DNA of 43,230 nucleotides from positions 1 to 43,230 of the IMG/VR virus record IMGVR_UViG_3300025704_001179. One strand, given 5' to 3'. Below are positions 1 to 43,230 of this stretch, piece after piece; the stretch's first letter is position 1, and the number at the start of each line of letters is the position of its first letter. This stretch comes from a virus. The notes under the pieces were generated by a model that was not told the DNA's origin, ran no database searches, and saw only the letters and a program-made list of their open reading frames with translations. Position numbers and translations under genes: made by a program.

Positions 1-733
1 CGTTGATCAATGGATGTCCACCGCCGCCTGACTTAGCTTCTTTCAAATACATTTCTGCGCTATAATCGTGTGATGGAAATTCACTATACTTCTTTAGCAG
101 CTCGCCAAAGATATAACTGTCATGCCATTCGTCTAACAAGAACATTCCGTTGTCTGCATCTTCATACATGCGTTCAAACTCTTTGAGGAACTCGTGGCAC
201 ACAGGATGGTTTAAGTTTAGTCCATAGAAGCCGCACTCTGGCCAAGTCTGTGATCCTTTGCCTCTACCAACATATGTGATGTAAGCATTGTCTGGTAGTA
301 GCTCTGCAAAGTCTTCGTAACTCCAATCACTGTGTACAAATGTATCTGCATCCATCCACACACACCAGTCCTTAGAGCGTCTTACAGCGTCATACACAGC
401 GTATGTCTTGTTAGCGAACCGTATAGCGTCCCACTTAAACTCTTTGTTCCAATCCTTGCGTTTGCTGCGCACAGGGTCTTTGCTGATGTCGCCATTGGCT
501 TTAGGAACATTACCCCACTTGTCTTTGAACGCATTTAATTTGGGCAATGCTACATGCGCATCTATTATTTCGATACGACTTGGATCTGGATTAATTGGGT
601 TACAATCTTCTGCATATACAATTAGTTTGATACGCTTGTCTACTCTTGCAGCAAAGCTATCTAAAAATCTTTGTCCGTATTTTACTAATCCTGCTGGATG
701 AAATGTTGTTACTACTGTTATGTGTTTGCTCAT
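1..733 (-). CDS. Glycosyltransferase-like protein, 3'-truncated by window edge
   Basis: The first 244 codons of a gene that runs off the left edge of the window. The start is the ATG at 733, which overlaps the upstream stop in an ATGA junction, so translation is probably coupled. The protein begins MSKHITVVTTFHPAG, and near residue 130 has WMDADTF, a DxD-type metal/nucleotide-sugar motif in a GT-A-like setting. A later stretch with GRGKGSQTWPECGF and LLDEWHDSY resembles small glycosyltransferases of phage and capsule clusters. It is the last gene of a row of sugar genes, which supports a glycan role. The acceptor and donor cannot be read from the sequence. Because the C-terminus is missing, family length cannot be judged. 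Confidence 0.65.
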   Translation of the reverse strand, partial: MSKHITVVTTFHPAGLVKYGQRFLDSFAARVDKRIKLIVYAEDCNPINPDPSRIEIIDAHVALPKLNAFKDKWGNVPKANGDISKDPVRSKRKDWNKEFKWDAIRFANKTYAVYDAVRRSKDWCVWMDADTFVHSDWSYEDFAELLPDNAYITYVGRGKGSQTWPECGFYGLNLNHPVCHEFLKEFERMYEDADNGMFLLDEWHDSYIFGELLKKYSEFPSHDYSAEMYLKEAKSGGGGHPLIN

Positions 734-1662
734 TTTATTGCCCACTTCCTTAGATGTTGCCATGCTGATCCGTCTTTAAGTTCGTCCAATGTCCAATGCA
801 TTTGAGCCATTTTTTGTATCCACAATTCTCTATCAAACTCTTGTACATGTTCGATATCTGTTAATTTATGATGCGACACTTCTGCTGCTTGACTACGAAC
901 TGGATCAAGAACAATAGTTGGAACTCCTTCAATTGCTGCTGCTATTGCCGGACTACTGTTATAATTCACAACACAATGTGCATGAGAAAAATCTTGTAGT
1001 ATATTTTCATTATGACTTGTTATAACATTAGGTAATTTATATCTTGCTAACATTCTTTTATGGTTTAATTGATTTTTATCTCCAGGATGAAACCTAACTA
1101 CAATTGTTCTATCACTAACCTTTCTTATCTCTTGTACAGTAGCAACTAGCCAAGGCATTAATGCTTTGCTGCCCATACTCCATCCACCGTCACGTTGACA
1201 GCATATTAAAATGTTTCTACCAGATTGTGTCCACGGCTTTAGTTTAATACCAAGACGTTTACTAATTAAATTCCATCTTGCAGGGTCGGGTCGATTGTTA
1301 CAATATTCGCCTGTGTTAGGAAAAATGCCATCATAGCTATAACGCAGAAACTTATTAGAATTTCCTTTGTCGGCATATAAAAATAGATTGCTATCTACAA
1401 TAATAGTACGTTTATTCCGTTTATGTTGATGTTCAATTACATTTTTTCTTAATTGCAGATGTGGAGAATTTTTACTATTAGGATGTACAAACCCTTGTAT
1501 TACTGCTACGTCTGTGTCGACTGGATTATAGTCGCAAACGATTTCTCCCTTGTCTCCGCTTGCCCACACACCTTCAATAAAATTTACAATAATTTTAGGC
1601 TTATCTGGATTAACGTTCTTACTAGGTATTCCCATTAAATAAGATGCTACACTTAATGTCAC
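730..1662 (-). CDS. Capsule-synthesis (KpsS-like) family protein, paralog A
   Basis: A 310-residue protein resembling capsular polysaccharide synthesis/export proteins (Capsule_synth type, a GT-B-like fold). The C-terminal half has HCVVNYNSSPAIAAAIEGVP followed by TIVLDP, the usual nucleotide-sugar-binding-like loop. It ends with ELKDGSAWQHLRKW. I start it at the GTG at 1662, which gives a GTGA overlap with the upstream stop and has AAGGAG about 7 nt upstream. A longer frame from a TTG at 1689 has no better signal. It is the first of three diverged relatives in this cluster (the others end at 1659 and 4567). It probably transfers or recognises a sugar on a surface glycan; the substrate is unknown. 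Confidence 0.65.
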   Translation of the reverse strand: MTLSVASYLMGIPSKNVNPDKPKIIVNFIEGVWASGDKGEIVCDYNPVDTDVAVIQGFVHPNSKNSPHLQLRKNVIEHQHKRNKRTIIVDSNLFLYADKGNSNKFLRYSYDGIFPNTGEYCNNRPDPARWNLISKRLGIKLKPWTQSGRNILICCQRDGGWSMGSKALMPWLVATVQEIRKVSDRTIVVRFHPGDKNQLNHKRMLARYKLPNVITSHNENILQDFSHAHCVVNYNSSPAIAAAIEGVPTIVLDPVRSQAAEVSHHKLTDIEHVQEFDRELWIQKMAQMHWTLDELKDGSAWQHLRKWAIK

Positions 1663-2456
1663 AGTCTCTCTCCTTGTAATATTCTCCAAGCGGTGCCGTC
1701 TGCCATTTCAGGCTGTGTAAACTGTGCATATGACAAGTGTGTTAAGAAAGAGTACATTTGATCTTTAGTTGGTATTCTAGGAGAGTCTACGTTTTCTATA
1801 TTTGTTTCGCAGATTGCACTAGCAGCATTAGGACCTAATGTTATGGCCGGCTTCCCGCACATTAATGCTTCTGATGCAGCAATACTATTATATGTTATAA
1901 GACAATGTACGTCGTCATTAAGTGCTTGTTCTATTGTCTTAGTAGTTACTCTATCAAATCTACTAGGTTTCATTCTAATTTCTATAGGACGATCTGTTAC
2001 AGTTTTTAATTTACTTACTATGTTAGATGTCCACTCATTTGCATTTCCTTGATTAAACAAGTTCATAATTTTATCACTCGGCGGACATACTAATATTTTT
2101 TTTCCAGGAACAAACTTTTTATAAATATTTTTCCATTTATTTTGCAATATCGTTTCAAGACGATGTACAGGACGTTCTACAAATTCTTCCATATTTTGTA
2201 GTGCATTATGTGTAATGCGATGCCATGTTTTGTGTTTAAAATTACCAAAATATCCAGTATCGATTGCGTAAAAGGATTGTCCTAATTCCCAACATCTTTT
2301 ATATGCTTTTTGGCTGCCGCCGCCAACGCCTCTAATAATAAAACTGCCGTTTATATCAGCAGGTTTCTGTGAGTAAATACCTTGGGCAAATGTACGCACA
2401 AACCCATCTTCAATATTATCTACTGTTCCAGAACCCATCTCATATATTTTACCCAT
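1659..2456 (-). CDS. Capsule-synthesis (KpsS-like) family protein, paralog B
   Basis: 265 residues, the shortest of the three capsule-like paralogs. It keeps the diagnostic C-terminal layout: VHCLITYNSIAASEALMCGK, then PAITLGPNAAS, then MADGTAWRIL. Compared with the other two, the N-terminal half is reduced and begins MGKIYEMGSGTV, followed by the glycine-rich GVGGGSQKAYKRCWELG. It starts at the ATG at 2456, inside the last codons of the upstream glycosyltransferase (8 nt overlap), so the genes are cotranscribed. A glycosyltransferase-like role in surface polysaccharide is inferred from family resemblance and neighbours only. Confidence 0.6.
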   Translation of the reverse strand: MGKIYEMGSGTVDNIEDGFVRTFAQGIYSQKPADINGSFIIRGVGGGSQKAYKRCWELGQSFYAIDTGYFGNFKHKTWHRITHNALQNMEEFVERPVHRLETILQNKWKNIYKKFVPGKKILVCPPSDKIMNLFNQGNANEWTSNIVSKLKTVTDRPIEIRMKPSRFDRVTTKTIEQALNDDVHCLITYNSIAASEALMCGKPAITLGPNAASAICETNIENVDSPRIPTKDQMYSFLTHLSYAQFTQPEMADGTAWRILQGERL

Positions 2457-3123
2457 TCATCATGTCCTGTAGTTCTTTTTTCCAAAGTTCGTTAAATTCA
2501 CAGTCTCTATAGTTTTCAAACCACGGTCCGCCTTCGGTGTAGTGTATTAGTTTTGGTGTTTCAATATCATCATACACTCCTACTAAGTAGTTCCATGTAT
2601 GATCTAGTTCGCCGATCTCTTCATCTTTTAACCAACTGAATCTATGAAAATATGCACCATTAAGTTCTGGATCATTTACCATGTCCTGTGTAAGTCTAGC
2701 ATTACTAGGATGCGCACAGTTAAACAATACAACACTTGACCAGTTCTTACGTGGATAAACAGTTTGTTTCTGTCCATCCATCTTCATACCTTCTTTAGGT
2801 GTATAATCATGTTGCACACACATAACAGCATACTTGTCGTCTGCTTGATCAAACAGCTCTTTAATGTCCGTAGTAAGAATCATATCGCAATCCATAAACA
2901 CTGCCCAGCCTTCAAAGTTTGCAAGTTCTGGTACTAAGAAGCGTGTAAATGTAAACTCTGTACTTGCAAGTTTATCTACAGGACGAGTATACCATCCTGC
3001 ATCACGTAGCTCTTTTTGCACTAGTGGACGTACATTTGCGTTTGGTTGTCTAGTTAGTATACTGTGCTTACACACTTGGTATGCAATATCTTCTCTTGGG
3101 TCATATCCTACAAATACTTTCAT
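2449..3123 (-). CDS. GT-A glycosyltransferase (GT8-like)
   Basis: 224 residues. It begins MKVFVGYDPREDIAYQVCKHSI, the GT8-like opening of GT-A enzymes (a beta strand followed by the sugar-nucleotide site). RFLVPELANFEGWAVFMDCD follows near residues 60-80; the DCD is the DxD motif that binds a divalent metal and the nucleotide-sugar phosphates. Near the end, LIHYTEGGPWFENY is typical of the family's C-terminal His/Gly-rich metal site. The length is close to short phage and bacterial GT8-like enzymes. The start at 3123 abuts the stop of the upstream nucleotidyltransferase-cupin gene. Sugar and acceptor are not predictable. Confidence 0.75.
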   Translation of the reverse strand: MKVFVGYDPREDIAYQVCKHSILTRQPNANVRPLVQKELRDAGWYTRPVDKLASTEFTFTRFLVPELANFEGWAVFMDCDMILTTDIKELFDQADDKYAVMCVQHDYTPKEGMKMDGQKQTVYPRKNWSSVVLFNCAHPSNARLTQDMVNDPELNGAYFHRFSWLKDEEIGELDHTWNYLVGVYDDIETPKLIHYTEGGPWFENYRDCEFNELWKKELQDMMNG

Positions 3124-3896
3124 TAATCTCTTCTTTCAATATCTTCTTCATAGCATACACCCCATTGTATTTCGAGTATGTGTGCATTCTCTGTTCCCGG
3201 ATTACTTGCTTTGTGCCAAACTTCCACGCCTATTTCATATGGTCTATTATGTGCTTCTAAATGTGTAATGTTTTTAATTTCATTATACTCAGTGTCCATT
3301 TTTACTATACCTTGCAGTACTTGCCATTGTTCACTACGTTCAAAATGTTTTTGATCACTTAGACTTTTGCCTGGATATATTACAAGTTCTTTTACTTTAT
3401 AACCTTTGTCTGGAACATTATCTAGCACACGCCAGTAGCCCCAGTCTCGCTCGGTCTTTTGTGTTTTCCACTCGTCTAAGATCCAGCTACTTGAGTTAGC
3501 TTTGTTTGAGCCACCTACTTTGAATTTAAATTCAACATCAGCGTGTTCGCCGTATACTTTGTATTCAGGTGTGTTGGTGTTTACCCTATCTCCACCATTA
3601 GCAAACACAACACTCCAACTACTGCCTTTTGTTGACAGTACTTGCATAATAGCGTTACACGCACTATCGTCGTCGTCATTAAATCCAATAACTTCGTCAA
3701 CACATGCGAGTTCTTTAATAATTGAACAGCGTTCTTCAAAGGGCATAAATGCTTTGCCCTTCTTACGTTCTAACCATGCGTCTGAATTAACACCAACTAC
3801 TAAGTGATCACCTAGTTCTCGTGCTGCTTTAAAGTAGGCAATGTGCCCTGAGTGTAAAGGATCAAATCCGCCTGTTACTAATACTACTTTGCTCAT
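3123..3896 (-). CDS. Nucleotidyltransferase-cupin fusion
   Basis: 257 residues from the ATG at 3896, which overlaps the upstream stop as TAATG. A longer frame to 3977 lies inside the methyltransferase gene and is unlikely. Residues 1-130 are a cytidylyltransferase-type domain: VTGGFDPLHSGHIAYFKAA with the HxGH site at residues 15-18, then VVGVNSDAWLERKKGK and MPFEERCSII. This is the fold of the HldE ADP-transferase domain. Residues 150-257 are a cupin of the mannose-6-phosphate isomerase type II kind: WRVLDNVPDKGYKVKELV and SDQKHFERSEQWQVLQG. The order nucleotidyltransferase then cupin in one chain suggests it activates a sugar phosphate and epimerises or binds the product. It sits amid glycosyltransferase genes. 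Substrate unknown. Confidence 0.75.
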   Translation of the reverse strand: MSKVVLVTGGFDPLHSGHIAYFKAARELGDHLVVGVNSDAWLERKKGKAFMPFEERCSIIKELACVDEVIGFNDDDDSACNAIMQVLSTKGSSWSVVFANGGDRVNTNTPEYKVYGEHADVEFKFKVGGSNKANSSSWILDEWKTQKTERDWGYWRVLDNVPDKGYKVKELVIYPGKSLSDQKHFERSEQWQVLQGIVKMDTEYNEIKNITHLEAHNRPYEIGVEVWHKASNPGTENAHILEIQWGVCYEEDIERRD

Positions 3897-4525
3897 TAAC
3901 TCCATCCGAATACATAATCTTTTTTGACTCTTGCCAGTTGAACAGCACCATGATTTTTTAAAAAAGTACCTGCGCAAAATTCTGTGTCAGGGTGCTGCTC
4001 TACGATAATAATAGGTTTATATTTTAATATAGTTTCGCTGCCGCCTTTGAGAATTTCTAATTCATAGCGTTCACAGTCTAATTTTAACAAGCCGAATCTA
4101 GGAAGATCTAAATCATCCATACGCTTTATATCAATACTGCCTTGGCCCATTGTTTCGTCTTTGACATAACTTTGTCCGGTATTATCATTAACAATTTCTA
4201 TGTCAATAGTACTATTAGCATTGCCTAATGCATATTTTCTTAATTCTACATTTAAGTCCTGTGTGTTTCTTTCTAAGCATTCGTAAACTTGATCAACCGG
4301 TTCAAATGCAATAATCTTTTTAAATTTTGTAGATAGCGGAACAGTAAATAAACCAACGTTTGCTCCAACGTCAATGCATAAATCATAATCAGTTATATGT
4401 TCATATGCTGCTGCTCTAATAAGATCTTGATATTCTGCCGGGCCGCCTTGACTTATTCTTTTTTTAATAAGACGTTCAAAGTGATTATCACTATCAGGCA
4501 TCCAATAATTATAAACTTGCTTCAT
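3896..4525 (-). CDS. FkbM-family SAM methyltransferase
   Basis: 209 residues with a class I SAM-binding core. Motif I is CIDVGANVGLFTVPL at about residues 50-64, followed by KIIAFEPVDQVYECLERN (acidic residue for the SAM ribose). LLKLDCERYELEILKGG is the hallmark of FkbM methyltransferases, which O-methylate sugars in antibiotics and surface polysaccharides. The gene starts at the ATG at 4525 with AAGAGAAAG upstream, and its stop overlaps the next start, so it is coupled to the nucleotidyltransferase-cupin gene. The cluster context suggests methylation of a glycan sugar. Confidence 0.85.
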   Translation of the reverse strand: MKQVYNYWMPDSDNHFERLIKKRISQGGPAEYQDLIRAAAYEHITDYDLCIDVGANVGLFTVPLSTKFKKIIAFEPVDQVYECLERNTQDLNVELRKYALGNANSTIDIEIVNDNTGQSYVKDETMGQGSIDIKRMDDLDLPRFGLLKLDCERYELEILKGGSETILKYKPIIIVEQHPDTEFCAGTFLKNHGAVQLARVKKDYVFGWS

Positions 4526-4566
4526 GTTTACTTTCTCTTAATTTTAAATACTTATCCAGTATGTTT

Positions 4567-5523
4567 TTAGAAGTATGCAGGTTTGAGTCTATTCCATGCA
4601 AAGCCTGAACGATGCTCGTGAAAATAATATTGTGTGTATGCTAGATCATATAACCATTGCTCACGAGGTATATCTAGTTTTGGATTGTTTAAGTAAGATA
4701 AGTCAGGTTGAGATACGTCGAAACTCATTGCAGTATCGTCTAATGCAAATGTAGGAATGCCTTCACATGCACTTTCTATAAGGGTGTTACTAGTTGTACC
4801 AATAACTGCCCATGCATTGTCGAAGTCTTTTTGTAAGCCTCTGCCACCGTTTGCAATTGTTTGTGTATCGTAATTAGTAGTATGCGTTACGTTAGGTATT
4901 CCTTCTTTTGCTGCAATACCCGCAGCTATTGATCTGCTTTTGTTTGCTTTTGGATGCCCTCTAAGAACAATAGGCATATCAGTATGCTCACGAATTTTAC
5001 GCAAGCAATCAGACACATACGCCCAATATTGATTACCCCAAACTTTATGCACTTGTTCTAAGCTACTGTCATTGGGCTTTTGCAAAATGAATAATATGTA
5101 ATCACCCTTTGCTCTCCAAGGCTTTATTTCTATGTTTTGGTCTTTTTGTATTTTGTTAAATCTATCCGGCGGGCTATTTTCATTACAAAATATTCCCTGG
5201 CGCATAAAATGATTCCAGCCTACACGTTGCATAAACAGTGGATTCTTATCTTGTAATGCTGTTGTGCCCCTACGAAATACAGGACTTTCATATACTAAAA
5301 AAGGTTTGCCTGATTCTTTAATAAAATCAAACTGGTCTTTTAACTTAGGGGTTGAAAATTTATATATATTAGTTTGCATATATCCATCGGCACTCTTAAC
5401 TAATGGATCATCTAAATTTTCTACTATCTTAAAATTAGGCAAATCTGGAACAAATAATAAATTTTGATTATCAAAGCTGCCTTTTATACCAACTATTAAC
5501 GGTTCACTAAGTTTTAATTTCAT
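4567..5523 (-). CDS. Capsule-synthesis (KpsS-like) family protein, paralog C
   Basis: 318 residues. The core has ADP-heptose/capsule transferase-like features: KPWRAKGDYILFILQKPND near residue 130, VLRGHPKANKS (a basic loop), then FDNAWAVIGTTSNTLIESAC and EGIPTFALDD. It ends with HEHRSGFAWNRL, matching the end motif (E-x-x-x-G-x-A-W-x-x-L) of the two other paralogs. It overlaps the upstream glycosyltransferase gene by 17 nt. A sugar-transfer role in a phosphate-linked or Kdo-like capsule type is possible by family, but the sequence does not show which sugar. Confidence 0.65.
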   Translation of the reverse strand: MKLKLSEPLIVGIKGSFDNQNLLFVPDLPNFKIVENLDDPLVKSADGYMQTNIYKFSTPKLKDQFDFIKESGKPFLVYESPVFRRGTTALQDKNPLFMQRVGWNHFMRQGIFCNENSPPDRFNKIQKDQNIEIKPWRAKGDYILFILQKPNDSSLEQVHKVWGNQYWAYVSDCLRKIREHTDMPIVLRGHPKANKSRSIAAGIAAKEGIPNVTHTTNYDTQTIANGGRGLQKDFDNAWAVIGTTSNTLIESACEGIPTFALDDTAMSFDVSQPDLSYLNNPKLDIPREQWLYDLAYTQYYFHEHRSGFAWNRLKPAYF

Positions 5524-6154
5524 TTTTAAACTGCCTATAAACTTCTAAATATTTATGTGTAATTTTATTGTCGCCTTTGAGTGTTAAAAATATACTGCCG
5601 CGTCCGTTTTTTCCGATTGACATCCATTTATAATGTACAGGCACAAAGTTAAATTTATCTTTTAGTTTTGATAGGACTTTTTGATCTCTGCCAACTTTCC
5701 ATGTCGATATTGGGTCAGAATTAAGTAGTTCTGCGTATTCGTATCTAAAGTTATCATTCTTAAAACAAACTAATCCGCAAAGCCAGCGATCGGGTTTTTT
5801 GTCTTTTACTAAAATATTTTGCTTATCAAATATATTAATAAATTCTTCTTTTGTAAATTTCTTACAACATATAGTATCTGCATCAATAGTAAGTACAAAT
5901 TCTGTAGTAGGAATTTTAGATACTGCAAGAAATCTTACAGCTTGCAAATAAGATATTTTTGAATCTTCGTTATCGAAAGAAATTTCTTCTGTAGTATATT
6001 CTACAAAAGGTAATTTTTTTAGATTTTTTGGATTTACTACATGACAACGTAATTTAATATCAGGACAGTTAAAGTTTATAGATTTTAGTAGTGTTGATGC
6101 CCAGTCATCGTAGTATTTTTGATCAACTCCTACTAAAATACTACACGCTTGCAT
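5507..6154 (-). CDS. Putative GT-A glycosyltransferase
   Basis: 215 residues. The N-terminus MQACSILVGVDQKYYDDWAS and the central TTEFVLTIDADTICCKKF (DAD as the DxD motif, near residue 97) fit a small GT-A glycosyltransferase. GRDQKVLSKLKDKFNFVPV resembles the acceptor-side region of GT8/GT2-like enzymes, in which an Asp/Gln pair precedes a long helix. The ATG at 6154 lies inside the last codons of uvsY, so the sugar cluster is joined by overlap to the recombination genes and probably shares their transcript. Substrate unknown. Confidence 0.6.
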   Translation of the reverse strand: MQACSILVGVDQKYYDDWASTLLKSINFNCPDIKLRCHVVNPKNLKKLPFVEYTTEEISFDNEDSKISYLQAVRFLAVSKIPTTEFVLTIDADTICCKKFTKEEFINIFDKQNILVKDKKPDRWLCGLVCFKNDNFRYEYAELLNSDPISTWKVGRDQKVLSKLKDKFNFVPVHYKWMSIGKNGRGSIFLTLKGDNKITHKYLEVYRQFKNEIKT

Positions 6155-6596
6155 CTTCCATTCCTGCTACTCTAAGCTTTACAACATTAGTTATCTGCCA
6201 TTGCTTTTGATCAAGTCCTTTTAAAAGTCCTAACCATTTGTTACGCATAAGAGCAAACTCGTTGATAATCTTTTCGTAGTCAACAACGTCTGCCTCACCG
6301 TCAACGTATTTTTCAACGTCACGGCTTGACAGAGCTCGTTGATAGTTTTCGAGATATTTCTTAAAGTACGAGCTGCGCAACCTACGCAGCTCGATGTTTA
6401 AGTAGTTGAGGATTGCTTCAATTTCTTGAAGCTGGTTAAAACGCTGTTCAACGATACCGGGCATTTCTGCCGCAGCACGTTCTACATTGCCTTTGAGTTT
6501 TACATCTAGACGACCTTGTATCAGCTCGTCTTCAAAGAACTGTACAGCACTTGGTATCTTACTAATGTCTCGCGATACTTCGCTATACCAACCCAT
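6141..6596 (-). CDS. uvsY: UvsY-like recombination mediator
   Basis: 151 residues, close to T4 UvsY (137). The C-terminal half YEKIINEFALMRNKWLGLLK followed by QWQITNVVKLRVAGME matches the UvsY C-terminal region, where a helix pair ends in a short basic strand. The protein is helical and rich in Lys/Glu/Arg. UvsY helps load UvsX onto gp32-coated single-stranded DNA, and both partners are encoded just upstream here. The start overlaps the previous stop as TAATG. The identification rests on weak sequence resemblance plus strong context. Confidence 0.7.
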   Translation of the reverse strand: MGWYSEVSRDISKIPSAVQFFEDELIQGRLDVKLKGNVERAAAEMPGIVEQRFNQLQEIEAILNYLNIELRRLRSSYFKKYLENYQRALSSRDVEKYVDGEADVVDYEKIINEFALMRNKWLGLLKGLDQKQWQITNVVKLRVAGMEDASV

Positions 6597-6823
6597 TATT
6601 CATCCCATTCTTCGTCATCATCGTCTACATTATCTAAATCTAGATAGTAGCTAATTGCTTCATCTAAATAAGAATCTGTACCGATAACTTCCTTAAACGT
6701 TTCATCACTAACACCGTAGTCTGCTAATAGATCAACATACTTTTCGGCAACAAGTTCCATTTGTTTCTTGTCTGTATATTCTTTAAACATCGTCCAGATG
6801 TCACTGATGTGTTCTTCATTCAT
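6596..6823 (-). CDS. Small acidic protein between uvsX and uvsY
   Basis: 75 residues from the ATG at 6823, which overlaps the uvsX stop by 8 nt. A longer frame from 6871 lies within uvsX and is not favoured. The protein is MNEEHISDIWTMFKEYTDKK..., then a helical middle with DYGVSDETFKEVIGTDSYLD, and an extremely acidic tail, DNVDDDDEEWDE. I do not recognise a family. Being sandwiched and translationally coupled between the recombinase and its mediator suggests a role in recombination. An acidic tail of this kind can act as a DNA mimic or a protein-contact tail, as in gp32, but that is inference. Confidence 0.65.
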   Translation of the reverse strand: MNEEHISDIWTMFKEYTDKKQMELVAEKYVDLLADYGVSDETFKEVIGTDSYLDEAISYYLDLDNVDDDDEEWDE

Positions 6824-7910
6824 TTGTGGTTGCTTCCTCAATTTGATCAATAGTTGCTTCTTCTTCGTCAACTTCGTCGGTATTTACCACAGGAGCAATT
6901 TTTTCTGCGTATTCCGACATAATCAAATCAAGTTTGCCTTCTTGCATCCATGCTTTGCGATATTCAAGAATTTCCTCGCCTGCTAGATTAATATACTTGA
7001 GTCGATTGCCTTGCTTTGTCAACAAGCCTTTCTTCTCAAACAATTCAACTAAACCACTGTACGGGTTCATGCCAGTCTCATAAGGAATCTTAACCTGCAC
7101 ACCTTCAAACGGTTTTGCATAGCGTGTCTTCATTACTTTACAACCAGCACGGATGCCCATAACTTCTGAAATCTTATTGCCGTCTTCGTCCTCTTTAAGT
7201 TTCAACTTCTTCATTGCAACAACAATACTTGATGCATAGATAAAGCCTGAGCCACCACTAATCTTGTCATCTGGGTCAAACATATCTTGCGATGCATATG
7301 TGTGGTTAGTACATACTAGTCCGACGTTCAATGAGCCGATCATGTTAACAGTATTACGGACTAATGAAGTTAGTGCTTTAGGCTTACGACCCATATCACC
7401 TTTCATATCACCCTTGTTAAACTGATCAACATCAGTAGGTGTTAGCAACATACCCAAACTGTCAATTACAAACAATACTTTAGGACGATCTTCTTCATCC
7501 ATTGCTTTAAAGTCTGTAATAAATGTTGAGATAGTTTTTGCTACATCATCAATCATTGACATGTTAAGTTTAAGAAGTTTTTCTTCACTTGTGTCAACGT
7601 CAAGAGCCTGTAGCCAGCTCTCATCAAGTGCGTTCTCTGAGTCAATTAGTACTACAAAGATGCCTTGATCCTGTGCGTGTTTTACAATGTTACCTGAACA
7701 GAAATACGATTTGCCTGCTCCTGATTCACCTGCAAACACAGTAACCTTACCTAGCGGAACACCTTTGTGAAAGTCTCCTGAGATAAGATAGTTTAGTGCA
7801 TATGATCCTGTTGAAATCCAATCAGTAGGATCGTTAAATCCAGCACTCATGCCTGAGATACTTTTAGTCAAGTCCTTGCGGAACTTGCTAACATCAAACG
7901 ATTTAGCCAT
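6816..7910 (-). CDS. uvsX: UvsX RecA-like recombinase
   Basis: 364 residues (T4 UvsX is 391). It promotes strand exchange in recombination-dependent replication and repair. Walker A is AGESGAGKSYF near residues 59-69 and Walker B is VLFVIDSLGML near 144-154. KISGGSGFIYASSIVVAM is the DNA-binding/loop L2-like area, and ISTGSYALNYLISGDFHKG is the RecA-type N-terminal core entry. The P-loop is closer to the canonical RecA form than that of T4 UvsX. A clear Shine-Dalgarno, AGGAGAATTTA, precedes the ATG at 7910. A hairpin upstream (7940-7972) separates it from gp32. Confidence 0.93.
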   Translation of the reverse strand: MAKSFDVSKFRKDLTKSISGMSAGFNDPTDWISTGSYALNYLISGDFHKGVPLGKVTVFAGESGAGKSYFCSGNIVKHAQDQGIFVVLIDSENALDESWLQALDVDTSEEKLLKLNMSMIDDVAKTISTFITDFKAMDEEDRPKVLFVIDSLGMLLTPTDVDQFNKGDMKGDMGRKPKALTSLVRNTVNMIGSLNVGLVCTNHTYASQDMFDPDDKISGGSGFIYASSIVVAMKKLKLKEDEDGNKISEVMGIRAGCKVMKTRYAKPFEGVQVKIPYETGMNPYSGLVELFEKKGLLTKQGNRLKYINLAGEEILEYRKAWMQEGKLDLIMSEYAEKIAPVVNTDEVDEEEATIDQIEEATTNE

Positions 7911-7939
7911 TAAATTCTCCTAAAAAAAGCTGTAAAGTA

Positions 7940-7972
7940 AAAAGGGTTGCTCTATTAAAAAGCAACCCTTTT
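7940..7972 (-). terminator. Hairpin terminator between gp32 and uvsX
   Basis: Perfect 12-bp inverted repeat: AAAAGGGTTGCT (7940-7951) and AGCAACCCTTTT (7961-7972). On the minus strand the stem ends in a run CCCTTTTTACTTT, as expected for a factor-independent terminator after gp32. The A-rich other side means it could work on both strands. It would limit read-through from the highly expressed gp32 gene into uvsX. Confidence 0.8.
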
Positions 7973-7981
7973 CAGTTGCTC

Positions 7982-8962
7982 TTAACCTTGACGCGAGCGG
8001 ATCATTGCTAGAATGTCTTGTGCGCCGCCTCCTGCTGCTGGTGCTTCTTCAGCTGCTACAGGTGCTGCCTCTGCTACTGGTGCAGGTGTAGGTTCTGCTG
8101 CTGGAGCGGGTGCGCTTTGACTTACAGCGGTTGCTTGTGGGCTTGCTTCTTTCTGCGGATCACCTGTACGTGCTTGCATACCTGCAGGACGGAAGTAGTT
8201 GCTCCAACGTTCTGCATCATATGCTTCACCGTCTACCGATGCTTCAAACATTTCCTGCATCACTTTGATAGCAGTTGCGTCTGGCTTCTTAGGAAGGAAT
8301 TCACTTAGATCAAACAATCCGTGTGTATTGACCGCAGCCATCTCTGCATCGCCTAGTGGACGCTCACGACGTGCCCAATTACTTGTGCCGTAGTCTGCAT
8401 AACCGCCTTTGGATGTTTTGTTAAGACGGAAGTCTACACCAGCAGTATAATCTGTTGGCAATTCTTCCATGTCTGGATCCATCAATGCTGCCTTAATGAT
8501 CTGGAAGATTTGTGGACCAATAATAAAGCGTCTAATTGGATTCTCTGGTGCTTCATCTGTAGTCAATGGATTGTCAGTTACAAAGCCTTGGAATACGTAT
8601 GAACGCTTTTTCCAATACTTACGACCCATGTCTTCCAACGATGGATCTTTAAACCAGCCACGTACTTCTTGTAGGATATTACAGCTTTCGCCATACATTT
8701 CCATACACGGAACTTGTACTTGTACTGGACGCGAATCAGTTTCGCCTTTAACTCCTGCGAACGGAAGTTTGATCATCAAACGTTCTGCCCAGAAGAAAGT
8801 GTTGTCTGCATTACCGTCAGGAAGGAAACGGAAAGTTGCGCTTTCGCCTTCTTTAATATTCCAAAATGGGTAAATTGGGTTTGGACCGCTTGGTCCTTGG
8901 TTGCCGCCTGCGCGGGCTTCTTGTTCTTTGAGCTTTGCTCGGATTTCTGCTAATGATGCCAT
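7982..8962 (-). CDS. gp32: gp32-like single-stranded DNA-binding protein
   Basis: 326 residues (T4 gp32 is 301). It coats single-stranded DNA in replication and recombination. The N-terminus MASLAEIRAKLKEQEARA is the basic self-association region, and the core has NPIYPFWNIKEGESATFRFL and YGESCNILQEVRGWFKDPSL, with WKKRSYVFQGFV typical of marine T4-like gp32. T4 uses one His and three Cys to bind zinc; here only Cys86 and Cys94 are in the region, so the zinc site looks changed or lost. The C-terminal part is a long Ala/Pro/Glu linker ending in GGAQDILAMIRSRQG, which replaces the T4 acidic tail. SD AGGAGAAAAGG lies before the ATG. Confidence 0.9.
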   Translation of the reverse strand: MASLAEIRAKLKEQEARAGGNQGPSGPNPIYPFWNIKEGESATFRFLPDGNADNTFFWAERLMIKLPFAGVKGETDSRPVQVQVPCMEMYGESCNILQEVRGWFKDPSLEDMGRKYWKKRSYVFQGFVTDNPLTTDEAPENPIRRFIIGPQIFQIIKAALMDPDMEELPTDYTAGVDFRLNKTSKGGYADYGTSNWARRERPLGDAEMAAVNTHGLFDLSEFLPKKPDATAIKVMQEMFEASVDGEAYDAERWSNYFRPAGMQARTGDPQKEASPQATAVSQSAPAPAAEPTPAPVAEAAPVAAEEAPAAGGGAQDILAMIRSRQG

Positions 8963-9045
8963 AGTGCCTTTTCTCCTAAATGTTATGCCTATGTGTAGAA
9001 CAACCTATGTTGCTCTGTGCCTTTATATGTTATAGCACAGTATTA

Positions 9046-9074
9046 ATAATAACACCGTCTACAACGTTAGTCAA
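9046..9074 (-). promoter_or_regulatory. Sigma70-type promoter upstream of gp32
   Basis: On the minus strand, TTGACT (9074-9069) and TATTAT (9051-9046) are separated by exactly 17 bp. This is a near-consensus host-type promoter pointing at gp32. It lies in the 158-bp gap between gp32 and the next gene, which otherwise contains only AT-rich sequence and the hairpin at its far end. It implies early transcription of gp32 by host-type RNA polymerase. Confidence 0.65.
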
Positions 9075-9111
9075 GTCTTTTTTGAAAGAAAAAACATAAA
9101 AACTTATGAGC

Positions 9112-9139
9112 GTTAGCAGATTAACGTAAACCTGCTAAC
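9112..9139 (-). terminator. Hairpin overlapping the stop of the 834-residue protein gene
   Basis: An 8-bp perfect stem GTTAGCAG (9112-9119) / CTGCTAAC (9132-9139) with a 12-nt loop. The 3' part of the gene (last codons and stop at 9121-9123) lies inside it. On the minus strand a T-rich stretch follows only after about 10 nt, so terminator strength is uncertain. Confidence 0.5.
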
Positions 9140-11625
9140 TCTCTCATTCTGTCAAAATCGTCATTTATTTCGTGTGCAGTGCCTTTGTCCATTTTTACAG
9201 GGTGCATTTTGCCTGATCCTTTAGGATATTCAAATTCTGTTTTGTGTGCTCTTGCTGCTGCCGCTGCTGCCTGTGTAAAGTTTTCGTCAACGGCATCTTC
9301 ATTTTTTTCTGCACTTTTTCCTGTGCCACCGCAGTCTAGGCATGCTTTTCCTGGGTTACCCATTTCATGGCCTGATCCCGAACAATGATGACATGGTCCG
9401 CTTGCTTCCATTTGTTGTGGTTGGTTACGCATCTGGAACTCTTCAAACTTTGCGCCTATTTGTTCGATAAACGCCTTAGCAGGTTCTATGAACTGCTCGC
9501 CGTAATCTTTTTCTATCATGGTTAATACAGCGGTTTCGCCTTTTGGAAATACGCCTGTTTCTCTATCAAAGTAGCTTAAAATAAACTCGCCTAATGGTGT
9601 CTTTTGCTCTTCTGGCTCTTCAGTGCCGTCGTCTTCTTTTTTATCAAAGTCGTGTGCATCTATATACTGCATTACAGGATATAATGTGTTTACTATTTGA
9701 TTACCAAACTTACCGTTCTTACCTGAGCCTGGTTGAGTTTCTAATTTCTTTGCTTCTTTACGCAACTCCATCATTGCATCAATTGCTGCTTGGAACTTTG
9801 GATCTATACCTTGAAATCCGTTTGTTCTTGCTTCAATCCAAGAATACACATCCCATACATCGCTTGCATATTCGTTTGCTAAGTTGCCGTCGTACTCGTC
9901 ATCGCCTGTTTCGATCTTTTTGCCTTTACCACGCAACACACCTAGTGCATCACTTGCATCTTTTGATGTCTTGATGTATGCTTCTTCAAGATCGTCCTCT
10001 TCCATAGAAGCAGTTTGCATTTGATCATCATCTTTGCTTTTAAGCATGTCAATTACTTTTTTGCCGCCATATAATAATGCAACTACTGCTAGTGCAGGTA
10101 GTGCATATTTAGATGCCATTGCTGCAACTTGTTTAACTGCATCGCCACCTAAAAATGCTGAAATCTCACCTTGAATAGCTTCAACTCCGCCTTCGGCTTT
10201 TGCAATTAAATCACTTGCTGATGTTGCAAGGTCTCCAGCCATGTCGCCTACTGCGTCAATAGCATCGCCTGCTTTTTTACCAACATATGCGCCGCCGCCT
10301 ACTGCTGCTGTAGTTCCTGGATTTTTAGCTGCTACTTTGCCTGCGCCTTTGGCAACTGCGCCTGCACCTTGCGCACCTTTAGTAAGAATCTTTGCGCCCA
10401 TCTGTATAAGTTTTGGTGCTGCTATTCTTGCCGCAGTTATTAATGCAGGAATAGCTAATGCTGGGAGAAATTCGTCTGTACGTTCTTCACCAAACTGGCC
10501 CATCATTTCTTCAAAGCCCTGCTCTAGTTCAATTTCTTCTGGAATGCAAGAGCCTTTAGATCCTCTTGTTGCGCCTGGTTTTTTGCGCCAACCGTCGCGA
10601 CACTTGTCATAAATCTTACTATTGCCGTGACGCTCGCCTTCGTCTACTAAATCGTCTGGGCCTAATGATTTTGCTCGAGTTGCTTCGCCTACTAGCTTGT
10701 AAATGTAAGGAAATACATCTGCTAGTTCTTCGTTAAACTGTTTAATAGTTAGTTGGTCGATCCAATTCTCTGCAACATCACTTGGTACATCTTCAAACAT
10801 AGGTGTTTCAAATGCTGCAAATGTTTCTGCATAGTATGCTGGCTTTTGAAGACTTTCAATTGTTTTCTTAACTGTAGCAATGCGCTCTTTAACAACGTCT
10901 ACATAACCTGCTAGACTTTCTGCCATTACAGCACTACGTCCCATATAGTTTTTAAACTTGCGTAGTTTTCCCATTTCTTCTGATAAGCCTACAATGTGCT
11001 TACCGAAATCATCATATGTATTCCCGCCTTCTGCTACGTGACGTGCCATTGCTCTGGCACCGCTTAGATGTTTGAATGGGTAACGGAATCTTTCACCATC
11101 TGCACTTTCAATATAAATTTTACCAATTTTTTGTGTGCGTCCTGTTGCACTTTCTTGGTTAATACTTTCAGTATGTTGAATTACAATACGTGCTTCGCCT
11201 ACTTTTTGGTAACTAATTTTACTTGTGCCGTATAGTTTTGATTCTGTCATTTGTCCGTCCTCAGGGGTTTTCGCTAAGAATTTATAATCTCTTTTATTTA
11301 AATTTGACTTAGTAATATCTCTTACGCTGTAATCTAACATACGCTTTTTGCTAAAGATACGCAGTTCTTTTAAGAAGTCATACCACGCATCTTGCGTCAT
11401 TTCGTCTTGATCTTCCATAAAGTCTTTGCTGTATATAATAGTTAGACCTTCATCTTCATCAATAGCAACACTTACTTTGCCTAGCCCATTATAGTCAAAA
11501 TCAAAGAAACGTGCCATAGTTGGCTCGTTAGTAACTGTTCCTGCTTTGTCACCTATAGTAACTTCTGGAAATCTACCTCTAATTTTGTTAAAAAGGTCTT
11601 CGCCTATTTTGTCAAATTCTTGCAT
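9121..11625 (-). CDS. Large virion-associated protein with membrane segments and DnaJ-like zinc motif
   Basis: 834 residues; no named family assigned. From the N-terminus there is a soluble region with WYDFLKELRIFSKKRMLDY. Near residue 335 comes a basic Cys-containing patch, KCRDGWRKKPGATRGSKGSC, of a kind seen in marine T4-like structural proteins. Ala/Gly-rich hydrophobic stretches follow near 384-440 (LPALAIPALITAARIAAP) and 502-525 (YALPALAVVALLYGGKKV). At 743-767 two CxxCxGxG repeats (CHHCSGSG, CLDCGGTG) resemble the DnaJ zinc-binding domain. The gene is just downstream of terminase, so it is probably a late product; membrane-active segments fit an injected or internal virion protein. 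The start ATG is only 4 nt from a late-promoter motif. Confidence 0.7.
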   Translation of the reverse strand: MQEFDKIGEDLFNKIRGRFPEVTIGDKAGTVTNEPTMARFFDFDYNGLGKVSVAIDEDEGLTIIYSKDFMEDQDEMTQDAWYDFLKELRIFSKKRMLDYSVRDITKSNLNKRDYKFLAKTPEDGQMTESKLYGTSKISYQKVGEARIVIQHTESINQESATGRTQKIGKIYIESADGERFRYPFKHLSGARAMARHVAEGGNTYDDFGKHIVGLSEEMGKLRKFKNYMGRSAVMAESLAGYVDVVKERIATVKKTIESLQKPAYYAETFAAFETPMFEDVPSDVAENWIDQLTIKQFNEELADVFPYIYKLVGEATRAKSLGPDDLVDEGERHGNSKIYDKCRDGWRKKPGATRGSKGSCIPEEIELEQGFEEMMGQFGEERTDEFLPALAIPALITAARIAAPKLIQMGAKILTKGAQGAGAVAKGAGKVAAKNPGTTAAVGGGAYVGKKAGDAIDAVGDMAGDLATSASDLIAKAEGGVEAIQGEISAFLGGDAVKQVAAMASKYALPALAVVALLYGGKKVIDMLKSKDDDQMQTASMEEDDLEEAYIKTSKDASDALGVLRGKGKKIETGDDEYDGNLANEYASDVWDVYSWIEARTNGFQGIDPKFQAAIDAMMELRKEAKKLETQPGSGKNGKFGNQIVNTLYPVMQYIDAHDFDKKEDDGTEEPEEQKTPLGEFILSYFDRETGVFPKGETAVLTMIEKDYGEQFIEPAKAFIEQIGAKFEEFQMRNQPQQMEASGPCHHCSGSGHEMGNPGKACLDCGGTGKSAEKNEDAVDENFTQAAAAAARAHKTEFEYPKGSGKMHPVKMDKGTAHEINDDFDRMRELAGLR

Positions 11626-11629
11626 AATG

Positions 11630-11637
11630 TATTTATC
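11630..11637 (-). promoter_or_regulatory. T4-type late promoter motif, possible leaderless start
   Basis: Minus strand GATAAATA followed by CATT and then the ATG at 11625. No Shine-Dalgarno lies in the gap. In T4, transcription begins about this distance downstream of TATAAATA, so the transcript may start at or near the start codon. Confidence 0.55.
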
Positions 11638-11644
11638 CGCTTAA

Positions 11645-13225
11645 TTAAAAGTTACTGCTTATAAAGATAGGCATAGGCGCTTCGTAATCTTCTTGATCTT
11701 CAGCTTGTGTAAAGGTATTATAGATTCTAGGATCCCAATCTTTGAGTACAGCCATCATTCTTAGTGCTAACAGTGTAGCACTTACCAAGTCGTCTCCCAT
11801 GCCAGATTTAGCTTGATAACTAGATCCTGTTGCAACAAACCCTTTTAATTCACTTATTAATGGCTTACTGTGTATAGTCATTTTATCATTTTCGACCATA
11901 GTCTTTAATCTACTACACGCTGTAATTTTTGTGCCGTGTGTAGTGTTAAATCCTTTACGGAACTTTCTTACGTGTCCTTTACGCATTGGCTCGCTGACAA
12001 ACAAGCCTGGAATGTTTTCTTCTCCAAAGTCGTTGATGACTAGTAGACAGGCTTCTCCGATACCGTTGTTTTCAACACTCCAATATATACCGTTTGTGTT
12101 ATTAGTTTCTTGTTGTAAGTATTTGCATATGTCTGCAAGTACTCTAACTTGACCTGGTATAGCAGTTTGATTATGCTGCCATTCTGCTACTTGGGTATAA
12201 CTAGGTAACTCAAATACTTGTATTGCAGCATTGTCTCCGCCAGTGCCCATACTAGGATCTAGTGCCACTGCATATGTGTATTGCGGACTTGGCTTTTTAT
12301 ACCAACGTGTTTGACCCATATTAAGTATAGGCGAAGCACCTTCCATTACTGCTAATTTTAAACTGTTGATTAGTGTTTCGTCAAATACTAGGAATTCACA
12401 ACCGTATTCACGACGGAACTTTTCTTCACCAATACGTCCAACTTCTTCTACTTTCCATGCTTCGTCACGATCAGGATGTTCGTCCCATTGTGCAACAAAA
12501 CTGTGAAATCCATTTGAGCCTAATTCTTGCTCATTACCATGTGCATCAAACTTGTCTTCTGCTTGCTTCCAAATAGTAGCAAAAGTATCTTCGTCACTGT
12601 TGGGTGTACTAGTAATAATAGCACGACCACCTGTTGCAAGTGTAGGTGATATTGATGTCCAGAACTCTTCAGCAATATTGGGTTGCACAAATGCAAACTC
12701 GTCACAGTATAGCAGCGAGATACTCATACCACGTCCTGTGTTGCCTGTTGTAGTCTGTGCTACAATACGTGAACCGTTTTCAAATTCGATTGATTGTTTG
12801 TTGTAGCTTGTAACACCTGCTCTAATATGATCTGGACACGTTTCATAAACAAAACGTATGCGTGACATAATTTCTTGCGCACCTGTGTATTTGTGTGCTG
12901 CTACAAGAATAGTTTGGTCTGGGTTAAACATTGCATACCATGCTAGATAGATACTAGCGCACGTAGTCTTGCCTGTTTGTCGTGGCATCATATTAATATT
13001 AAAGCGATAGTTATGATAACTATGCATCAAGCGTAGCTGATACTCAAATGGATCAAACAACAACTTGCCTTTAACAGGGTGTTGAATGTATGCAAACTTG
13101 CGAGCAAAATACAAGTATCCTTCGTCTGGATCCATGCACTTCATCAAGTCTTCAACTTGCTCGTTTGTATATGTTTCTTGTTTATTGGCCTTCTTAATTA
13201 AGACGCCGTCTAATGATGCTGCCAT
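11645..13225 (-). CDS. gp17: Terminase large subunit gp17
   Basis: 526 residues (T4 gp17 is 610). It is the DNA packaging motor and headful nuclease. The ATPase domain has Walker A MMPRQTGKTTCAS near residues 78-90 and Walker B SLLYCDEFAF near 165-174, with TSTPNSDEDTF as the coupling motif. The nuclease domain has ALDPSMGTGGDN near 319-330, VENNGIGE near 385 and GMGDDLVSATL near 471, supplying the metal-binding acidic residues. It starts at the ATG at 13225 (MAASLDGVLIKKAN). gp16-like and gp4-like genes are upstream on the same strand. Confidence 0.95.
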   Translation of the reverse strand: MAASLDGVLIKKANKQETYTNEQVEDLMKCMDPDEGYLYFARKFAYIQHPVKGKLLFDPFEYQLRLMHSYHNYRFNINMMPRQTGKTTCASIYLAWYAMFNPDQTILVAAHKYTGAQEIMSRIRFVYETCPDHIRAGVTSYNKQSIEFENGSRIVAQTTTGNTGRGMSISLLYCDEFAFVQPNIAEEFWTSISPTLATGGRAIITSTPNSDEDTFATIWKQAEDKFDAHGNEQELGSNGFHSFVAQWDEHPDRDEAWKVEEVGRIGEEKFRREYGCEFLVFDETLINSLKLAVMEGASPILNMGQTRWYKKPSPQYTYAVALDPSMGTGGDNAAIQVFELPSYTQVAEWQHNQTAIPGQVRVLADICKYLQQETNNTNGIYWSVENNGIGEACLLVINDFGEENIPGLFVSEPMRKGHVRKFRKGFNTTHGTKITACSRLKTMVENDKMTIHSKPLISELKGFVATGSSYQAKSGMGDDLVSATLLALRMMAVLKDWDPRIYNTFTQAEDQEDYEAPMPIFISSNF

Positions 13226-13230
13226 ACTGT

Positions 13231-13238
13231 TATTTACT
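13231..13238 (-). promoter_or_regulatory. Late-promoter-like motif upstream of gp17
   Basis: Minus strand AGTAAATA, then ACAGT and the gp17 ATG at 13225. It lies directly after the T-tract of the terminator at 13244-13267, as expected for a terminator-promoter boundary. The octamer differs from TATAAATA at two positions, so confidence is moderate. Confidence 0.4.
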
Positions 13239-13243
13239 CAAAA

Positions 13244-13267
13244 AAATAGGACCCGAAGGTCCTATTT
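13244..13267 (-). terminator. TTCG-tetraloop terminator upstream of gp17
   Basis: On the minus strand, AAATAGGACC TTCG GGTCCTATTT followed directly by TTTT. This is a 10-bp perfect stem with the very stable UUCG loop, a form common in T4-like terminators. It ends transcripts of the acidic protein gene at 13287-13937 and separates them from gp17. Confidence 0.9.
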
Positions 13268-13286
13268 GGTGTAACCCCACCGTAGA

Positions 13287-13937
13287 TTATTTTTTCTTAA
13301 ATTGCGGAGGTACTTCACCTTTTTTAGGCTTGCTGCCTTTTGCTAGGTCATTCTTGCCTTTGCCATCTTCCGCATAATCTGGAATGCTATTCTTGTTTGC
13401 GTCTGGCTTTTTCTTTTCTTGTAACGCTGCCATTAGTGTTGCCTTAATTGCTTCAACAGCCATTGGATTGTCACCGTCTTGTGTAGCAGCATATGCTTTC
13501 TTCTTGCGGTTTAAGTCGTTGCCGTCTGGAATAGCGTCACTCATGTCACCGTATTGTGCGTCTGGCTCGTTAGCATAGTCGCCTTCTACTTCAATTTCGT
13601 CTTCAACTTCTTCCATATCTGCTTCTTCTGGAGCAGGAAGATCCATTTCACGATCATCTAAACCGTCTGCTGGTTCGCCCATCATTGCTGACAAACGTTC
13701 CATGTCCATGCGTGGTGAAAGCATTTTAGCACCTACTGGTTCTGCACCACCTAGTCCTGCATTTTTCATCATGTCTAGTAGATCTGCAACATGTTCTTTA
13801 CCACTTGCGTTCATACTAACATTTACTGTTACTGGATTGCCTTTGTCCATTTCTGGTGCTGGCATTGCAGCAGGCATCTCTGTCATTCCGCACTCTTCAA
13901 TGTGATCCATTGATTCGATTAATTTCTTCATATCCAT
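13287..13937 (-). CDS. Acidic low-complexity putative virion protein
   Basis: 216 residues, highly acidic and disordered-looking. MDMKKLIESMDHIEECGMTE opens the chain, a Met/Pro/Ala/Glu-rich middle holds LPAPEEADMEEVEDEIEVEG, and YANEPDAQYGDMSDAIPDG leads to a basic tail ending VPPQFKKK. The segment DGNDLNRKKKAYAATQDGDN resembles a conserved element of structural proteins in marine T4-like phages. Its SD AGGAGG is embedded in the stop region of the upstream gene. A scaffold-like or head-associated role is inferred; no catalytic motif is present. Confidence 0.65.
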   Translation of the reverse strand: MDMKKLIESMDHIEECGMTEMPAAMPAPEMDKGNPVTVNVSMNASGKEHVADLLDMMKNAGLGGAEPVGAKMLSPRMDMERLSAMMGEPADGLDDREMDLPAPEEADMEEVEDEIEVEGDYANEPDAQYGDMSDAIPDGNDLNRKKKAYAATQDGDNPMAVEAIKATLMAALQEKKKPDANKNSIPDYAEDGKGKNDLAKGSKPKKGEVPPQFKKK

Positions 13938-13941
13938 AATT

Positions 13942-14499
13942 TCAGCCTCCTACAACTGCTTTAGTATTTTCTGCATCACCAATATCAGATGATTCTCCAA
14001 CTGGAGCACCTTCTGCACCGCTGTGTTCATTTTCCTTGCGAGCAGTTTCTAATTCTTTTAATAAACTCATTACACGATTGCCTGCTACATCTTCTTGTGC
14101 AGTTTCTCCACCCATGTCTTCTTTGGTCAACATTGCTTCGTATGGAGCATCGTCTTTCATTTCTTGATATTCTTCTCTTGGATCGTTTATATTGCGCACA
14201 ATAATGTATGCTTGATCAATGCCGCAGCACTTGCCTACATATTCTTGCAGTACTTGGCTAGTTGTTGGATATTCAACTTCTGCTTCAAAGTATGTAACTT
14301 CCATATTTTGTAACTGCGGAAAGTCTAGCGGACGTTCTTGAATTGGTGTTTTCTTACCTGATGTCATGTTTAGTACTTTAAACTTCTTAAGTGAAGTTTC
14401 CATACTATCTGCAAACCCTTCTGGCAAAGGCCCGGCAATGCCTATTTTAAATTCGTAAGTCTTTTTAGACTCTGTAAGTATTTCTGTAAATGATCTCAT
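13942..14499 (-). CDS. Conserved hypothetical protein of the packaging/tail operon
   Basis: 185 residues; not recognised. It starts MRSFTEILTESKKTYEFKIG, the kind of short helical N-terminus found on many phage head/tail proteins here. The middle has a compact alpha/beta region (IAGPLPEGFADSMETSLKKF, YIIVRNINDPREEYQEM). The C-terminus is acidic and Gly/Ala-rich (ENEHSGAEGAPVGESSDIGD) and probably flexible. It lies between gp16 and the acidic protein gene, on the same strand with short gaps. The start codon sits in the 14-bp palindrome TCATTGCGCAATGA. Confidence 0.6.
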   Translation of the reverse strand: MRSFTEILTESKKTYEFKIGIAGPLPEGFADSMETSLKKFKVLNMTSGKKTPIQERPLDFPQLQNMEVTYFEAEVEYPTTSQVLQEYVGKCCGIDQAYIIVRNINDPREEYQEMKDDAPYEAMLTKEDMGGETAQEDVAGNRVMSLLKELETARKENEHSGAEGAPVGESSDIGDAENTKAVVGG

Positions 14500-14509
14500 T
14501 GCGCAATGA
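14496..14509. repeat. 14-bp perfect palindrome over a start codon
   Basis: TCATTGCGCAATGA reads the same on both strands and contains the start codon of the gene ending at 13942. It has no loop, so it is better viewed as a DNA site than an RNA hairpin. It may be chance. Confidence 0.4.
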
Positions 14510-14526
14510 TCCCTGTTCTATATGTA

Positions 14527-14534
14527 TTATTTAT
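14527..14534 (-). promoter_or_regulatory. Late-promoter motif overlapping the gp16 stop
   Basis: Minus strand ATAAATAA, preceded by G, formed by the last Asp-Lys-stop codons of the gp16-like gene. It points at the gene starting at 14499, leaving a leader of about 20 nt. Confidence 0.5.
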
Positions 14535-15033
14535 CTTTATCTAAGCCTTTGAGCTTCTCTAGTAGACTGTTTCTATCAGTAACAACGTAGCCTGCACCAT
14601 TAACTATATCACCGTCTCCCGGTCCAGCACTATCGTTGTCCTGCTTTTGTTTTTTAAGTTGTAACTCAACTACCTTTAATTTATTATTAAGTTTAGCTAC
14701 TTTAGCATCTAAACTAGTTTTAAGCAATCCGCCAGCAGTTTCAAATACCCTGCCACTATAACGACTTTCTACATTCATACCTAAGTCCATTAAATCTTCG
14801 TATGCACTCATAGCCTTGTCTGCAATTTCATTAAGCTCATCGTCTGCCATTTTGCCTAAGCCTTTTATAGCCGGCAATGCTGCTGCAATTTTGTCAAACT
14901 CTTCAATATCGCGAAATGTTTCGGCTACGTTAGCCATTTCGTATTTTGCTTGTTCTACTTCTTGAACTTCTGCTTCTTTTATAATTTCTTTTGAATCAGG
15001 TAAGTTTAATAAGTCTTCTAATTTTTTTGTCAT
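14527..15033 (-). CDS. gp16: Terminase small subunit gp16-like
   Basis: 168 residues (T4 gp16 is 164). It is the DNA-recognition and regulatory partner of gp17. The central helical pair resembles the gp16 oligomerisation core: KAMSAYEDLMDLGMNVESRY, then ETAGGLLKTSLDAKVAKLNN and KLKVVELQLKKQKQDND. The N-terminus KKLEDLLNLPDS is like the gp16 opening, and the C-terminus has GAGYVVTDRNSLLEKLKGLD, similar in layout to the T4 tail. Position just upstream of gp17 in the same operon supports the call, though two genes intervene. Sequence match is moderate. Confidence 0.7.
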   Translation of the reverse strand: MTKKLEDLLNLPDSKEIIKEAEVQEVEQAKYEMANVAETFRDIEEFDKIAAALPAIKGLGKMADDELNEIADKAMSAYEDLMDLGMNVESRYSGRVFETAGGLLKTSLDAKVAKLNNKLKVVELQLKKQKQDNDSAGPGDGDIVNGAGYVVTDRNSLLEKLKGLDKDK

Positions 15034-15058
15034 GGTTCCATTCCATTATATGCTACTA

Positions 15059-15066
15059 TTATTTAT
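15059..15066 (-). promoter_or_regulatory. Late-promoter motif overlapping the gp4 stop
   Basis: Minus strand ATAAATAA, inside the last codons and stop of the gp4-like gene and pointing at gp16 (ATG at 15033). A leader of about 25 nt with GGAACC precedes that ATG. Confidence 0.5.
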
Positions 15067-15500
15067 CTTCTTCTACCTGTGTGGAAAATATCATCTTCAG
15101 TAACAATACGGAATGTTATGCCTTTTTGTTTACACCATGCTCTTGCAGCTTCCCATTTAGCTTGATTAACAACCCAATGTGCTTGATTGTGCTTACTATT
15201 ACCTAGTCGTTCTCGATGAGCTTGATTTGCAGGTTTAACTTCGATTAGTTCTACACGCTTTTTAGTACTTTTATCTGCATACGAAATAAAGAAGTCGGGT
15301 ACATATACAGTTTGTTTGCCTGTTAAGGGATTCCGGTAAGGTATACGTACTGCTTCACTTGCCCAATTTTCAATTGCAGGATGTTCGTCGCAGAATTTCA
15401 TAAAAGTAAATTCCCACCCTGAACGATATGTAGGAGTTTTAGTACCTATATATTTTTGTGGATTTTTTAGATTGAATTTACCTTGTGCAAAACGTGACAT
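15063..15500 (-). CDS. gp4: Head completion nuclease gp4
   Basis: 145 residues (T4 gp4 is 150). It acts on packaged heads before tail joining and belongs to the PD-(D/E)xK/TnsA-like nuclease group. Matches to T4 gp4 run along the whole length: KNPQKYIGTKTPTYRSGWE, HPAIENWASEAVRIPYRNP, VPDFFISYADKSTKKRVELI followed by EVKPA, and KGITFRIVTEDDIFHTG. The D (in VPDFF) and E-x-K (in ELIEVKP) are the likely catalytic residues. Start at 15500, 1 nt after the upstream stop. Confidence 0.88.
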   Translation of the reverse strand: MSRFAQGKFNLKNPQKYIGTKTPTYRSGWEFTFMKFCDEHPAIENWASEAVRIPYRNPLTGKQTVYVPDFFISYADKSTKKRVELIEVKPANQAHRERLGNSKHNQAHWVVNQAKWEAARAWCKQKGITFRIVTEDDIFHTGRRR

Positions 15501-15501
15501 A

Positions 15502-15843
15502 TCATATTACAACATTTCTTTGATCAAATAAATTAGACATTTCTATGTCATCTCTAAAACCTAGTACACTAGTTTTTTCTCTATTAAAATTAAGAATTTG
15601 AGCAACAATTAAACTTAATTGTACATCAGTTACACCTTTAAGAGTATCAATTAATTCTTGCACGTTTAGATCATCAATTTTCGCTTGTTGTAATAACACA
15701 CTAGCTGTATTAATAGCACTAACTTTTCCAAAACCTCTTTTTAGGAAGTACCCTATAACTGCGTCTACTTCGCTCGGATTATAACTAATTTCTAGATTAT
15801 AAAAATTGTTAAAAAATTCTGTAGTAATATCTTTATTTTCCAT
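15502..15843 (-). CDS. Conserved small protein of the tail/head operon
   Basis: 113 residues, all-helical in appearance: EFFNNFYNLEISYNPSEVDA, IGYFLKRGFGKVSAINTASV, and QELIDTLKGVTDVQLSLIVA. No catalytic motif. I believe similar proteins occur near gp4 in other marine T4-like phages, but I cannot name the function. It lies 3 nt from the end of the tail-tube-like gene and 1 nt from gp4, so it belongs to the same late transcript. GGATATT precedes its ATG. Confidence 0.6.
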   Translation of the reverse strand: MENKDITTEFFNNFYNLEISYNPSEVDAVIGYFLKRGFGKVSAINTASVLLQQAKIDDLNVQELIDTLKGVTDVQLSLIVAQILNFNREKTSVLGFRDDIEMSNLFDQRNVVI

Positions 15844-15846
15844 AAT

Positions 15847-17070
15847 TTAATATCCTAAATTATTAAGTGCATTTGAAGCAACCTGTGCTAATTTTTGATC
15901 ACCAGCTGCAATTTTATTCGATATTTGCGAATCATATGCTGCCTTTTGCGAAGCAGAGGCATTATTATAGTCATTAACACTTACGTTTGGTATTGCTCCA
16001 CTGTTAATTAATGCAGGATTTACTTGATTCTTGATAGCAGGCGATAGTAACAACCCGGCGATTTGACTGCTAGATAATGTTTTTGAATTATTAGATGTTG
16101 TAGTTATAGGTGTTTGTTGATTTTGTGGATCAGGCACCGGCAGTTTATTTTGTGATAGTATATTAGTTACCACTCCACCGATAACACCTGTTGCAACTTG
16201 CTTTAAAATATTTTTGCTCGGACTGTTACTATTACCAAATGCTTTATTTAATAACGCCGAAGTACCTAACCCAATTAATGCAGGCAGTAATCCTTTTTCG
16301 CCGCCGCCTGGGATCATAGCATCATCGAGATAACCTAGTGGGCTAGGTGTTACATCATAACCTACACTTTGATCTGCAAATCCTGCTGGAGTGTCTCCAG
16401 CAACAGTGCCGCTAGTATATTGTACTGCTTCGTATGCAACACTCATTGTGTTTTCATTGAACTCACTGCCATTACTGTTAACATCGCCATGATCCCATGC
16501 TGTTAACAAAGGATTAACTAAAGTATATGCTACCCAATTTCTGCGTGACAATTGATAAATTGTAATGCTTTTAAAAAATGGATTTCTTTTGCTATTATCT
16601 AGACCGTAACTGGGCACTCTAGCAAAATACTTGTCTCTAGGTCCATATGCACCGTCAACTCCGTTTGTAACTTTATTGGCATCAACAAAATAATATCTGT
16701 AGTATTCTTCTAGTAATGCTCTAGTTACACCAGTATTATCATCGTGAAACGTAATTCTACAATCTTCGTAGTCAACTCGAGTTTGTACATTCTTTTTACG
16801 ATTGTATTGTTGTTTGTTTTCTACACTTGCTCTAAAACTAGGCAAGTCTGCACTTTTAACTAATACTCCTAATTCTTTTTGAAATCTAAAAACATTTGAA
16901 GTTGCACTATTACCTATTTCATCGTTAGGATCAAACCTAACATGATACATGTATTTTGTTTTAGGAGAGAACGCAAAGTTGTTTTGAGTATAGATTTGAT
17001 TTGCGTGACGAGCGTCACGCAAATGTGTCTCAGATTGAAGGTTGAATAGGAATGCATCTTTTAAACTCAT
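15847..17070 (-). CDS. Tail-tube-fold protein, probable gp54/gp48-like tube initiator
   Basis: 407 residues. The N-terminal half looks like a tail-tube fold: MYHVRFDPNDEIGNSATSNV, then FRFQKELGVLVKSADLPSFR, NVQTRVDYEDCRITFHDDNT and SVAYEAVQY. This matches the layout of gp19 (next gene upstream) and of T4 gp54/gp48, which cap the baseplate and start the tube. The C-terminal 150 residues are Gly/Asn/Ser-rich with hydrophobic stretches (LLPALIGLGTSALLNKAFG, ATGVIGGVVTNIL) and may be a flexible or baseplate-inserting tail. The start ATG is 5 nt from a late-promoter motif. A gp54 assignment is likely but not proven. Confidence 0.55.
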   Translation of the reverse strand: MSLKDAFLFNLQSETHLRDARHANQIYTQNNFAFSPKTKYMYHVRFDPNDEIGNSATSNVFRFQKELGVLVKSADLPSFRASVENKQQYNRKKNVQTRVDYEDCRITFHDDNTGVTRALLEEYYRYYFVDANKVTNGVDGAYGPRDKYFARVPSYGLDNSKRNPFFKSITIYQLSRRNWVAYTLVNPLLTAWDHGDVNSNGSEFNENTMSVAYEAVQYTSGTVAGDTPAGFADQSVGYDVTPSPLGYLDDAMIPGGGEKGLLPALIGLGTSALLNKAFGNSNSPSKNILKQVATGVIGGVVTNILSQNKLPVPDPQNQQTPITTTSNNSKTLSSSQIAGLLLSPAIKNQVNPALINSGAIPNVSVNDYNNASASQKAAYDSQISNKIAAGDQKLAQVASNALNNLGY

Positions 17071-17075
17071 ACTAA

Positions 17076-17083
17076 TATTTATC
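17076..17083 (-). promoter_or_regulatory. Late promoter motif, possible leaderless start
   Basis: Minus strand GATAAATA, then TTAGT and the ATG at 17070. There is no room for a Shine-Dalgarno, matching the arrangement at 11630. Confidence 0.55.
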
Positions 17084-17110
17084 CTTACGAATTATCTGCG
17101 TATATAAAGA

Positions 17111-17141
17111 AAAGCGAAGATTGTCAGACAATCTCCGCTTT
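17111..17141 (-). terminator. Terminator downstream of gp19
   Basis: On the minus strand AAAGCGGAGATTG TCTGA CAATCTTCGCTTT, followed by TCTTTATATA. The stem is 12 pairs with one mismatch (A against C in the middle) and a 5-nt loop. It ends gp19 transcripts before the next late promoter. Confidence 0.75.
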
Positions 17142-17172
17142 CTATATAAAACACCAACCTTAACTAAGCGTA

Positions 17173-17817
17173 TTAGCCAGTAACAGTTGTTCCGCCTGTT
17201 GACGCTGCAATTGCTCTTGCAGTTGCTTCGCCGATGCCTTCGAATGATTCGTCTGCACCAAACTGGATAGCGTTATCGTAACTAATACTTAGTGTAGTTG
17301 TTACTGCTTCGTTAGTAGCATATGCTAGTGAGTTGTAGTTAGCTGATTCAATGTAGCAACCTATTAATCTAAAGCGATCAATAACTGTTGCACCGTTTGC
17401 ACCATTTCCACCGTCTAGTATTTCGATGCTAGTTTGGAATTTGTATGAGCCACTTGATACTGCACTTGACTGCTCGAAGAAATCGAACTGCTTTTGTAGC
17501 TGCTGACCAACAACTTTTTGTACGTTGTTGTTTGCATCTTCGCGTAGTGTAAGTGTAATTGGTTCCCATGTGTGCTTACCTGCAAGATATGTTTTGCTGT
17601 TGTAAGCTTCAATTGTCATTTTTTCAAAACTTACGTTTGGACGAGTTACGTCCACTACTTGTCTTGAAATTTCTCTTGTACCATCTGGTCCACCAGTAGT
17701 ACCAAAATTATCTAGTAATACTCTAAAGCGATACTGTAGTTTAGGCATCAATAATGATGAGTTACTTCCAGCGCCTTCAGTAGGTACACTAATATTTTGT
17801 AAAGTTGTGATTGGCAT
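17173..17817 (-). CDS. gp19: Tail tube protein gp19
   Basis: 214 residues (T4 gp19 is 163). It forms the inner tube of the contractile tail. Landmarks are KLQYRFRVLLDNFG, then RPNVSFEKMTIEAYNSKTYL and WEPITLTLREDANNNVQKVV, then SSGSYKFQTSIEILDG and FRLIGCYIESANYNSLAYAT. This is the usual tube fold of two beta sheets and a helix. AGGAGAACATA gives a good Shine-Dalgarno before the ATG at 17817, with a late promoter directly upstream. It lies between the sheath gene and the gp54-like gene. Confidence 0.9.
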   Translation of the reverse strand: MPITTLQNISVPTEGAGSNSSLLMPKLQYRFRVLLDNFGTTGGPDGTREISRQVVDVTRPNVSFEKMTIEAYNSKTYLAGKHTWEPITLTLREDANNNVQKVVGQQLQKQFDFFEQSSAVSSGSYKFQTSIEILDGGNGANGATVIDRFRLIGCYIESANYNSLAYATNEAVTTTLSISYDNAIQFGADESFEGIGEATARAIAASTGGTTVTG

Positions 17818-17833
17818 TATGTTCTCCTATACA

Positions 17834-17841
17834 GTATTTAT
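17834..17841 (-). promoter_or_regulatory. Late promoter of gp19
   Basis: Minus strand ATAAATAC, then TGTATAGGAGAACATA and the gp19 ATG. The wider string ATAAATACTGTATAG is identical to the one upstream of gp18 (21269-21283). Confidence 0.75.
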
Positions 17842-17846
17842 GCCTC

Positions 17847-17874
17847 AATGAGTGGAGGTAAAACTCCACTCATT
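17847..17874 (-). terminator. Hairpin downstream of gp18
   Basis: Perfect 11-bp stem AATGAGTGGAG / CTCCACTCATT with a 6-nt loop, starting 12 nt after the gp18 stop. No T-run follows on the minus strand; the gp19 late promoter starts within 6 nt. It may be a transcript-end processing or stability hairpin rather than a strong terminator. Confidence 0.65.
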
Positions 17875-17885
17875 ATGTGCGCATA

Positions 17886-20800
17886 TTATCCTAGTGCTGC
17901 AATTTCGCCTGTGTTCTTAATACGCAACGGAATGTAAATAAATTCAATTGCTTTTACTGGCTCAATAGCAATGTCTAAGTATAGCTCATTTCTATCAATT
18001 CTTGCAGGTGTGTTGTTTGATTCATCACACACTACTAAGAAGTCATAAAGTGCTCTTAGTGCTACTAGTTCTAGTAACAGTGCATCTGCTGCTGCTTTAA
18101 CTTGATCACGTGTGATCTTGTCATTTGGCTCAAACAAGTATGGTTTTGCCAACAGCTCTAGCTGTCCACGTAAGTAAACAGTTAGACGTGCTACGTTTAC
18201 ACGATCCAATGCACTTGCATTTCTTGCACGAGTCTTCTGTCCAAATACAACAAGTCCTGCACCACTAATAAATGTGATTGGGTTTATGCTGTTGCTGTAC
18301 AATGTATCGCGCTGTCCAGTGTTTAGTGCTACTGAAACAAATTCGCCTTCGCTATTAATGTAACCTGAACTTGTAGCATTGCTTACGCCACCACGTCTTG
18401 TACCTGCTGGAGCAAACCAGGGAAACGCAACTTGGTCGTTTAGTATAATAGTACGTAATGCCATGTGTGATGCTGGAACAACAATGTTATTACCTGCATT
18501 ATCACTTGTAAAGCCTGCGCCATAATACATAGCCATGTACTCGTCAAAGCTAACTGCACCATTGTCGTTATCTTCTAGTGCTAGTTTAACGTTAGTTGCC
18601 CATTCATTCAATGAAGTTGCATCTGGTGTTAAACGTAATGGTGTGTCACCAATAACAAATGCTGTTAAGCGTCTATCATAGTTTAGTGTGATCATTTCAC
18701 CAATTAGCTCTGGGTAACCTGGAGCTGCAATTAAGTTAAACTGACGACTTTCTTCGTCACGGATATCTTGGTTACTGTTAACAGTTGCTTGTAGTGCTTG
18801 TACAACACTCTTACGCTGTGCGTGACGTCCAAAGCTTCCTGAACCATCTGCTTGGTTACCTGAATCAGTAACCCAACGATGTGGGTAGTAAGCTGCCATT
18901 GGAGCGCCAGCATCTACGCCACCTTGACGAACGTTTTTAGCTGTTAAGTCAACATAGTTACGTTCAAAACGCTTAACGTTAAATCCGCTTCTGCGTAGAT
19001 TCCATAGCAACATACCTTTTGGATATAGTGTAGGATCTGGTGCATCTGTGTCTAGATAATCACTTACTAGTAATTCTGCAATAGTTGCACTTGGTGCATC
19101 GTCTTTTGTGCCGCCTGTATCGCCATCACGTGCATCTGCAAATAGTACACCGTTTTCAGTTGTTTGATCTGCTTTATCCATTAAGATCCAACCACTTGCA
19201 CCTGTTGCTGCAATTGTTGGATTATACTTGTAAATTGCTGGATAATTTTCAACATCTGCTGTACTTACCCAAATATCGCCTTCTACTAGATTATTGCCGT
19301 TGTCTTGCTTAATAGGTGCTGTTGCTGAAACCATCGGTCCTTCTGCGTTAGTTCCGCTATATGGACTTGAATCAGCTGATAAGCCAGTACCGCCAACATA
19401 GTTTAATCCAACCCATGTGTCGCCATTATGTACCATAATATCTACTTCGTCAACAACACTACTATACCATAATTGTCCGTGTGCAGGTAAACTTAATGGA
19501 ACTGAACCAGATGCTGTGTAAGTTAGTGGCTTCCAGTTAGATGCTACTAATCCAGTTGCATTTGGTCCTACATACAAGTTTACTGTATTTGCTGCACTAA
19601 ATCCGTATAATGCTAATCCACCGTCGGTGTCAACAATCTTAATGTCGCCGCCTAGTTTGTGCTGGATTACAACTCTATTTTGTGCGTCAACTAGTGCTAT
19701 AACATTTGTTAAACCTTTTGCATTAATTGCTGCTGCTAATAAATCTGCGTCAGTAGTTGCACCTGTAGTTATAACACTTACTGTTACAGGAGCAGTCATT
19801 GCTGCTGTGTTTGCTCTTGTTTCAGATAAAGTAAATGTATAAGTACCTGCTGCAACACTAGTAACTACTGTACCAGTAATGCTTGTTGCTCCTGCTGATG
19901 CTCTTGTAAAGATTTTGTAGTTACCAATAGGATTAGCAAGTTCGTCTACATTAACATTAACATAAAGTGCTCCAGTTAATAAGTTTGTGCCACCGCCAGT
20001 TTTATCAAGCCCATAAATTGCGCCTTGTGGCGTAGTGTAAAGTGGTGCTGTTACAGTTGACCATAGCTGTGTAGCTGTGCTGTACTGCTTAACACTCAGT
20101 TTTGCGCCACCGTTTGGTGTAGTTGTTTTAATCCAAACTGAGCCACTCGGTGCTGGTGTTGTGTCGCCTGATTTAAATTCAGGGACGCTAGTGTGTGGTG
20201 CTGGCTGTAGTCTCGGTGTACTATAGGTAGCTGCTGTAAGTCCTAAGTCTCCTAGCAAGTCGCCTGATCCGCCAGCTGCAATAGCAACTTTACTATCAGC
20301 TGTTCCGCCAGTTGATGCACTTAAACTATTGCCGTAAATTTCAATTGAACCATCAACTAGTGCTGCCGATACCCCTGCAATTCCTGCTGCATTAATAATT
20401 GAAACAAGATCTGCAATATTTGTTTCAGCACCTGTAAAGTTTACAGGAGTAGTATTAATTACTATTCCTTCACTTGCTGCACCTGCTGTTGTTAAGTCAG
20501 GGTTACTTGCTGTACCGCGTGTAACTGCCCAACTTGCTTTCCAGTTGTCGCTGCCTACTTCTACCCAAGTGCCGCGATTTGTTAATCTTTGAGCTGTTGT
20601 ACCGTAACCTGGTGTTTTGTAGTACAAACGGTTCATTGTATCGTTTGCGTCTACAGCATAGTCGCCAATTTGACCGATTGATGCTTTCGGCGCACTAGCT
20701 AAACCTGCGCTTAAATCAGTAACTACAGTTAATACTGTTGGTGTTTTTGCTGTAAATGTTTGGCCGCCTGTTACTGTAATTGCTGCGCTATTCCATTCGA

Positions 20801-21239
20801 GAATTCCAAAATTGCTTGTTGAAGTGTCAAACCAGTAAGCGCCATTTGCTGGATCGCCGCCTGGTGCTGATGCACTTGCTGTTAATTCTGCTGTGTCTAA
20901 ATTAGCTCTTACAACGTATACACGATTCGACACGCCTAGTGCTGAATAAGCAGCTTGTAAGCCATACTCATTAAGCTCGCCACCGTGGATCATATTGCCG
21001 TTGTTGTCGCTGTAAAATAAAGGGTCGCCAAATGTTTCACCAAGCTCTCGTTGACTAGTGATCAAATATGGTTTTCCTGCGTTTGCTGTAATTGTACCTG
21101 CTGCTGTTCCTGTCCCACTGCTTCTAGTTTTATTACTAGCAGTAGCAACAAAGATCATAGGTACCGTTCCAGCTGATGCTGGAGTGTAGAAACTTTCGTC
21201 AATTACATTGACTTCTACGCCTGGTGATACTAATGCCAT
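17886..21239 (-). CDS. gp18: Tail sheath protein gp18, enlarged
   Basis: 1117 residues against 659 in T4. It forms the contractile sheath. The N-terminus MALVSPGVEVNVIDES and the region up to SNRVYVVRANLD are sheath-like. The C-terminal 400 residues hold the conserved sheath core: IAAPGYPELIGEMITLNYD, PWFAPAGTRRGGV, NPITFISGAGLVVFGQKTR, ARLTVYLRGQLELLAKPYLF and EFIYIPLRIKNTG. Between them is an insertion of several hundred residues with repeated Gly-Asp-x-Trp units, probably a surface-exposed domain. I use the ATG at 21239 (AGGAGAATAAC upstream) rather than the longer frame from 21302, which runs into the promoter. Confidence 0.93.
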   Translation of the reverse strand: MALVSPGVEVNVIDESFYTPASAGTVPMIFVATASNKTRSSGTGTAAGTITANAGKPYLITSQRELGETFGDPLFYSDNNGNMIHGGELNEYGLQAAYSALGVSNRVYVVRANLDTAELTASASAPGGDPANGAYWFDTSTSNFGILEWNSAAITVTGGQTFTAKTPTVLTVVTDLSAGLASAPKASIGQIGDYAVDANDTMNRLYYKTPGYGTTAQRLTNRGTWVEVGSDNWKASWAVTRGTASNPDLTTAGAASEGIVINTTPVNFTGAETNIADLVSIINAAGIAGVSAALVDGSIEIYGNSLSASTGGTADSKVAIAAGGSGDLLGDLGLTAATYSTPRLQPAPHTSVPEFKSGDTTPAPSGSVWIKTTTPNGGAKLSVKQYSTATQLWSTVTAPLYTTPQGAIYGLDKTGGGTNLLTGALYVNVNVDELANPIGNYKIFTRASAGATSITGTVVTSVAAGTYTFTLSETRANTAAMTAPVTVSVITTGATTDADLLAAAINAKGLTNVIALVDAQNRVVIQHKLGGDIKIVDTDGGLALYGFSAANTVNLYVGPNATGLVASNWKPLTYTASGSVPLSLPAHGQLWYSSVVDEVDIMVHNGDTWVGLNYVGGTGLSADSSPYSGTNAEGPMVSATAPIKQDNGNNLVEGDIWVSTADVENYPAIYKYNPTIAATGASGWILMDKADQTTENGVLFADARDGDTGGTKDDAPSATIAELLVSDYLDTDAPDPTLYPKGMLLWNLRRSGFNVKRFERNYVDLTAKNVRQGGVDAGAPMAAYYPHRWVTDSGNQADGSGSFGRHAQRKSVVQALQATVNSNQDIRDEESRQFNLIAAPGYPELIGEMITLNYDRRLTAFVIGDTPLRLTPDATSLNEWATNVKLALEDNDNGAVSFDEYMAMYYGAGFTSDNAGNNIVVPASHMALRTIILNDQVAFPWFAPAGTRRGGVSNATSSGYINSEGEFVSVALNTGQRDTLYSNSINPITFISGAGLVVFGQKTRARNASALDRVNVARLTVYLRGQLELLAKPYLFEPNDKITRDQVKAAADALLLELVALRALYDFLVVCDESNNTPARIDRNELYLDIAIEPVKAIEFIYIPLRIKNTGEIAALG
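19180..20845 (-). repeat. Trp-motif repeats in the sheath insertion
   Basis: At least five degenerate copies of a short unit with the form G-x-x-W/Y-x-x-(S/T) ... x-W. Examples are PANGAYWFDTSTSNFGILEW, then NRLYYKTPGYG to GTWVEVG, GSVWIKTT to QLWSTV, GQLWYSSVVDEV to GDTWVGL, and EGDIWVSTADVE to SGWILMD. They look like beta-hairpin decoration repeats. A similar unit is found in gp14 and gp15. Confidence 0.6.
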
Positions 21240-21275
21240 GTTATTCTCCTGTTGGATGTTAGTGTTTTCTATACA

Positions 21276-21283
21276 GTATTTAT
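21276..21283 (-). promoter_or_regulatory. Late promoter of gp18
   Basis: Minus strand ATAAATAC followed by TGTATAG, then a leader of about 30 nt with AGGAGAATAAC before the ATG at 21239. Confidence 0.75.
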
Positions 21284-21339
21284 TATAATAGACACAAAAC
21301 ACCTAGCATATACCACAGAAAAAGGTACCAAAAAGGTGA

Positions 21340-21347
21340 GCTAAATA
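21340..21347 (+). promoter_or_regulatory. Late-promoter-like motif upstream of the HNH gene
   Basis: Plus strand GCTAAATA, then CGAC and the ATG at 21352. This is the same close spacing seen at 11630 and 17076, on the other strand. AAAGGTGAG just upstream could instead be a ribosome site at longer distance. Confidence 0.4.
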
Positions 21348-21351
21348 CGAC

Positions 21352-21687
21352 ATGAGACCATTATGCAAGTGCGGGCTGCGTCCAGCTGCAATAAACTATA
21401 AAAAGAACAACAAAACTTACTATCGTAAACTGTGCGAAAAATGTTTACGCAACGGATTAGGTCACGGGATACCATTTTGGAAGCAGCGCGGGTACGAAAA
21501 GAAAAGCGTATGTGAAAAATGTGGATTTAAATCAAAGCATGACGAACAGTTTAACGTATTTCACATAGACGGTGACTTAGTTAATTGTCGGCCTAATAAC
21601 TTAAAAACTATCTGTGCTAACTGTCAACGTATTATGCAAAAAGAAGGGGTACGTTGGAAACAGGGTGATTTACGACCTGACTTCTAA
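21352..21687 (+). CDS. HNH-type zinc-finger endonuclease-like protein
   Basis: 111 residues. Paired cysteines make zinc sites: CKCG at the N-terminus, LCEKC near residue 29, VCEKCGFKS near 53-61 and TICANC near 88. Between the last two pairs, FNVFHIDGDLVNCRPNNLKT carries the H...N...N pattern of HNH nucleases (HIDGD, then the N-N-L before the last cysteines). HNH proteins of this type occur as free-standing or homing nucleases in T4-like phages. It is the only plus-strand gene in this part and overlaps the kinase-like gene by 18 nt tail to tail. Confidence 0.7.
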   Translation: MRPLCKCGLRPAAINYKKNNKTYYRKLCEKCLRNGLGHGIPFWKQRGYEKKSVCEKCGFKSKHDEQFNVFHIDGDLVNCRPNNLKTICANCQRIMQKEGVRWKQGDLRPDF

Positions 21688-22176
21688 GTAACACATTAGT
21701 CTATCTAAATTAAATTTCAAATCATCTAATGTACCATTGTTGTCAATAGTATAATCTGCCATCCATTGTTCAAGACTCATACTGTCTTTTGATTCAGGAG
21801 GAAGATGATCGCTACGATCAACCCAAATAGCATAATCAAACACACCAGTATTTTTCATAGCGTGGAATTCTTTTTTGTTTCTTAATCCGCAGTAGATATC
21901 ATATTCGGCAAACATTTCTCTGCCCAAAGTTGCTGCGTCAGGTATATTATAATCACAAATAGCTTCGTACCATTCTTGACGATGATTGTGTCTATCAGCA
22001 TAGCACTGTTCTTCGTCAGTGTACCCGTATTTGTCTTTTAGATCATTATAGATAAACAACTTGCTACAGAACTTACTACTGCTTTCAAAACTATAACCAT
22101 ATTTGTCGCGAAGCATTTCACATACAGTGTCTTTACCGTGTCTACCATGGCCAATAACTAATAGTTTCAGTTTCAT
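21670..22176 (-). CDS. P-loop kinase, dNMP-kinase-like
   Basis: 168 residues. The N-terminal KLKLLVIGHGRHGKDTVCEM is a P-loop (GxxxxGKDT) typical of phage deoxynucleoside monophosphate kinases and related nucleotide kinases. Further features are SSSKFCSKLFIYNDLKDKYG, RQEWYEAICDY, YCGLRNKKEFHAM and AIWVDRSDHLPPESKDSM, the last a lid-like segment. It would supply dNDPs for phage DNA synthesis; the exact nucleotide is not predictable. T4 gp1 is longer (241), so this is a compact form. A strong sigma70-type promoter precedes it, with AGGAGAACAAT as SD. Confidence 0.65.
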   Translation of the reverse strand: MKLKLLVIGHGRHGKDTVCEMLRDKYGYSFESSSKFCSKLFIYNDLKDKYGYTDEEQCYADRHNHRQEWYEAICDYNIPDAATLGREMFAEYDIYCGLRNKKEFHAMKNTGVFDYAIWVDRSDHLPPESKDSMSLEQWMADYTIDNNGTLDDLKFNLDRLMCYLEVRS

Positions 22177-22198
22177 ATTGTTCTCCTATAATTATATT

Positions 22199-22226
22199 AT
22201 TATAACAGAACTTATGTATTTGTCAA
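22199..22226 (-). promoter_or_regulatory. Consensus sigma70-type promoter of the kinase-like gene
   Basis: Minus strand TTGACA (22226-22221) and TATAAT (22204-22199) with a 16-bp spacer. Both hexamers are perfect. The -35 box overlaps the end of the methyltransferase gene. It drives the kinase-like gene at 22176. Confidence 0.75.
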
Positions 22227-22859
22227 CCTTGATTTATTCTTAATAATAAAGAAATTTGCGGCGCGAGTAATATGTTTGTATACATTTTTATCTTTAGAAT
22301 ATTCGTCAACTGCGTCAATTATTCCTTGGAACCTCGGTAGATAATCGTCGCCACATACAATCGAAACATTAGAAAATATTGATAACCATTGTTTCATAAC
22401 TTCATATTCATGTCTATCATCGAGATATACTAAATCCCAATTGTTTGTAAATTCTTTACTTACAATCCAGTCATCGGAATCCATTTCCCAAACTGTTTTT
22501 ATTATTTGTTGATTAGGATGATATGATATAAACTTATCAAATATTTCTCTTTGTGTAGTGTTTCTTTTATTGCATTTCCAAATAAAACTTGCTATTATAG
22601 GATTTATTCTTTTATAATTTGTATATTGACTTTTATGAAGCCACTTACTAGTTAAGCGAAAGTTATCTAATACACAATAAGTTGATGTAGGCGGTAGCGC
22701 ATCTAACCAAGCCCAAGTACTTCTGCCATAGCCGCAACCTATTTCTAATACTCGAGGATTTTCTGGAAGCTCTGCTACTAAGTCTTTATATTCTCGATGC
22801 TGGATACTGTTAGTCCAGCCTGGGACGTCCAACGGCTTATTGATTTTGAGTTTTCTCAT
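22212..22859 (-). CDS. Class I SAM-dependent methyltransferase
   Basis: 215 residues from the ATG at 22859, which is preceded by AAAGGACTAGGT; a frame from 22880 would remove that site. Motif I is PRVLEIGCGYGRSTWAWLDA near residues 36-55, and STYCVLDNFRLTSKWL carries the acidic SAM contact. WDLVYLDDRHEYEVMKQWL is the post-motif II segment typical of methyltransferase_24-like enzymes, in which an Asp-Asp-x-His pair binds metal or substrate. The target is unknown; a sugar or small molecule fits this phage's many sugar genes. Confidence 0.75.
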   Translation of the reverse strand: MRKLKINKPLDVPGWTNSIQHREYKDLVAELPENPRVLEIGCGYGRSTWAWLDALPPTSTYCVLDNFRLTSKWLHKSQYTNYKRINPIIASFIWKCNKRNTTQREIFDKFISYHPNQQIIKTVWEMDSDDWIVSKEFTNNWDLVYLDDRHEYEVMKQWLSIFSNVSIVCGDDYLPRFQGIIDAVDEYSKDKNVYKHITRAANFFIIKNKSRLTNT

Positions 22860-22887
22860 ACCTAGTCCTTTATAACACAAATACTAG

Positions 22888-22895
22888 ATATTTAT
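22888..22895 (-). promoter_or_regulatory. Late promoter motif upstream of the methyltransferase
   Basis: Minus strand ATAAATAT, followed by CTAGTATTTGTG and then the ribosome site AAAGGA before the ATG at 22859. Confidence 0.5.
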
Positions 22896-22899
22896 TCAT

Positions 22900-23136
22900 T
22901 CAATCGTAACCTAATACAGCAACTCGATTTATTTCTTCTGCTTCTCGTTCTGCCCATGCTTGCTCAAATCCATGTTCATACTGATCTAAGCATCCAGATT
23001 CATTATTCCACAAACGTTTGAAATAACTTTCGTAATAACCTTCTACAATATCGTCTGGCTCTGATATGGGGATTAGGTGACCTTTAACTAACCAAAAAAG
23101 TCTGTTGGCTTCTTTTCTTACAAATGGACTGCACAC
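22900..23136 (-). CDS. Small hypothetical protein with GTG start
   Basis: 78 residues, not recognised. It starts at a GTG at 23136, with AAAGGAG 6 nt before it, a spacing that favours this start. The protein is VCSPFVRKEANRLFWLVKGH, then a helical acidic stretch EPDDIVEGYYESYFKRLW and a second amphipathic stretch EQAWAEREAEEINRVAVLGY. It is rich in Trp and Tyr. The stop lies in the promoter region of the next gene downstream. Confidence 0.6.
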   Translation of the reverse strand: MCSPFVRKEANRLFWLVKGHLIPISEPDDIVEGYYESYFKRLWNNESGCLDQYEHGFEQAWAEREAEEINRVAVLGYD

Positions 23137-23158
23137 AATGTAACTCCTTTGTTATATT

Positions 23159-23166
23159 GTATTTAC
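23159..23166 (-). promoter_or_regulatory. Late-promoter-like motif upstream of the small ORF
   Basis: Minus strand GTAAATAC followed by AATATAAC and AAAGGAG. One mismatch from the ATAAATAC form seen at neighbouring genes. Confidence 0.4.
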
Positions 23167-23202
23167 AGCATACGTAAATGTTAGCGTAAACTCGGGTGTT
23201 TT

Positions 23203-23961
23203 TTAGCCTATTAAGAATCCGTAGCCTGTACCACCTGAAACAGCCATACTAACTTCAACTTCTAGTTTTTCCATTTCAGCTTGTGCTTCTGCTTTTAAGC
23301 TATCGCCATTGAGTGTCGAGCCGCCTTGTGGACCGGCAATAGTAGCAAATTTACTACGTGCTTCGCCTAGCATATACTTACATGCTGCTAGTGTGTAATC
23401 TTTTAACCATTGCACTGCAAGATAATCATTTAGTAATTCACTGTCAGGACGATAGTTATAGCAGTAAAGCAATAGTTCTTCTTCTGCTCTAGGACGCTGT
23501 AACAGCGTAAGTTTTTTGCTTGTGCTGCTCCATTTAAACTCAATAAAGCTGCCGAACATTCTACCTACTAATTCTTGGTGTTGGGAGAACATATCATATG
23601 TTGCTAATCCGCCAAGTTTAGATCCTGACAACAAATATGTATTTGTATAAGCCATGTTAAACGGTTCAAACAAACTGCCGCCGTCTCCGCCGCCAGTACG
23701 TGAACCAATTGATCTACGGAATAGCTTACGCACTTCCATTACTTCGTTTGGTAATATATAATCATTTTGATCTACAACAGTTGTTAAGAACATATACGAC
23801 TCTTCAACAGCATTATCACTACGCTGTCTAAAACGGGTCAATGCCTTGTTAAGTGCAGTTTGATAGTGTATAGGGTCAAGTTCAACATCAACCATACCTC
23901 CGCCGAGGAATGTGTTAACATAATCGTATACTTCTTGTTTTTGTGTTGCTAAATCTGCCAT
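23203..23961 (-). CDS. gp13: Neck protein gp13-like
   Basis: 252 residues (T4 gp13 is 309). The opening VYDYVNTFLGGGMVDVELDP, then HYQTALNKALTRFRQRSDNA and QNDYILPNEVMEVRKLFRR, is the N-terminal layout of gp13-type neck (head-tail connector) proteins of marine T4-like phages, where an acidic conserved pair precedes an Ala-rich helix. RPRAEEELLLYCYNYRPDSE, then WLKDYTLAACKYMLGEARSK, is the usual helical region. GGAGAACTC precedes the ATG. Its divergent neighbour is gp14-like, as expected for neck partners. Confidence 0.65.
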   Translation of the reverse strand: MADLATQKQEVYDYVNTFLGGGMVDVELDPIHYQTALNKALTRFRQRSDNAVEESYMFLTTVVDQNDYILPNEVMEVRKLFRRSIGSRTGGGDGGSLFEPFNMAYTNTYLLSGSKLGGLATYDMFSQHQELVGRMFGSFIEFKWSSTSKKLTLLQRPRAEEELLLYCYNYRPDSELLNDYLAVQWLKDYTLAACKYMLGEARSKFATIAGPQGGSTLNGDSLKAEAQAEMEKLEVEVSMAVSGGTGYGFLIG

Positions 23962-23976
23962 ATGAGTTCTCCAATA

Positions 23977-23984
23977 GTATTTAT
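23977..23984 (-). promoter_or_regulatory. Late promoter of gp13-like gene
   Basis: Minus strand ATAAATAC, then TATTGGAGAACTCAT and the ATG at 23961. It is half of a divergent pair with the motif at 24004. Confidence 0.7.
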
Positions 23985-24003
23985 CGTAACTGCTATCTTA
24001 ACG

Positions 24004-24011
24004 ATAAATAT
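24004..24011 (+). promoter_or_regulatory. Late promoter of gp14-gp15
   Basis: Plus strand ATAAATAT, then ACATAACGAATAGGAGAATAGCT before the presumed gp14 start at 24035. The only in-frame upstream stop for gp14 lies inside this motif. Confidence 0.65.
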
Positions 24012-24034
24012 ACATAACGAATAGGAGAATAGCT

Positions 24035-25195
24035 ATCCCTCGCTTATCATTATACAAACCGGAACGCGGCAATGATTATCACTTTTTGGATCGACAGATT
24101 CAAGAGATGTTTACTGTCGGCGGTACAGATATTAATATCCACAAGTTCCTTGGTGCAGAAAATCCCGCTGTCGGCGAAGGAACTGCTGACCAGCCGACAT
24201 ACGATGCTGTAAAAGAAACCAACATACAAGACTTACTGTTCTTAGAAAATAGAGACAGAAAGTATGATCCCGACGTTTACAATATTCGCGGCATTTATAA
24301 TGTCCAGGATATAGACTTTGATCTTAGTGCGTTTGGACTATTTTTAAGTAATGATACACTTATGTTAACTATACATATTAATAGTTCAGTTAAAACTCTA
24401 GGTAGAAAAATTATGTCAGGTGATGTAATTGAACTGCCACATCTAAAAGATGAATATGCTCTTAATGATTACAGTTTCGCACTCAAAAGATTTTATGTTG
24501 TAGAAGATGTAAATCGTGCAGCAGAAGGATTTAGTCAAACTTGGTATCCGCATTTATATCGCTTAAAATTAAAGCAAATTTATGATGGTCAAGAATACGC
24601 AGAAATATTAGACTTACCTGCAGAAGAAGGAAGTGACAATACTCTACGTGATTTATTATCAACATATGAAAAAGAAATGCAGATTTCTAATGCTGTGGTT
24701 GCACAAGCAGAAGCTGATGCTCCTAAAAGCGGATATGACATTAGTCACTATTATACAGTAAGTACAAATGACGACGGCAGTGTTGCACTACAAACAGCAG
24801 ACGACACTGACATTGAAGCAAGTAATATAGACAGAACTACAGACGAAGTTACAAGTAGACCAGAACGTGAAGGATATACAGGTTACTTAGTTGGTACTGG
24901 TGATGCTGCTCCTAATGGGGCGCCGTTTGGTTTTGGTATAGGGTTTCCTACTAACAATGAAGAAGGTGATTATTTCTTACGTACAGACTTTTTACCAAAT
25001 AGAATGTTTAGATATGATGGAACAAGGTGGGTTAAAGTGCAGGATGATATTAGAATGTCTCTAAGCAACACGCTTGAAAGACAAACATATAAAACTACAT
25101 TTATTAATAATAATAAAACTAGTCAAATCGACGGCGAAACTGTTCAAGAAAGACAGAGTTTGTCTAAAGCACTTCGTCCAAAGGCAGATAATTAA
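24035..25195 (+). CDS. gp14: Neck protein gp14-like
   Basis: 386 residues if read from 24035 (T4 gp14 is 256). Residues 1-21 would be xPRLSLYKPERGNDYHFLDR, coding-like and in frame, and AGGAG ends 7 nt before the first codon. But that codon is ATC, not ATG. The first conventional start in frame is the TTG at 24086 (369 residues), which has no ribosome site. Core landmarks are FTVGGTDINIHKFLGAENPA, then TNIQDLLFLENRDRKYDPDV, HINSSVKTLGRKIMSGDVIE and WYPHLYRLKLKQIYD, which match gp14. A C-terminal insert with EEGDYFLRTDFLPNRMFRYD and GTRWVKV is a decoration unit shared with gp18. The stop overlaps the gp15 start. Confidence 0.7.
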   Translation: MPRLSLYKPERGNDYHFLDRQIQEMFTVGGTDINIHKFLGAENPAVGEGTADQPTYDAVKETNIQDLLFLENRDRKYDPDVYNIRGIYNVQDIDFDLSAFGLFLSNDTLMLTIHINSSVKTLGRKIMSGDVIELPHLKDEYALNDYSFALKRFYVVEDVNRAAEGFSQTWYPHLYRLKLKQIYDGQEYAEILDLPAEEGSDNTLRDLLSTYEKEMQISNAVVAQAEADAPKSGYDISHYYTVSTNDDGSVALQTADDTDIEASNIDRTTDEVTSRPEREGYTGYLVGTGDAAPNGAPFGFGIGFPTNNEEGDYFLRTDFLPNRMFRYDGTRWVKVQDDIRMSLSNTLERQTYKTTFINNNKTSQIDGETVQERQSLSKALRPKADN

Positions 25196-26607
25196 TGCAA
25201 CATTTTTACGACGGACAAATAAGAAGATATCTTACGCAAATGATGCGCATACTAGCAAACTTTCCTGTACAAGACGGAAAAGGTGTGCAAAAAGATGTTC
25301 CAGTTACTTACGGCGATTTAACACGCCAAGTTGCTAATATTATTAGAGAAAACAGTGAAAACAAATTACCTAGTGCGCCGCGAATTGCTGTGTACTTAAC
25401 TGGACTAGAACTAGACAAAGATAGACTAACAGATTCAACATATACTCGCAAAACTAATATTAGAGAACGTGCATATGATAGCGAAGCAGGAGAATACTTA
25501 AACACACAAGGTAAGAATTATACAGTTGAACGTTTAATACCAACTCCATACATGATGCGCATTAATGCAGATATCTGGACAAGCAATACAGATCAAAAAT
25601 TACAATTGCTAGAACAAATATTAGTATTGTTTAATCCTAGCTTAGAAATGCAAACTACCGACAACTTTATTGACTGGACAAGTATCAGTGTTGTTAATTT
25701 AGAAAATGTACAATGGTCAAACAGAAGTGTACCTGTTGGTGTAGACAGTGAAATAGATATTTGTACTATGACATTTAGTATTCCTATCTATATCAGTCCA
25801 CCTACTAAAGTACGAAAAATGGGAGTAATTACTAATATTATTACAAGCATGTTTGACGAAACACTGGGTGATATTGAAAGTGGAGTTAGTGCTCCAGTGC
25901 TTAATGCATACGACGATTCGCCAAGAGCAGGAATTACAGAAAACGAATTTGGTAGAAAAGCTATATCCGACACTGCTGCTGAAATGGCAAATGTCAACTA
26001 CAATACATACGGTGCATTTGTAAGTGGCAACAATGCGCAATTATTTTCCAATGGTATTGTTGGTAATAAGAATTGGAGAGAAATTTTTGAAGCGTTGCCG
26101 GGCACATATGCTGCTGATGTAAGTCGTATATATTTCACTAGTCAAGATAATTCTAAAACTGTTACAGGAACGTTTACACTAAGTCCGTTTGATGAAACAA
26201 CAATATTAATAAACTGGGACACAGATAGTTTTCCAAGCGACACTGTAATTGCAGGACGTACAAGTATAGATTATATCATTGACCCTACTAATTACAATCC
26301 TACTCCAATTAAAACACCTGGTGTGAGACTATTGCTATTAGACGATGTTGGTAATGCAGATGCTACTGAATCACCAACAGCATGGCAAAACACAGATACT
26401 ACTGCAACCGTTGCAAGTGCAAATGATATTATCGAATGGGATGGTTCTAAATGGAATACAGTATTCGATGCAAGTGCTGCTACTGATGTCACATACACTA
26501 CTAATTTAAATACAAGCGTACAGTATCGATTTAATAACGACGAATGGTTATTAAGTATCGATGGCGACTACCCTGTAGGAACTTGGCGTGTTGAACTAGC
26601 AGGATAA
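25195..26607 (+). CDS. gp15: Tail completion and sheath stabiliser gp15
   Basis: 470 residues (T4 gp15 is 272). It caps the tail tube and sheath. The N-terminus HFYDGQIRRYLTQMMRILAN and then VPVTYGDLTRQ match gp15, as do APRIAVYLTGLELDKDRLT, RLIPTPYMMRINADIWTSN, QKLQLLEQILVLFNPSLEMQ and VDSEIDICTMTFSIPIYISP (a hexameric-ring beta core). The extra 200 C-terminal residues contain NDIIEWDGSKWNTVF and NNDEWLLSIDGDYPVGTWRV, a Trp-rich decoration domain. The start ATG overlaps the gp14 stop as TAATG. Confidence 0.88.
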   Translation: MQHFYDGQIRRYLTQMMRILANFPVQDGKGVQKDVPVTYGDLTRQVANIIRENSENKLPSAPRIAVYLTGLELDKDRLTDSTYTRKTNIRERAYDSEAGEYLNTQGKNYTVERLIPTPYMMRINADIWTSNTDQKLQLLEQILVLFNPSLEMQTTDNFIDWTSISVVNLENVQWSNRSVPVGVDSEIDICTMTFSIPIYISPPTKVRKMGVITNIITSMFDETLGDIESGVSAPVLNAYDDSPRAGITENEFGRKAISDTAAEMANVNYNTYGAFVSGNNAQLFSNGIVGNKNWREIFEALPGTYAADVSRIYFTSQDNSKTVTGTFTLSPFDETTILINWDTDSFPSDTVIAGRTSIDYIIDPTNYNPTPIKTPGVRLLLLDDVGNADATESPTAWQNTDTTATVASANDIIEWDGSKWNTVFDASAATDVTYTTNLNTSVQYRFNNDEWLLSIDGDYPVGTWRVELAG

Positions 26608-26655
26608 TTGTCCAAATAGCGTGTATTAAGACATACTCGTCTGCTAATTATATGT

Positions 26656-27096
26656 ATGAACAATCGTATTACATGTAGCGGTGCGCTATTTTACACACTA
26701 GATACAAATAGATTTTTATTTCTGCACAGGGCGCAAGGCAAGCGTAATAATTTGTGGGGACTCGTTGGCGGCACAAACGAAGGTGCCGAAACTCCGTGGG
26801 AAGGTTTAAAAAGAGAAATTGAGGAAGAAATTGGATTTGTTCCTGATATTAAAAAAACACTTCCTTTGGAAAGTTTTATTTCACCTGACAGTAGGTTTTA
26901 TTTTCATACATATCTTTGTGTTATTCAAGAAGAATTTATTCCTAAACTTAATAATGAACACGATGGATATGCTTGGTGCAGTTTTACTAAGTGGCCAAAA
27001 CCGTTGCACCACGGCTTGCGCAACACACTTCAAAGTAAAATTAATCTTACTAAGCTAGATACTGTATTTCAAACTATAAATCTTCTTGACAAATAA
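26656..27096 (+). CDS. Nudix hydrolase
   Basis: 146 residues. The Nudix box is at residues 39-61: GTNEGAETPWEGLKREIEEE then IGF, fitting G-x5-E-x7-R-E-U-x-E-E-x-G-U, with the metal-binding glutamates intact. ITCSGALFYTLDTNRFLFLH is the usual first strand pair. Phage Nudix enzymes clean up nucleotide diphosphate derivatives, including nucleotide sugars, which suits the heptose genes that follow. It may be the first gene of the plus-strand sugar operon. The 48 nt upstream show only a weak AT-rich promoter-like stretch. Confidence 0.85.
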   Translation: MNNRITCSGALFYTLDTNRFLFLHRAQGKRNNLWGLVGGTNEGAETPWEGLKREIEEEIGFVPDIKKTLPLESFISPDSRFYFHTYLCVIQEEFIPKLNNEHDGYAWCSFTKWPKPLHHGLRNTLQSKINLTKLDTVFQTINLLDK

Positions 27097-27114
27097 CTCA
27101 AAAGAAAGTATAAT
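27086..27114 (+). promoter_or_regulatory. Perfect sigma70-type promoter of hldE
   Basis: TTGACA (27086-27091) and TATAAT (27109-27114) with a 17-bp spacer: a full consensus match in spacing and both hexamers. It lies at the end of the Nudix gene. The hldE ATG at 27121 is 6 nt after the -10 box, so the transcript probably begins at the start codon (leaderless). Confidence 0.75.
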
Positions 27115-27120
27115 AGCGTT

Positions 27121-28257
27121 ATGAAAGTATTAATTATTGGCGACATAATAATCGACAAATATATCTATGGAACAAGCACACGTTTAAGTCCTGAGGCTCC
27201 TGTGCCTGTAGTAGCACAAAAACATGTTGTAGAAACTACAGGCGGCGCAGGGCTTGTTTACGAAAACTTAAAAAGTCTCGGTGTTGATGTTGAGCTGTTT
27301 GAGTATGCATCTAAAAAATGTGTAAAGACTCGTGTTATGTGTGACGGACATTATGTTACACGCATAGACGACGATCATTATGCAGACGGCGTTGAAGTTT
27401 GCAACACAATTCTTCGCAACGACTTTAGCAAATACGAGTATGTAATACTAAGCGATTACAACAAAGGTGTATTAGACGAGTCTATTAAGATTATCGAACA
27501 TCTTAATAAATTTGGATGCCGTGTAATTGTTGATCCTAAGTCACATGCAGAAAACTACGAAGGTGCATGGTTAGTTAAACCCAACGAAAAGGAATTTCAA
27601 GAATACTTCCTTAATTGGCACGGTAATATTATTACAACAAGAGCAGGCAAAAGTGTTGTTGCTAAGATCGACAATGAAGTTTACGAAGTAGATGTTGACA
27701 CTGTTGAAGTTAGTGATGTAACTGGTGCTGGAGACTGTTTCCTAGCTGCATTTGTTTATGCCCTTACAAAAGATTATGATTACAAAAAAGCAATTGAACT
27801 AGCAGTTAAAGGCTCACGCGAAAGTGTTCAGCACACGGGCACGTATACGCTTGCTGTAAGCGACTTGGAAGAAAGAGTAGTGTTTACTAACGGAGTGTTT
27901 GATATACTGCACAAGGGTCATTTTGAGCTCTTAGCAGAAGCACGTACACTGGGTGATAAACTAATTGTAGGCATTAACAGCGATGCTAGTGTAAAGCGTC
28001 TTAAAGGCGAAACTAGACCTATTAACAACCAAATGAAACGTATCAGTCAATTAGAAATATTGTCGTGGGTAGATCAAGTAATCGTGTTTCACGAAGATAC
28101 ACCTTACGAATTAATTAAGGAATTAAAACCGCATGTTATTGTTAAAGGCGGCGACTATACAGTAGAACAAGTTGTTGGACACGACTTAGCAGATGTACAT
28201 CTAGTACAAACTGTAGAAGGTTATTCAACAACTGGCATTATAGAAGCAAGTAAATAA
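27121..28257 (+). CDS. hldE: HldE-like heptose-7-phosphate kinase / ADP-heptose synthase, shortened
   Basis: 378 residues (E. coli HldE is 477). It should phosphorylate D-glycero-D-manno-heptose 7-phosphate at C1 and later attach AMP. The kinase domain (about 1-245) has TRLSPEAPVPVV and the PfkB signature DVTGAGDCFLAAF near 199. The transferase domain (about 250-378) has FTNGVFDILHKGHFELLAEA with HxGH at 264-267, then VGINSDASVKRLKGETRPIN and VKGGDYT, ending in STTGIIEASK. These match HldE closely. The kinase domain is short: a roughly 30-residue stretch before KKCVKTRVM and another of about 20 near residue 180 are absent, and GGAANVA is changed to GGAGLVY. Kinase activity is therefore less certain than transferase activity. 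Confidence 0.88.
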   Translation: MKVLIIGDIIIDKYIYGTSTRLSPEAPVPVVAQKHVVETTGGAGLVYENLKSLGVDVELFEYASKKCVKTRVMCDGHYVTRIDDDHYADGVEVCNTILRNDFSKYEYVILSDYNKGVLDESIKIIEHLNKFGCRVIVDPKSHAENYEGAWLVKPNEKEFQEYFLNWHGNIITTRAGKSVVAKIDNEVYEVDVDTVEVSDVTGAGDCFLAAFVYALTKDYDYKKAIELAVKGSRESVQHTGTYTLAVSDLEERVVFTNGVFDILHKGHFELLAEARTLGDKLIVGINSDASVKRLKGETRPINNQMKRISQLEILSWVDQVIVFHEDTPYELIKELKPHVIVKGGDYTVEQVVGHDLADVHLVQTVEGYSTTGIIEASK

Positions 28258-28281
28258 GAGAATTATGGAGAATTTTAATAA

Positions 28282-28911
28282 ATGACCAATGATGTATTTG
28301 TATTTGATGACATTGTGCCAGAGTGGTTATATGAGTCTATTAAAAAAAATATTTTATCAATACCAGTAACGTGCCAACATCATGGCATTGGACCTGATGT
28401 AGGTCACTCTTTTTTTAGTAAAATATGGCCGTTATTTGGATTACACGAAATTCCGTGGGAATACAAAGCAACATTTGCTGCACTTAATGATTCTAGAAAT
28501 AAATTGAGCAAAGAAGACGAAGTATTGCCATTGCACTTAATTCAGTGTCAACTTAATCTAACTACAAAAACCTTAGTAGGAGGAGTACATGCAGATATGG
28601 GGCCTCCGGCATGGACCATGGTGCATCTTATTTCTGGTGACACTGGCATGGACTTCTGGACTGATTATCCCGATAACGGTGGCAGAAAAATATGCGAAGT
28701 AGATTATAAAGATAACCGTTGTATCATATTTCCAAGTGATATATGGCATCGAGGAATTCCCACAATTGATGTCGAGCCTCGTATAACTTTGGGTTATATA
28801 TTTGGTGGGCCGCCGCAGAGCCAGCACGAACACGATAACAATATAATAAGTCCTATATTTAAAAAAGATTGGAGTAACAAATTAATGAAAACAGCTGAGA
28901 GAAACAAATGA
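28282..28911 (+). CDS. 2OG-Fe(II) oxygenase-like protein
   Basis: 209 residues. The iron triad is visible as H103-x-D105 in GGVHADMGPPAW and H156 in SDIWHRGIP, with R167 in EPRITLGYIF as the 2-oxoglutarate contact. These sit on a double-stranded beta-helix layout. Phages carry many such oxygenases, and their targets include sugars, proteins and bases. It is sandwiched between hldE and hldD, with GGAG upstream and a 4-nt ATGA overlap with hldD, so a role in heptose or glycan oxidation is plausible but not proven. Confidence 0.75.
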   Translation: MTNDVFVFDDIVPEWLYESIKKNILSIPVTCQHHGIGPDVGHSFFSKIWPLFGLHEIPWEYKATFAALNDSRNKLSKEDEVLPLHLIQCQLNLTTKTLVGGVHADMGPPAWTMVHLISGDTGMDFWTDYPDNGGRKICEVDYKDNRCIIFPSDIWHRGIPTIDVEPRITLGYIFGGPPQSQHEHDNNIISPIFKKDWSNKLMKTAERNK

Positions 28912-29732
28912 AAATATTAGTTACTGGACATAAAGGATTTATTGGATCGAACATTGCATTATATTTGCAATCGCAAGGACACGATGTAGAAGGTTGGGAG
29001 TGGGAACCTGGTATTATTCCCAGTACAGAGGATTACGACTGGTGTATACATACAGGTGCTATTAGTAGTACAACATATACGGATGTAAATCAGATACTAG
29101 AACAAAACTTTGAGTTTACTGTAAGATTAGCACAAGTGTGTGAAAACTTTGGTACTAATTTACAATACGCTAGTAGTGCTAGTGTTTATGGACCCACTGA
29201 ACACTTTACAGAAAATGGTCCATTGCTCCCGCAAAGTCCTTATGCTTGGAGTAAGTACCTGTTTGATAGATTTTTAGGTCAATTTCAAGACGAGTTTGAA
29301 ATTATTATTCAAGGATTCCGTTACTTTAATGTTTATGGACAAGGCGAAGAACACAAAGAAGATCAAGCAAGTCCAGTAAGTAAATTCACACATCAAGCAA
29401 AAGATTTAGGGGTTGTGACATTATTTGAAGACAGTGAAAAATATCTAAGAGATTTCGTATGTGTCGACGATATATGCAAACTACATGAAAAAATGTTCGA
29501 AGTGACTCAATCGGGAATTTTTAACGTGGGCACAGGTGTTCCTGTAAGTTTTGATACTGTTGGCAGAACAATTGCTAAAAAGTACAATTCAGATATTAGG
29601 TATATTCCTATGCCAGAAAATATTAAGTCGCAATATCAAAAGTATACCTGCGCAAACTTAACTAATTTAAATAGTGTAGTAGATATGCAATGGACAAATG
29701 TAGAGGATTATATAAATGCAAGAACCAACTAG
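28908..29732 (+). CDS. hldD: HldD-like ADP-heptose 6-epimerase
   Basis: 274 residues (E. coli HldD is 310). It should convert ADP-D-glycero-D-manno-heptose to the L-glycero form. NAD(P) binding is at GHKGFIGSN near residues 7-15. The HldD-specific motif CIHTGAISSTTYTDVNQILE is present. The SDR triad has YASSASVYG (Ser) and YAWSKYLFD (Tyr112-x3-Lys116). GFRYFNVYGQGEEHKEDQAS is almost the diagnostic HldD segment, and RDFVCVDDICKLHE, then SGIFNVGTGVP, follow. It overlaps the oxygenase by 4 nt and the cupin by 17 nt. Confidence 0.88.
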   Translation: MKILVTGHKGFIGSNIALYLQSQGHDVEGWEWEPGIIPSTEDYDWCIHTGAISSTTYTDVNQILEQNFEFTVRLAQVCENFGTNLQYASSASVYGPTEHFTENGPLLPQSPYAWSKYLFDRFLGQFQDEFEIIIQGFRYFNVYGQGEEHKEDQASPVSKFTHQAKDLGVVTLFEDSEKYLRDFVCVDDICKLHEKMFEVTQSGIFNVGTGVPVSFDTVGRTIAKKYNSDIRYIPMPENIKSQYQKYTCANLTNLNSVVDMQWTNVEDYINARTN

Positions 29733-30108
29733 ATTACAAGGCGTAGTACCCAAAGGTTGGGGATACGAACTTATTTGGGCCACTAACGATAAGTATTGTG
29801 GTAAAATTATGTTTTTTGAAAAGGAAGGCGCCCAATTCAGCATGCACTTTCACCGAGAAAAGGACGAAACATGGTTTGTAAACACAGGTAAATTCAAAGT
29901 ACAATGGATTGACACTGATACTGCTGGGCTATATGAAAAAGAATTAAATGAGGGTGATGTTTGGCATAATCCTCCGCTACAGCCACATAGGTTGATTTGT
30001 CTACAAGGCAGTTCTAGCATTACCGAAGTTAGCACAGCTGATAGTGTAGAGGACAATTACAGAGTTGCTCCAGGTGACAGTCAACGGTCAAAGGAAAAAA
30101 ATGGCTAG
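29716..30108 (+). CDS. Cupin, sugar-phosphate isomerase-like
   Basis: 130 residues, a single cupin domain. Metal-site motifs are FSMHFHREKDETWFV (His-x-His and Glu) and GDVWHNPPLQPHRLI (second His). It resembles the C-terminal cupin of mannose-6-phosphate isomerase type II and the cupin fused to the nucleotidyltransferase at 3123-3896. A role in isomerising or binding a sugar phosphate of the heptose pathway is inferred from the operon, as it overlaps both hldD and gmhB. Confidence 0.7.
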   Translation: MQEPTRLQGVVPKGWGYELIWATNDKYCGKIMFFEKEGAQFSMHFHREKDETWFVNTGKFKVQWIDTDTAGLYEKELNEGDVWHNPPLQPHRLICLQGSSSITEVSTADSVEDNYRVAPGDSQRSKEKNG

Positions 30109-30721
30109 GAGTGTATTAGACAATGCGTTTGTAAACAATACTAATCAAATTAATGATAGTAGCATTTACAACAAACCGGTAATAGGCCTGGATCGAGATG
30201 GTGTATTGAATGTCGATCTTGGAACATATGTTACCACTCCTATGATGTTTGATCCTATACCGAGTAGTTTAGAAGCTGTTGCATTATTGAGGTCTAAAGG
30301 TCATAGGATAGCAGTTATTACCAATCAAGGAGGAATCGAAAAAGGCTTGATGACTCCAGCTGATGTAGATGCAGTAAATAATAGAATGCTCGAGTTACTG
30401 GGACAAGCAGGCTGTCCTAGTATTGATGCCATCTACTATAGTGCCAGTAGTCGTAAGAATGACATGTATGCTAAACCAAATATCGGAATGTTTAAGCGAT
30501 GTGAGAAAGAACATCCGTATATTAAATTTTCAAAAGGTTTTTTTGTTGGTGACAAACTTAGTGACCTAAAAGCCGCCTTCAAAATAGGTGCTAGACCTAT
30601 ACTGGTTAGAACTGGGTACGGCCTAGAAACCGAAAAACAATTAAACAAACACGCATACAAACAGATTAAAAAACAAACACTTGTGTTTGATAATCTTTGG
30701 GAGTTTGCACAAGCCCTTTAG
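30101..30721 (+). CDS. gmhB: GmhB-like heptose-1,7-bisphosphate phosphatase
   Basis: 206 residues from the ATG at 30101, preceded by AAAGGAAAAAA and overlapping the cupin stop by 8 nt. HAD motif I is GLDRDGVLNVDLG (catalytic Asp31 and Asp33), motif II is VITNQGGIEKG, and motif III/IV is GFFVGDKLSDLKAAFKIGAR. These match GmhB (E. coli 191). GmhB normally has a zinc loop with Cys and His between IYYC and the KPHPG segment; here it reads IYYSASSRKNDMYAKPNIGM, with no Cys, so this is a zinc-less form. The stop codon lies in a palindrome shared with the convergent gene. Confidence 0.82.
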   Translation: MARSVLDNAFVNNTNQINDSSIYNKPVIGLDRDGVLNVDLGTYVTTPMMFDPIPSSLEAVALLRSKGHRIAVITNQGGIEKGLMTPADVDAVNNRMLELLGQAGCPSIDAIYYSASSRKNDMYAKPNIGMFKRCEKEHPYIKFSKGFFVGDKLSDLKAAFKIGARPILVRTGYGLETEKQLNKHAYKQIKKQTLVFDNLWEFAQAL

Positions 30722-30729
30722 GCTTGTGC
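30707..30729. repeat. Palindrome spanning two convergent stop codons
   Basis: GCACAAGCC (30707-30715) CTTTA GGCTTGTGC (30721-30729): a 9-bp perfect stem with a 5-nt loop. Both proteins end in Ala-Gln-Ala from the two arms (gmhB with QAL-stop, the large virion protein with EAQA-stop). A bidirectional transcription end is likely, though neither side has a T-run. Confidence 0.6.
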
Positions 30730-33700
30730 TTCGCCCCATCTTAGAATAATATTTGCATCAGTTGCTGCGCCGCCAACTTTATATACGTTAAGTGCTAGTA
30801 CATCTGGACCATTTGGATATGTTCCTCTACCACCTAACGGTGTATTAGTAAGTTCTTTCAACTGTGATAAGTCTAAACTAGCACGTTCTCCAGGTGTAGC
30901 AATGAATGAAAATACTGTTTCTCCAGGCTGTGCATACGGTGGTTGTACAAACGTAAATTCTACTGTACCTGTGCCCACTGGGAGTGTTCCAGTAAACGCA
31001 TTATTAAACTGCACTTCATAGTACTCTGTGCCGCCGAAGTCTAACAAGTTTACACTGTTAACCAATGTGTTTGCAGGGAATGTAACACTGCCGCCGTTGG
31101 ATAGTTCTGTACCGATTCCTGCACCTGATATTTCAAAACTTGCTTTATCAAAATATGCAAAGTTTCTGTTAACCAACGCTTCATTAGCAGTTAAGACTGA
31201 AAACGCACTTCCAGTGCCGGCACTTGTTTGACCTTGGGTTCTTCGACTTAATCTAAAATAACCATAACTGCCACTGATATACACATCAGTGATAGTAGTA
31301 TTTGCATCAATGTTAGAACCTGTAATAGTTTTACCTAAAACTGGCGCCCTAGATGTAGTTCCGAATGTAGTTTGATAATCTGCTGTATCAATGTATACGT
31401 AATCTCTATTATTTGGACTGTTGTATATGCCTGAATTAATATCTGCACTAATTGCACTTTGAGCTGTAGCTGTTGCAGTTGTTGCAGCATCACCTGTTGA
31501 CCAGTTAACACTACCACCTGAAGCAATTTGTGCAAAACTTGGCTGTCCACCTTGTGCAACACCACTTAGTCCTGTCCAGCCAATGTCTGCTGGATTTAAT
31601 GGATAGTTTTGCGGATTAAGAATTCCTTCAACAACAATGCCACCCGTAATATCATTAGTTCCGTCAGTGCCATCTGATGTAACTTCAATTCCTTGTAGTA
31701 GTAACTGCGCTCTGTTTAGTAGTTCTCTTTCACCTAAATCACCAATAAGTGCATTTGATACACTTGGTGCCAATCTAATTAAGAAAGCACTTTGTTTAGT
31801 AGTACTAACGTTTACTTGATTTTCTGCGTAGGAGAAAATATAACCTCTATCATCATCAAACATACCATCTGTAATAAACGCACTACCCCAGTGACTAATC
31901 AATGGTGTAATTGTTTGAGATATTAATACAACGCCGGTTCTGTCAGTGTGCGTTGTTGCTATACCTGCTGTATAACTGCGTGTTGCTCCTGCTTGGAAAT
32001 TTGTAAATGTTGCACCACGAGTTACACCTGTTAACGTATTAGTAGTTTTATTGTTACCGGTAAACGTCATAATTTCGTTGTCAACATAAACTGTGCCATA
32101 GTCCGGGAAGAAACTACTATCTGTTAATGGTATTGTAACTTGACTTGCATCGAGTGCTGCTGCAAGTTTGCCACTCGGTCCTTCATTACTAACTTCATAA
32201 CGCACAGGCAAGTTACCTGAACGCATAAACGCTTCTGTGTTTACGTTTGAGTTACGCATTCTGTGTGCAAATACAAAGTTACCATCTGCACCACGTAGCA
32301 TAAAGTCAATGAAACCTGCACCGTACCAACTGTATTGAATGCCGATCATCTGCATCTTAGCAATGTCAATATCGTAACCACTTGGTCCGGTGCCGTCCAA
32401 TTTATCTAGATTAAAGTCTTTTTGTTTTGTTTTCTTGTCAACAATTAAGTTAGCCTTAGCGCCGGCAATGTTTACAACTCCGCGGAAGTCTGGTGTAACT
32501 GTAATTTCAGTTTGACTGTTAACGTGACTTACAACATGTGTCATACCTTTGATAATAATTCTATCTCCGGCTTTTAATTGATCTTGGAATCTAGTATTTG
32601 TGCCTGCTACTAGGTTATCATCCACGCTTAGGGCAATTGTTCCTGCAAGTTGTCTTGTACCTGTACGTTGTGCTACACTAATTTGCGTTCCGTCAAACTC
32701 CCAGAAAATCCCATTTTGATCATCAAAGATACCAGAACGCACTGTAGCACCATGCCAACTAACAACACTCATTTGTGAACCAAACCCTAATACTGCTTCA
32801 GTTGCTCCTAGTCTACGCTGTGCTCGAACTGTAAATCTACGTTCGTCTAGTACACTTTCAACAGTATAATCAAATACTGGCGGTACTACTGTTCCAGGGC
32901 CACTGTTGTATCCGGGAGTTTCTACTCCAAGAATTCTAACAACTCCGCCAACTTGTACTCCGTGATCATTGTCGTCTGTTTCAACTGTAATTAGTGATCC
33001 TACTTCTACACCGCCTGCTGTCAAACTACGCAGATCGTAACTTGGTGCAAACAATGCACCAGTAGTATACATAATACCTTTACCTGACTGATAACGAATA
33101 TACTTTTTACTTTGACGTATTGCTTGCGCACCGTGTTGCGGACCGCCTGTTCCTAACTGTACTCCGCCGTCATACGGTCTGTGTACAAAGAAACTATCTG
33201 GTCTTGAATATAATGTGCCTAATATACTAGATGTTGTTGCATCAATTGTTCCAACTGCTCTTGCTTGATATCTTAATTTGTTTACAGCAGGTATATCTGT
33301 AACAAAGAACGATCCTGCTGATAATGCATGATTATTAACTCCGTCGTCTGATGCAGATGTTACAATAAATGTGTCTCCTGGGACAAGACCATGTGCATTA
33401 TTTAATGTAATTTCTAATGTTGCCAAAGCGCCATATGTAATTACTGCATTTTTAGAAATTGTACTACTAGTAGCCTCTGTCACAATTAATGTACTTATAA
33501 GTCTTATAATATCTCCTGATATAGCAGAATCAAAATTTGTAGAAATGCCTGTAATTTCTCCTGTTTCAGAATCAACACTAGTAACACTTATATCAATATC
33601 GTGTAAAGGCGATACACCATCAAGCGTTGGTCCGTTTATTCTAAATGTGTTTCCTACAGCATAATTGATGCTACCTAGATCAACTGTAATATTTGAATAT

Positions 33701-36537
33701 GTACCATTTTCTCTATTTAAACTTAACGTAAAATTAGTACCTGAAATAGGCTGTATGTTGCCTGTTACAGTAAAAGATCCTGTGCCGTTATATGCTGTGC
33801 CAGCATCAGTAAAGGTTGCTACTGTTCCGGTTGCTATTGCATCTACAGTACTAATAGTGATAGTTATATCATTAGTTGGCGACGTTCCGGGAAGAGCCAA
33901 TCCTGCCGGTATTATTATTGTTTGTCCAGCGCCATAGTTGTTGCCGCCATCTGTCAGTGTTACAGTGTACGTGCCACCAGCAAGGCTTACATCAAAAGTT
34001 GCTCCTGTGCCTATTTGATTAGTACCGGCAATATTAATAGATGATGATCCGTTATACGCTGTTCCAGTAGCTGTTTGTGCAGTTATTTCGCCAGCGCCGC
34101 CTACATTATCAATAGTTATTGTTAAATCATTAGCAGGTGTGGCGCCGCCAAGGTCTGTGCCTAATACAGTAATAGTATCACCTGGTAAAAAGTTTGTACC
34201 CTGGTTAATAGGATCAATTGAAACAGAATATGTTGTTCCATCAGTACTTACTGAAAATAGTGCGCCAACACCAGATCCTGATGTAGAATAAGTAGGCTGA
34301 TTAAACTGAAGTTGTGTATCTGGAGCAGTGCCGCTGGCTGTTACACTTACAATAGATCCGCCTGCGCCGATAGTTGCAACTGTTAAATATAGATCATTTG
34401 CTGGTCCGCCGGCTGTTGGATCAATTAAAGAACCATCTACAACTATAATATCTCCAACAGCATAGCCAGTAGAAGTATCCGGTGATGTTATATCAGCTGT
34501 ATATACATTATTAACATATGTTATATCAAAAAATGCATCTAACCCTACGCCGCCTTGGGTGTTACCGGTAACACCAGTAACTGAAGTTGTTCCGTCAAAT
34601 GCGTCTCCAGATAAACTTACTGTTCCTATACCTGTGTCACTGTCTAATGTTAAAACAGTTATAGTAAGATCGTTAGTTGGTGATATACCGCCTAAGTTAT
34701 TACCTGTTACTAATAATATGTCGCCTACTTGATAGTTATCACCTTGATTGGAAAAACCGTCTAAGGTATATGTTCCTCCTGCTGATGAAATATTAAATAT
34801 TGCTCCGGTGCCGCTCGATACTACGGGACTTGGAGATATTCCTGTGTAAGTAACTTTATTAGATGTAAATCCAGTAGTAAATGCTCCTGACACATTTACT
34901 GTTGTTCCTACAATGCTAGTAACATATACAGCGGTGCCATCGCCGCGATCTAAAGCAAGATTTGGCACAATGCCAGTGGCGTCGTCTACGTCAAAACTTA
35001 GATCGCTAGGGTTAATATTTGCCGTAATTACAGGAGTTAAGTATTCGCCGCCGCCGGCACTAGTATCTATAATACTAGTAACCTGAGATCCTTCAGGAAT
35101 TCCTGCATTAATTAAAGGAGCACCAACTTCGGGCGATGGTCCGTCATATGGTATAATTGTACTTCCAGCTGCAATATCTAATTCAGCCGCTAAGGTTCCT
35201 GCACTACCGTTGCTTACAACCGAAACTGTTGGTTCGCCAATGTTTGCACCTGTGTAGAATGCAGCCTGTCTTAGTTGTGTATATGTTGTAGAAAGTGTAG
35301 TTGGATTAACTGTGCCAACTTTGGATTTTGCATAAAACGTAAAAGTGGTAGGAGTTGGAGCTTCAACAATTACAAAACTACCTTCTGCTCGTGCTGCACC
35401 TGGTACTGAGTCTTCTAGTGCTTTAATAGTTATAGGTGTACCTACTGGAATATTATGCGGACCAACTGTAGTTACAGTAATTAAACTTTGACCAATACCA
35501 TCTGTGCCTGCACTTGCATCAGTTACAACTGATAAAACTGGAGTATCTGTTCCTGGTACTTCGTAAACCGAAGGATAACCTCTCATTGTTGAAATAGCTG
35601 CCCATTTAGTAGGCTGTAATCCATATTCAAAGTCAGCGTCAAGCATTGATTGAGGTTGCGCAACTCTCAAACGTTCGATTGCATCTGTACCAAAATCAAA
35701 AGGTCTAGTAGTTACTACACTTTTGCCGTTTTCTAATTTTTCTACAAAAATTTGTAATTCGTCTGTTGAGGAATGATTACTAGTATCAAAATTTAAAGTA
35801 ATCGTTGTAATAGCATCAGTTGTTTCTAAATATTTGGTAAAATCTGCATCTTTAGATATTTGGTCAGTTTTAAGACTAACTAAGCCACCGGTAGCTGGTG
35901 CACTAAAATTATATATAATATCATTAGAAGTTACATTAGTAATTAATAATAATTGATCTAAATCATATCTACCTTGAATCTTAATCGTTCCTACACCTGT
36001 AGCAACAAACGTTGGAAATGCTGATATTCCAGTATTAATAACATCAGATGTAGCCTGAACTAAATCTCCAATAATAGTAGATGTACCTGCTTCAGCAGTT
36101 TTTGTATTGTCAATTGTTTGTGATACTTCAGTATTACTTGCGCTATAAGCAGTATTGGCCAGGACATAAGTTTGTATTAATGTTTTAATAAAATTATAAG
36201 TTGCAATTTCTACAGCTCTATCGCCGTCAATCTGTGCTACATCTTGATCCCAATAGTATTTTACAACATTGTAAGTATTTTCATTGCCGCCGTATCTTAG
36301 ATCTTTTAAATATGCGTCGATATTATAACCGATATCTCTTTCGCATTTTTCTGAATTATAAGTATAACCTACAAAGCCTGCATTTGCTGCATCAATTTGA
36401 TCTTGTATCCATTGCGTTGCTTCCTTTTGTACAAAGCTTTTGTTACTGGATAATAATCCATATGCAGCAGGATATAAGTTATCAGACGCCCCTACCCCTG
36501 GTTTAAATACGTAATTTTTTACTTGTGTCTTTGCCAT
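30718..36537 (-). CDS. Giant repeat-rich virion protein
   Basis: 1939 residues. The N-terminus KTQVKNYVFKPGVGASDNLY, then NKSFVQKEATQWIQDQIDAA, and the C-terminus RGTYPNGPDVLALNVYKVGG, then ANIILRWGEAQA, resemble large structural proteins of marine T4-like phages, usually put on the tail or baseplate. The middle holds about five copies of an 85-90 residue beta-rich unit (residues about 560-1000), and FFVTDIPAVNKLRYQARAVG-like beta segments recur. It is Gly/Thr/Asp-rich and poor in Cys. No enzyme motif. It is the last gene of a transcript that starts at 37449 and ends convergent to gmhB. Confidence 0.75.
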   Translation of the reverse strand: MAKTQVKNYVFKPGVGASDNLYPAAYGLLSSNKSFVQKEATQWIQDQIDAANAGFVGYTYNSEKCERDIGYNIDAYLKDLRYGGNENTYNVVKYYWDQDVAQIDGDRAVEIATYNFIKTLIQTYVLANTAYSASNTEVSQTIDNTKTAEAGTSTIIGDLVQATSDVINTGISAFPTFVATGVGTIKIQGRYDLDQLLLITNVTSNDIIYNFSAPATGGLVSLKTDQISKDADFTKYLETTDAITTITLNFDTSNHSSTDELQIFVEKLENGKSVVTTRPFDFGTDAIERLRVAQPQSMLDADFEYGLQPTKWAAISTMRGYPSVYEVPGTDTPVLSVVTDASAGTDGIGQSLITVTTVGPHNIPVGTPITIKALEDSVPGAARAEGSFVIVEAPTPTTFTFYAKSKVGTVNPTTLSTTYTQLRQAAFYTGANIGEPTVSVVSNGSAGTLAAELDIAAGSTIIPYDGPSPEVGAPLINAGIPEGSQVTSIIDTSAGGGEYLTPVITANINPSDLSFDVDDATGIVPNLALDRGDGTAVYVTSIVGTTVNVSGAFTTGFTSNKVTYTGISPSPVVSSGTGAIFNISSAGGTYTLDGFSNQGDNYQVGDILLVTGNNLGGISPTNDLTITVLTLDSDTGIGTVSLSGDAFDGTTSVTGVTGNTQGGVGLDAFFDITYVNNVYTADITSPDTSTGYAVGDIIVVDGSLIDPTAGGPANDLYLTVATIGAGGSIVSVTASGTAPDTQLQFNQPTYSTSGSGVGALFSVSTDGTTYSVSIDPINQGTNFLPGDTITVLGTDLGGATPANDLTITIDNVGGAGEITAQTATGTAYNGSSSINIAGTNQIGTGATFDVSLAGGTYTVTLTDGGNNYGAGQTIIIPAGLALPGTSPTNDITITISTVDAIATGTVATFTDAGTAYNGTGSFTVTGNIQPISGTNFTLSLNRENGTYSNITVDLGSINYAVGNTFRINGPTLDGVSPLHDIDISVTSVDSETGEITGISTNFDSAISGDIIRLISTLIVTEATSSTISKNAVITYGALATLEITLNNAHGLVPGDTFIVTSASDDGVNNHALSAGSFFVTDIPAVNKLRYQARAVGTIDATTSSILGTLYSRPDSFFVHRPYDGGVQLGTGGPQHGAQAIRQSKKYIRYQSGKGIMYTTGALFAPSYDLRSLTAGGVEVGSLITVETDDNDHGVQVGGVVRILGVETPGYNSGPGTVVPPVFDYTVESVLDERRFTVRAQRRLGATEAVLGFGSQMSVVSWHGATVRSGIFDDQNGIFWEFDGTQISVAQRTGTRQLAGTIALSVDDNLVAGTNTRFQDQLKAGDRIIIKGMTHVVSHVNSQTEITVTPDFRGVVNIAGAKANLIVDKKTKQKDFNLDKLDGTGPSGYDIDIAKMQMIGIQYSWYGAGFIDFMLRGADGNFVFAHRMRNSNVNTEAFMRSGNLPVRYEVSNEGPSGKLAAALDASQVTIPLTDSSFFPDYGTVYVDNEIMTFTGNNKTTNTLTGVTRGATFTNFQAGATRSYTAGIATTHTDRTGVVLISQTITPLISHWGSAFITDGMFDDDRGYIFSYAENQVNVSTTKQSAFLIRLAPSVSNALIGDLGERELLNRAQLLLQGIEVTSDGTDGTNDITGGIVVEGILNPQNYPLNPADIGWTGLSGVAQGGQPSFAQIASGGSVNWSTGDAATTATATAQSAISADINSGIYNSPNNRDYVYIDTADYQTTFGTTSRAPVLGKTITGSNIDANTTITDVYISGSYGYFRLSRRTQGQTSAGTGSAFSVLTANEALVNRNFAYFDKASFEISGAGIGTELSNGGSVTFPANTLVNSVNLLDFGGTEYYEVQFNNAFTGTLPVGTGTVEFTFVQPPYAQPGETVFSFIATPGERASLDLSQLKELTNTPLGGRGTYPNGPDVLALNVYKVGGAATDANIILRWGEAQA
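33530..34850 (-). repeat. Five tandem repeats inside the giant virion protein
   Basis: Units of about 85-90 residues share a core of the form N-Y-x-x-G-D-x-I-x-x-x-G-x-x-L-G-G-x-S/T-P-x-N-D-L-T-I-T. Copies include NQGDNYQVGDILLVTGNNLG, then NQGTNFLPGDTITVLGTDLG, NNYGAGQTIIIPAGLALPG and INYAVGNTFRINGPTLDGVS. DNA identity between copies is low, so they are old duplications. Confidence 0.7.
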
Positions 36538-36540
36538 GTT

Positions 36541-37431
36541 TTATAATCCAAATGCTATTGCCAGTGAAACCGCAGTACGGTCTACATATTGTTTGTTTGC
36601 TACGCCACTGTTGACCGCAGGCTCTATACTTACTGTTGCCGAAGTAAACGCTGCTGTTGCTGGTGTGGTAGCACCTATTGTAGTGTTATTTATAGTAGTA
36701 TCAACTACTGGAAGCGCAGAGCCGGTTGCACCAATACTTCCTAACAATACATCGTTAATTTTTACAACTATTTTATTCCCTGCTGATAAATCTAAATTCG
36801 TGCCAGACGATAATGCAGGAATACCAAGGCCTTGAATATTTAAATTTCCTCCTAGGTTAATGTCACCAACAACGCCTGCGCCGCCCGCGACTGTAAGTGC
36901 TCCAGTAGTTGTACTAGTACTTGCTATTGTCGATGTTATATCAACTTCACTGAATGCACTAGGTGCATTCTCTACTGTAATAGTTCCTGACACTGTTCCA
37001 TTTACATTTGCATAATAAAGTGTATTAGGTGCTGATAGTGGCACTGACCAAGCAAGTCTGCCTGCATTCTTGCCTTGCGCATTTTCTCTAGAGTCGCCAT
37101 CACTATGACTTAACCCTGTATTATACAAGGTAGTAAATCCAGCATCGGAGTAAATATTAAATGTAAGAGTCGATAATTCAAGATCAATTGTTGTTGTCTT
37201 AGTTCGAAAAACAGTAAATCCTGGATTATCAGTTGCACTTCCACTTAGTCTAAAATTACCACTAACTTCTACAAATTTTCTATCAGCAGGTAGATCTGTA
37301 TCAACTTCATCAGGAACTTCGTCTACTAAACTAATAGATTTAGCAGAAATATTTCCTTCGTCGTCGACTGTAAAGCCAGCACTTTCAAACCCAAATTTTG
37401 ACTTAAACGGTGAATTTACTATTGTTGTCAT
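36541..37431 (-). CDS. Tail fibre/baseplate-type structural protein
   Basis: 296 residues. It is Ser/Thr/Gly-rich, and STTTGALTVAGGAGVVGDIN, then LGGNLNIQG, is the recurring motif of phage tail-fibre and baseplate proteins that form trimeric beta structures. APNTLYYANVNGTVSGTITV is another typical strand pair. The C-terminus ends with VNSGVANKQYVDRTAVSLAI, similar to fibre connector ends. GGAG precedes the ATG at 37431 behind a late promoter; it is cotranscribed with the giant protein gene 3 nt downstream. Confidence 0.65.
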   Translation of the reverse strand: MTTIVNSPFKSKFGFESAGFTVDDEGNISAKSISLVDEVPDEVDTDLPADRKFVEVSGNFRLSGSATDNPGFTVFRTKTTTIDLELSTLTFNIYSDAGFTTLYNTGLSHSDGDSRENAQGKNAGRLAWSVPLSAPNTLYYANVNGTVSGTITVENAPSAFSEVDITSTIASTSTTTGALTVAGGAGVVGDINLGGNLNIQGLGIPALSSGTNLDLSAGNKIVVKINDVLLGSIGATGSALPVVDTTINNTTIGATTPATAAFTSATVSIEPAVNSGVANKQYVDRTAVSLAIAFGL

Positions 37432-37448
37432 CTATTACTCCATCTATT

Positions 37449-37456
37449 GTATTTAT
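37449..37456 (-). promoter_or_regulatory. Late promoter of the tail-fibre-type operon
   Basis: Minus strand ATAAATAC, then AATAGATGGAGTAATAG and the ATG at 37431. Confidence 0.7.
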
Positions 37457-37468
37457 CAATCAAAAACA

Positions 37469-37873
37469 TTATGAAGTTAATGGATTTTGATTTCTAAAGT
37501 ATTGTGCTGTATGTATAAACTTAGCTCCGTTATATGCTGCATCAGCAGGATTGATAATCAAATCAACATAAGAAGAATTTACTATTGCACTTAATTCAAC
37601 TATATTAGTTCCTAAGTTACTTCTTCCTATTACAACTAAACTTGCATAATCTACGCCATTACACACTATGCACTTTATAATTTCTTTTTGAGTTGTGCTA
37701 TAATCTATACTTATTGTAAATTCTGCACTGGAAAATTCGCCTGCATGCCACCGTGCAACTTGTGTATTAGTGTACACTTGTTTCCAAGGGCCGTTATGAG
37801 AAAATGATCCGTTATCCTGAAGCTGAATACTGGTTCTAATTCCTTTATTAAAGTATCTTGTAATATCAAACAT
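37469..37873 (-). CDS. Small structural protein
   Basis: 134 residues. FDITRYFNKGIRTSIQLQDN, then SSAEFTISIDYSTTQKEIIK and VVIGRSNLGTNIVELSAIVN, then NGAKFIHTAQYFRNQNPLTS: a compact beta-sandwich-like protein. The last segment resembles C-termini found in other marine T4-like fibre-associated proteins. No catalytic motif. A late promoter and GGAACC precede the ATG at 37873. It is followed by the two larger structural genes on the same strand. Confidence 0.6.
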   Translation of the reverse strand: MFDITRYFNKGIRTSIQLQDNGSFSHNGPWKQVYTNTQVARWHAGEFSSAEFTISIDYSTTQKEIIKCIVCNGVDYASLVVIGRSNLGTNIVELSAIVNSSYVDLIINPADAAYNGAKFIHTAQYFRNQNPLTS

Positions 37874-37893
37874 GTTTATGGTTCCAATTTATA

Positions 37894-37901
37894 GTATTTA
37901 T
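37894..37901 (-). promoter_or_regulatory. Late promoter of the small structural protein gene
   Basis: Minus strand ATAAATAC, then TATAAATTGGAACCATAAAC and the ATG at 37873. Confidence 0.7.
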
Positions 37902-37926
37902 GCTCTTACCAAGCATAAGTATTATT

Positions 37927-38637
37927 ATGAAAAATGGAAAACTTTGGATTTTTGGCGATAGCTACGGAACATTTCACCAATCAGGTGACGAAATTAAAGA
38001 CTGGCACTGGATGTGGAGTCTTACAGAAAAACTAGGCCATGAAAATTTTTATAATATATGCGAAGACGGTGTTGCTAACGAATGGATATATTACCAATTT
38101 ATAGATAATTCTTCGAATATAAATCCAGAAACAGACACTATTATTTTTATTACTACTCAAATAAATCGTCAATGGTTTTTTCCAGATAATGAAGGCGTAG
38201 GTAATATTCACATGGGTCCCCTCGACAATTATGTAACAAAAGACCAATCTAAAGCAATTAATTTATACATCAAACATCTAACAGATAATCCTCAGGATTC
38301 TATAAGATTTCAGTGGCTATTATATGGATTAAATTTTTTAAAAGAACAAAATAATTTAAATTTACTAATACTTCCTGGATTTGAAAATGAAGGATTCTTT
38401 TTAAATAATAATATTGCAGTAAAAGGTAGTTTACTCGATCCGTGTATTAACGAAGTAAAAGGCAAAAATATGCAATCTTGGTTGAACTGGAAGGGAAAAA
38501 TTAACGGGAAAGATCCTAGGGAAGGCCATATCTCCGAGTGCAATCATCTTATACTTTCTCAAAAGCTATATCAGACTATTAAACATAATCAAGTGTTAGA
38601 TTTAACCACAGGATTTGAACAAGAGTTTATAAATTAA
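37927..38637 (+). CDS. SGNH/GDSL-hydrolase-like protein
   Basis: 236 residues from the ATG at 37927 (an upstream in-frame ATG at 37900 lies in the late promoter motif of the opposite strand). KLWIFGDSYGTFHQSG contains the GDS block with the catalytic Ser, and NICEDGVANEWIYYQF has the Gly/Asn positions of blocks II-III. EGHISECNHLILSQKLYQ contains a late His that could complete the site. These enzymes remove or transfer acyl groups, often acetyl groups on polysaccharides. It is the only plus-strand gene here and overlaps the next (minus) stop by 4 nt. Activity is inferred. Confidence 0.6.
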   Translation: MKNGKLWIFGDSYGTFHQSGDEIKDWHWMWSLTEKLGHENFYNICEDGVANEWIYYQFIDNSSNINPETDTIIFITTQINRQWFFPDNEGVGNIHMGPLDNYVTKDQSKAINLYIKHLTDNPQDSIRFQWLLYGLNFLKEQNNLNLLILPGFENEGFFLNNNIAVKGSLLDPCINEVKGKNMQSWLNWKGKINGKDPREGHISECNHLILSQKLYQTIKHNQVLDLTTGFEQEFIN

Positions 38638-39332
38638 GATTTTTTAATATGTAAATACCAGATATCATTAGGATAAGTTACACTCAAACAATAATTTTCA
38701 ATTCTTAATCCGTTATCTTCGATCATCTTCGCAAATGTTTCTGGATTACTACCTTTTGTATTTTCCATTAGTACAATATCAGCATCATCAGTTATATAGC
38801 TACTAACAGTATTAAAAAAATCTTGATGTATGTTCCAGTTTTGATCTTTATATTTTCGATGCTCGTTAGGGTCGATATTTCCAAATGACGGAGTAAAGCT
38901 AAAATGCGGCGGATTTCCAATTATTAGATCATATGCTATGTTTGTAGGATGACTTTTAAAATTATTAGACAATACAAAATTTACATTATTATTAAGATTA
39001 TTTTTATCTATAGTTTTTTCTACTACAAATTTATTTGGCTCGTGTATGTCTAATAATGTAAGACGTTCTGTTAAGCCTTGGCTTAATGTTCCAAAACCTA
39101 AATATCCAGGGCCAGAACACCATTCTAAACAATGATTATATATTCTGCCATTTGAAAAATGATTAATACAGGATACGGCATCAGCTGCTGTCTGATAACC
39201 GTATCCATCTAATTTATTCGATGAGTAGACTAAAAATTTATCTAGTCTAACTTCAACAATGTCTGTATTAAGCAACTTTCCAATTTCCGACTGTAAGAAG
39301 CTTTCCGTATTCTGGCAAATACAAATATTCAA
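38634..39332 (-). CDS. Class I methyltransferase with NPP motif
   Basis: 232 residues. LEWCSGPGYLGFGTLSQGL is motif I, LTLLDIHEPNKFVVEK is motif II, and YDLIIGNPPHFSFTPSFG is motif IV (NPPx), which marks N-methyltransferases of the HemK/PrmC or adenine type. The start at 39332 overlaps the carbamoyltransferase C-terminus by 65 nt; an alternative TTG at 39275 has a weak ribosome site. The target could be a protein glutamine, a base or a small molecule. Its place next to the carbamoyltransferase suggests sugar-related chemistry, which would be unusual for this motif. Confidence 0.65.
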   Translation of the reverse strand: MNICICQNTESFLQSEIGKLLNTDIVEVRLDKFLVYSSNKLDGYGYQTAADAVSCINHFSNGRIYNHCLEWCSGPGYLGFGTLSQGLTERLTLLDIHEPNKFVVEKTIDKNNLNNNVNFVLSNNFKSHPTNIAYDLIIGNPPHFSFTPSFGNIDPNEHRKYKDQNWNIHQDFFNTVSSYITDDADIVLMENTKGSNPETFAKMIEDNGLRIENYCLSVTYPNDIWYLHIKKS

Positions 39333-41067
39333 TCTTACTTTCGCTCAGTGTCCAAAGTGCATCTTCTAATGTTTCTACAAGAGGTTCTCCGCCTAGATTA
39401 AAACTAGTATTAAAGATAATCGGAACTCCAGTCTTTTCTTTAAATGCCTTAATCACTCGGTAGTAAAGAGGATTTTCTTCTTCAGTAACTGTCTGAATGC
39501 GACATGTACCGTCCACATGAATAATACTAGGTATTTTTTCAGCAATGCCTGGTTGACAATTAACAGCATACATCATATGTGGACTGTCTTCCATTCCCCG
39601 TAAATCAAACCATTCGTGTGCGTCTTCGGCAAGTATTGATCCTGCAAACGGACGGAAGTATTCTCGATGTTTAATTTCATTAACGAAATCTTTGCCATCT
39701 TCAAAGGTCGGATCGAACATCAACGAACGATTTCCTAATGCACGTGGACCGTTTTCAGCACGACCTTGAAACATTGCTACAATATTCTTATTAGTCATTA
39801 ATTCGATAACGTCATCGTCTGTTGCATCAGTAACAATAGCATTATATTCTTCTGCCAATTTAGTAATATCTTCATCTTTATAATTATACTGAGGACCTAG
39901 ATAAATTTCTCTAGGCTGTGATTCTAAAGATTGACTAGTAGCATAATAATATAGTAAAGCAGCGCCAATGGCTGTTCCGCCATCATTTGATATAGGCTCA
40001 ACAAATAATTCGATACCTTCTTCATTAAGCCTATTAAGATACCAGTAGTTTGCTACACAGTTTAATCCGTAGCCGCCAGATAGTACTACTTTATTTTTAC
40101 CTGATAATTTTGTAGCAGACAAAATTATATCTAATGCTTGTTCTTGTGTTTCTTGTTGACATGCATATGCTAAGTCTCTTCGATTTTGGTACTCTGTCCA
40201 AGTATGGTCATCTCCAACAGGACTATCTGACAATTCTTCATAATTTTTATGATTTACTATTGCAGCATTTGGATATGTTGGAACGAAAAGACTTCTATCA
40301 GCTAGTGGAATTTTAGTACTGTTTAAAAACAGTTTGGGTATATTACTATTTTCTTTACCGTATGGAAATAGTCCCATTGTTTTACCTGCTTCGATTGCTT
40401 GGAAGCCGCAGTATTGTGTTACTGCTTCGTATACTTTTACTATGCCGGCGTGTCCTGAAACTACAGAAGTAAATGTATTGCCTTCTTCGCCAAACTGTGC
40501 TCCATCTGTATTGGTATTAATGGCTGTAACAATTGGATCTCTACATCCAAAATGTTTGTATAGAGTTTTAATATTGTCAGGATAAGAACAATCGTAAATA
40601 CTCTCAACTTCCCAAAGTAACACATTACCATCTTGAGTTTGTCCTGAAGTTGCAGATCCAGCGCCATCAATAACTACTGCTACAGCTTCGTCAAAGCCAC
40701 TCCTATAAAATGCACAAGCAGCATGTACTTTATGGTGTAAATGGGAAACATCGATACATTGTGGATGATCATGTATATCACCTTTTCTATCAATTAATCC
40801 CATTTTTCTAGCTAAACCTGAATAAAGATTATCGCCCGTATACTCTATTTTTGGTCCATCATTAATAGACGTTGTGTGACACACCACTAGTGCATCAATT
40901 TTATCAGTATATTCTTTTACTTTCAACATTGTTGCTAAAGGGCCGCCATCATACTTGTGTCTTGTAAAGCGTTCTTCTTCGCTTGCAAATACAATTTTAC
41001 CATCTTTAAGTAAGCAAACGCCTGCATTATGGCCTCTTGAAATACCTAAAATATATCCTGATGACAT
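39268..41067 (-). CDS. NodU/CmcH-type carbamoyltransferase
   Basis: 599 residues, the usual length. It transfers a carbamoyl group from carbamoyl phosphate via carbamoyl-AMP to a sugar hydroxyl. The N-terminal domain has YILGISRGHNAGVCLLKDGK, then FASEEERFTRHKYDGG, and the metal/nucleotide motif SHLHHKVHAACAFYRSGFDE. GGYGLNCVANYWY is present. The C-terminal domain has FQGRAENGPRALGNRSLMFD, then REYFRPFAGSILAEDA and IFNTSFNLGGEPLVETLEDA. All family motifs look intact. It lies next to the GT9-like heptosyltransferase gene. Confidence 0.9.
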   Translation of the reverse strand: MSSGYILGISRGHNAGVCLLKDGKIVFASEEERFTRHKYDGGPLATMLKVKEYTDKIDALVVCHTTSINDGPKIEYTGDNLYSGLARKMGLIDRKGDIHDHPQCIDVSHLHHKVHAACAFYRSGFDEAVAVVIDGAGSATSGQTQDGNVLLWEVESIYDCSYPDNIKTLYKHFGCRDPIVTAINTNTDGAQFGEEGNTFTSVVSGHAGIVKVYEAVTQYCGFQAIEAGKTMGLFPYGKENSNIPKLFLNSTKIPLADRSLFVPTYPNAAIVNHKNYEELSDSPVGDDHTWTEYQNRRDLAYACQQETQEQALDIILSATKLSGKNKVVLSGGYGLNCVANYWYLNRLNEEGIELFVEPISNDGGTAIGAALLYYYATSQSLESQPREIYLGPQYNYKDEDITKLAEEYNAIVTDATDDDVIELMTNKNIVAMFQGRAENGPRALGNRSLMFDPTFEDGKDFVNEIKHREYFRPFAGSILAEDAHEWFDLRGMEDSPHMMYAVNCQPGIAEKIPSIIHVDGTCRIQTVTEEENPLYYRVIKAFKEKTGVPIIFNTSFNLGGEPLVETLEDALWTLSESKIEYLYLPEYGKLLTVGNWKVA

Positions 41068-41069
41068 AA

Positions 41070-42077
41070 TTATTTTTCTCCTATTAGTTTTTTATTTGGT
41101 TTATCAAATATGGTCGAAGGTTTATTATTTGCCGACGGCAATTTCTTATTTGAACTTTCTGGTTTTCCGATTTTATCTGCGATACTTTTCATAATTTTTT
41201 TATAATTTTCCTCGTTTAAAATCATATTATCTTCGTTGTGTCTTTCTCTTGCAGGATCTTGAGTAACTCGATACGGCACGTATACTCTATTTTCTTTTCC
41301 GTTATCAATAATTGTAAAGTCTTTATTTCCTGGATAACTTATGTTTTCTGGAAAAGTTGATCCTATAACCACTGTTGCCGGTTTGCCTAATGCGTGGGCA
41401 TAGTGTTGTCCCATGCTATCGCAACCTAGAAAATAGTCTGCTGCATTAACTATTCCCGTCCACTGTAGCAAGCTTGCATTATCTGGTATAGCAGCACCCA
41501 TAGGCCTATCGGTTGGAATTTTGAGATTTGTCATTAATATTACTGCATAATCCTTAGATAGTTCGTCAACTATTCTAAACACATCTGATAATTCAAAACT
41601 GCGGCCACTTTCATCAAATACAAAATTGCCATCTATTTTAACACCGCTGCCAAATGGTTGAAAGACAATAACCTTTTCTTTTTTCATTTGTTGCTTAACT
41701 TGGCCTACTAAATTATACCCATAAATTTGATCGGCTTTTCCGAGATCTAAATTTATAGGCTTACTTTCTACAGCTTCGTCAACATCATTAATAAGCATAT
41801 CAAACGCCTGTATTAAATTAACACGTTGATTAAAATAAGCATTTAGTCTGTAAGGCTCTGGACTAATAATTTCTCTATCTTTTAAAACAGTTTTAAATAA
41901 TTCTTTACTGCCTACTGGCCAAATATTATTTCGCAATTTTGAAGATAAGAACAGTTCATGCCAAGCTTCTGATACTATTACAACATCTGGATCAGTATGT
42001 TCTTTATAATACTCTAATGCAGGTATGCTGCATAACACACGGCCGGCTCCACCGTTAATAAAAAATGCTTTTTTCAT
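41070..42077 (-). CDS. GT9 heptosyltransferase-like protein
   Basis: 335 residues. The N-terminus KKAFFINGGAGRVLCSIPAL is the GT9 opening (glycine-rich, then Pro-Ala-Leu helix). The C-terminal domain has YFLGCDSMGQHYAHALGKPA and TVVIGSTFPENIS, which is the nucleotide-sugar-binding segment of ADP-heptose:LPS heptosyltransferases. VIVFQPFGSGVKID and DELSKDYAVILMTN are the Rossmann-like links. The last 40 residues are Lys/Asn/Ser-rich and probably a flexible extension. GT-B enzymes of this family use ADP-heptose, which this phage can probably make. AGGAG precedes the ATG. Confidence 0.72.
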   Translation of the reverse strand: MKKAFFINGGAGRVLCSIPALEYYKEHTDPDVVIVSEAWHELFLSSKLRNNIWPVGSKELFKTVLKDREIISPEPYRLNAYFNQRVNLIQAFDMLINDVDEAVESKPINLDLGKADQIYGYNLVGQVKQQMKKEKVIVFQPFGSGVKIDGNFVFDESGRSFELSDVFRIVDELSKDYAVILMTNLKIPTDRPMGAAIPDNASLLQWTGIVNAADYFLGCDSMGQHYAHALGKPATVVIGSTFPENISYPGNKDFTIIDNGKENRVYVPYRVTQDPARERHNEDNMILNEENYKKIMKSIADKIGKPESSNKKLPSANNKPSTIFDKPNKKLIGEK

Positions 42078-42095
42078 ATGTACTCCTAGGTAAAC

Positions 42096-42124
42096 ATTAT
42101 ACTATTAATTATTGTATATTTTAA
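42096..42124 (-). promoter_or_regulatory. Weak sigma70-type promoter upstream of the GT9-like gene
   Basis: Minus strand TATAAT (42101-42096) with TTAAAA (42124-42119) 17 bp upstream. The -10 is perfect, the -35 poor. Confidence 0.35.
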
Positions 42125-42143
42125 TATTATTAGACAGTTCTGA

Positions 42144-42725
42144 CTACGGAGAAGTATTAAAAGCTAAAGATACTCTACTATCTTTACTATGATTAGAAAC
42201 TACATCGTGATCCAAATAACTGGGAAACATTATTAATTCGTTTTCACAAGGATGGTGCGAATAGTAAGATTTCAATTCATCAATATCACGATCTGCTGCA
42301 TATGCCCATCCGTAATCTGAAAATTCTCTGCTTCTATAAAAACAAATAGGACTATCTGCATCTACAGGATATTTAATATAATATGTACCACTTATTACTG
42401 ATCCTGGATGACAATGTCTTTTGTTATAAGAATTAGTAGGATTAATATTAATCCAGGATTCTGTTATATATTGAGGCTTAATACAAATTTCCTTACAAAA
42501 AGATAATATATTTTTTTGTATGTTATTTAAAAGAGCTGGGATATAAGTAAGATTTTCTTTTTCAAAAAACTCGTTTGTAATATCAATTCTATCGCCGTTG
42601 ACGCCGCTGATTACTTTATTTGTGTAACCTTTATTCAAAAGAAAGCCTACTTCATCATATATTAGATGAGTAGGCTCTTTGAGGGTAGATATATTAATAG
42701 GTGTTGGAAATAAAAGTTTAATCAT
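42144..42725 (-). CDS. 2OG-Fe(II) oxygenase-like protein
   Basis: 193 residues, the size and layout of a common phage 2OG-Fe(II) oxygenase family. ESWININPTNSYNKRHCHPG, then SVISGTYYIKYPVDADSPIC, holds the N-x-H/H-x-H metal region (H104, H106), and ELIMFPSYLDHDVVSNHSKD, then SRVSLAFN, holds the distal His173 and Arg184. This arrangement matches the family's beta-helix. The substrate is unknown. It is the second such enzyme in the window, and like the first it sits next to glycan genes. A strong sigma70-type promoter and an inverted repeat precede it; AAAGGA is the ribosome site. Confidence 0.72.
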   Translation of the reverse strand: MIKLLFPTPINISTLKEPTHLIYDEVGFLLNKGYTNKVISGVNGDRIDITNEFFEKENLTYIPALLNNIQKNILSFCKEICIKPQYITESWININPTNSYNKRHCHPGSVISGTYYIKYPVDADSPICFYRSREFSDYGWAYAADRDIDELKSYYSHHPCENELIMFPSYLDHDVVSNHSKDSRVSLAFNTSP

Positions 42726-42760
42726 TTGGTGTCCTTTGTTAAATTATAACACCAAATGAT
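42721..42760. promoter_or_regulatory. Inverted repeat flanking the -10 box and covering the start codon
   Basis: ATCATTTGGTG (42721-42731) and CACCAAATGAT (42750-42760) are perfect 11-bp arms 18 nt apart. The -10 box lies between them. One arm covers the ATG at 42725, and the other lies in the promoter spacer, upstream of the likely transcription start, so a DNA operator is more likely than an RNA hairpin. Confidence 0.55.
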
Positions 42761-42771
42761 TTAAAAGTCAA
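42743..42771 (-). promoter_or_regulatory. Sigma70-type promoter of the second oxygenase gene
   Basis: Minus strand TTGACT (42771-42766) and TATAAT (42748-42743) with a 17-bp spacer. Confidence 0.7.
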
Positions 42772-42774
42772 TCT

Positions 42775-43230
42775 TTAATTGCATTCCCAGCTAACGCAAA
42801 CCATACCAAAGCGTCCTGAGTCACCTTGGCAACCGTTGCCGCCGCCACAACTATATGTGTGATAACCACCTGCTCCTGGTATTCTAAGATAACCGTTTGC
42901 TGCGTTCCAGTAACATCCGCGTAGTCCTTCATTCTGATCTACGCCAGAATAAGTTGCGTTACATACACAGCTTTCAAATCCAAATACCGGAGTTGACCAA
43001 CCCGAACTACCGTGTAAACATTGACCTGAACCGCCTGTACAATGTGCAGGCCAAAGGCCATTTAACCCATATTTTGTAATAGTTCTGCTGTCGCTTGCTC
43101 CACTATTTAAATGGAATGTTGTTCTTCTAGCAAATGCGTGACATGCTAAAGATTCATCCCAGTAATCGTCGTAACAGAAGTTCCAGCCGCTACATCTGTC
43201 TGCACTACATGTGCCGCCTGCTTGATCTGG
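42775..43230 (-). CDS. Cysteine-rich C-terminus of a probable adhesin (5'-truncated)
   Basis: The last 151 codons of a gene entering from the right edge; not a separate ORF with its own start. The segment has 13 cysteines, many next to Trp/Gly (DRCSGWNFCYDDYW, GLRGCYWNAANGYLRIPG, SYSCGGGNGCQGDSGRFGM), and ends in VCVSWECN. Cysteine-rich, Gly/Trp-rich C-terminal domains like this are seen at the tips of some marine phage tail fibres and resemble secreted or receptor-binding folds. A host-recognition role is inferred from composition, not from a family match. The N-terminus and total length are unknown. Confidence 0.6.
   Translation of the reverse strand, partial: PDQAGGTCSADRCSGWNFCYDDYWDESLACHAFARRTTFHLNSGASDSRTITKYGLNGLWPAHCTGGSGQCLHGSSGWSTPVFGFESCVCNATYSGVDQNEGLRGCYWNAANGYLRIPGAGGYHTYSCGGGNGCQGDSGRFGMVCVSWECN

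Follow-up and report, generated by a model that had tools for sequence, protein, structure and literature searches.

The window, by which the whole analysed stretch of 43,230 nucleotides is meant, carries two gene groups that would together form one heptosylation and carbamoylation module. In this marine bacterial virus the genes very probably serve to produce an activated seven-carbon sugar and to attach it. The heptose group (27121-30721, plus strand) would make ADP-heptose from heptose 7-phosphate supplied by the host. In the second group (42077-39268, minus strand) a GT9-type transferase would put the heptose on an acceptor, and a carbamoyltransferase would then decorate the heptosylated product. 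A glycan on the host surface is the likeliest acceptor; the surface of the infected cell would thereby change, for example against superinfection. We infer the substrates, products, timing, acceptor and benefit of this module, and the reading as a whole is considered somewhat probable. The features are as follows.

26656..27096, plus: NUDIX hydrolase gene (Pfam NUDIX, 3.8e-17)
27086..27114, plus: sigma70-type promoter, TTGACA-N17-TATAAT (12 of 12 consensus matches)
27121..28257, plus: compact fused HldE of 378 aa (NCBIfam HldE, E 2.6e-84), with a predicted dual role as heptose 7-phosphate kinase and heptose 1-phosphate adenylyltransferase
28282..28911, plus: oxygenase-like ORF (matches to PHROG 81 and PHROG 274)
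28908..29732, plus: HldD, ADP-glyceromanno-heptose 6-epimerase (TIGR02197, 1.9e-67)
29716..30108, plus: small cupin, homologue of cyanophage T4-GC307 (Cupin_2, 3.1e-7)
30101..30721, plus: GmhB-type HAD-IIIA phosphatase without zinc loop (NCBIfam PRK08942, 2.5e-36)
38634..39332, minus: small methyltransferase overlapping the carbamoyltransferase gene (Pfam MTS, 8.1e-6)
39268..41067, minus: carbamoyltransferase, T4-GC303 (Carbam_trans_C, 1.8e-58; Carbam_trans_N, 5.3e-24)
41070..42077, minus: GT9 heptosyltransferase-type glycosyltransferase, T4-GC302, PHROG 8954 (Pfam matches of the family and predicted fold)
42144..42725, minus: 2OG-Fe(II) oxygenase encoded just before GT9 (2OG-FeII_Oxy_5, 3.9e-22)

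Layout of the heptose cassette

The gene content was in agreement with a preliminary description of this DNA: the HldE, HldD and GmhB ORFs, the oxygenase-like ORF and the cupin were all found in 27121-30721, and the profile matches greatly exceed chance. The three enzymes, described there as consecutive, do share one cassette, but their ORFs are not adjacent, the oxygenase-like ORF and the cupin lying in between. The frames overlap from the oxygenase/HldD junction onward, whereas a gap of 24 nt separates HldE from the oxygenase ORF. Position 27086, where the described region starts, is the first base of the -35 box and falls within the end of the NUDIX gene; no gene starts there. The reading frame of the last ORF, that of the GmhB-type protein, extends back to a TTG at 30065; judging from aligned relatives, its real start is the ATG at 30101.

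Neighbouring genes were counted as tblastn matches within the retrieved flanks. The HldE, GmhB and GT9 locus sets comprised the best 80 of 130, 211 and 152 matches respectively, and the counts favour relatives of the window; the four alignments drew on retrieved loci that had been dereplicated or selected. The NUDIX gene was detected in 78 of the 80 best HldE loci and the oxygenase-like ORF in 7 of them, the latter being an optional insert of the cassette. Its label as an oxygenase is weak: PHROG 81 '2OG-Fe(II) oxygenase' matched at 7.3e-5, no Pfam match was obtained for the ORF and PHROG 274 'DNA endonuclease V' scored better (1.3e-12). The cupin is 38% identical to GC307 of P-SSM2. The cassette sits among virion genes in the window.

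Pathway enzymes and the missing first step

For HldE, the NCBIfam heptose models ranked far above those of other sugar kinases, which supports the assignment in the preliminary description. The rfaE_dom_I kinase model gave 168 bits (2.1e-49) compared to 48 for the next kinase family, and the rfaE_dom_II adenylyltransferase model also gave 168 bits (9.5e-50); all scores lie under the curated cut-offs (283.5 vs 521 bits for the whole protein, 168.3 vs 345 and 168.2 vs 181.5 for the domains). The active site is retained, seven of the eight checked positions being invariant in 49/49 aligned sequences, including D205 (catalytic Asp of GAGD), H264, G266 and H267 (HxGH), S369 and T370; T371 of the STT motif is Thr in 45 and Ser in 4. 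The predicted structure was closest to HldA, with two HldA entries at 28.2-28.4 and two others at 25.3-25.5, but ribokinase at 25.3 was level with the lower-scoring pair, so the predicted fold does not single out HldA clearly. The protein of 378 aa is shorter than cellular HldE, for which all 80 matches listed had 453-471 codons.

For HldD, the heptose 6-epimerase model ranked first with 227.7 bits, far above the next non-heptose family (67.2, NCBIfam) and under the curated cut-off of 274.6. The best PDB match was E. coli HldD (1eq2, 2.3e-40). All five checked positions were conserved in 37/37 aligned sequences, among them Y112 and K116, the Tyr and Lys of YxxxK, and K150, the Lys of the F-R-Y-F-N-V-Y-G...HK stretch; these residues align with E. 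coli HldD. The earlier assignment of this epimerase is thus upheld.

The GmhB assignment held with reservations. Heptose-bisphosphate phosphatase was the top NCBIfam model (E 2.5e-36), with scores under the curated cut-offs (124.9 vs 178 and 67.1 vs 149.6 bits). The catalytic residues were conserved among the 46 aligned sequences: D10 in 46, D12 in 45, T53 in 44 (plus one Ser), K104 in 46, D130 in 45 and D134 in 46, while one aligned copy (L178) has lost catalytic Asp residues. The zinc-binding Cys/His loop of solved GmhBs is absent, the loop region having no Cys in 46/46, and the Arg before the catalytic Lys is replaced by Ala (44) or Val (2) in every sequence, whereas the four solved GmhB sequences compared all carry R-K-P. 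These features suggest a HAD phosphatase of GmhB type whose exact substrate is not fixed by sequence.

In the cyanophages the corresponding family T4-GC306 matched the EcbF-BcbF phosphatase model at 1e-8 and 8.5e-6 (2/2 tested; below that model's cut-off) and had no Pfam match, hence no SIS, in 3/3 tested. The cyanophage 'phosphoheptose isomerase' is a predicted EcbF/BcbF-type HAD phosphatase and not GmhA. The two phosphatase types replace each other within the same cassette, as seen in 68 distinct cassettes classed after leaving out those with less than 3.5 kb of flank. A fused cassette without any recognised phosphatase occurred in 5 of the 68, and the seven records with such cassettes had no GmhB-type gene (0/7). 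Both types never occurred together at a 10 kb limit (88 loci); at 11.5 kb (68 distinct) one locus, L003, had both. The flank requirement of 3.5 kb applied to both counts.

The absence of GmhA was confirmed and extended to relatives. In profile searches whose positive controls gave matches, SIS_2 was missing from the window, from all 43 related contigs and from 6 phage records, and SIS was missing from 29 records. Fragments make up most of the IMG/VR records in this search; for the five cultured cyanophages that carry a related cassette the whole records were covered, and no GmhA was found in them. With GmhA missing from the phage records searched, the host would have to supply the first intermediate.

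Second gene group and the hldE promoter

The GT9 and carbamoyltransferase genes lie about 9-11 kb from the heptose cassette and had gone unnoticed in the preliminary description. The GT9 protein of the window gave no Glyco_transf_9 match at E 0.05, while 38 of 47 family members matched this Pfam model (best 1.8e-7), and the Asp and His of a D-S-x-G-x-H stretch were invariant in 47/47. NCBIfam heptosyltransferase matches were weak (best 0.0041 for GC302 of P-SSM2, 0.011 for the window protein), and a plain sequence search of GC302 against the PDB gave nothing relevant. The predicted fold matched GT9 entries with Z 17.9-22.1 (22.1 to 3tov, 21.1 to WaaF, 19.9 to TibC and 18.5 to WaaC), chloroplast NDH-complex chains (Z 18.6-19.3) lying amid these heptosyltransferases. 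The fold match covers residues 1-307 of 335, at 10-15% identity to the solved members. The Pfam matches across its members and the predicted fold settle the class of the 'unknown' family T4-GC302/PHROG 8954 as GT9 heptosyltransferase-type, with ADP-heptose as the predicted donor. No report of GC302 as a heptosyltransferase was found in a partial coverage of the literature (titles and abstract openings).

The carbamoyltransferase gene begins 2 nt downstream of the GT9 gene and was detected by tblastn in all 80 GT9 loci (best 80 of 152 matches). The small methyltransferase was found in 12 and the 2OG-Fe(II) oxygenase in 32 of the same loci; that either belongs to the module is a guess. Among long GT9 records, 14 of 30 showed no HldE-type kinase, fragments accounting for some share, and the two gene groups are therefore not obligate partners.

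A further feature absent from the preliminary description is the conserved promoter of hldE. Its -35 box overlaps the last NUDIX codons, and 6 nt separate the end of its -10 box from the ATG of hldE. The same geometry with at least 10/12 matches was present in 61 of 63 distinct upstream regions with fused hldE and adjacent NUDIX, 42 of them perfect, compared to 15 of 20,000 random positions. The distinct upstream regions number 86 without and 92 with cultured phages; a control on all plus-strand ATGs contains the hldE starts and is not clean. The conserved geometry so close to the ATG implies that the hldE message would be early and leaderless. A leaderless hldE message in a phage was not found in the titles and abstract openings of the literature partially covered.

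Within the window itself, promoter-like sites with at least 9/12 matches were no commoner than in shuffles (29 vs 26.5). One other perfect site precedes the ORF at 21670-22176, and an 11/12 site at 42771-42743 precedes the 2OG-Fe(II) oxygenase gene. Sites of 10/12 abound in the window, so the one before the GT9 gene was dropped as promoter evidence; among the 64 distinct upstream regions of GT9 relatives, only 10 reach 10 of 12. The TAAATA motif stands near the start of many structural genes; neither the NUDIX gene nor hldE has one at 45 nt or less from its start. Late read-through into hldE from upstream is possible, since a TAAATA precedes the cassette's oxygenase ORF by 31 nt and an ATAAATA at 24004 lies before the upstream virion-protein gene; ATAAATA is not enriched in the whole window (14 found vs 21.2 expected).

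Known systems and proposed function of the module

A phage heptose cassette as such is already known, in a split form that has been annotated and discussed in print, so the novelty ascribed to a nearly full phage heptose route did not stand. Looking for the same operon in related phages, as had been proposed, was fruitful: the cassette T4-GC302 to GC308 occurs in P-SSM2, S-CAM1 and S-SSM7 and partially in P-TIM68 and S-T4. Kinase, nucleotidyltransferase, HAD phosphatase, cupin and HldD-type epimerase are common to the window and the cyanophages, the first three of which also share the carbamoyltransferase and GT9-type gene; the window proteins are 34-56% identical to their P-SSM2 counterparts. 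In the cyanophages, separate genes encode the kinase and the nucleotidyltransferase, and the phosphatase is of EcbF/BcbF type. The window type differs by its HldE fusion, a phosphatase of GmhB type, a neighbouring NUDIX gene and a leaderless consensus promoter. Three of the four proteins of the bacterial ADP-L-glycero-D-manno-heptose pathway (GmhA, HldE, GmhB, HldD) were matched by profile; the window differs in having no GmhA, a shorter HldE and a GmhB-type protein without zinc loop and R-K-P Arg.

In the available parts of the published texts, a 2020 genome note on a cyanophage names a heptose kinase, a 'phosphoheptose isomerase' and a heptose epimerase (PMC7378029). Elsewhere, single auxiliary genes and not this cassette are described: a cave-pool phage has HldE (PMC11671562), a huge phage from wastewater has heptosyltransferase I (PMC10747093), and trench viruses have LPS maturation genes, WaaF among them (PMC9529941). 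Marine ORFan families enriched for ADP-heptose-LPS heptosyltransferase activity (PMC4508852) fit the present result and are not traced to these phages. Four points go further than the preliminary description: GC306 as a predicted HAD phosphatase, GC302 as a GT9-type protein, the conserved hldE promoter and the altered GmhB residues.

The same chemistry could serve another acceptor. TibC heptosylates an adhesin and is among the best GT9 fold matches, and the cassettes have virion genes around them in the window and tail fibre genes as neighbours in P-SSM2 and S-CAM1; a heptose, carbamoylated or not, on the phage's own virion proteins is nevertheless unlikely, as other GT9 proteins match the fold as well or better and the host-type hldE promoter, set against TAAATA at many structural genes, suggests early use. 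A broader proposal, that marine T4-like phages have a widespread, early and self-contained heptosylation-plus-carbamoylation with phage-specific enzymes, aimed at a target other than the ordinary LPS core (a protein of the virion, some other polymer on the host surface or even, by hypermodification, phage DNA), is regarded as rather unlikely. Heptose profiles under their cut-offs, the altered GmhB specificity residue, the accessory cupin and oxygenases and a halogenase in the S-SSM7 cluster would fit a secondary metabolite, or an activated sugar of another kind; Iyer et al. 2021 proposed capsule decoration or a secondary metabolite for the second cyanophage cluster (PMC7824862). Four families (HldE kinase, HldE adenylyltransferase, HldD and GT9) however all indicate ADP-heptose, which leaves a different product quite unlikely.

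It is very unlikely that the enzymes only top up host ADP-heptose for normal LPS synthesis without any new structure. The route does enter the host pathway at heptose 7-phosphate and its parts can live apart, but of the 36 long records taken from the searches with HldE and GmhB, 28 had a dedicated GT9 gene, with the carbamoyltransferase constantly beside GT9. Functionless stuffer DNA filling the headful, raised by Sullivan et al. 2010 (PMC3037559), is hardly credible: the L178 copy would suit it, but the 22 comparisons (of 26) that gave a finite dS had dN/dS of 0.02-0.13, revealing purifying selection on the cassette genes, the active sites are near-invariant and the promoter is conserved.

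The available part of that 2010 paper left open whether cyanophage LPS genes are functional or stuffer DNA; selection, active sites and the conserved promoter argue that the cassette works. The 'phosphoheptose isomerase' annotation, repeated in several public phage records, is corrected. With GC302/PHROG 8954 placed in GT9 and the 'isomerase' among predicted HAD phosphatases, what was loosely labelled as 'LPS genes' becomes a route that can be tested, whose missing first step would be host GmhA and whose last step would be heptosyl transfer and carbamoylation. Related ocean viruses keep this gene set intact, so that it probably serves in redecorating the infected cell and is probably not ballast DNA.

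Gene context and identity of the heptose enzymes

The genes of the window, a virus record of 43,230 bases, are those of a tailed phage of T4 type. Its large terminase is about 55% identical to the jumbo-phage terminases around Pseudomonas phage PA5oct, and other genes encode a protein resembling RecA and one with weak similarity to gp32. On the plus strand the gp15-like gene is immediately followed by the heptose cassette, whose 3' end abuts an opposite-strand gene for a 1,939-aa virion protein.

730-6154, minus: second sugar gene cluster, with two weak GT8-like glycosyltransferases, an FkbM methyltransferase and the next entry
3123-3977, minus: nucleotidyltransferase fused to a mannose-6-phosphate-isomerase-type cupin; its nucleotidyltransferase domain shares about 44% identity with the HldE one across roughly 80 residues
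15063-15500, minus: TnsA-like endonuclease domain protein (Pfam 5.2e-24), amid structural genes
24086-25195: virion structural protein
25195-26607: tail sheath/sheath-stabilizer (gp15-like) protein
26656-27096, plus: NUDIX
27121-28257, plus: fused HldE
28282-28911, plus: oxygenase-like ORF, matching both a 2OG-Fe(II) oxygenase PHROG and PHROG 274, whose label 'DNA endonuclease V' may be wrong
28908-29732, plus: HldD
29716-30108, plus: cupin
30101-30721, plus: GmhB-type phosphatase
39268-41067, minus: carbamoyltransferase
41070-42077, minus: GT9-type ORF (PHROG 8954, 'unknown function'), 56% identical to P-SSM2 GC302

The motif-based identities of HldE and HldD in the preliminary description were borne out, as heptose families ranked first by a wide margin among NCBIfam profiles (HldE 2.6e-84, ADP-heptose epimerase 1.9e-67) and the active-site residues were kept, with HldE, epimerase and phosphatase scores all under the curated cut-offs. 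The phage HldE has 378 aa, cellular HldE spans 453-471 codons among the 80 matches listed, and comparison with six cellular HldEs revealed shortening in two kinase regions and the interdomain linker; the lower HldE score may be due in part to this length. In the AlphaFold model of HldE (pLDDT 91.0), the best predicted fold match of the kinase half was HldA (Z 28.4, 248 residues, 30% identity). Two other HldA entries (Z 25.3-25.5) were level with ribokinase (25.3), and the heptose reading thus comes mainly from sequence.

The checked catalytic residues were invariant or nearly so in 49 HldE, 37 HldD and 46 GmhB-type sequences. The dN/dS values of window genes against relatives were 0.02-0.13 in the 22 comparisons, out of 26, that gave a finite dS, synonymous sites being saturated in the other four.

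The GmhB assignment held in part. Heptose-bisphosphate phosphatase was the top NCBIfam family (2.5e-36), and the HAD type with near-invariant catalytic residues stood. One difference from GmhB is important: R-K-P is present in the four solved sequences compared, whereas the phage type lacks its Arg, a substrate contact in E. coli GmhB. The loop region was devoid of Cys in all 46 phage proteins, and the Arg of C-R-K-P was replaced by Ala in 44 and by Val in two. The enzyme is therefore labelled a GmhB-type HAD-IIIA phosphatase of putative specificity. One copy (locus L178) has lost catalytic Asp residues, the rest of its cassette being present.

Missing isomerase and exchange of phosphatases

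The lack of GmhA noted earlier in the window extended to its relatives. SIS_2 was found in none of 43 IMG/VR records that the searches with HldE and GmhB had yielded and in 0 of six phage records (the AG-345-O18 fragment and the whole records of P-SSM2, P-TIM68, S-CAM1, S-SSM7 and S-T4). The wider SIS family was absent from 29 of 29 records, so that none of the phages searched has a recognisable GmhA. The cyanophage 'phosphoheptose isomerase' (T4-GC306) is 107-115 aa long in five phages and gave no Pfam match in three tested copies. The nearest NCBIfam family for the two copies tested was that of the EcbF-BcbF capsule phosphatases (P-SSM2 1e-8, S-SSM7 8.5e-6), both under the model cut-off. T4-GC306 appears not to be a SIS protein, and its annotation should be corrected.

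The phosphatase type was compared in 68 distinct cassettes with enough flank, which carry kinase and nucleotidyltransferase either fused or split into two genes. GmhB type only was seen in 39 fused and five split cassettes, EcbF type only in 17 split ones, both in one (AG-345-O18) and neither in six. Where a fused cassette lacks the GmhB-type gene, none turned up elsewhere in the whole record either (seven records searched), and the same was true of the five cultured phages. As a rule, then, a cassette has one or the other of two distinct HAD phosphatases. Such an exchange suggests a common step for the two types, and the cassettes with neither show that something else can also take this step over. 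In IMG/VR contig L016 the genes of the cassette recur behind it as a second set, inverted and divergent; the contig is possibly an assembly chimera.

Promoter of hldE and predicted timing

A perfect TTGACA-N17-TATAAT starts at 27086, where the range given in the preliminary description also begins, its -10 box ending 6 nt before the hldE ATG. Transcription usually starts about 7 nt past the -10 box, so the predicted message begins at the ATG. Among 63 distinct regions upstream of a fused hldE that has NUDIX next to it, exactly this geometry was reached (at least 10 of 12 matches) in 61, and 42 were perfect; fused genes lacking the adjacent NUDIX reached it in one of nine. For split kinases it was reached in 0/19 without NUDIX and 1/1 with NUDIX, and at random positions in 15 of 20,000. 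Part of the -35 box conservation may be coding, since this box overlaps the last codons of NUDIX. Two long relatives have four and one further promoters, respectively, with 11 or 12 matches, which likewise end 5-7 nt before a start.

TAAATA, which resembles a T4-type late promoter motif, stands before structural genes of the window: it precedes 15 of 41 ORF starts by no more than 45 nt (0.95 expected). These sites lie mostly outside the cassette, one preceding its oxygenase ORF. The upstream sequence points to expression of hldE early in infection. Consensus sigma70-type promoters also recur at 22199-22226 of the window and in the two long relatives (L239-L253). Some have the leaderless geometry, with 5-7 nt to the start codon, and others lie about 21-30 nt away with a Shine-Dalgarno-like stretch. 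Phages of this group may commonly make leaderless early messages.

Partner transferases and related cyanophage cassettes

Pfam Glyco_transf_9 matched 38 of 47 members of the GT9-type family (best 1.8e-7), the window protein itself giving no match at E 0.05. Its AlphaFold model (pLDDT 91.4) matched the GT9 fold over residues 1-307 of 335, with 3tov (Z 22.1), WaaF (21.1), TibC (19.9) and WaaC (18.5); three chloroplast NDH-complex chains (18.6-19.3) were interleaved with these GT9 proteins, and the remaining entries listed were at most 12.2. The carbamoyltransferase gene lies 2 nt downstream of the GT9 gene and was detected in 80 of 80 GT9 loci (best 80 of 152 matches). Among long records selected from the matches to HldE and GmhB, 28 of 36 had the GT9 gene, and an HldE-type kinase was present in 16 of 30 long GT9 records, a strong link that is not obligate.

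The best reading of these parts is an early phage module that would turn host heptose-7-phosphate into ADP-heptose, from which the GT9-type transferase and carbamoyltransferase would build a decoration that contains heptose, the host surface being its most likely site. The parts themselves are established, and their chemistry, timing and acceptor are predictions.

Among 50,697 phage records, tblastn identified HldE relatives in 53, and in 28 of these the match spanned 80% or more of the query. The genomes of P-SSM2, S-CAM1 and S-SSM7 group together genes for a kinase, a nucleotidyltransferase, the 'phosphoheptose isomerase', a cupin, an epimerase and a carbamoyltransferase, and part of the set occurs in the stretches examined of P-TIM68 and S-T4. 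Sullivan et al. 2010 (PMC3037559) report three phages that have T4-GC304, 305, 307 and 308 together, and leave such genes undecided between functional and stuffer DNA. For a second cyanophage cluster, which has carbamoyltransferases, HAD phosphatases and cupins, Iyer et al. 2021 (PMC7824862) propose a role in decorating the capsule or in making a secondary metabolite, and heptose genes are named in a cyanophage in a 2020 note (PMC7378029). The novelty implied in the preliminary description is thus not supported, such cassettes being already present in cultured cyanophages and discussed as LPS genes. The present cassette is a variant of this known cyanophage cassette, with a predicted function more definite than that in the papers cited.

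Follow-up and report, generated by a model that had tools for sequence, protein, structure and literature searches.

This locus raises the question of what a phage does with a heptosyltransferase-like gene placed directly beside a carbamoyltransferase gene. The window, which is the whole 43,230-nt stretch of virus DNA analysed here (IMG/VR record IMGVR_UViG_3300025704_001179), carries both genes together with a set of ADP-heptose-pathway genes (Table 1). A preliminary description proposed that the phage adds or alters a carbamoylated heptose on the host lipopolysaccharide (LPS), changing phage receptors. This interpretation is partly supported. The genes and their linkage were confirmed, and the target is probably the virion itself, where heptose would be placed on Cys-rich tail proteins and the sugar capped by the carbamoyltransferase (CT).

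Table 1. Features of the window that belong to or adjoin the proposed glycosylation module
Feature	Position	Strand	Basis and remarks
NUDIX-type ORF, first of the heptose part	26656..27096	+	Identified by reading the sequence
HldE-like: heptose-7-phosphate kinase and heptose-1-phosphate adenylyltransferase	27121..28257	+	PRK11316, TIGR02199, TIGR02198
2OG-oxygenase-like protein, inside the heptose gene group	28282..28911	+	Weak match
HldD-like ADP-heptose 6-epimerase	28908..29732	+	PDB matches and catalytic Lys
Small cupin	29716..30108	+	Conserved HxH/E/H metal ligands
HAD-IIIA phosphatase, GmhB-like (heptose-1,7-bisphosphate 7-phosphatase)	30065..30721	+	PRK08942
PF05175-type methyltransferase	38634..39332	-	phrog_35227; overlaps CT 3' end; TTG start uncertain
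NodU/TobZ-type O-carbamoyltransferase	39268..41067	-	599 aa, complete; PF16861 and PF02543
GT9-fold glycosyltransferase-like protein	41070..42077	-	335 aa; phrog_8954; predicted fold and motifs
2OG-Fe(II) oxygenase	42144..42725	-	PF13759 79 bits (cut-off 27); phrog_81
Cys-rich, Gly-rich tail-type protein, C-terminal part	42775..43230	-	5' end cut by contig end

The GT9-like and CT genes are separated by 2 nt (41068-41069), as originally described, and both CT domains score above cut-off (PF16861 197 bits, PF02543 86 bits). The best solved-structure relatives of the CT are the carbamoyltransferases 7xb6, GdmN and TobZ, and its metal-ligand and active-site residues H13, K38, H111, H115, D134 and D362 are conserved in 62 relatives. 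The protein shares both domains, the His/Asp metal ligands and, by sequence, its family with NodU, TobZ and GdmN, but differs from them in its fixed pairing with a GT9-like protein. In the case of the GT9-like protein, identification from sequence was weak; the Pfam search gave PF01075 at 12.8 bits, below its cut-off of 22 and in the C-terminal part alone, and the strong PHROG match is annotated 'unknown function'. An SBP1 relative scored 25.4 bits, above the PF01075 gathering cut-off. The call was rescued by the fold search alone, in which 30 of the 31 best PDB matches to the AlphaFold2 model (pLDDT 88.5) were GT9 structures (WaaF 1psw at E=9e-9, 3tov, 2gt1 and WaaC 2h1h, 6dfe, and TibC 4rap and 4rb4), the remaining one being a single chain of a photosynthesis supercomplex. 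As in WaaC and WaaF, a GT-B/GT9 fold is predicted with a C-terminal nucleotide-sugar motif, D-[ST]-x(3)-H, and the donor is likely ADP-heptose. The motif reads DSMGQH, compared with DTGLSH in WaaC and DSGLMH in WaaF; its D220 and H225 are invariant among relatives. Unlike WaaC and WaaF, however, the protein has no full-length sequence match, its gene is located among tail genes and a carbamoyltransferase, and Arg13 stands in 63 of 63 sequences where WaaC has the catalytic Asp13 (D110 in TibC), with GGxGR present in distant members too. An ADP-heptose-compatible active site, as assumed in the preliminary description, is thus borne out by the nucleotide-sugar motif but not by the catalytic position. 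Since the GT9 catalytic Asp is missing, the activity is putative, and the replacement of this residue by Arg in all members implies an acceptor chemistry different from that of classical LPS heptosyltransferases.

The ADP-heptose-pathway genes described 10 kb away are real and comprise HldE-, HldD- and GmhB-like genes. The HldE-like protein has both domains; its scores of 283.5 bits for PRK11316 (equivalog cut-off 521), 168 for TIGR02199 and 168 for TIGR02198 are all under the equivalog cut-offs, with HldE as the best family. The HldD-like protein scored 227.7 bits for TIGR02197, below the cut-off of 274.6; its best PDB matches 1eq2, 2x6t, 4ej0 and 3sxp are all HldD, and K150, aligned with the HldD 'EGHK' lysine (the second catalytic Lys), is invariant in 29 relatives. 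The GmhB-like phosphatase reached 124.9 bits against a PRK08942 cut-off of 178, and in P-SSM2 its slot is occupied by an EcbF/BcbF-like HAD. The NUDIX-type ORF is found in the same order in loci L009, L045, L068 and L072. The SIS domain of GmhA (PF13580) was absent from 17 virus records, including four complete cyanophages, and the 'phosphoheptose isomerase' of phage annotations was rejected as GmhA, the protein being a HAD phosphatase. The small cupin may be a replacement for the missing isomerase; its model (pLDDT 90.9) matched many cupin structures, D-lyxose isomerase and phosphomannose isomerase among them. With the cupin as the probable isomerase step, the HldE-, GmhB- and HldD-like enzymes would make ADP-heptose from host sedoheptulose-7-phosphate.

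Co-occurrence across phages, a comparison proposed in the preliminary description, revealed that the GT9-like, CT and heptose genes are conservedly linked. The GT9-like and CT genes lie next to each other in all 85 related loci, an association far above chance, with the counted loci being related to one another and p-values across them not independent. HldE and epimerase genes are present in 30 of the 55 loci with enough downstream sequence, accompanied by the cupin in 30/30. In the cyanophages P-SSM2, S-SSM7, S-CAM1 and Sf-FS3, the module is one compact operon adjoining tail-fibre genes, with HldE-like and HldD-like genes and the cupin beside the GT9-like/CT pair. The heptose pathway is not universal, because HldE is absent from two contigs (186 kb and 126 kb) that have the GT9-like and CT genes. 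The GT9-like gene likewise occurs without HldE in Vibrio and Aeromonas phages, whose hosts are expected to make ADP-heptose. Bacterial homes for the GT9-like protein were dismissed; it occurs on just eight MAG contigs, with a carbamoyltransferase adjoining in all eight and further module genes or a tail-fibre-like gene in six, and these contigs are probably binned phage DNA. A scan of IMG/VR with the HJ05 GT9-like protein as lone query gave no matches.

Part of this module has been described among the cyanophage 'LPS gene clusters' (Sullivan et al. 2010, PMC3037559). T4-GC 304, 305, 307 and 308 correspond to the HldE/cupin/epimerase group and T4-GC 303 to this carbamoyltransferase, while in the available part of that paper neither GC 302 (GT9-like) nor the Cys-rich proteins GC 299/301 and 1336-1338 are tied to the cluster. 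The function is left open there, the role of the genes, real or stuffer DNA, being given as unknown in 2010, and non-functional DNA that fills large heads is one possibility raised. For the present module this is extremely improbable, as it is contradicted by the selection data: the GT9-like, CT, epimerase and cupin genes are under purifying selection (dN/dS 0.02-0.08), and active-site-type residues of the module proteins are invariant in 52-63 sequences. The dN/dS value of the HAD gene was excluded owing to a frame error, and that of the L003 CT carries no information, the sequences being identical. A literature search of incomplete coverage returned no paper linking cyanophage, carbamoyltransferase and heptose, and no report of a Cys-rich cyanophage tail protein.

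The proposal that the phage puts a carbamoylated heptose on host LPS or another surface glycan, altering its receptor, draws on the closest folds, WaaC and WaaF, which act on LPS with ADP-heptose, on the presence of the heptose pathway genes and on the term LPS genes used for the cyanophage clusters in the literature (PMC3037559). However, the LPS of marine Synechococcus WH8102 and CC9311 contains neither heptose nor KDO (PMC4515613), yet phages propagated on WH8102 and WH8109 have the module, which is present in full in Sf-FS3, a phage of WH8102. The absence of the GT9 catalytic Asp and the constant Cys-rich tail-type neighbour also argue against it. Considering the heptose-free Synechococcus LPS and the tail linkage, we rejected host LPS as the main target, and a surface-glycan role in general seems improbable. 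The parallel with the carbamoyl-heptose of Pseudomonas aeruginosa is chemically reasonable, but no result puts the sugar on LPS. The window itself was rejected as a typical cyanophage, its terminase, UvsX and sheath being nearest to those of the jumbo phages PA5oct, Atu_ph07, Phosso and Vibrio 2.275.O; the cyanobacterial LPS argument therefore bears on the relatives and only indirectly on the window's host.

The truncated ORF at the window's end encodes 151 aa with 13 Cys and 17% Gly and has 82% nucleotide identity to a complete 356-aa ORF (L002:8739-9809). Its relatives match PHROG 35878/4205 and Pfam Gly_rich_2, and the protein, a putative tail protein, would be the sugar acceptor. All 66 loci having 3 kb upstream contain an ORF with at least 6% Cys within 5 kb upstream; such ORFs account for 140 of 287 near the GT9-like gene versus 2 of 511 elsewhere, and in a wider set a neighbour with at least 4% Cys lies within 5 kb in 125/129. 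The most Cys-rich ORF of at least 200 aa adjoins the GT9-like gene in the complete genomes of S-CAM1, S-SSM7, SBP1 and HJ05. Eight GT9-less genomes that were scanned contained no ORF with at least 6% Cys, and just one of them has an ORF with at least 4%. Likewise, phrog_8954 and phrog_4205 are both present in 4 cyanophages and both absent in 8. Cys-rich tail proteins and sugar genes might merely lie side by side in a cassette for tail-fibre exchange, without being related as enzyme and substrate. Tail-fibre regions are indeed mosaic (in locus L003 the CT is identical to the window's, yet adjoins a GT9-like gene at dS 0.6), and the divergent relatives L210/L211, L218, L260 and L267 have no Cys-rich ORF within their available stretch. 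But the GT9-like gene shares its INPHARED phages with the Cys-rich family, and the unrelated tail-protein families adjoining it are all Cys-rich; a mere neighbourhood seems improbable.

Distant GT9-like relatives in Vibrio and Aeromonas phages likewise adjoin Cys-rich proteins. Both SBP1 gp062 and its homologue in D497 contain 41 Cys, whereas homologous Vibrio tail proteins from six phages without the GT9-like gene have 1-7; the counts in aligned stretches are 11 vs 0, 10 vs 0, 19 vs 3, 9 vs 0 and 7 vs 0. The scattered single Cys of SBP1/D497 stand in for surface-type residues, and Cys is the best-kept residue of the Cys-rich proteins at 40-100% identity. Homologues of the HJ05 Cys-rich protein were sought for a second natural experiment, and none were found.

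A parallel is found in TibC, a GT9 protein heptosyltransferase that acts on its own adhesin, TibA. The GT9-like protein resembles TibC/Aah (with TibA/AIDA-I) in fold, which is GT9 at a TMq of up to 0.57, and its gene lies beside that of a putative adhesin-type acceptor. It differs in that it is shorter and has no catalytic Asp, and in that Cys-rich tail proteins are the proposed acceptors, with an extra carbamoyltransferase and its own ADP-heptose pathway. TibC requires a four-Cys iron finger (Cys339/342/358/370; PMC4358343), which is not among the conserved residues of the GT9-like family, whose conserved Cys are C16 and C219 with no others. The GT9-like enzyme could O-heptosylate Ser, Thr or Tyr of the tail protein in the manner of TibC, with Cys providing stabilising disulfides or metal binding of the adhesin. 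This would be a variant of virion-protein glycosylation with a different acceptor atom. Ser residues are the acceptors for TibC and its kin (PMC4358343), and CC/CxxC pairs are abundant in the Cys-rich proteins. However, across unrelated tail folds Cys enrichment goes with the GT9-like gene, the scattered surface-site Cys of SBP1/D497 included, and the catalytic Asp is conserved in the TibC family but not here; we hold O-linkage to be possible although rather unlikely. Our tentative suggestion is S-linked hyperglycosylation, in which an Asp-less GT9-fold enzyme would heptosylate dozens of tail-protein thiols, the CT would cap the sugars and the cupin would replace GmhA. Unrelated tail folds would then have become Cys-rich as acceptors, and phages of hosts without ADP-heptose would carry the pathway. 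The evidence for cysteine as acceptor is a correlation. If this reading is true, an S-linked sugar on Cys would be common to these phages and the SunS-type glycocin S-glycosyltransferases, which are an unrelated enzyme family with small secreted peptide substrates.

For virion-protein glycosylation as a whole, the GT9-like enzyme would transfer heptose to the very Cys-rich tail protein or proteins encoded directly upstream, most probably at many sites in each protein and perhaps on cysteine thiols, and the CT would then O-carbamoylate the heptose. Such a role is a testable function for the cyanophage 'LPS genes'. If true, abundant marine phages make glycoprotein tails using a dedicated ADP-heptose pathway, a cysteine-linked sugar would constitute a new type of virion modification, and the module would supply new enzymes for the S- or O-glycosylation of proteins and perhaps a new isomerase. 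It would also bear on phage shielding or tuning of tails, and adsorption might be affected. The 2OG-Fe(II) oxygenase gene is flanked by the genes for the Cys-rich and GT9-like proteins, and its product could possibly hydroxylate the same Cys-rich protein. The methyltransferase has a relative within the S-SSM7 heptose module.

The GT9-like gene adjoins the carbamoyltransferase (CT) gene in 85 of 85 loci, and HldE and epimerase genes also occur in 30 of the 55 loci whose downstream sequence spans 8.5 kb or more, all 30 of which carry a small cupin; some large contigs with the GT9-like and CT genes have no HldE. This agrees with the co-occurrence across phage genomes named as a check in the preliminary description, whose close spacing of the GT9-like gene and a complete CT gene, with ADP-heptose-pathway-type genes in the same phage, is confirmed by the coordinates (Table).

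Table. Module genes on the 43,230-base virus contig
Feature	Positions	Strand	Remark
Cys-rich Gly-rich protein, end only	42775-43230	-	truncated by contig end; first in transcription order
2OG-Fe(II) oxygenase	42144-42725	-	second in transcription order
GT9-like protein, 335 aa	41070-42077	-	third in transcription order
CT, complete	39268-41067	-	2 nt beyond GT9-like gene
PF05175 methyltransferase	38634-39332	-	start uncertain; last in transcription order
NUDIX, HldE-like, 2OG-oxygenase-like, HldD-like, cupin and GmhB-like genes	26656-30721	+	about 10 kb from minus-strand group

The whole module is one compact operon next to tail-fibre genes in P-SSM2, S-SSM7, S-CAM1 and Sf-FS3, and the window operon is interrupted by a 1939-aa tail-fibre-like ORF between the plus-strand heptose genes and the GT9-like/CT group. 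Because UvsX, terminase and tail sheath (window 6816-21302) are nearest to those of the jumbo myoviruses Vibrio 2.275.O, Atu_ph07, Phosso and PA5oct, the cyanophage-type module sits here in a different T4-like lineage; the core genes resemble those of proteobacterial jumbo phages, not cyanophages. The dN/dS values (GT9-like gene, 0.025-0.064; CT, about 0.06-0.07; epimerase, 0.08; cupin, 0.06) show strong purifying selection on the module genes, which argues against reading cyanophage gene clusters as stuffer DNA, a view that PMC3037559 left open. In the related locus L003 (1782-4591), the CT is identical to that of the window while the adjacent GT9-like gene has a dS of 0.6, so a recent recombination breakpoint lies between the two. 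Within the heptose module, S-SSM7 (L083:15501-18645) and the MAG contig L092 hold a second, shorter CT-like gene together with a tryptophan halogenase, whose substrate might be the Trp-containing tail proteins.

The window GT9-like protein scored 12.8 bits against the Pfam GT9 cut-off of 22, its PHROG match (phrog_8954) is labelled 'unknown function', and sequence evidence alone for GT9 identity is weak. A predicted structure built on 50 related sequences (pLDDT 88.5) settles the GT9 fold, as 30 of its 31 best PDB matches were WaaF, WaaC, a Veillonella GT9 or TibC, a heptosyltransferase of autotransporters. The C-terminal motif DSMGQH aligns with DTGLSH of WaaC and DSGLMH of WaaF, but the N-terminal loop, SSMGDVLHTLPAL in WaaC and GGAGRVLCSIPAL in the phage protein when aligned by hand at equal residue number, does not keep the catalytic base. 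Whereas TibC has its catalytic base, Asp110, at the equivalent position and the TibC family conserves it (PMC4358343), the phage protein has Arg13, present in 63 of 63 GT9-like sequences; GGxGR likewise occurs in the Vibrio and Aeromonas phage relatives. Since fold and C-terminal motif match and the catalytic Asp is replaced, the protein has the GT9 fold but is at most a candidate member of the classical heptosyltransferases, and the earlier GT9 call stands for fold and motif and not for the catalytic Asp.

In profile comparison, the best families of the HldE-, HldD- and GmhB-like proteins were ADP-heptose enzymes; the best solved relatives of the epimerase are all HldD, and the HldD-type lysine is kept. 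GmhA was not found in the 17 records searched, including four complete cyanophages. The HxH/E/H ligands of the cupin are conserved, and its predicted structure matches many cupins, including fructose- or mannose-bound D-lyxose isomerase, as well as an archaeal phosphomannose isomerase. Turning sedoheptulose-7-phosphate into manno-heptose-7-phosphate takes the same chemistry by which fructose-6-phosphate becomes mannose-6-phosphate, and this makes the cupin a good, though still unproven, candidate GmhA substitute. Two database labels met in related loci (L082:16030-16374 and L083:20702-21037) are misnomers: the protein called 'phosphoheptose isomerase' (phrog_1238) belongs to the EcbF/BcbF-type HAD phosphatases, while the name 'cysteine dioxygenase' (phrog_7851) has been given to the small cupin of the module.

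The preliminary description suggested that host LPS may receive the sugar, with a change in phage receptors. However, Sf-FS3, grown on Synechococcus WH8102, carries the complete module, and the LPS of WH8102 and CC9311 is without heptose and KDO (PMC4515613), which speaks against host LPS as the target in the cyanophage relatives and bears only indirectly on the window.

The constant upstream neighbour, present in 66 of the 66 loci that have 3 kb of upstream sequence, is a Cys-rich (about 6-12% Cys), Gly-rich protein, often as a tandem of two or three. At least 6% Cys was reached by 140 of 287 nearby ORFs versus 2 of 511 others, although, given the relatedness of the loci, p-values treat them as more independent than they are. 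In a wider set, 125 of 129 have a neighbour with at least 4% Cys within 5 kb; no Cys-rich ORF was seen in the available sequence of the divergent relatives L210/L211, L218, L241, L260 and L267. Two of the Cys-rich, Gly-rich neighbours reach the Pfam Gly_rich_2 cut-off, and Cys is the best-kept residue of the Gly-rich family at every identity level above 40%. Among ORFs of 200 aa or longer, the neighbour of the GT9-like gene has the highest Cys content in the complete genomes of S-CAM1, S-SSM7, Vibrio SBP1 and Aeromonas HJ05, while in eight genomes that do not carry this gene no ORF is at 6% Cys and only one is above 4%. Both phrog_8954 and phrog_4205 occur in 4 cyanophages and neither in 8 others carrying CT or HldE, and every INPHARED record that contains the Gly-rich Cys-rich family comes from a phage or single-cell assembly carrying the GT9-like gene. 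A 167-aa ORF with 12% Cys (L206:4958-5458) adjoins the GT9-like gene on a phage contig without CT nearby, a further independent example. In two other loci (L096:9068-12210 and L091:4661-6670), the GT9-like/CT pair is flanked by Cys-rich proteins of 758, 290 and 670 aa, with Cys at about 10%, that had no match in the PHROG or Pfam families searched.

The tail proteins directly downstream of the GT9-like gene in phages SBP1 and D497 have 41 Cys each, versus 1-7 in six homologues from phages shown to be without the gene; aligned stretches gave 11 vs 0, 10 vs 0, 19 vs 3, 8 vs 2, 9 vs 0 and 7 vs 0. In the first 264 residues, 11 of 14 Cys positions are common to SBP1 and D497. The Cys sites are occupied by surface-type residues in the GT9-negative homologues (relative to background, 1.9-fold for Glu and Lys, against 0.35 for Ile and 0.26 for Phe), in counts that overlap between homologues. 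HldE is absent from SBP1, D497 and HJ05, whose gammaproteobacterial hosts are expected to make their own ADP-heptose, and the CT search named no Vibrio or Aeromonas phage.

We propose that the GT9-like enzyme would glycosylate the Cys-rich tail protein and that CT would then cap the sugar, with further modifications possibly made by the oxygenase and methyltransferase; phages of hosts without ADP-heptose would supply the pathway themselves and others would use that of the host. Heptosylation of a virion protein, with both activity and acceptor putative, seems to us reasonably probable. Cys as the linkage residue is a more tentative suggestion, somewhat less likely than not; a thiol acceptor would fit the loss of the Asp base because a thiol needs less activation than a hydroxyl.

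An SGNH/GDS-like ORF ('IFGDSYGTF') at window 37900-38637 (+) has no Pfam match, and its relatives lie close to the module in many loci. A second glycan-type group at window 2-6154 (-) comprises glycosyltransferase-like ORFs and an FkbM-like methyltransferase-type ORF, and a nucleotidyltransferase fused to a PMI-like cupin lies at 3123-3977 (TIGR02199, 72 bits; GMP_PMI, 54 bits).
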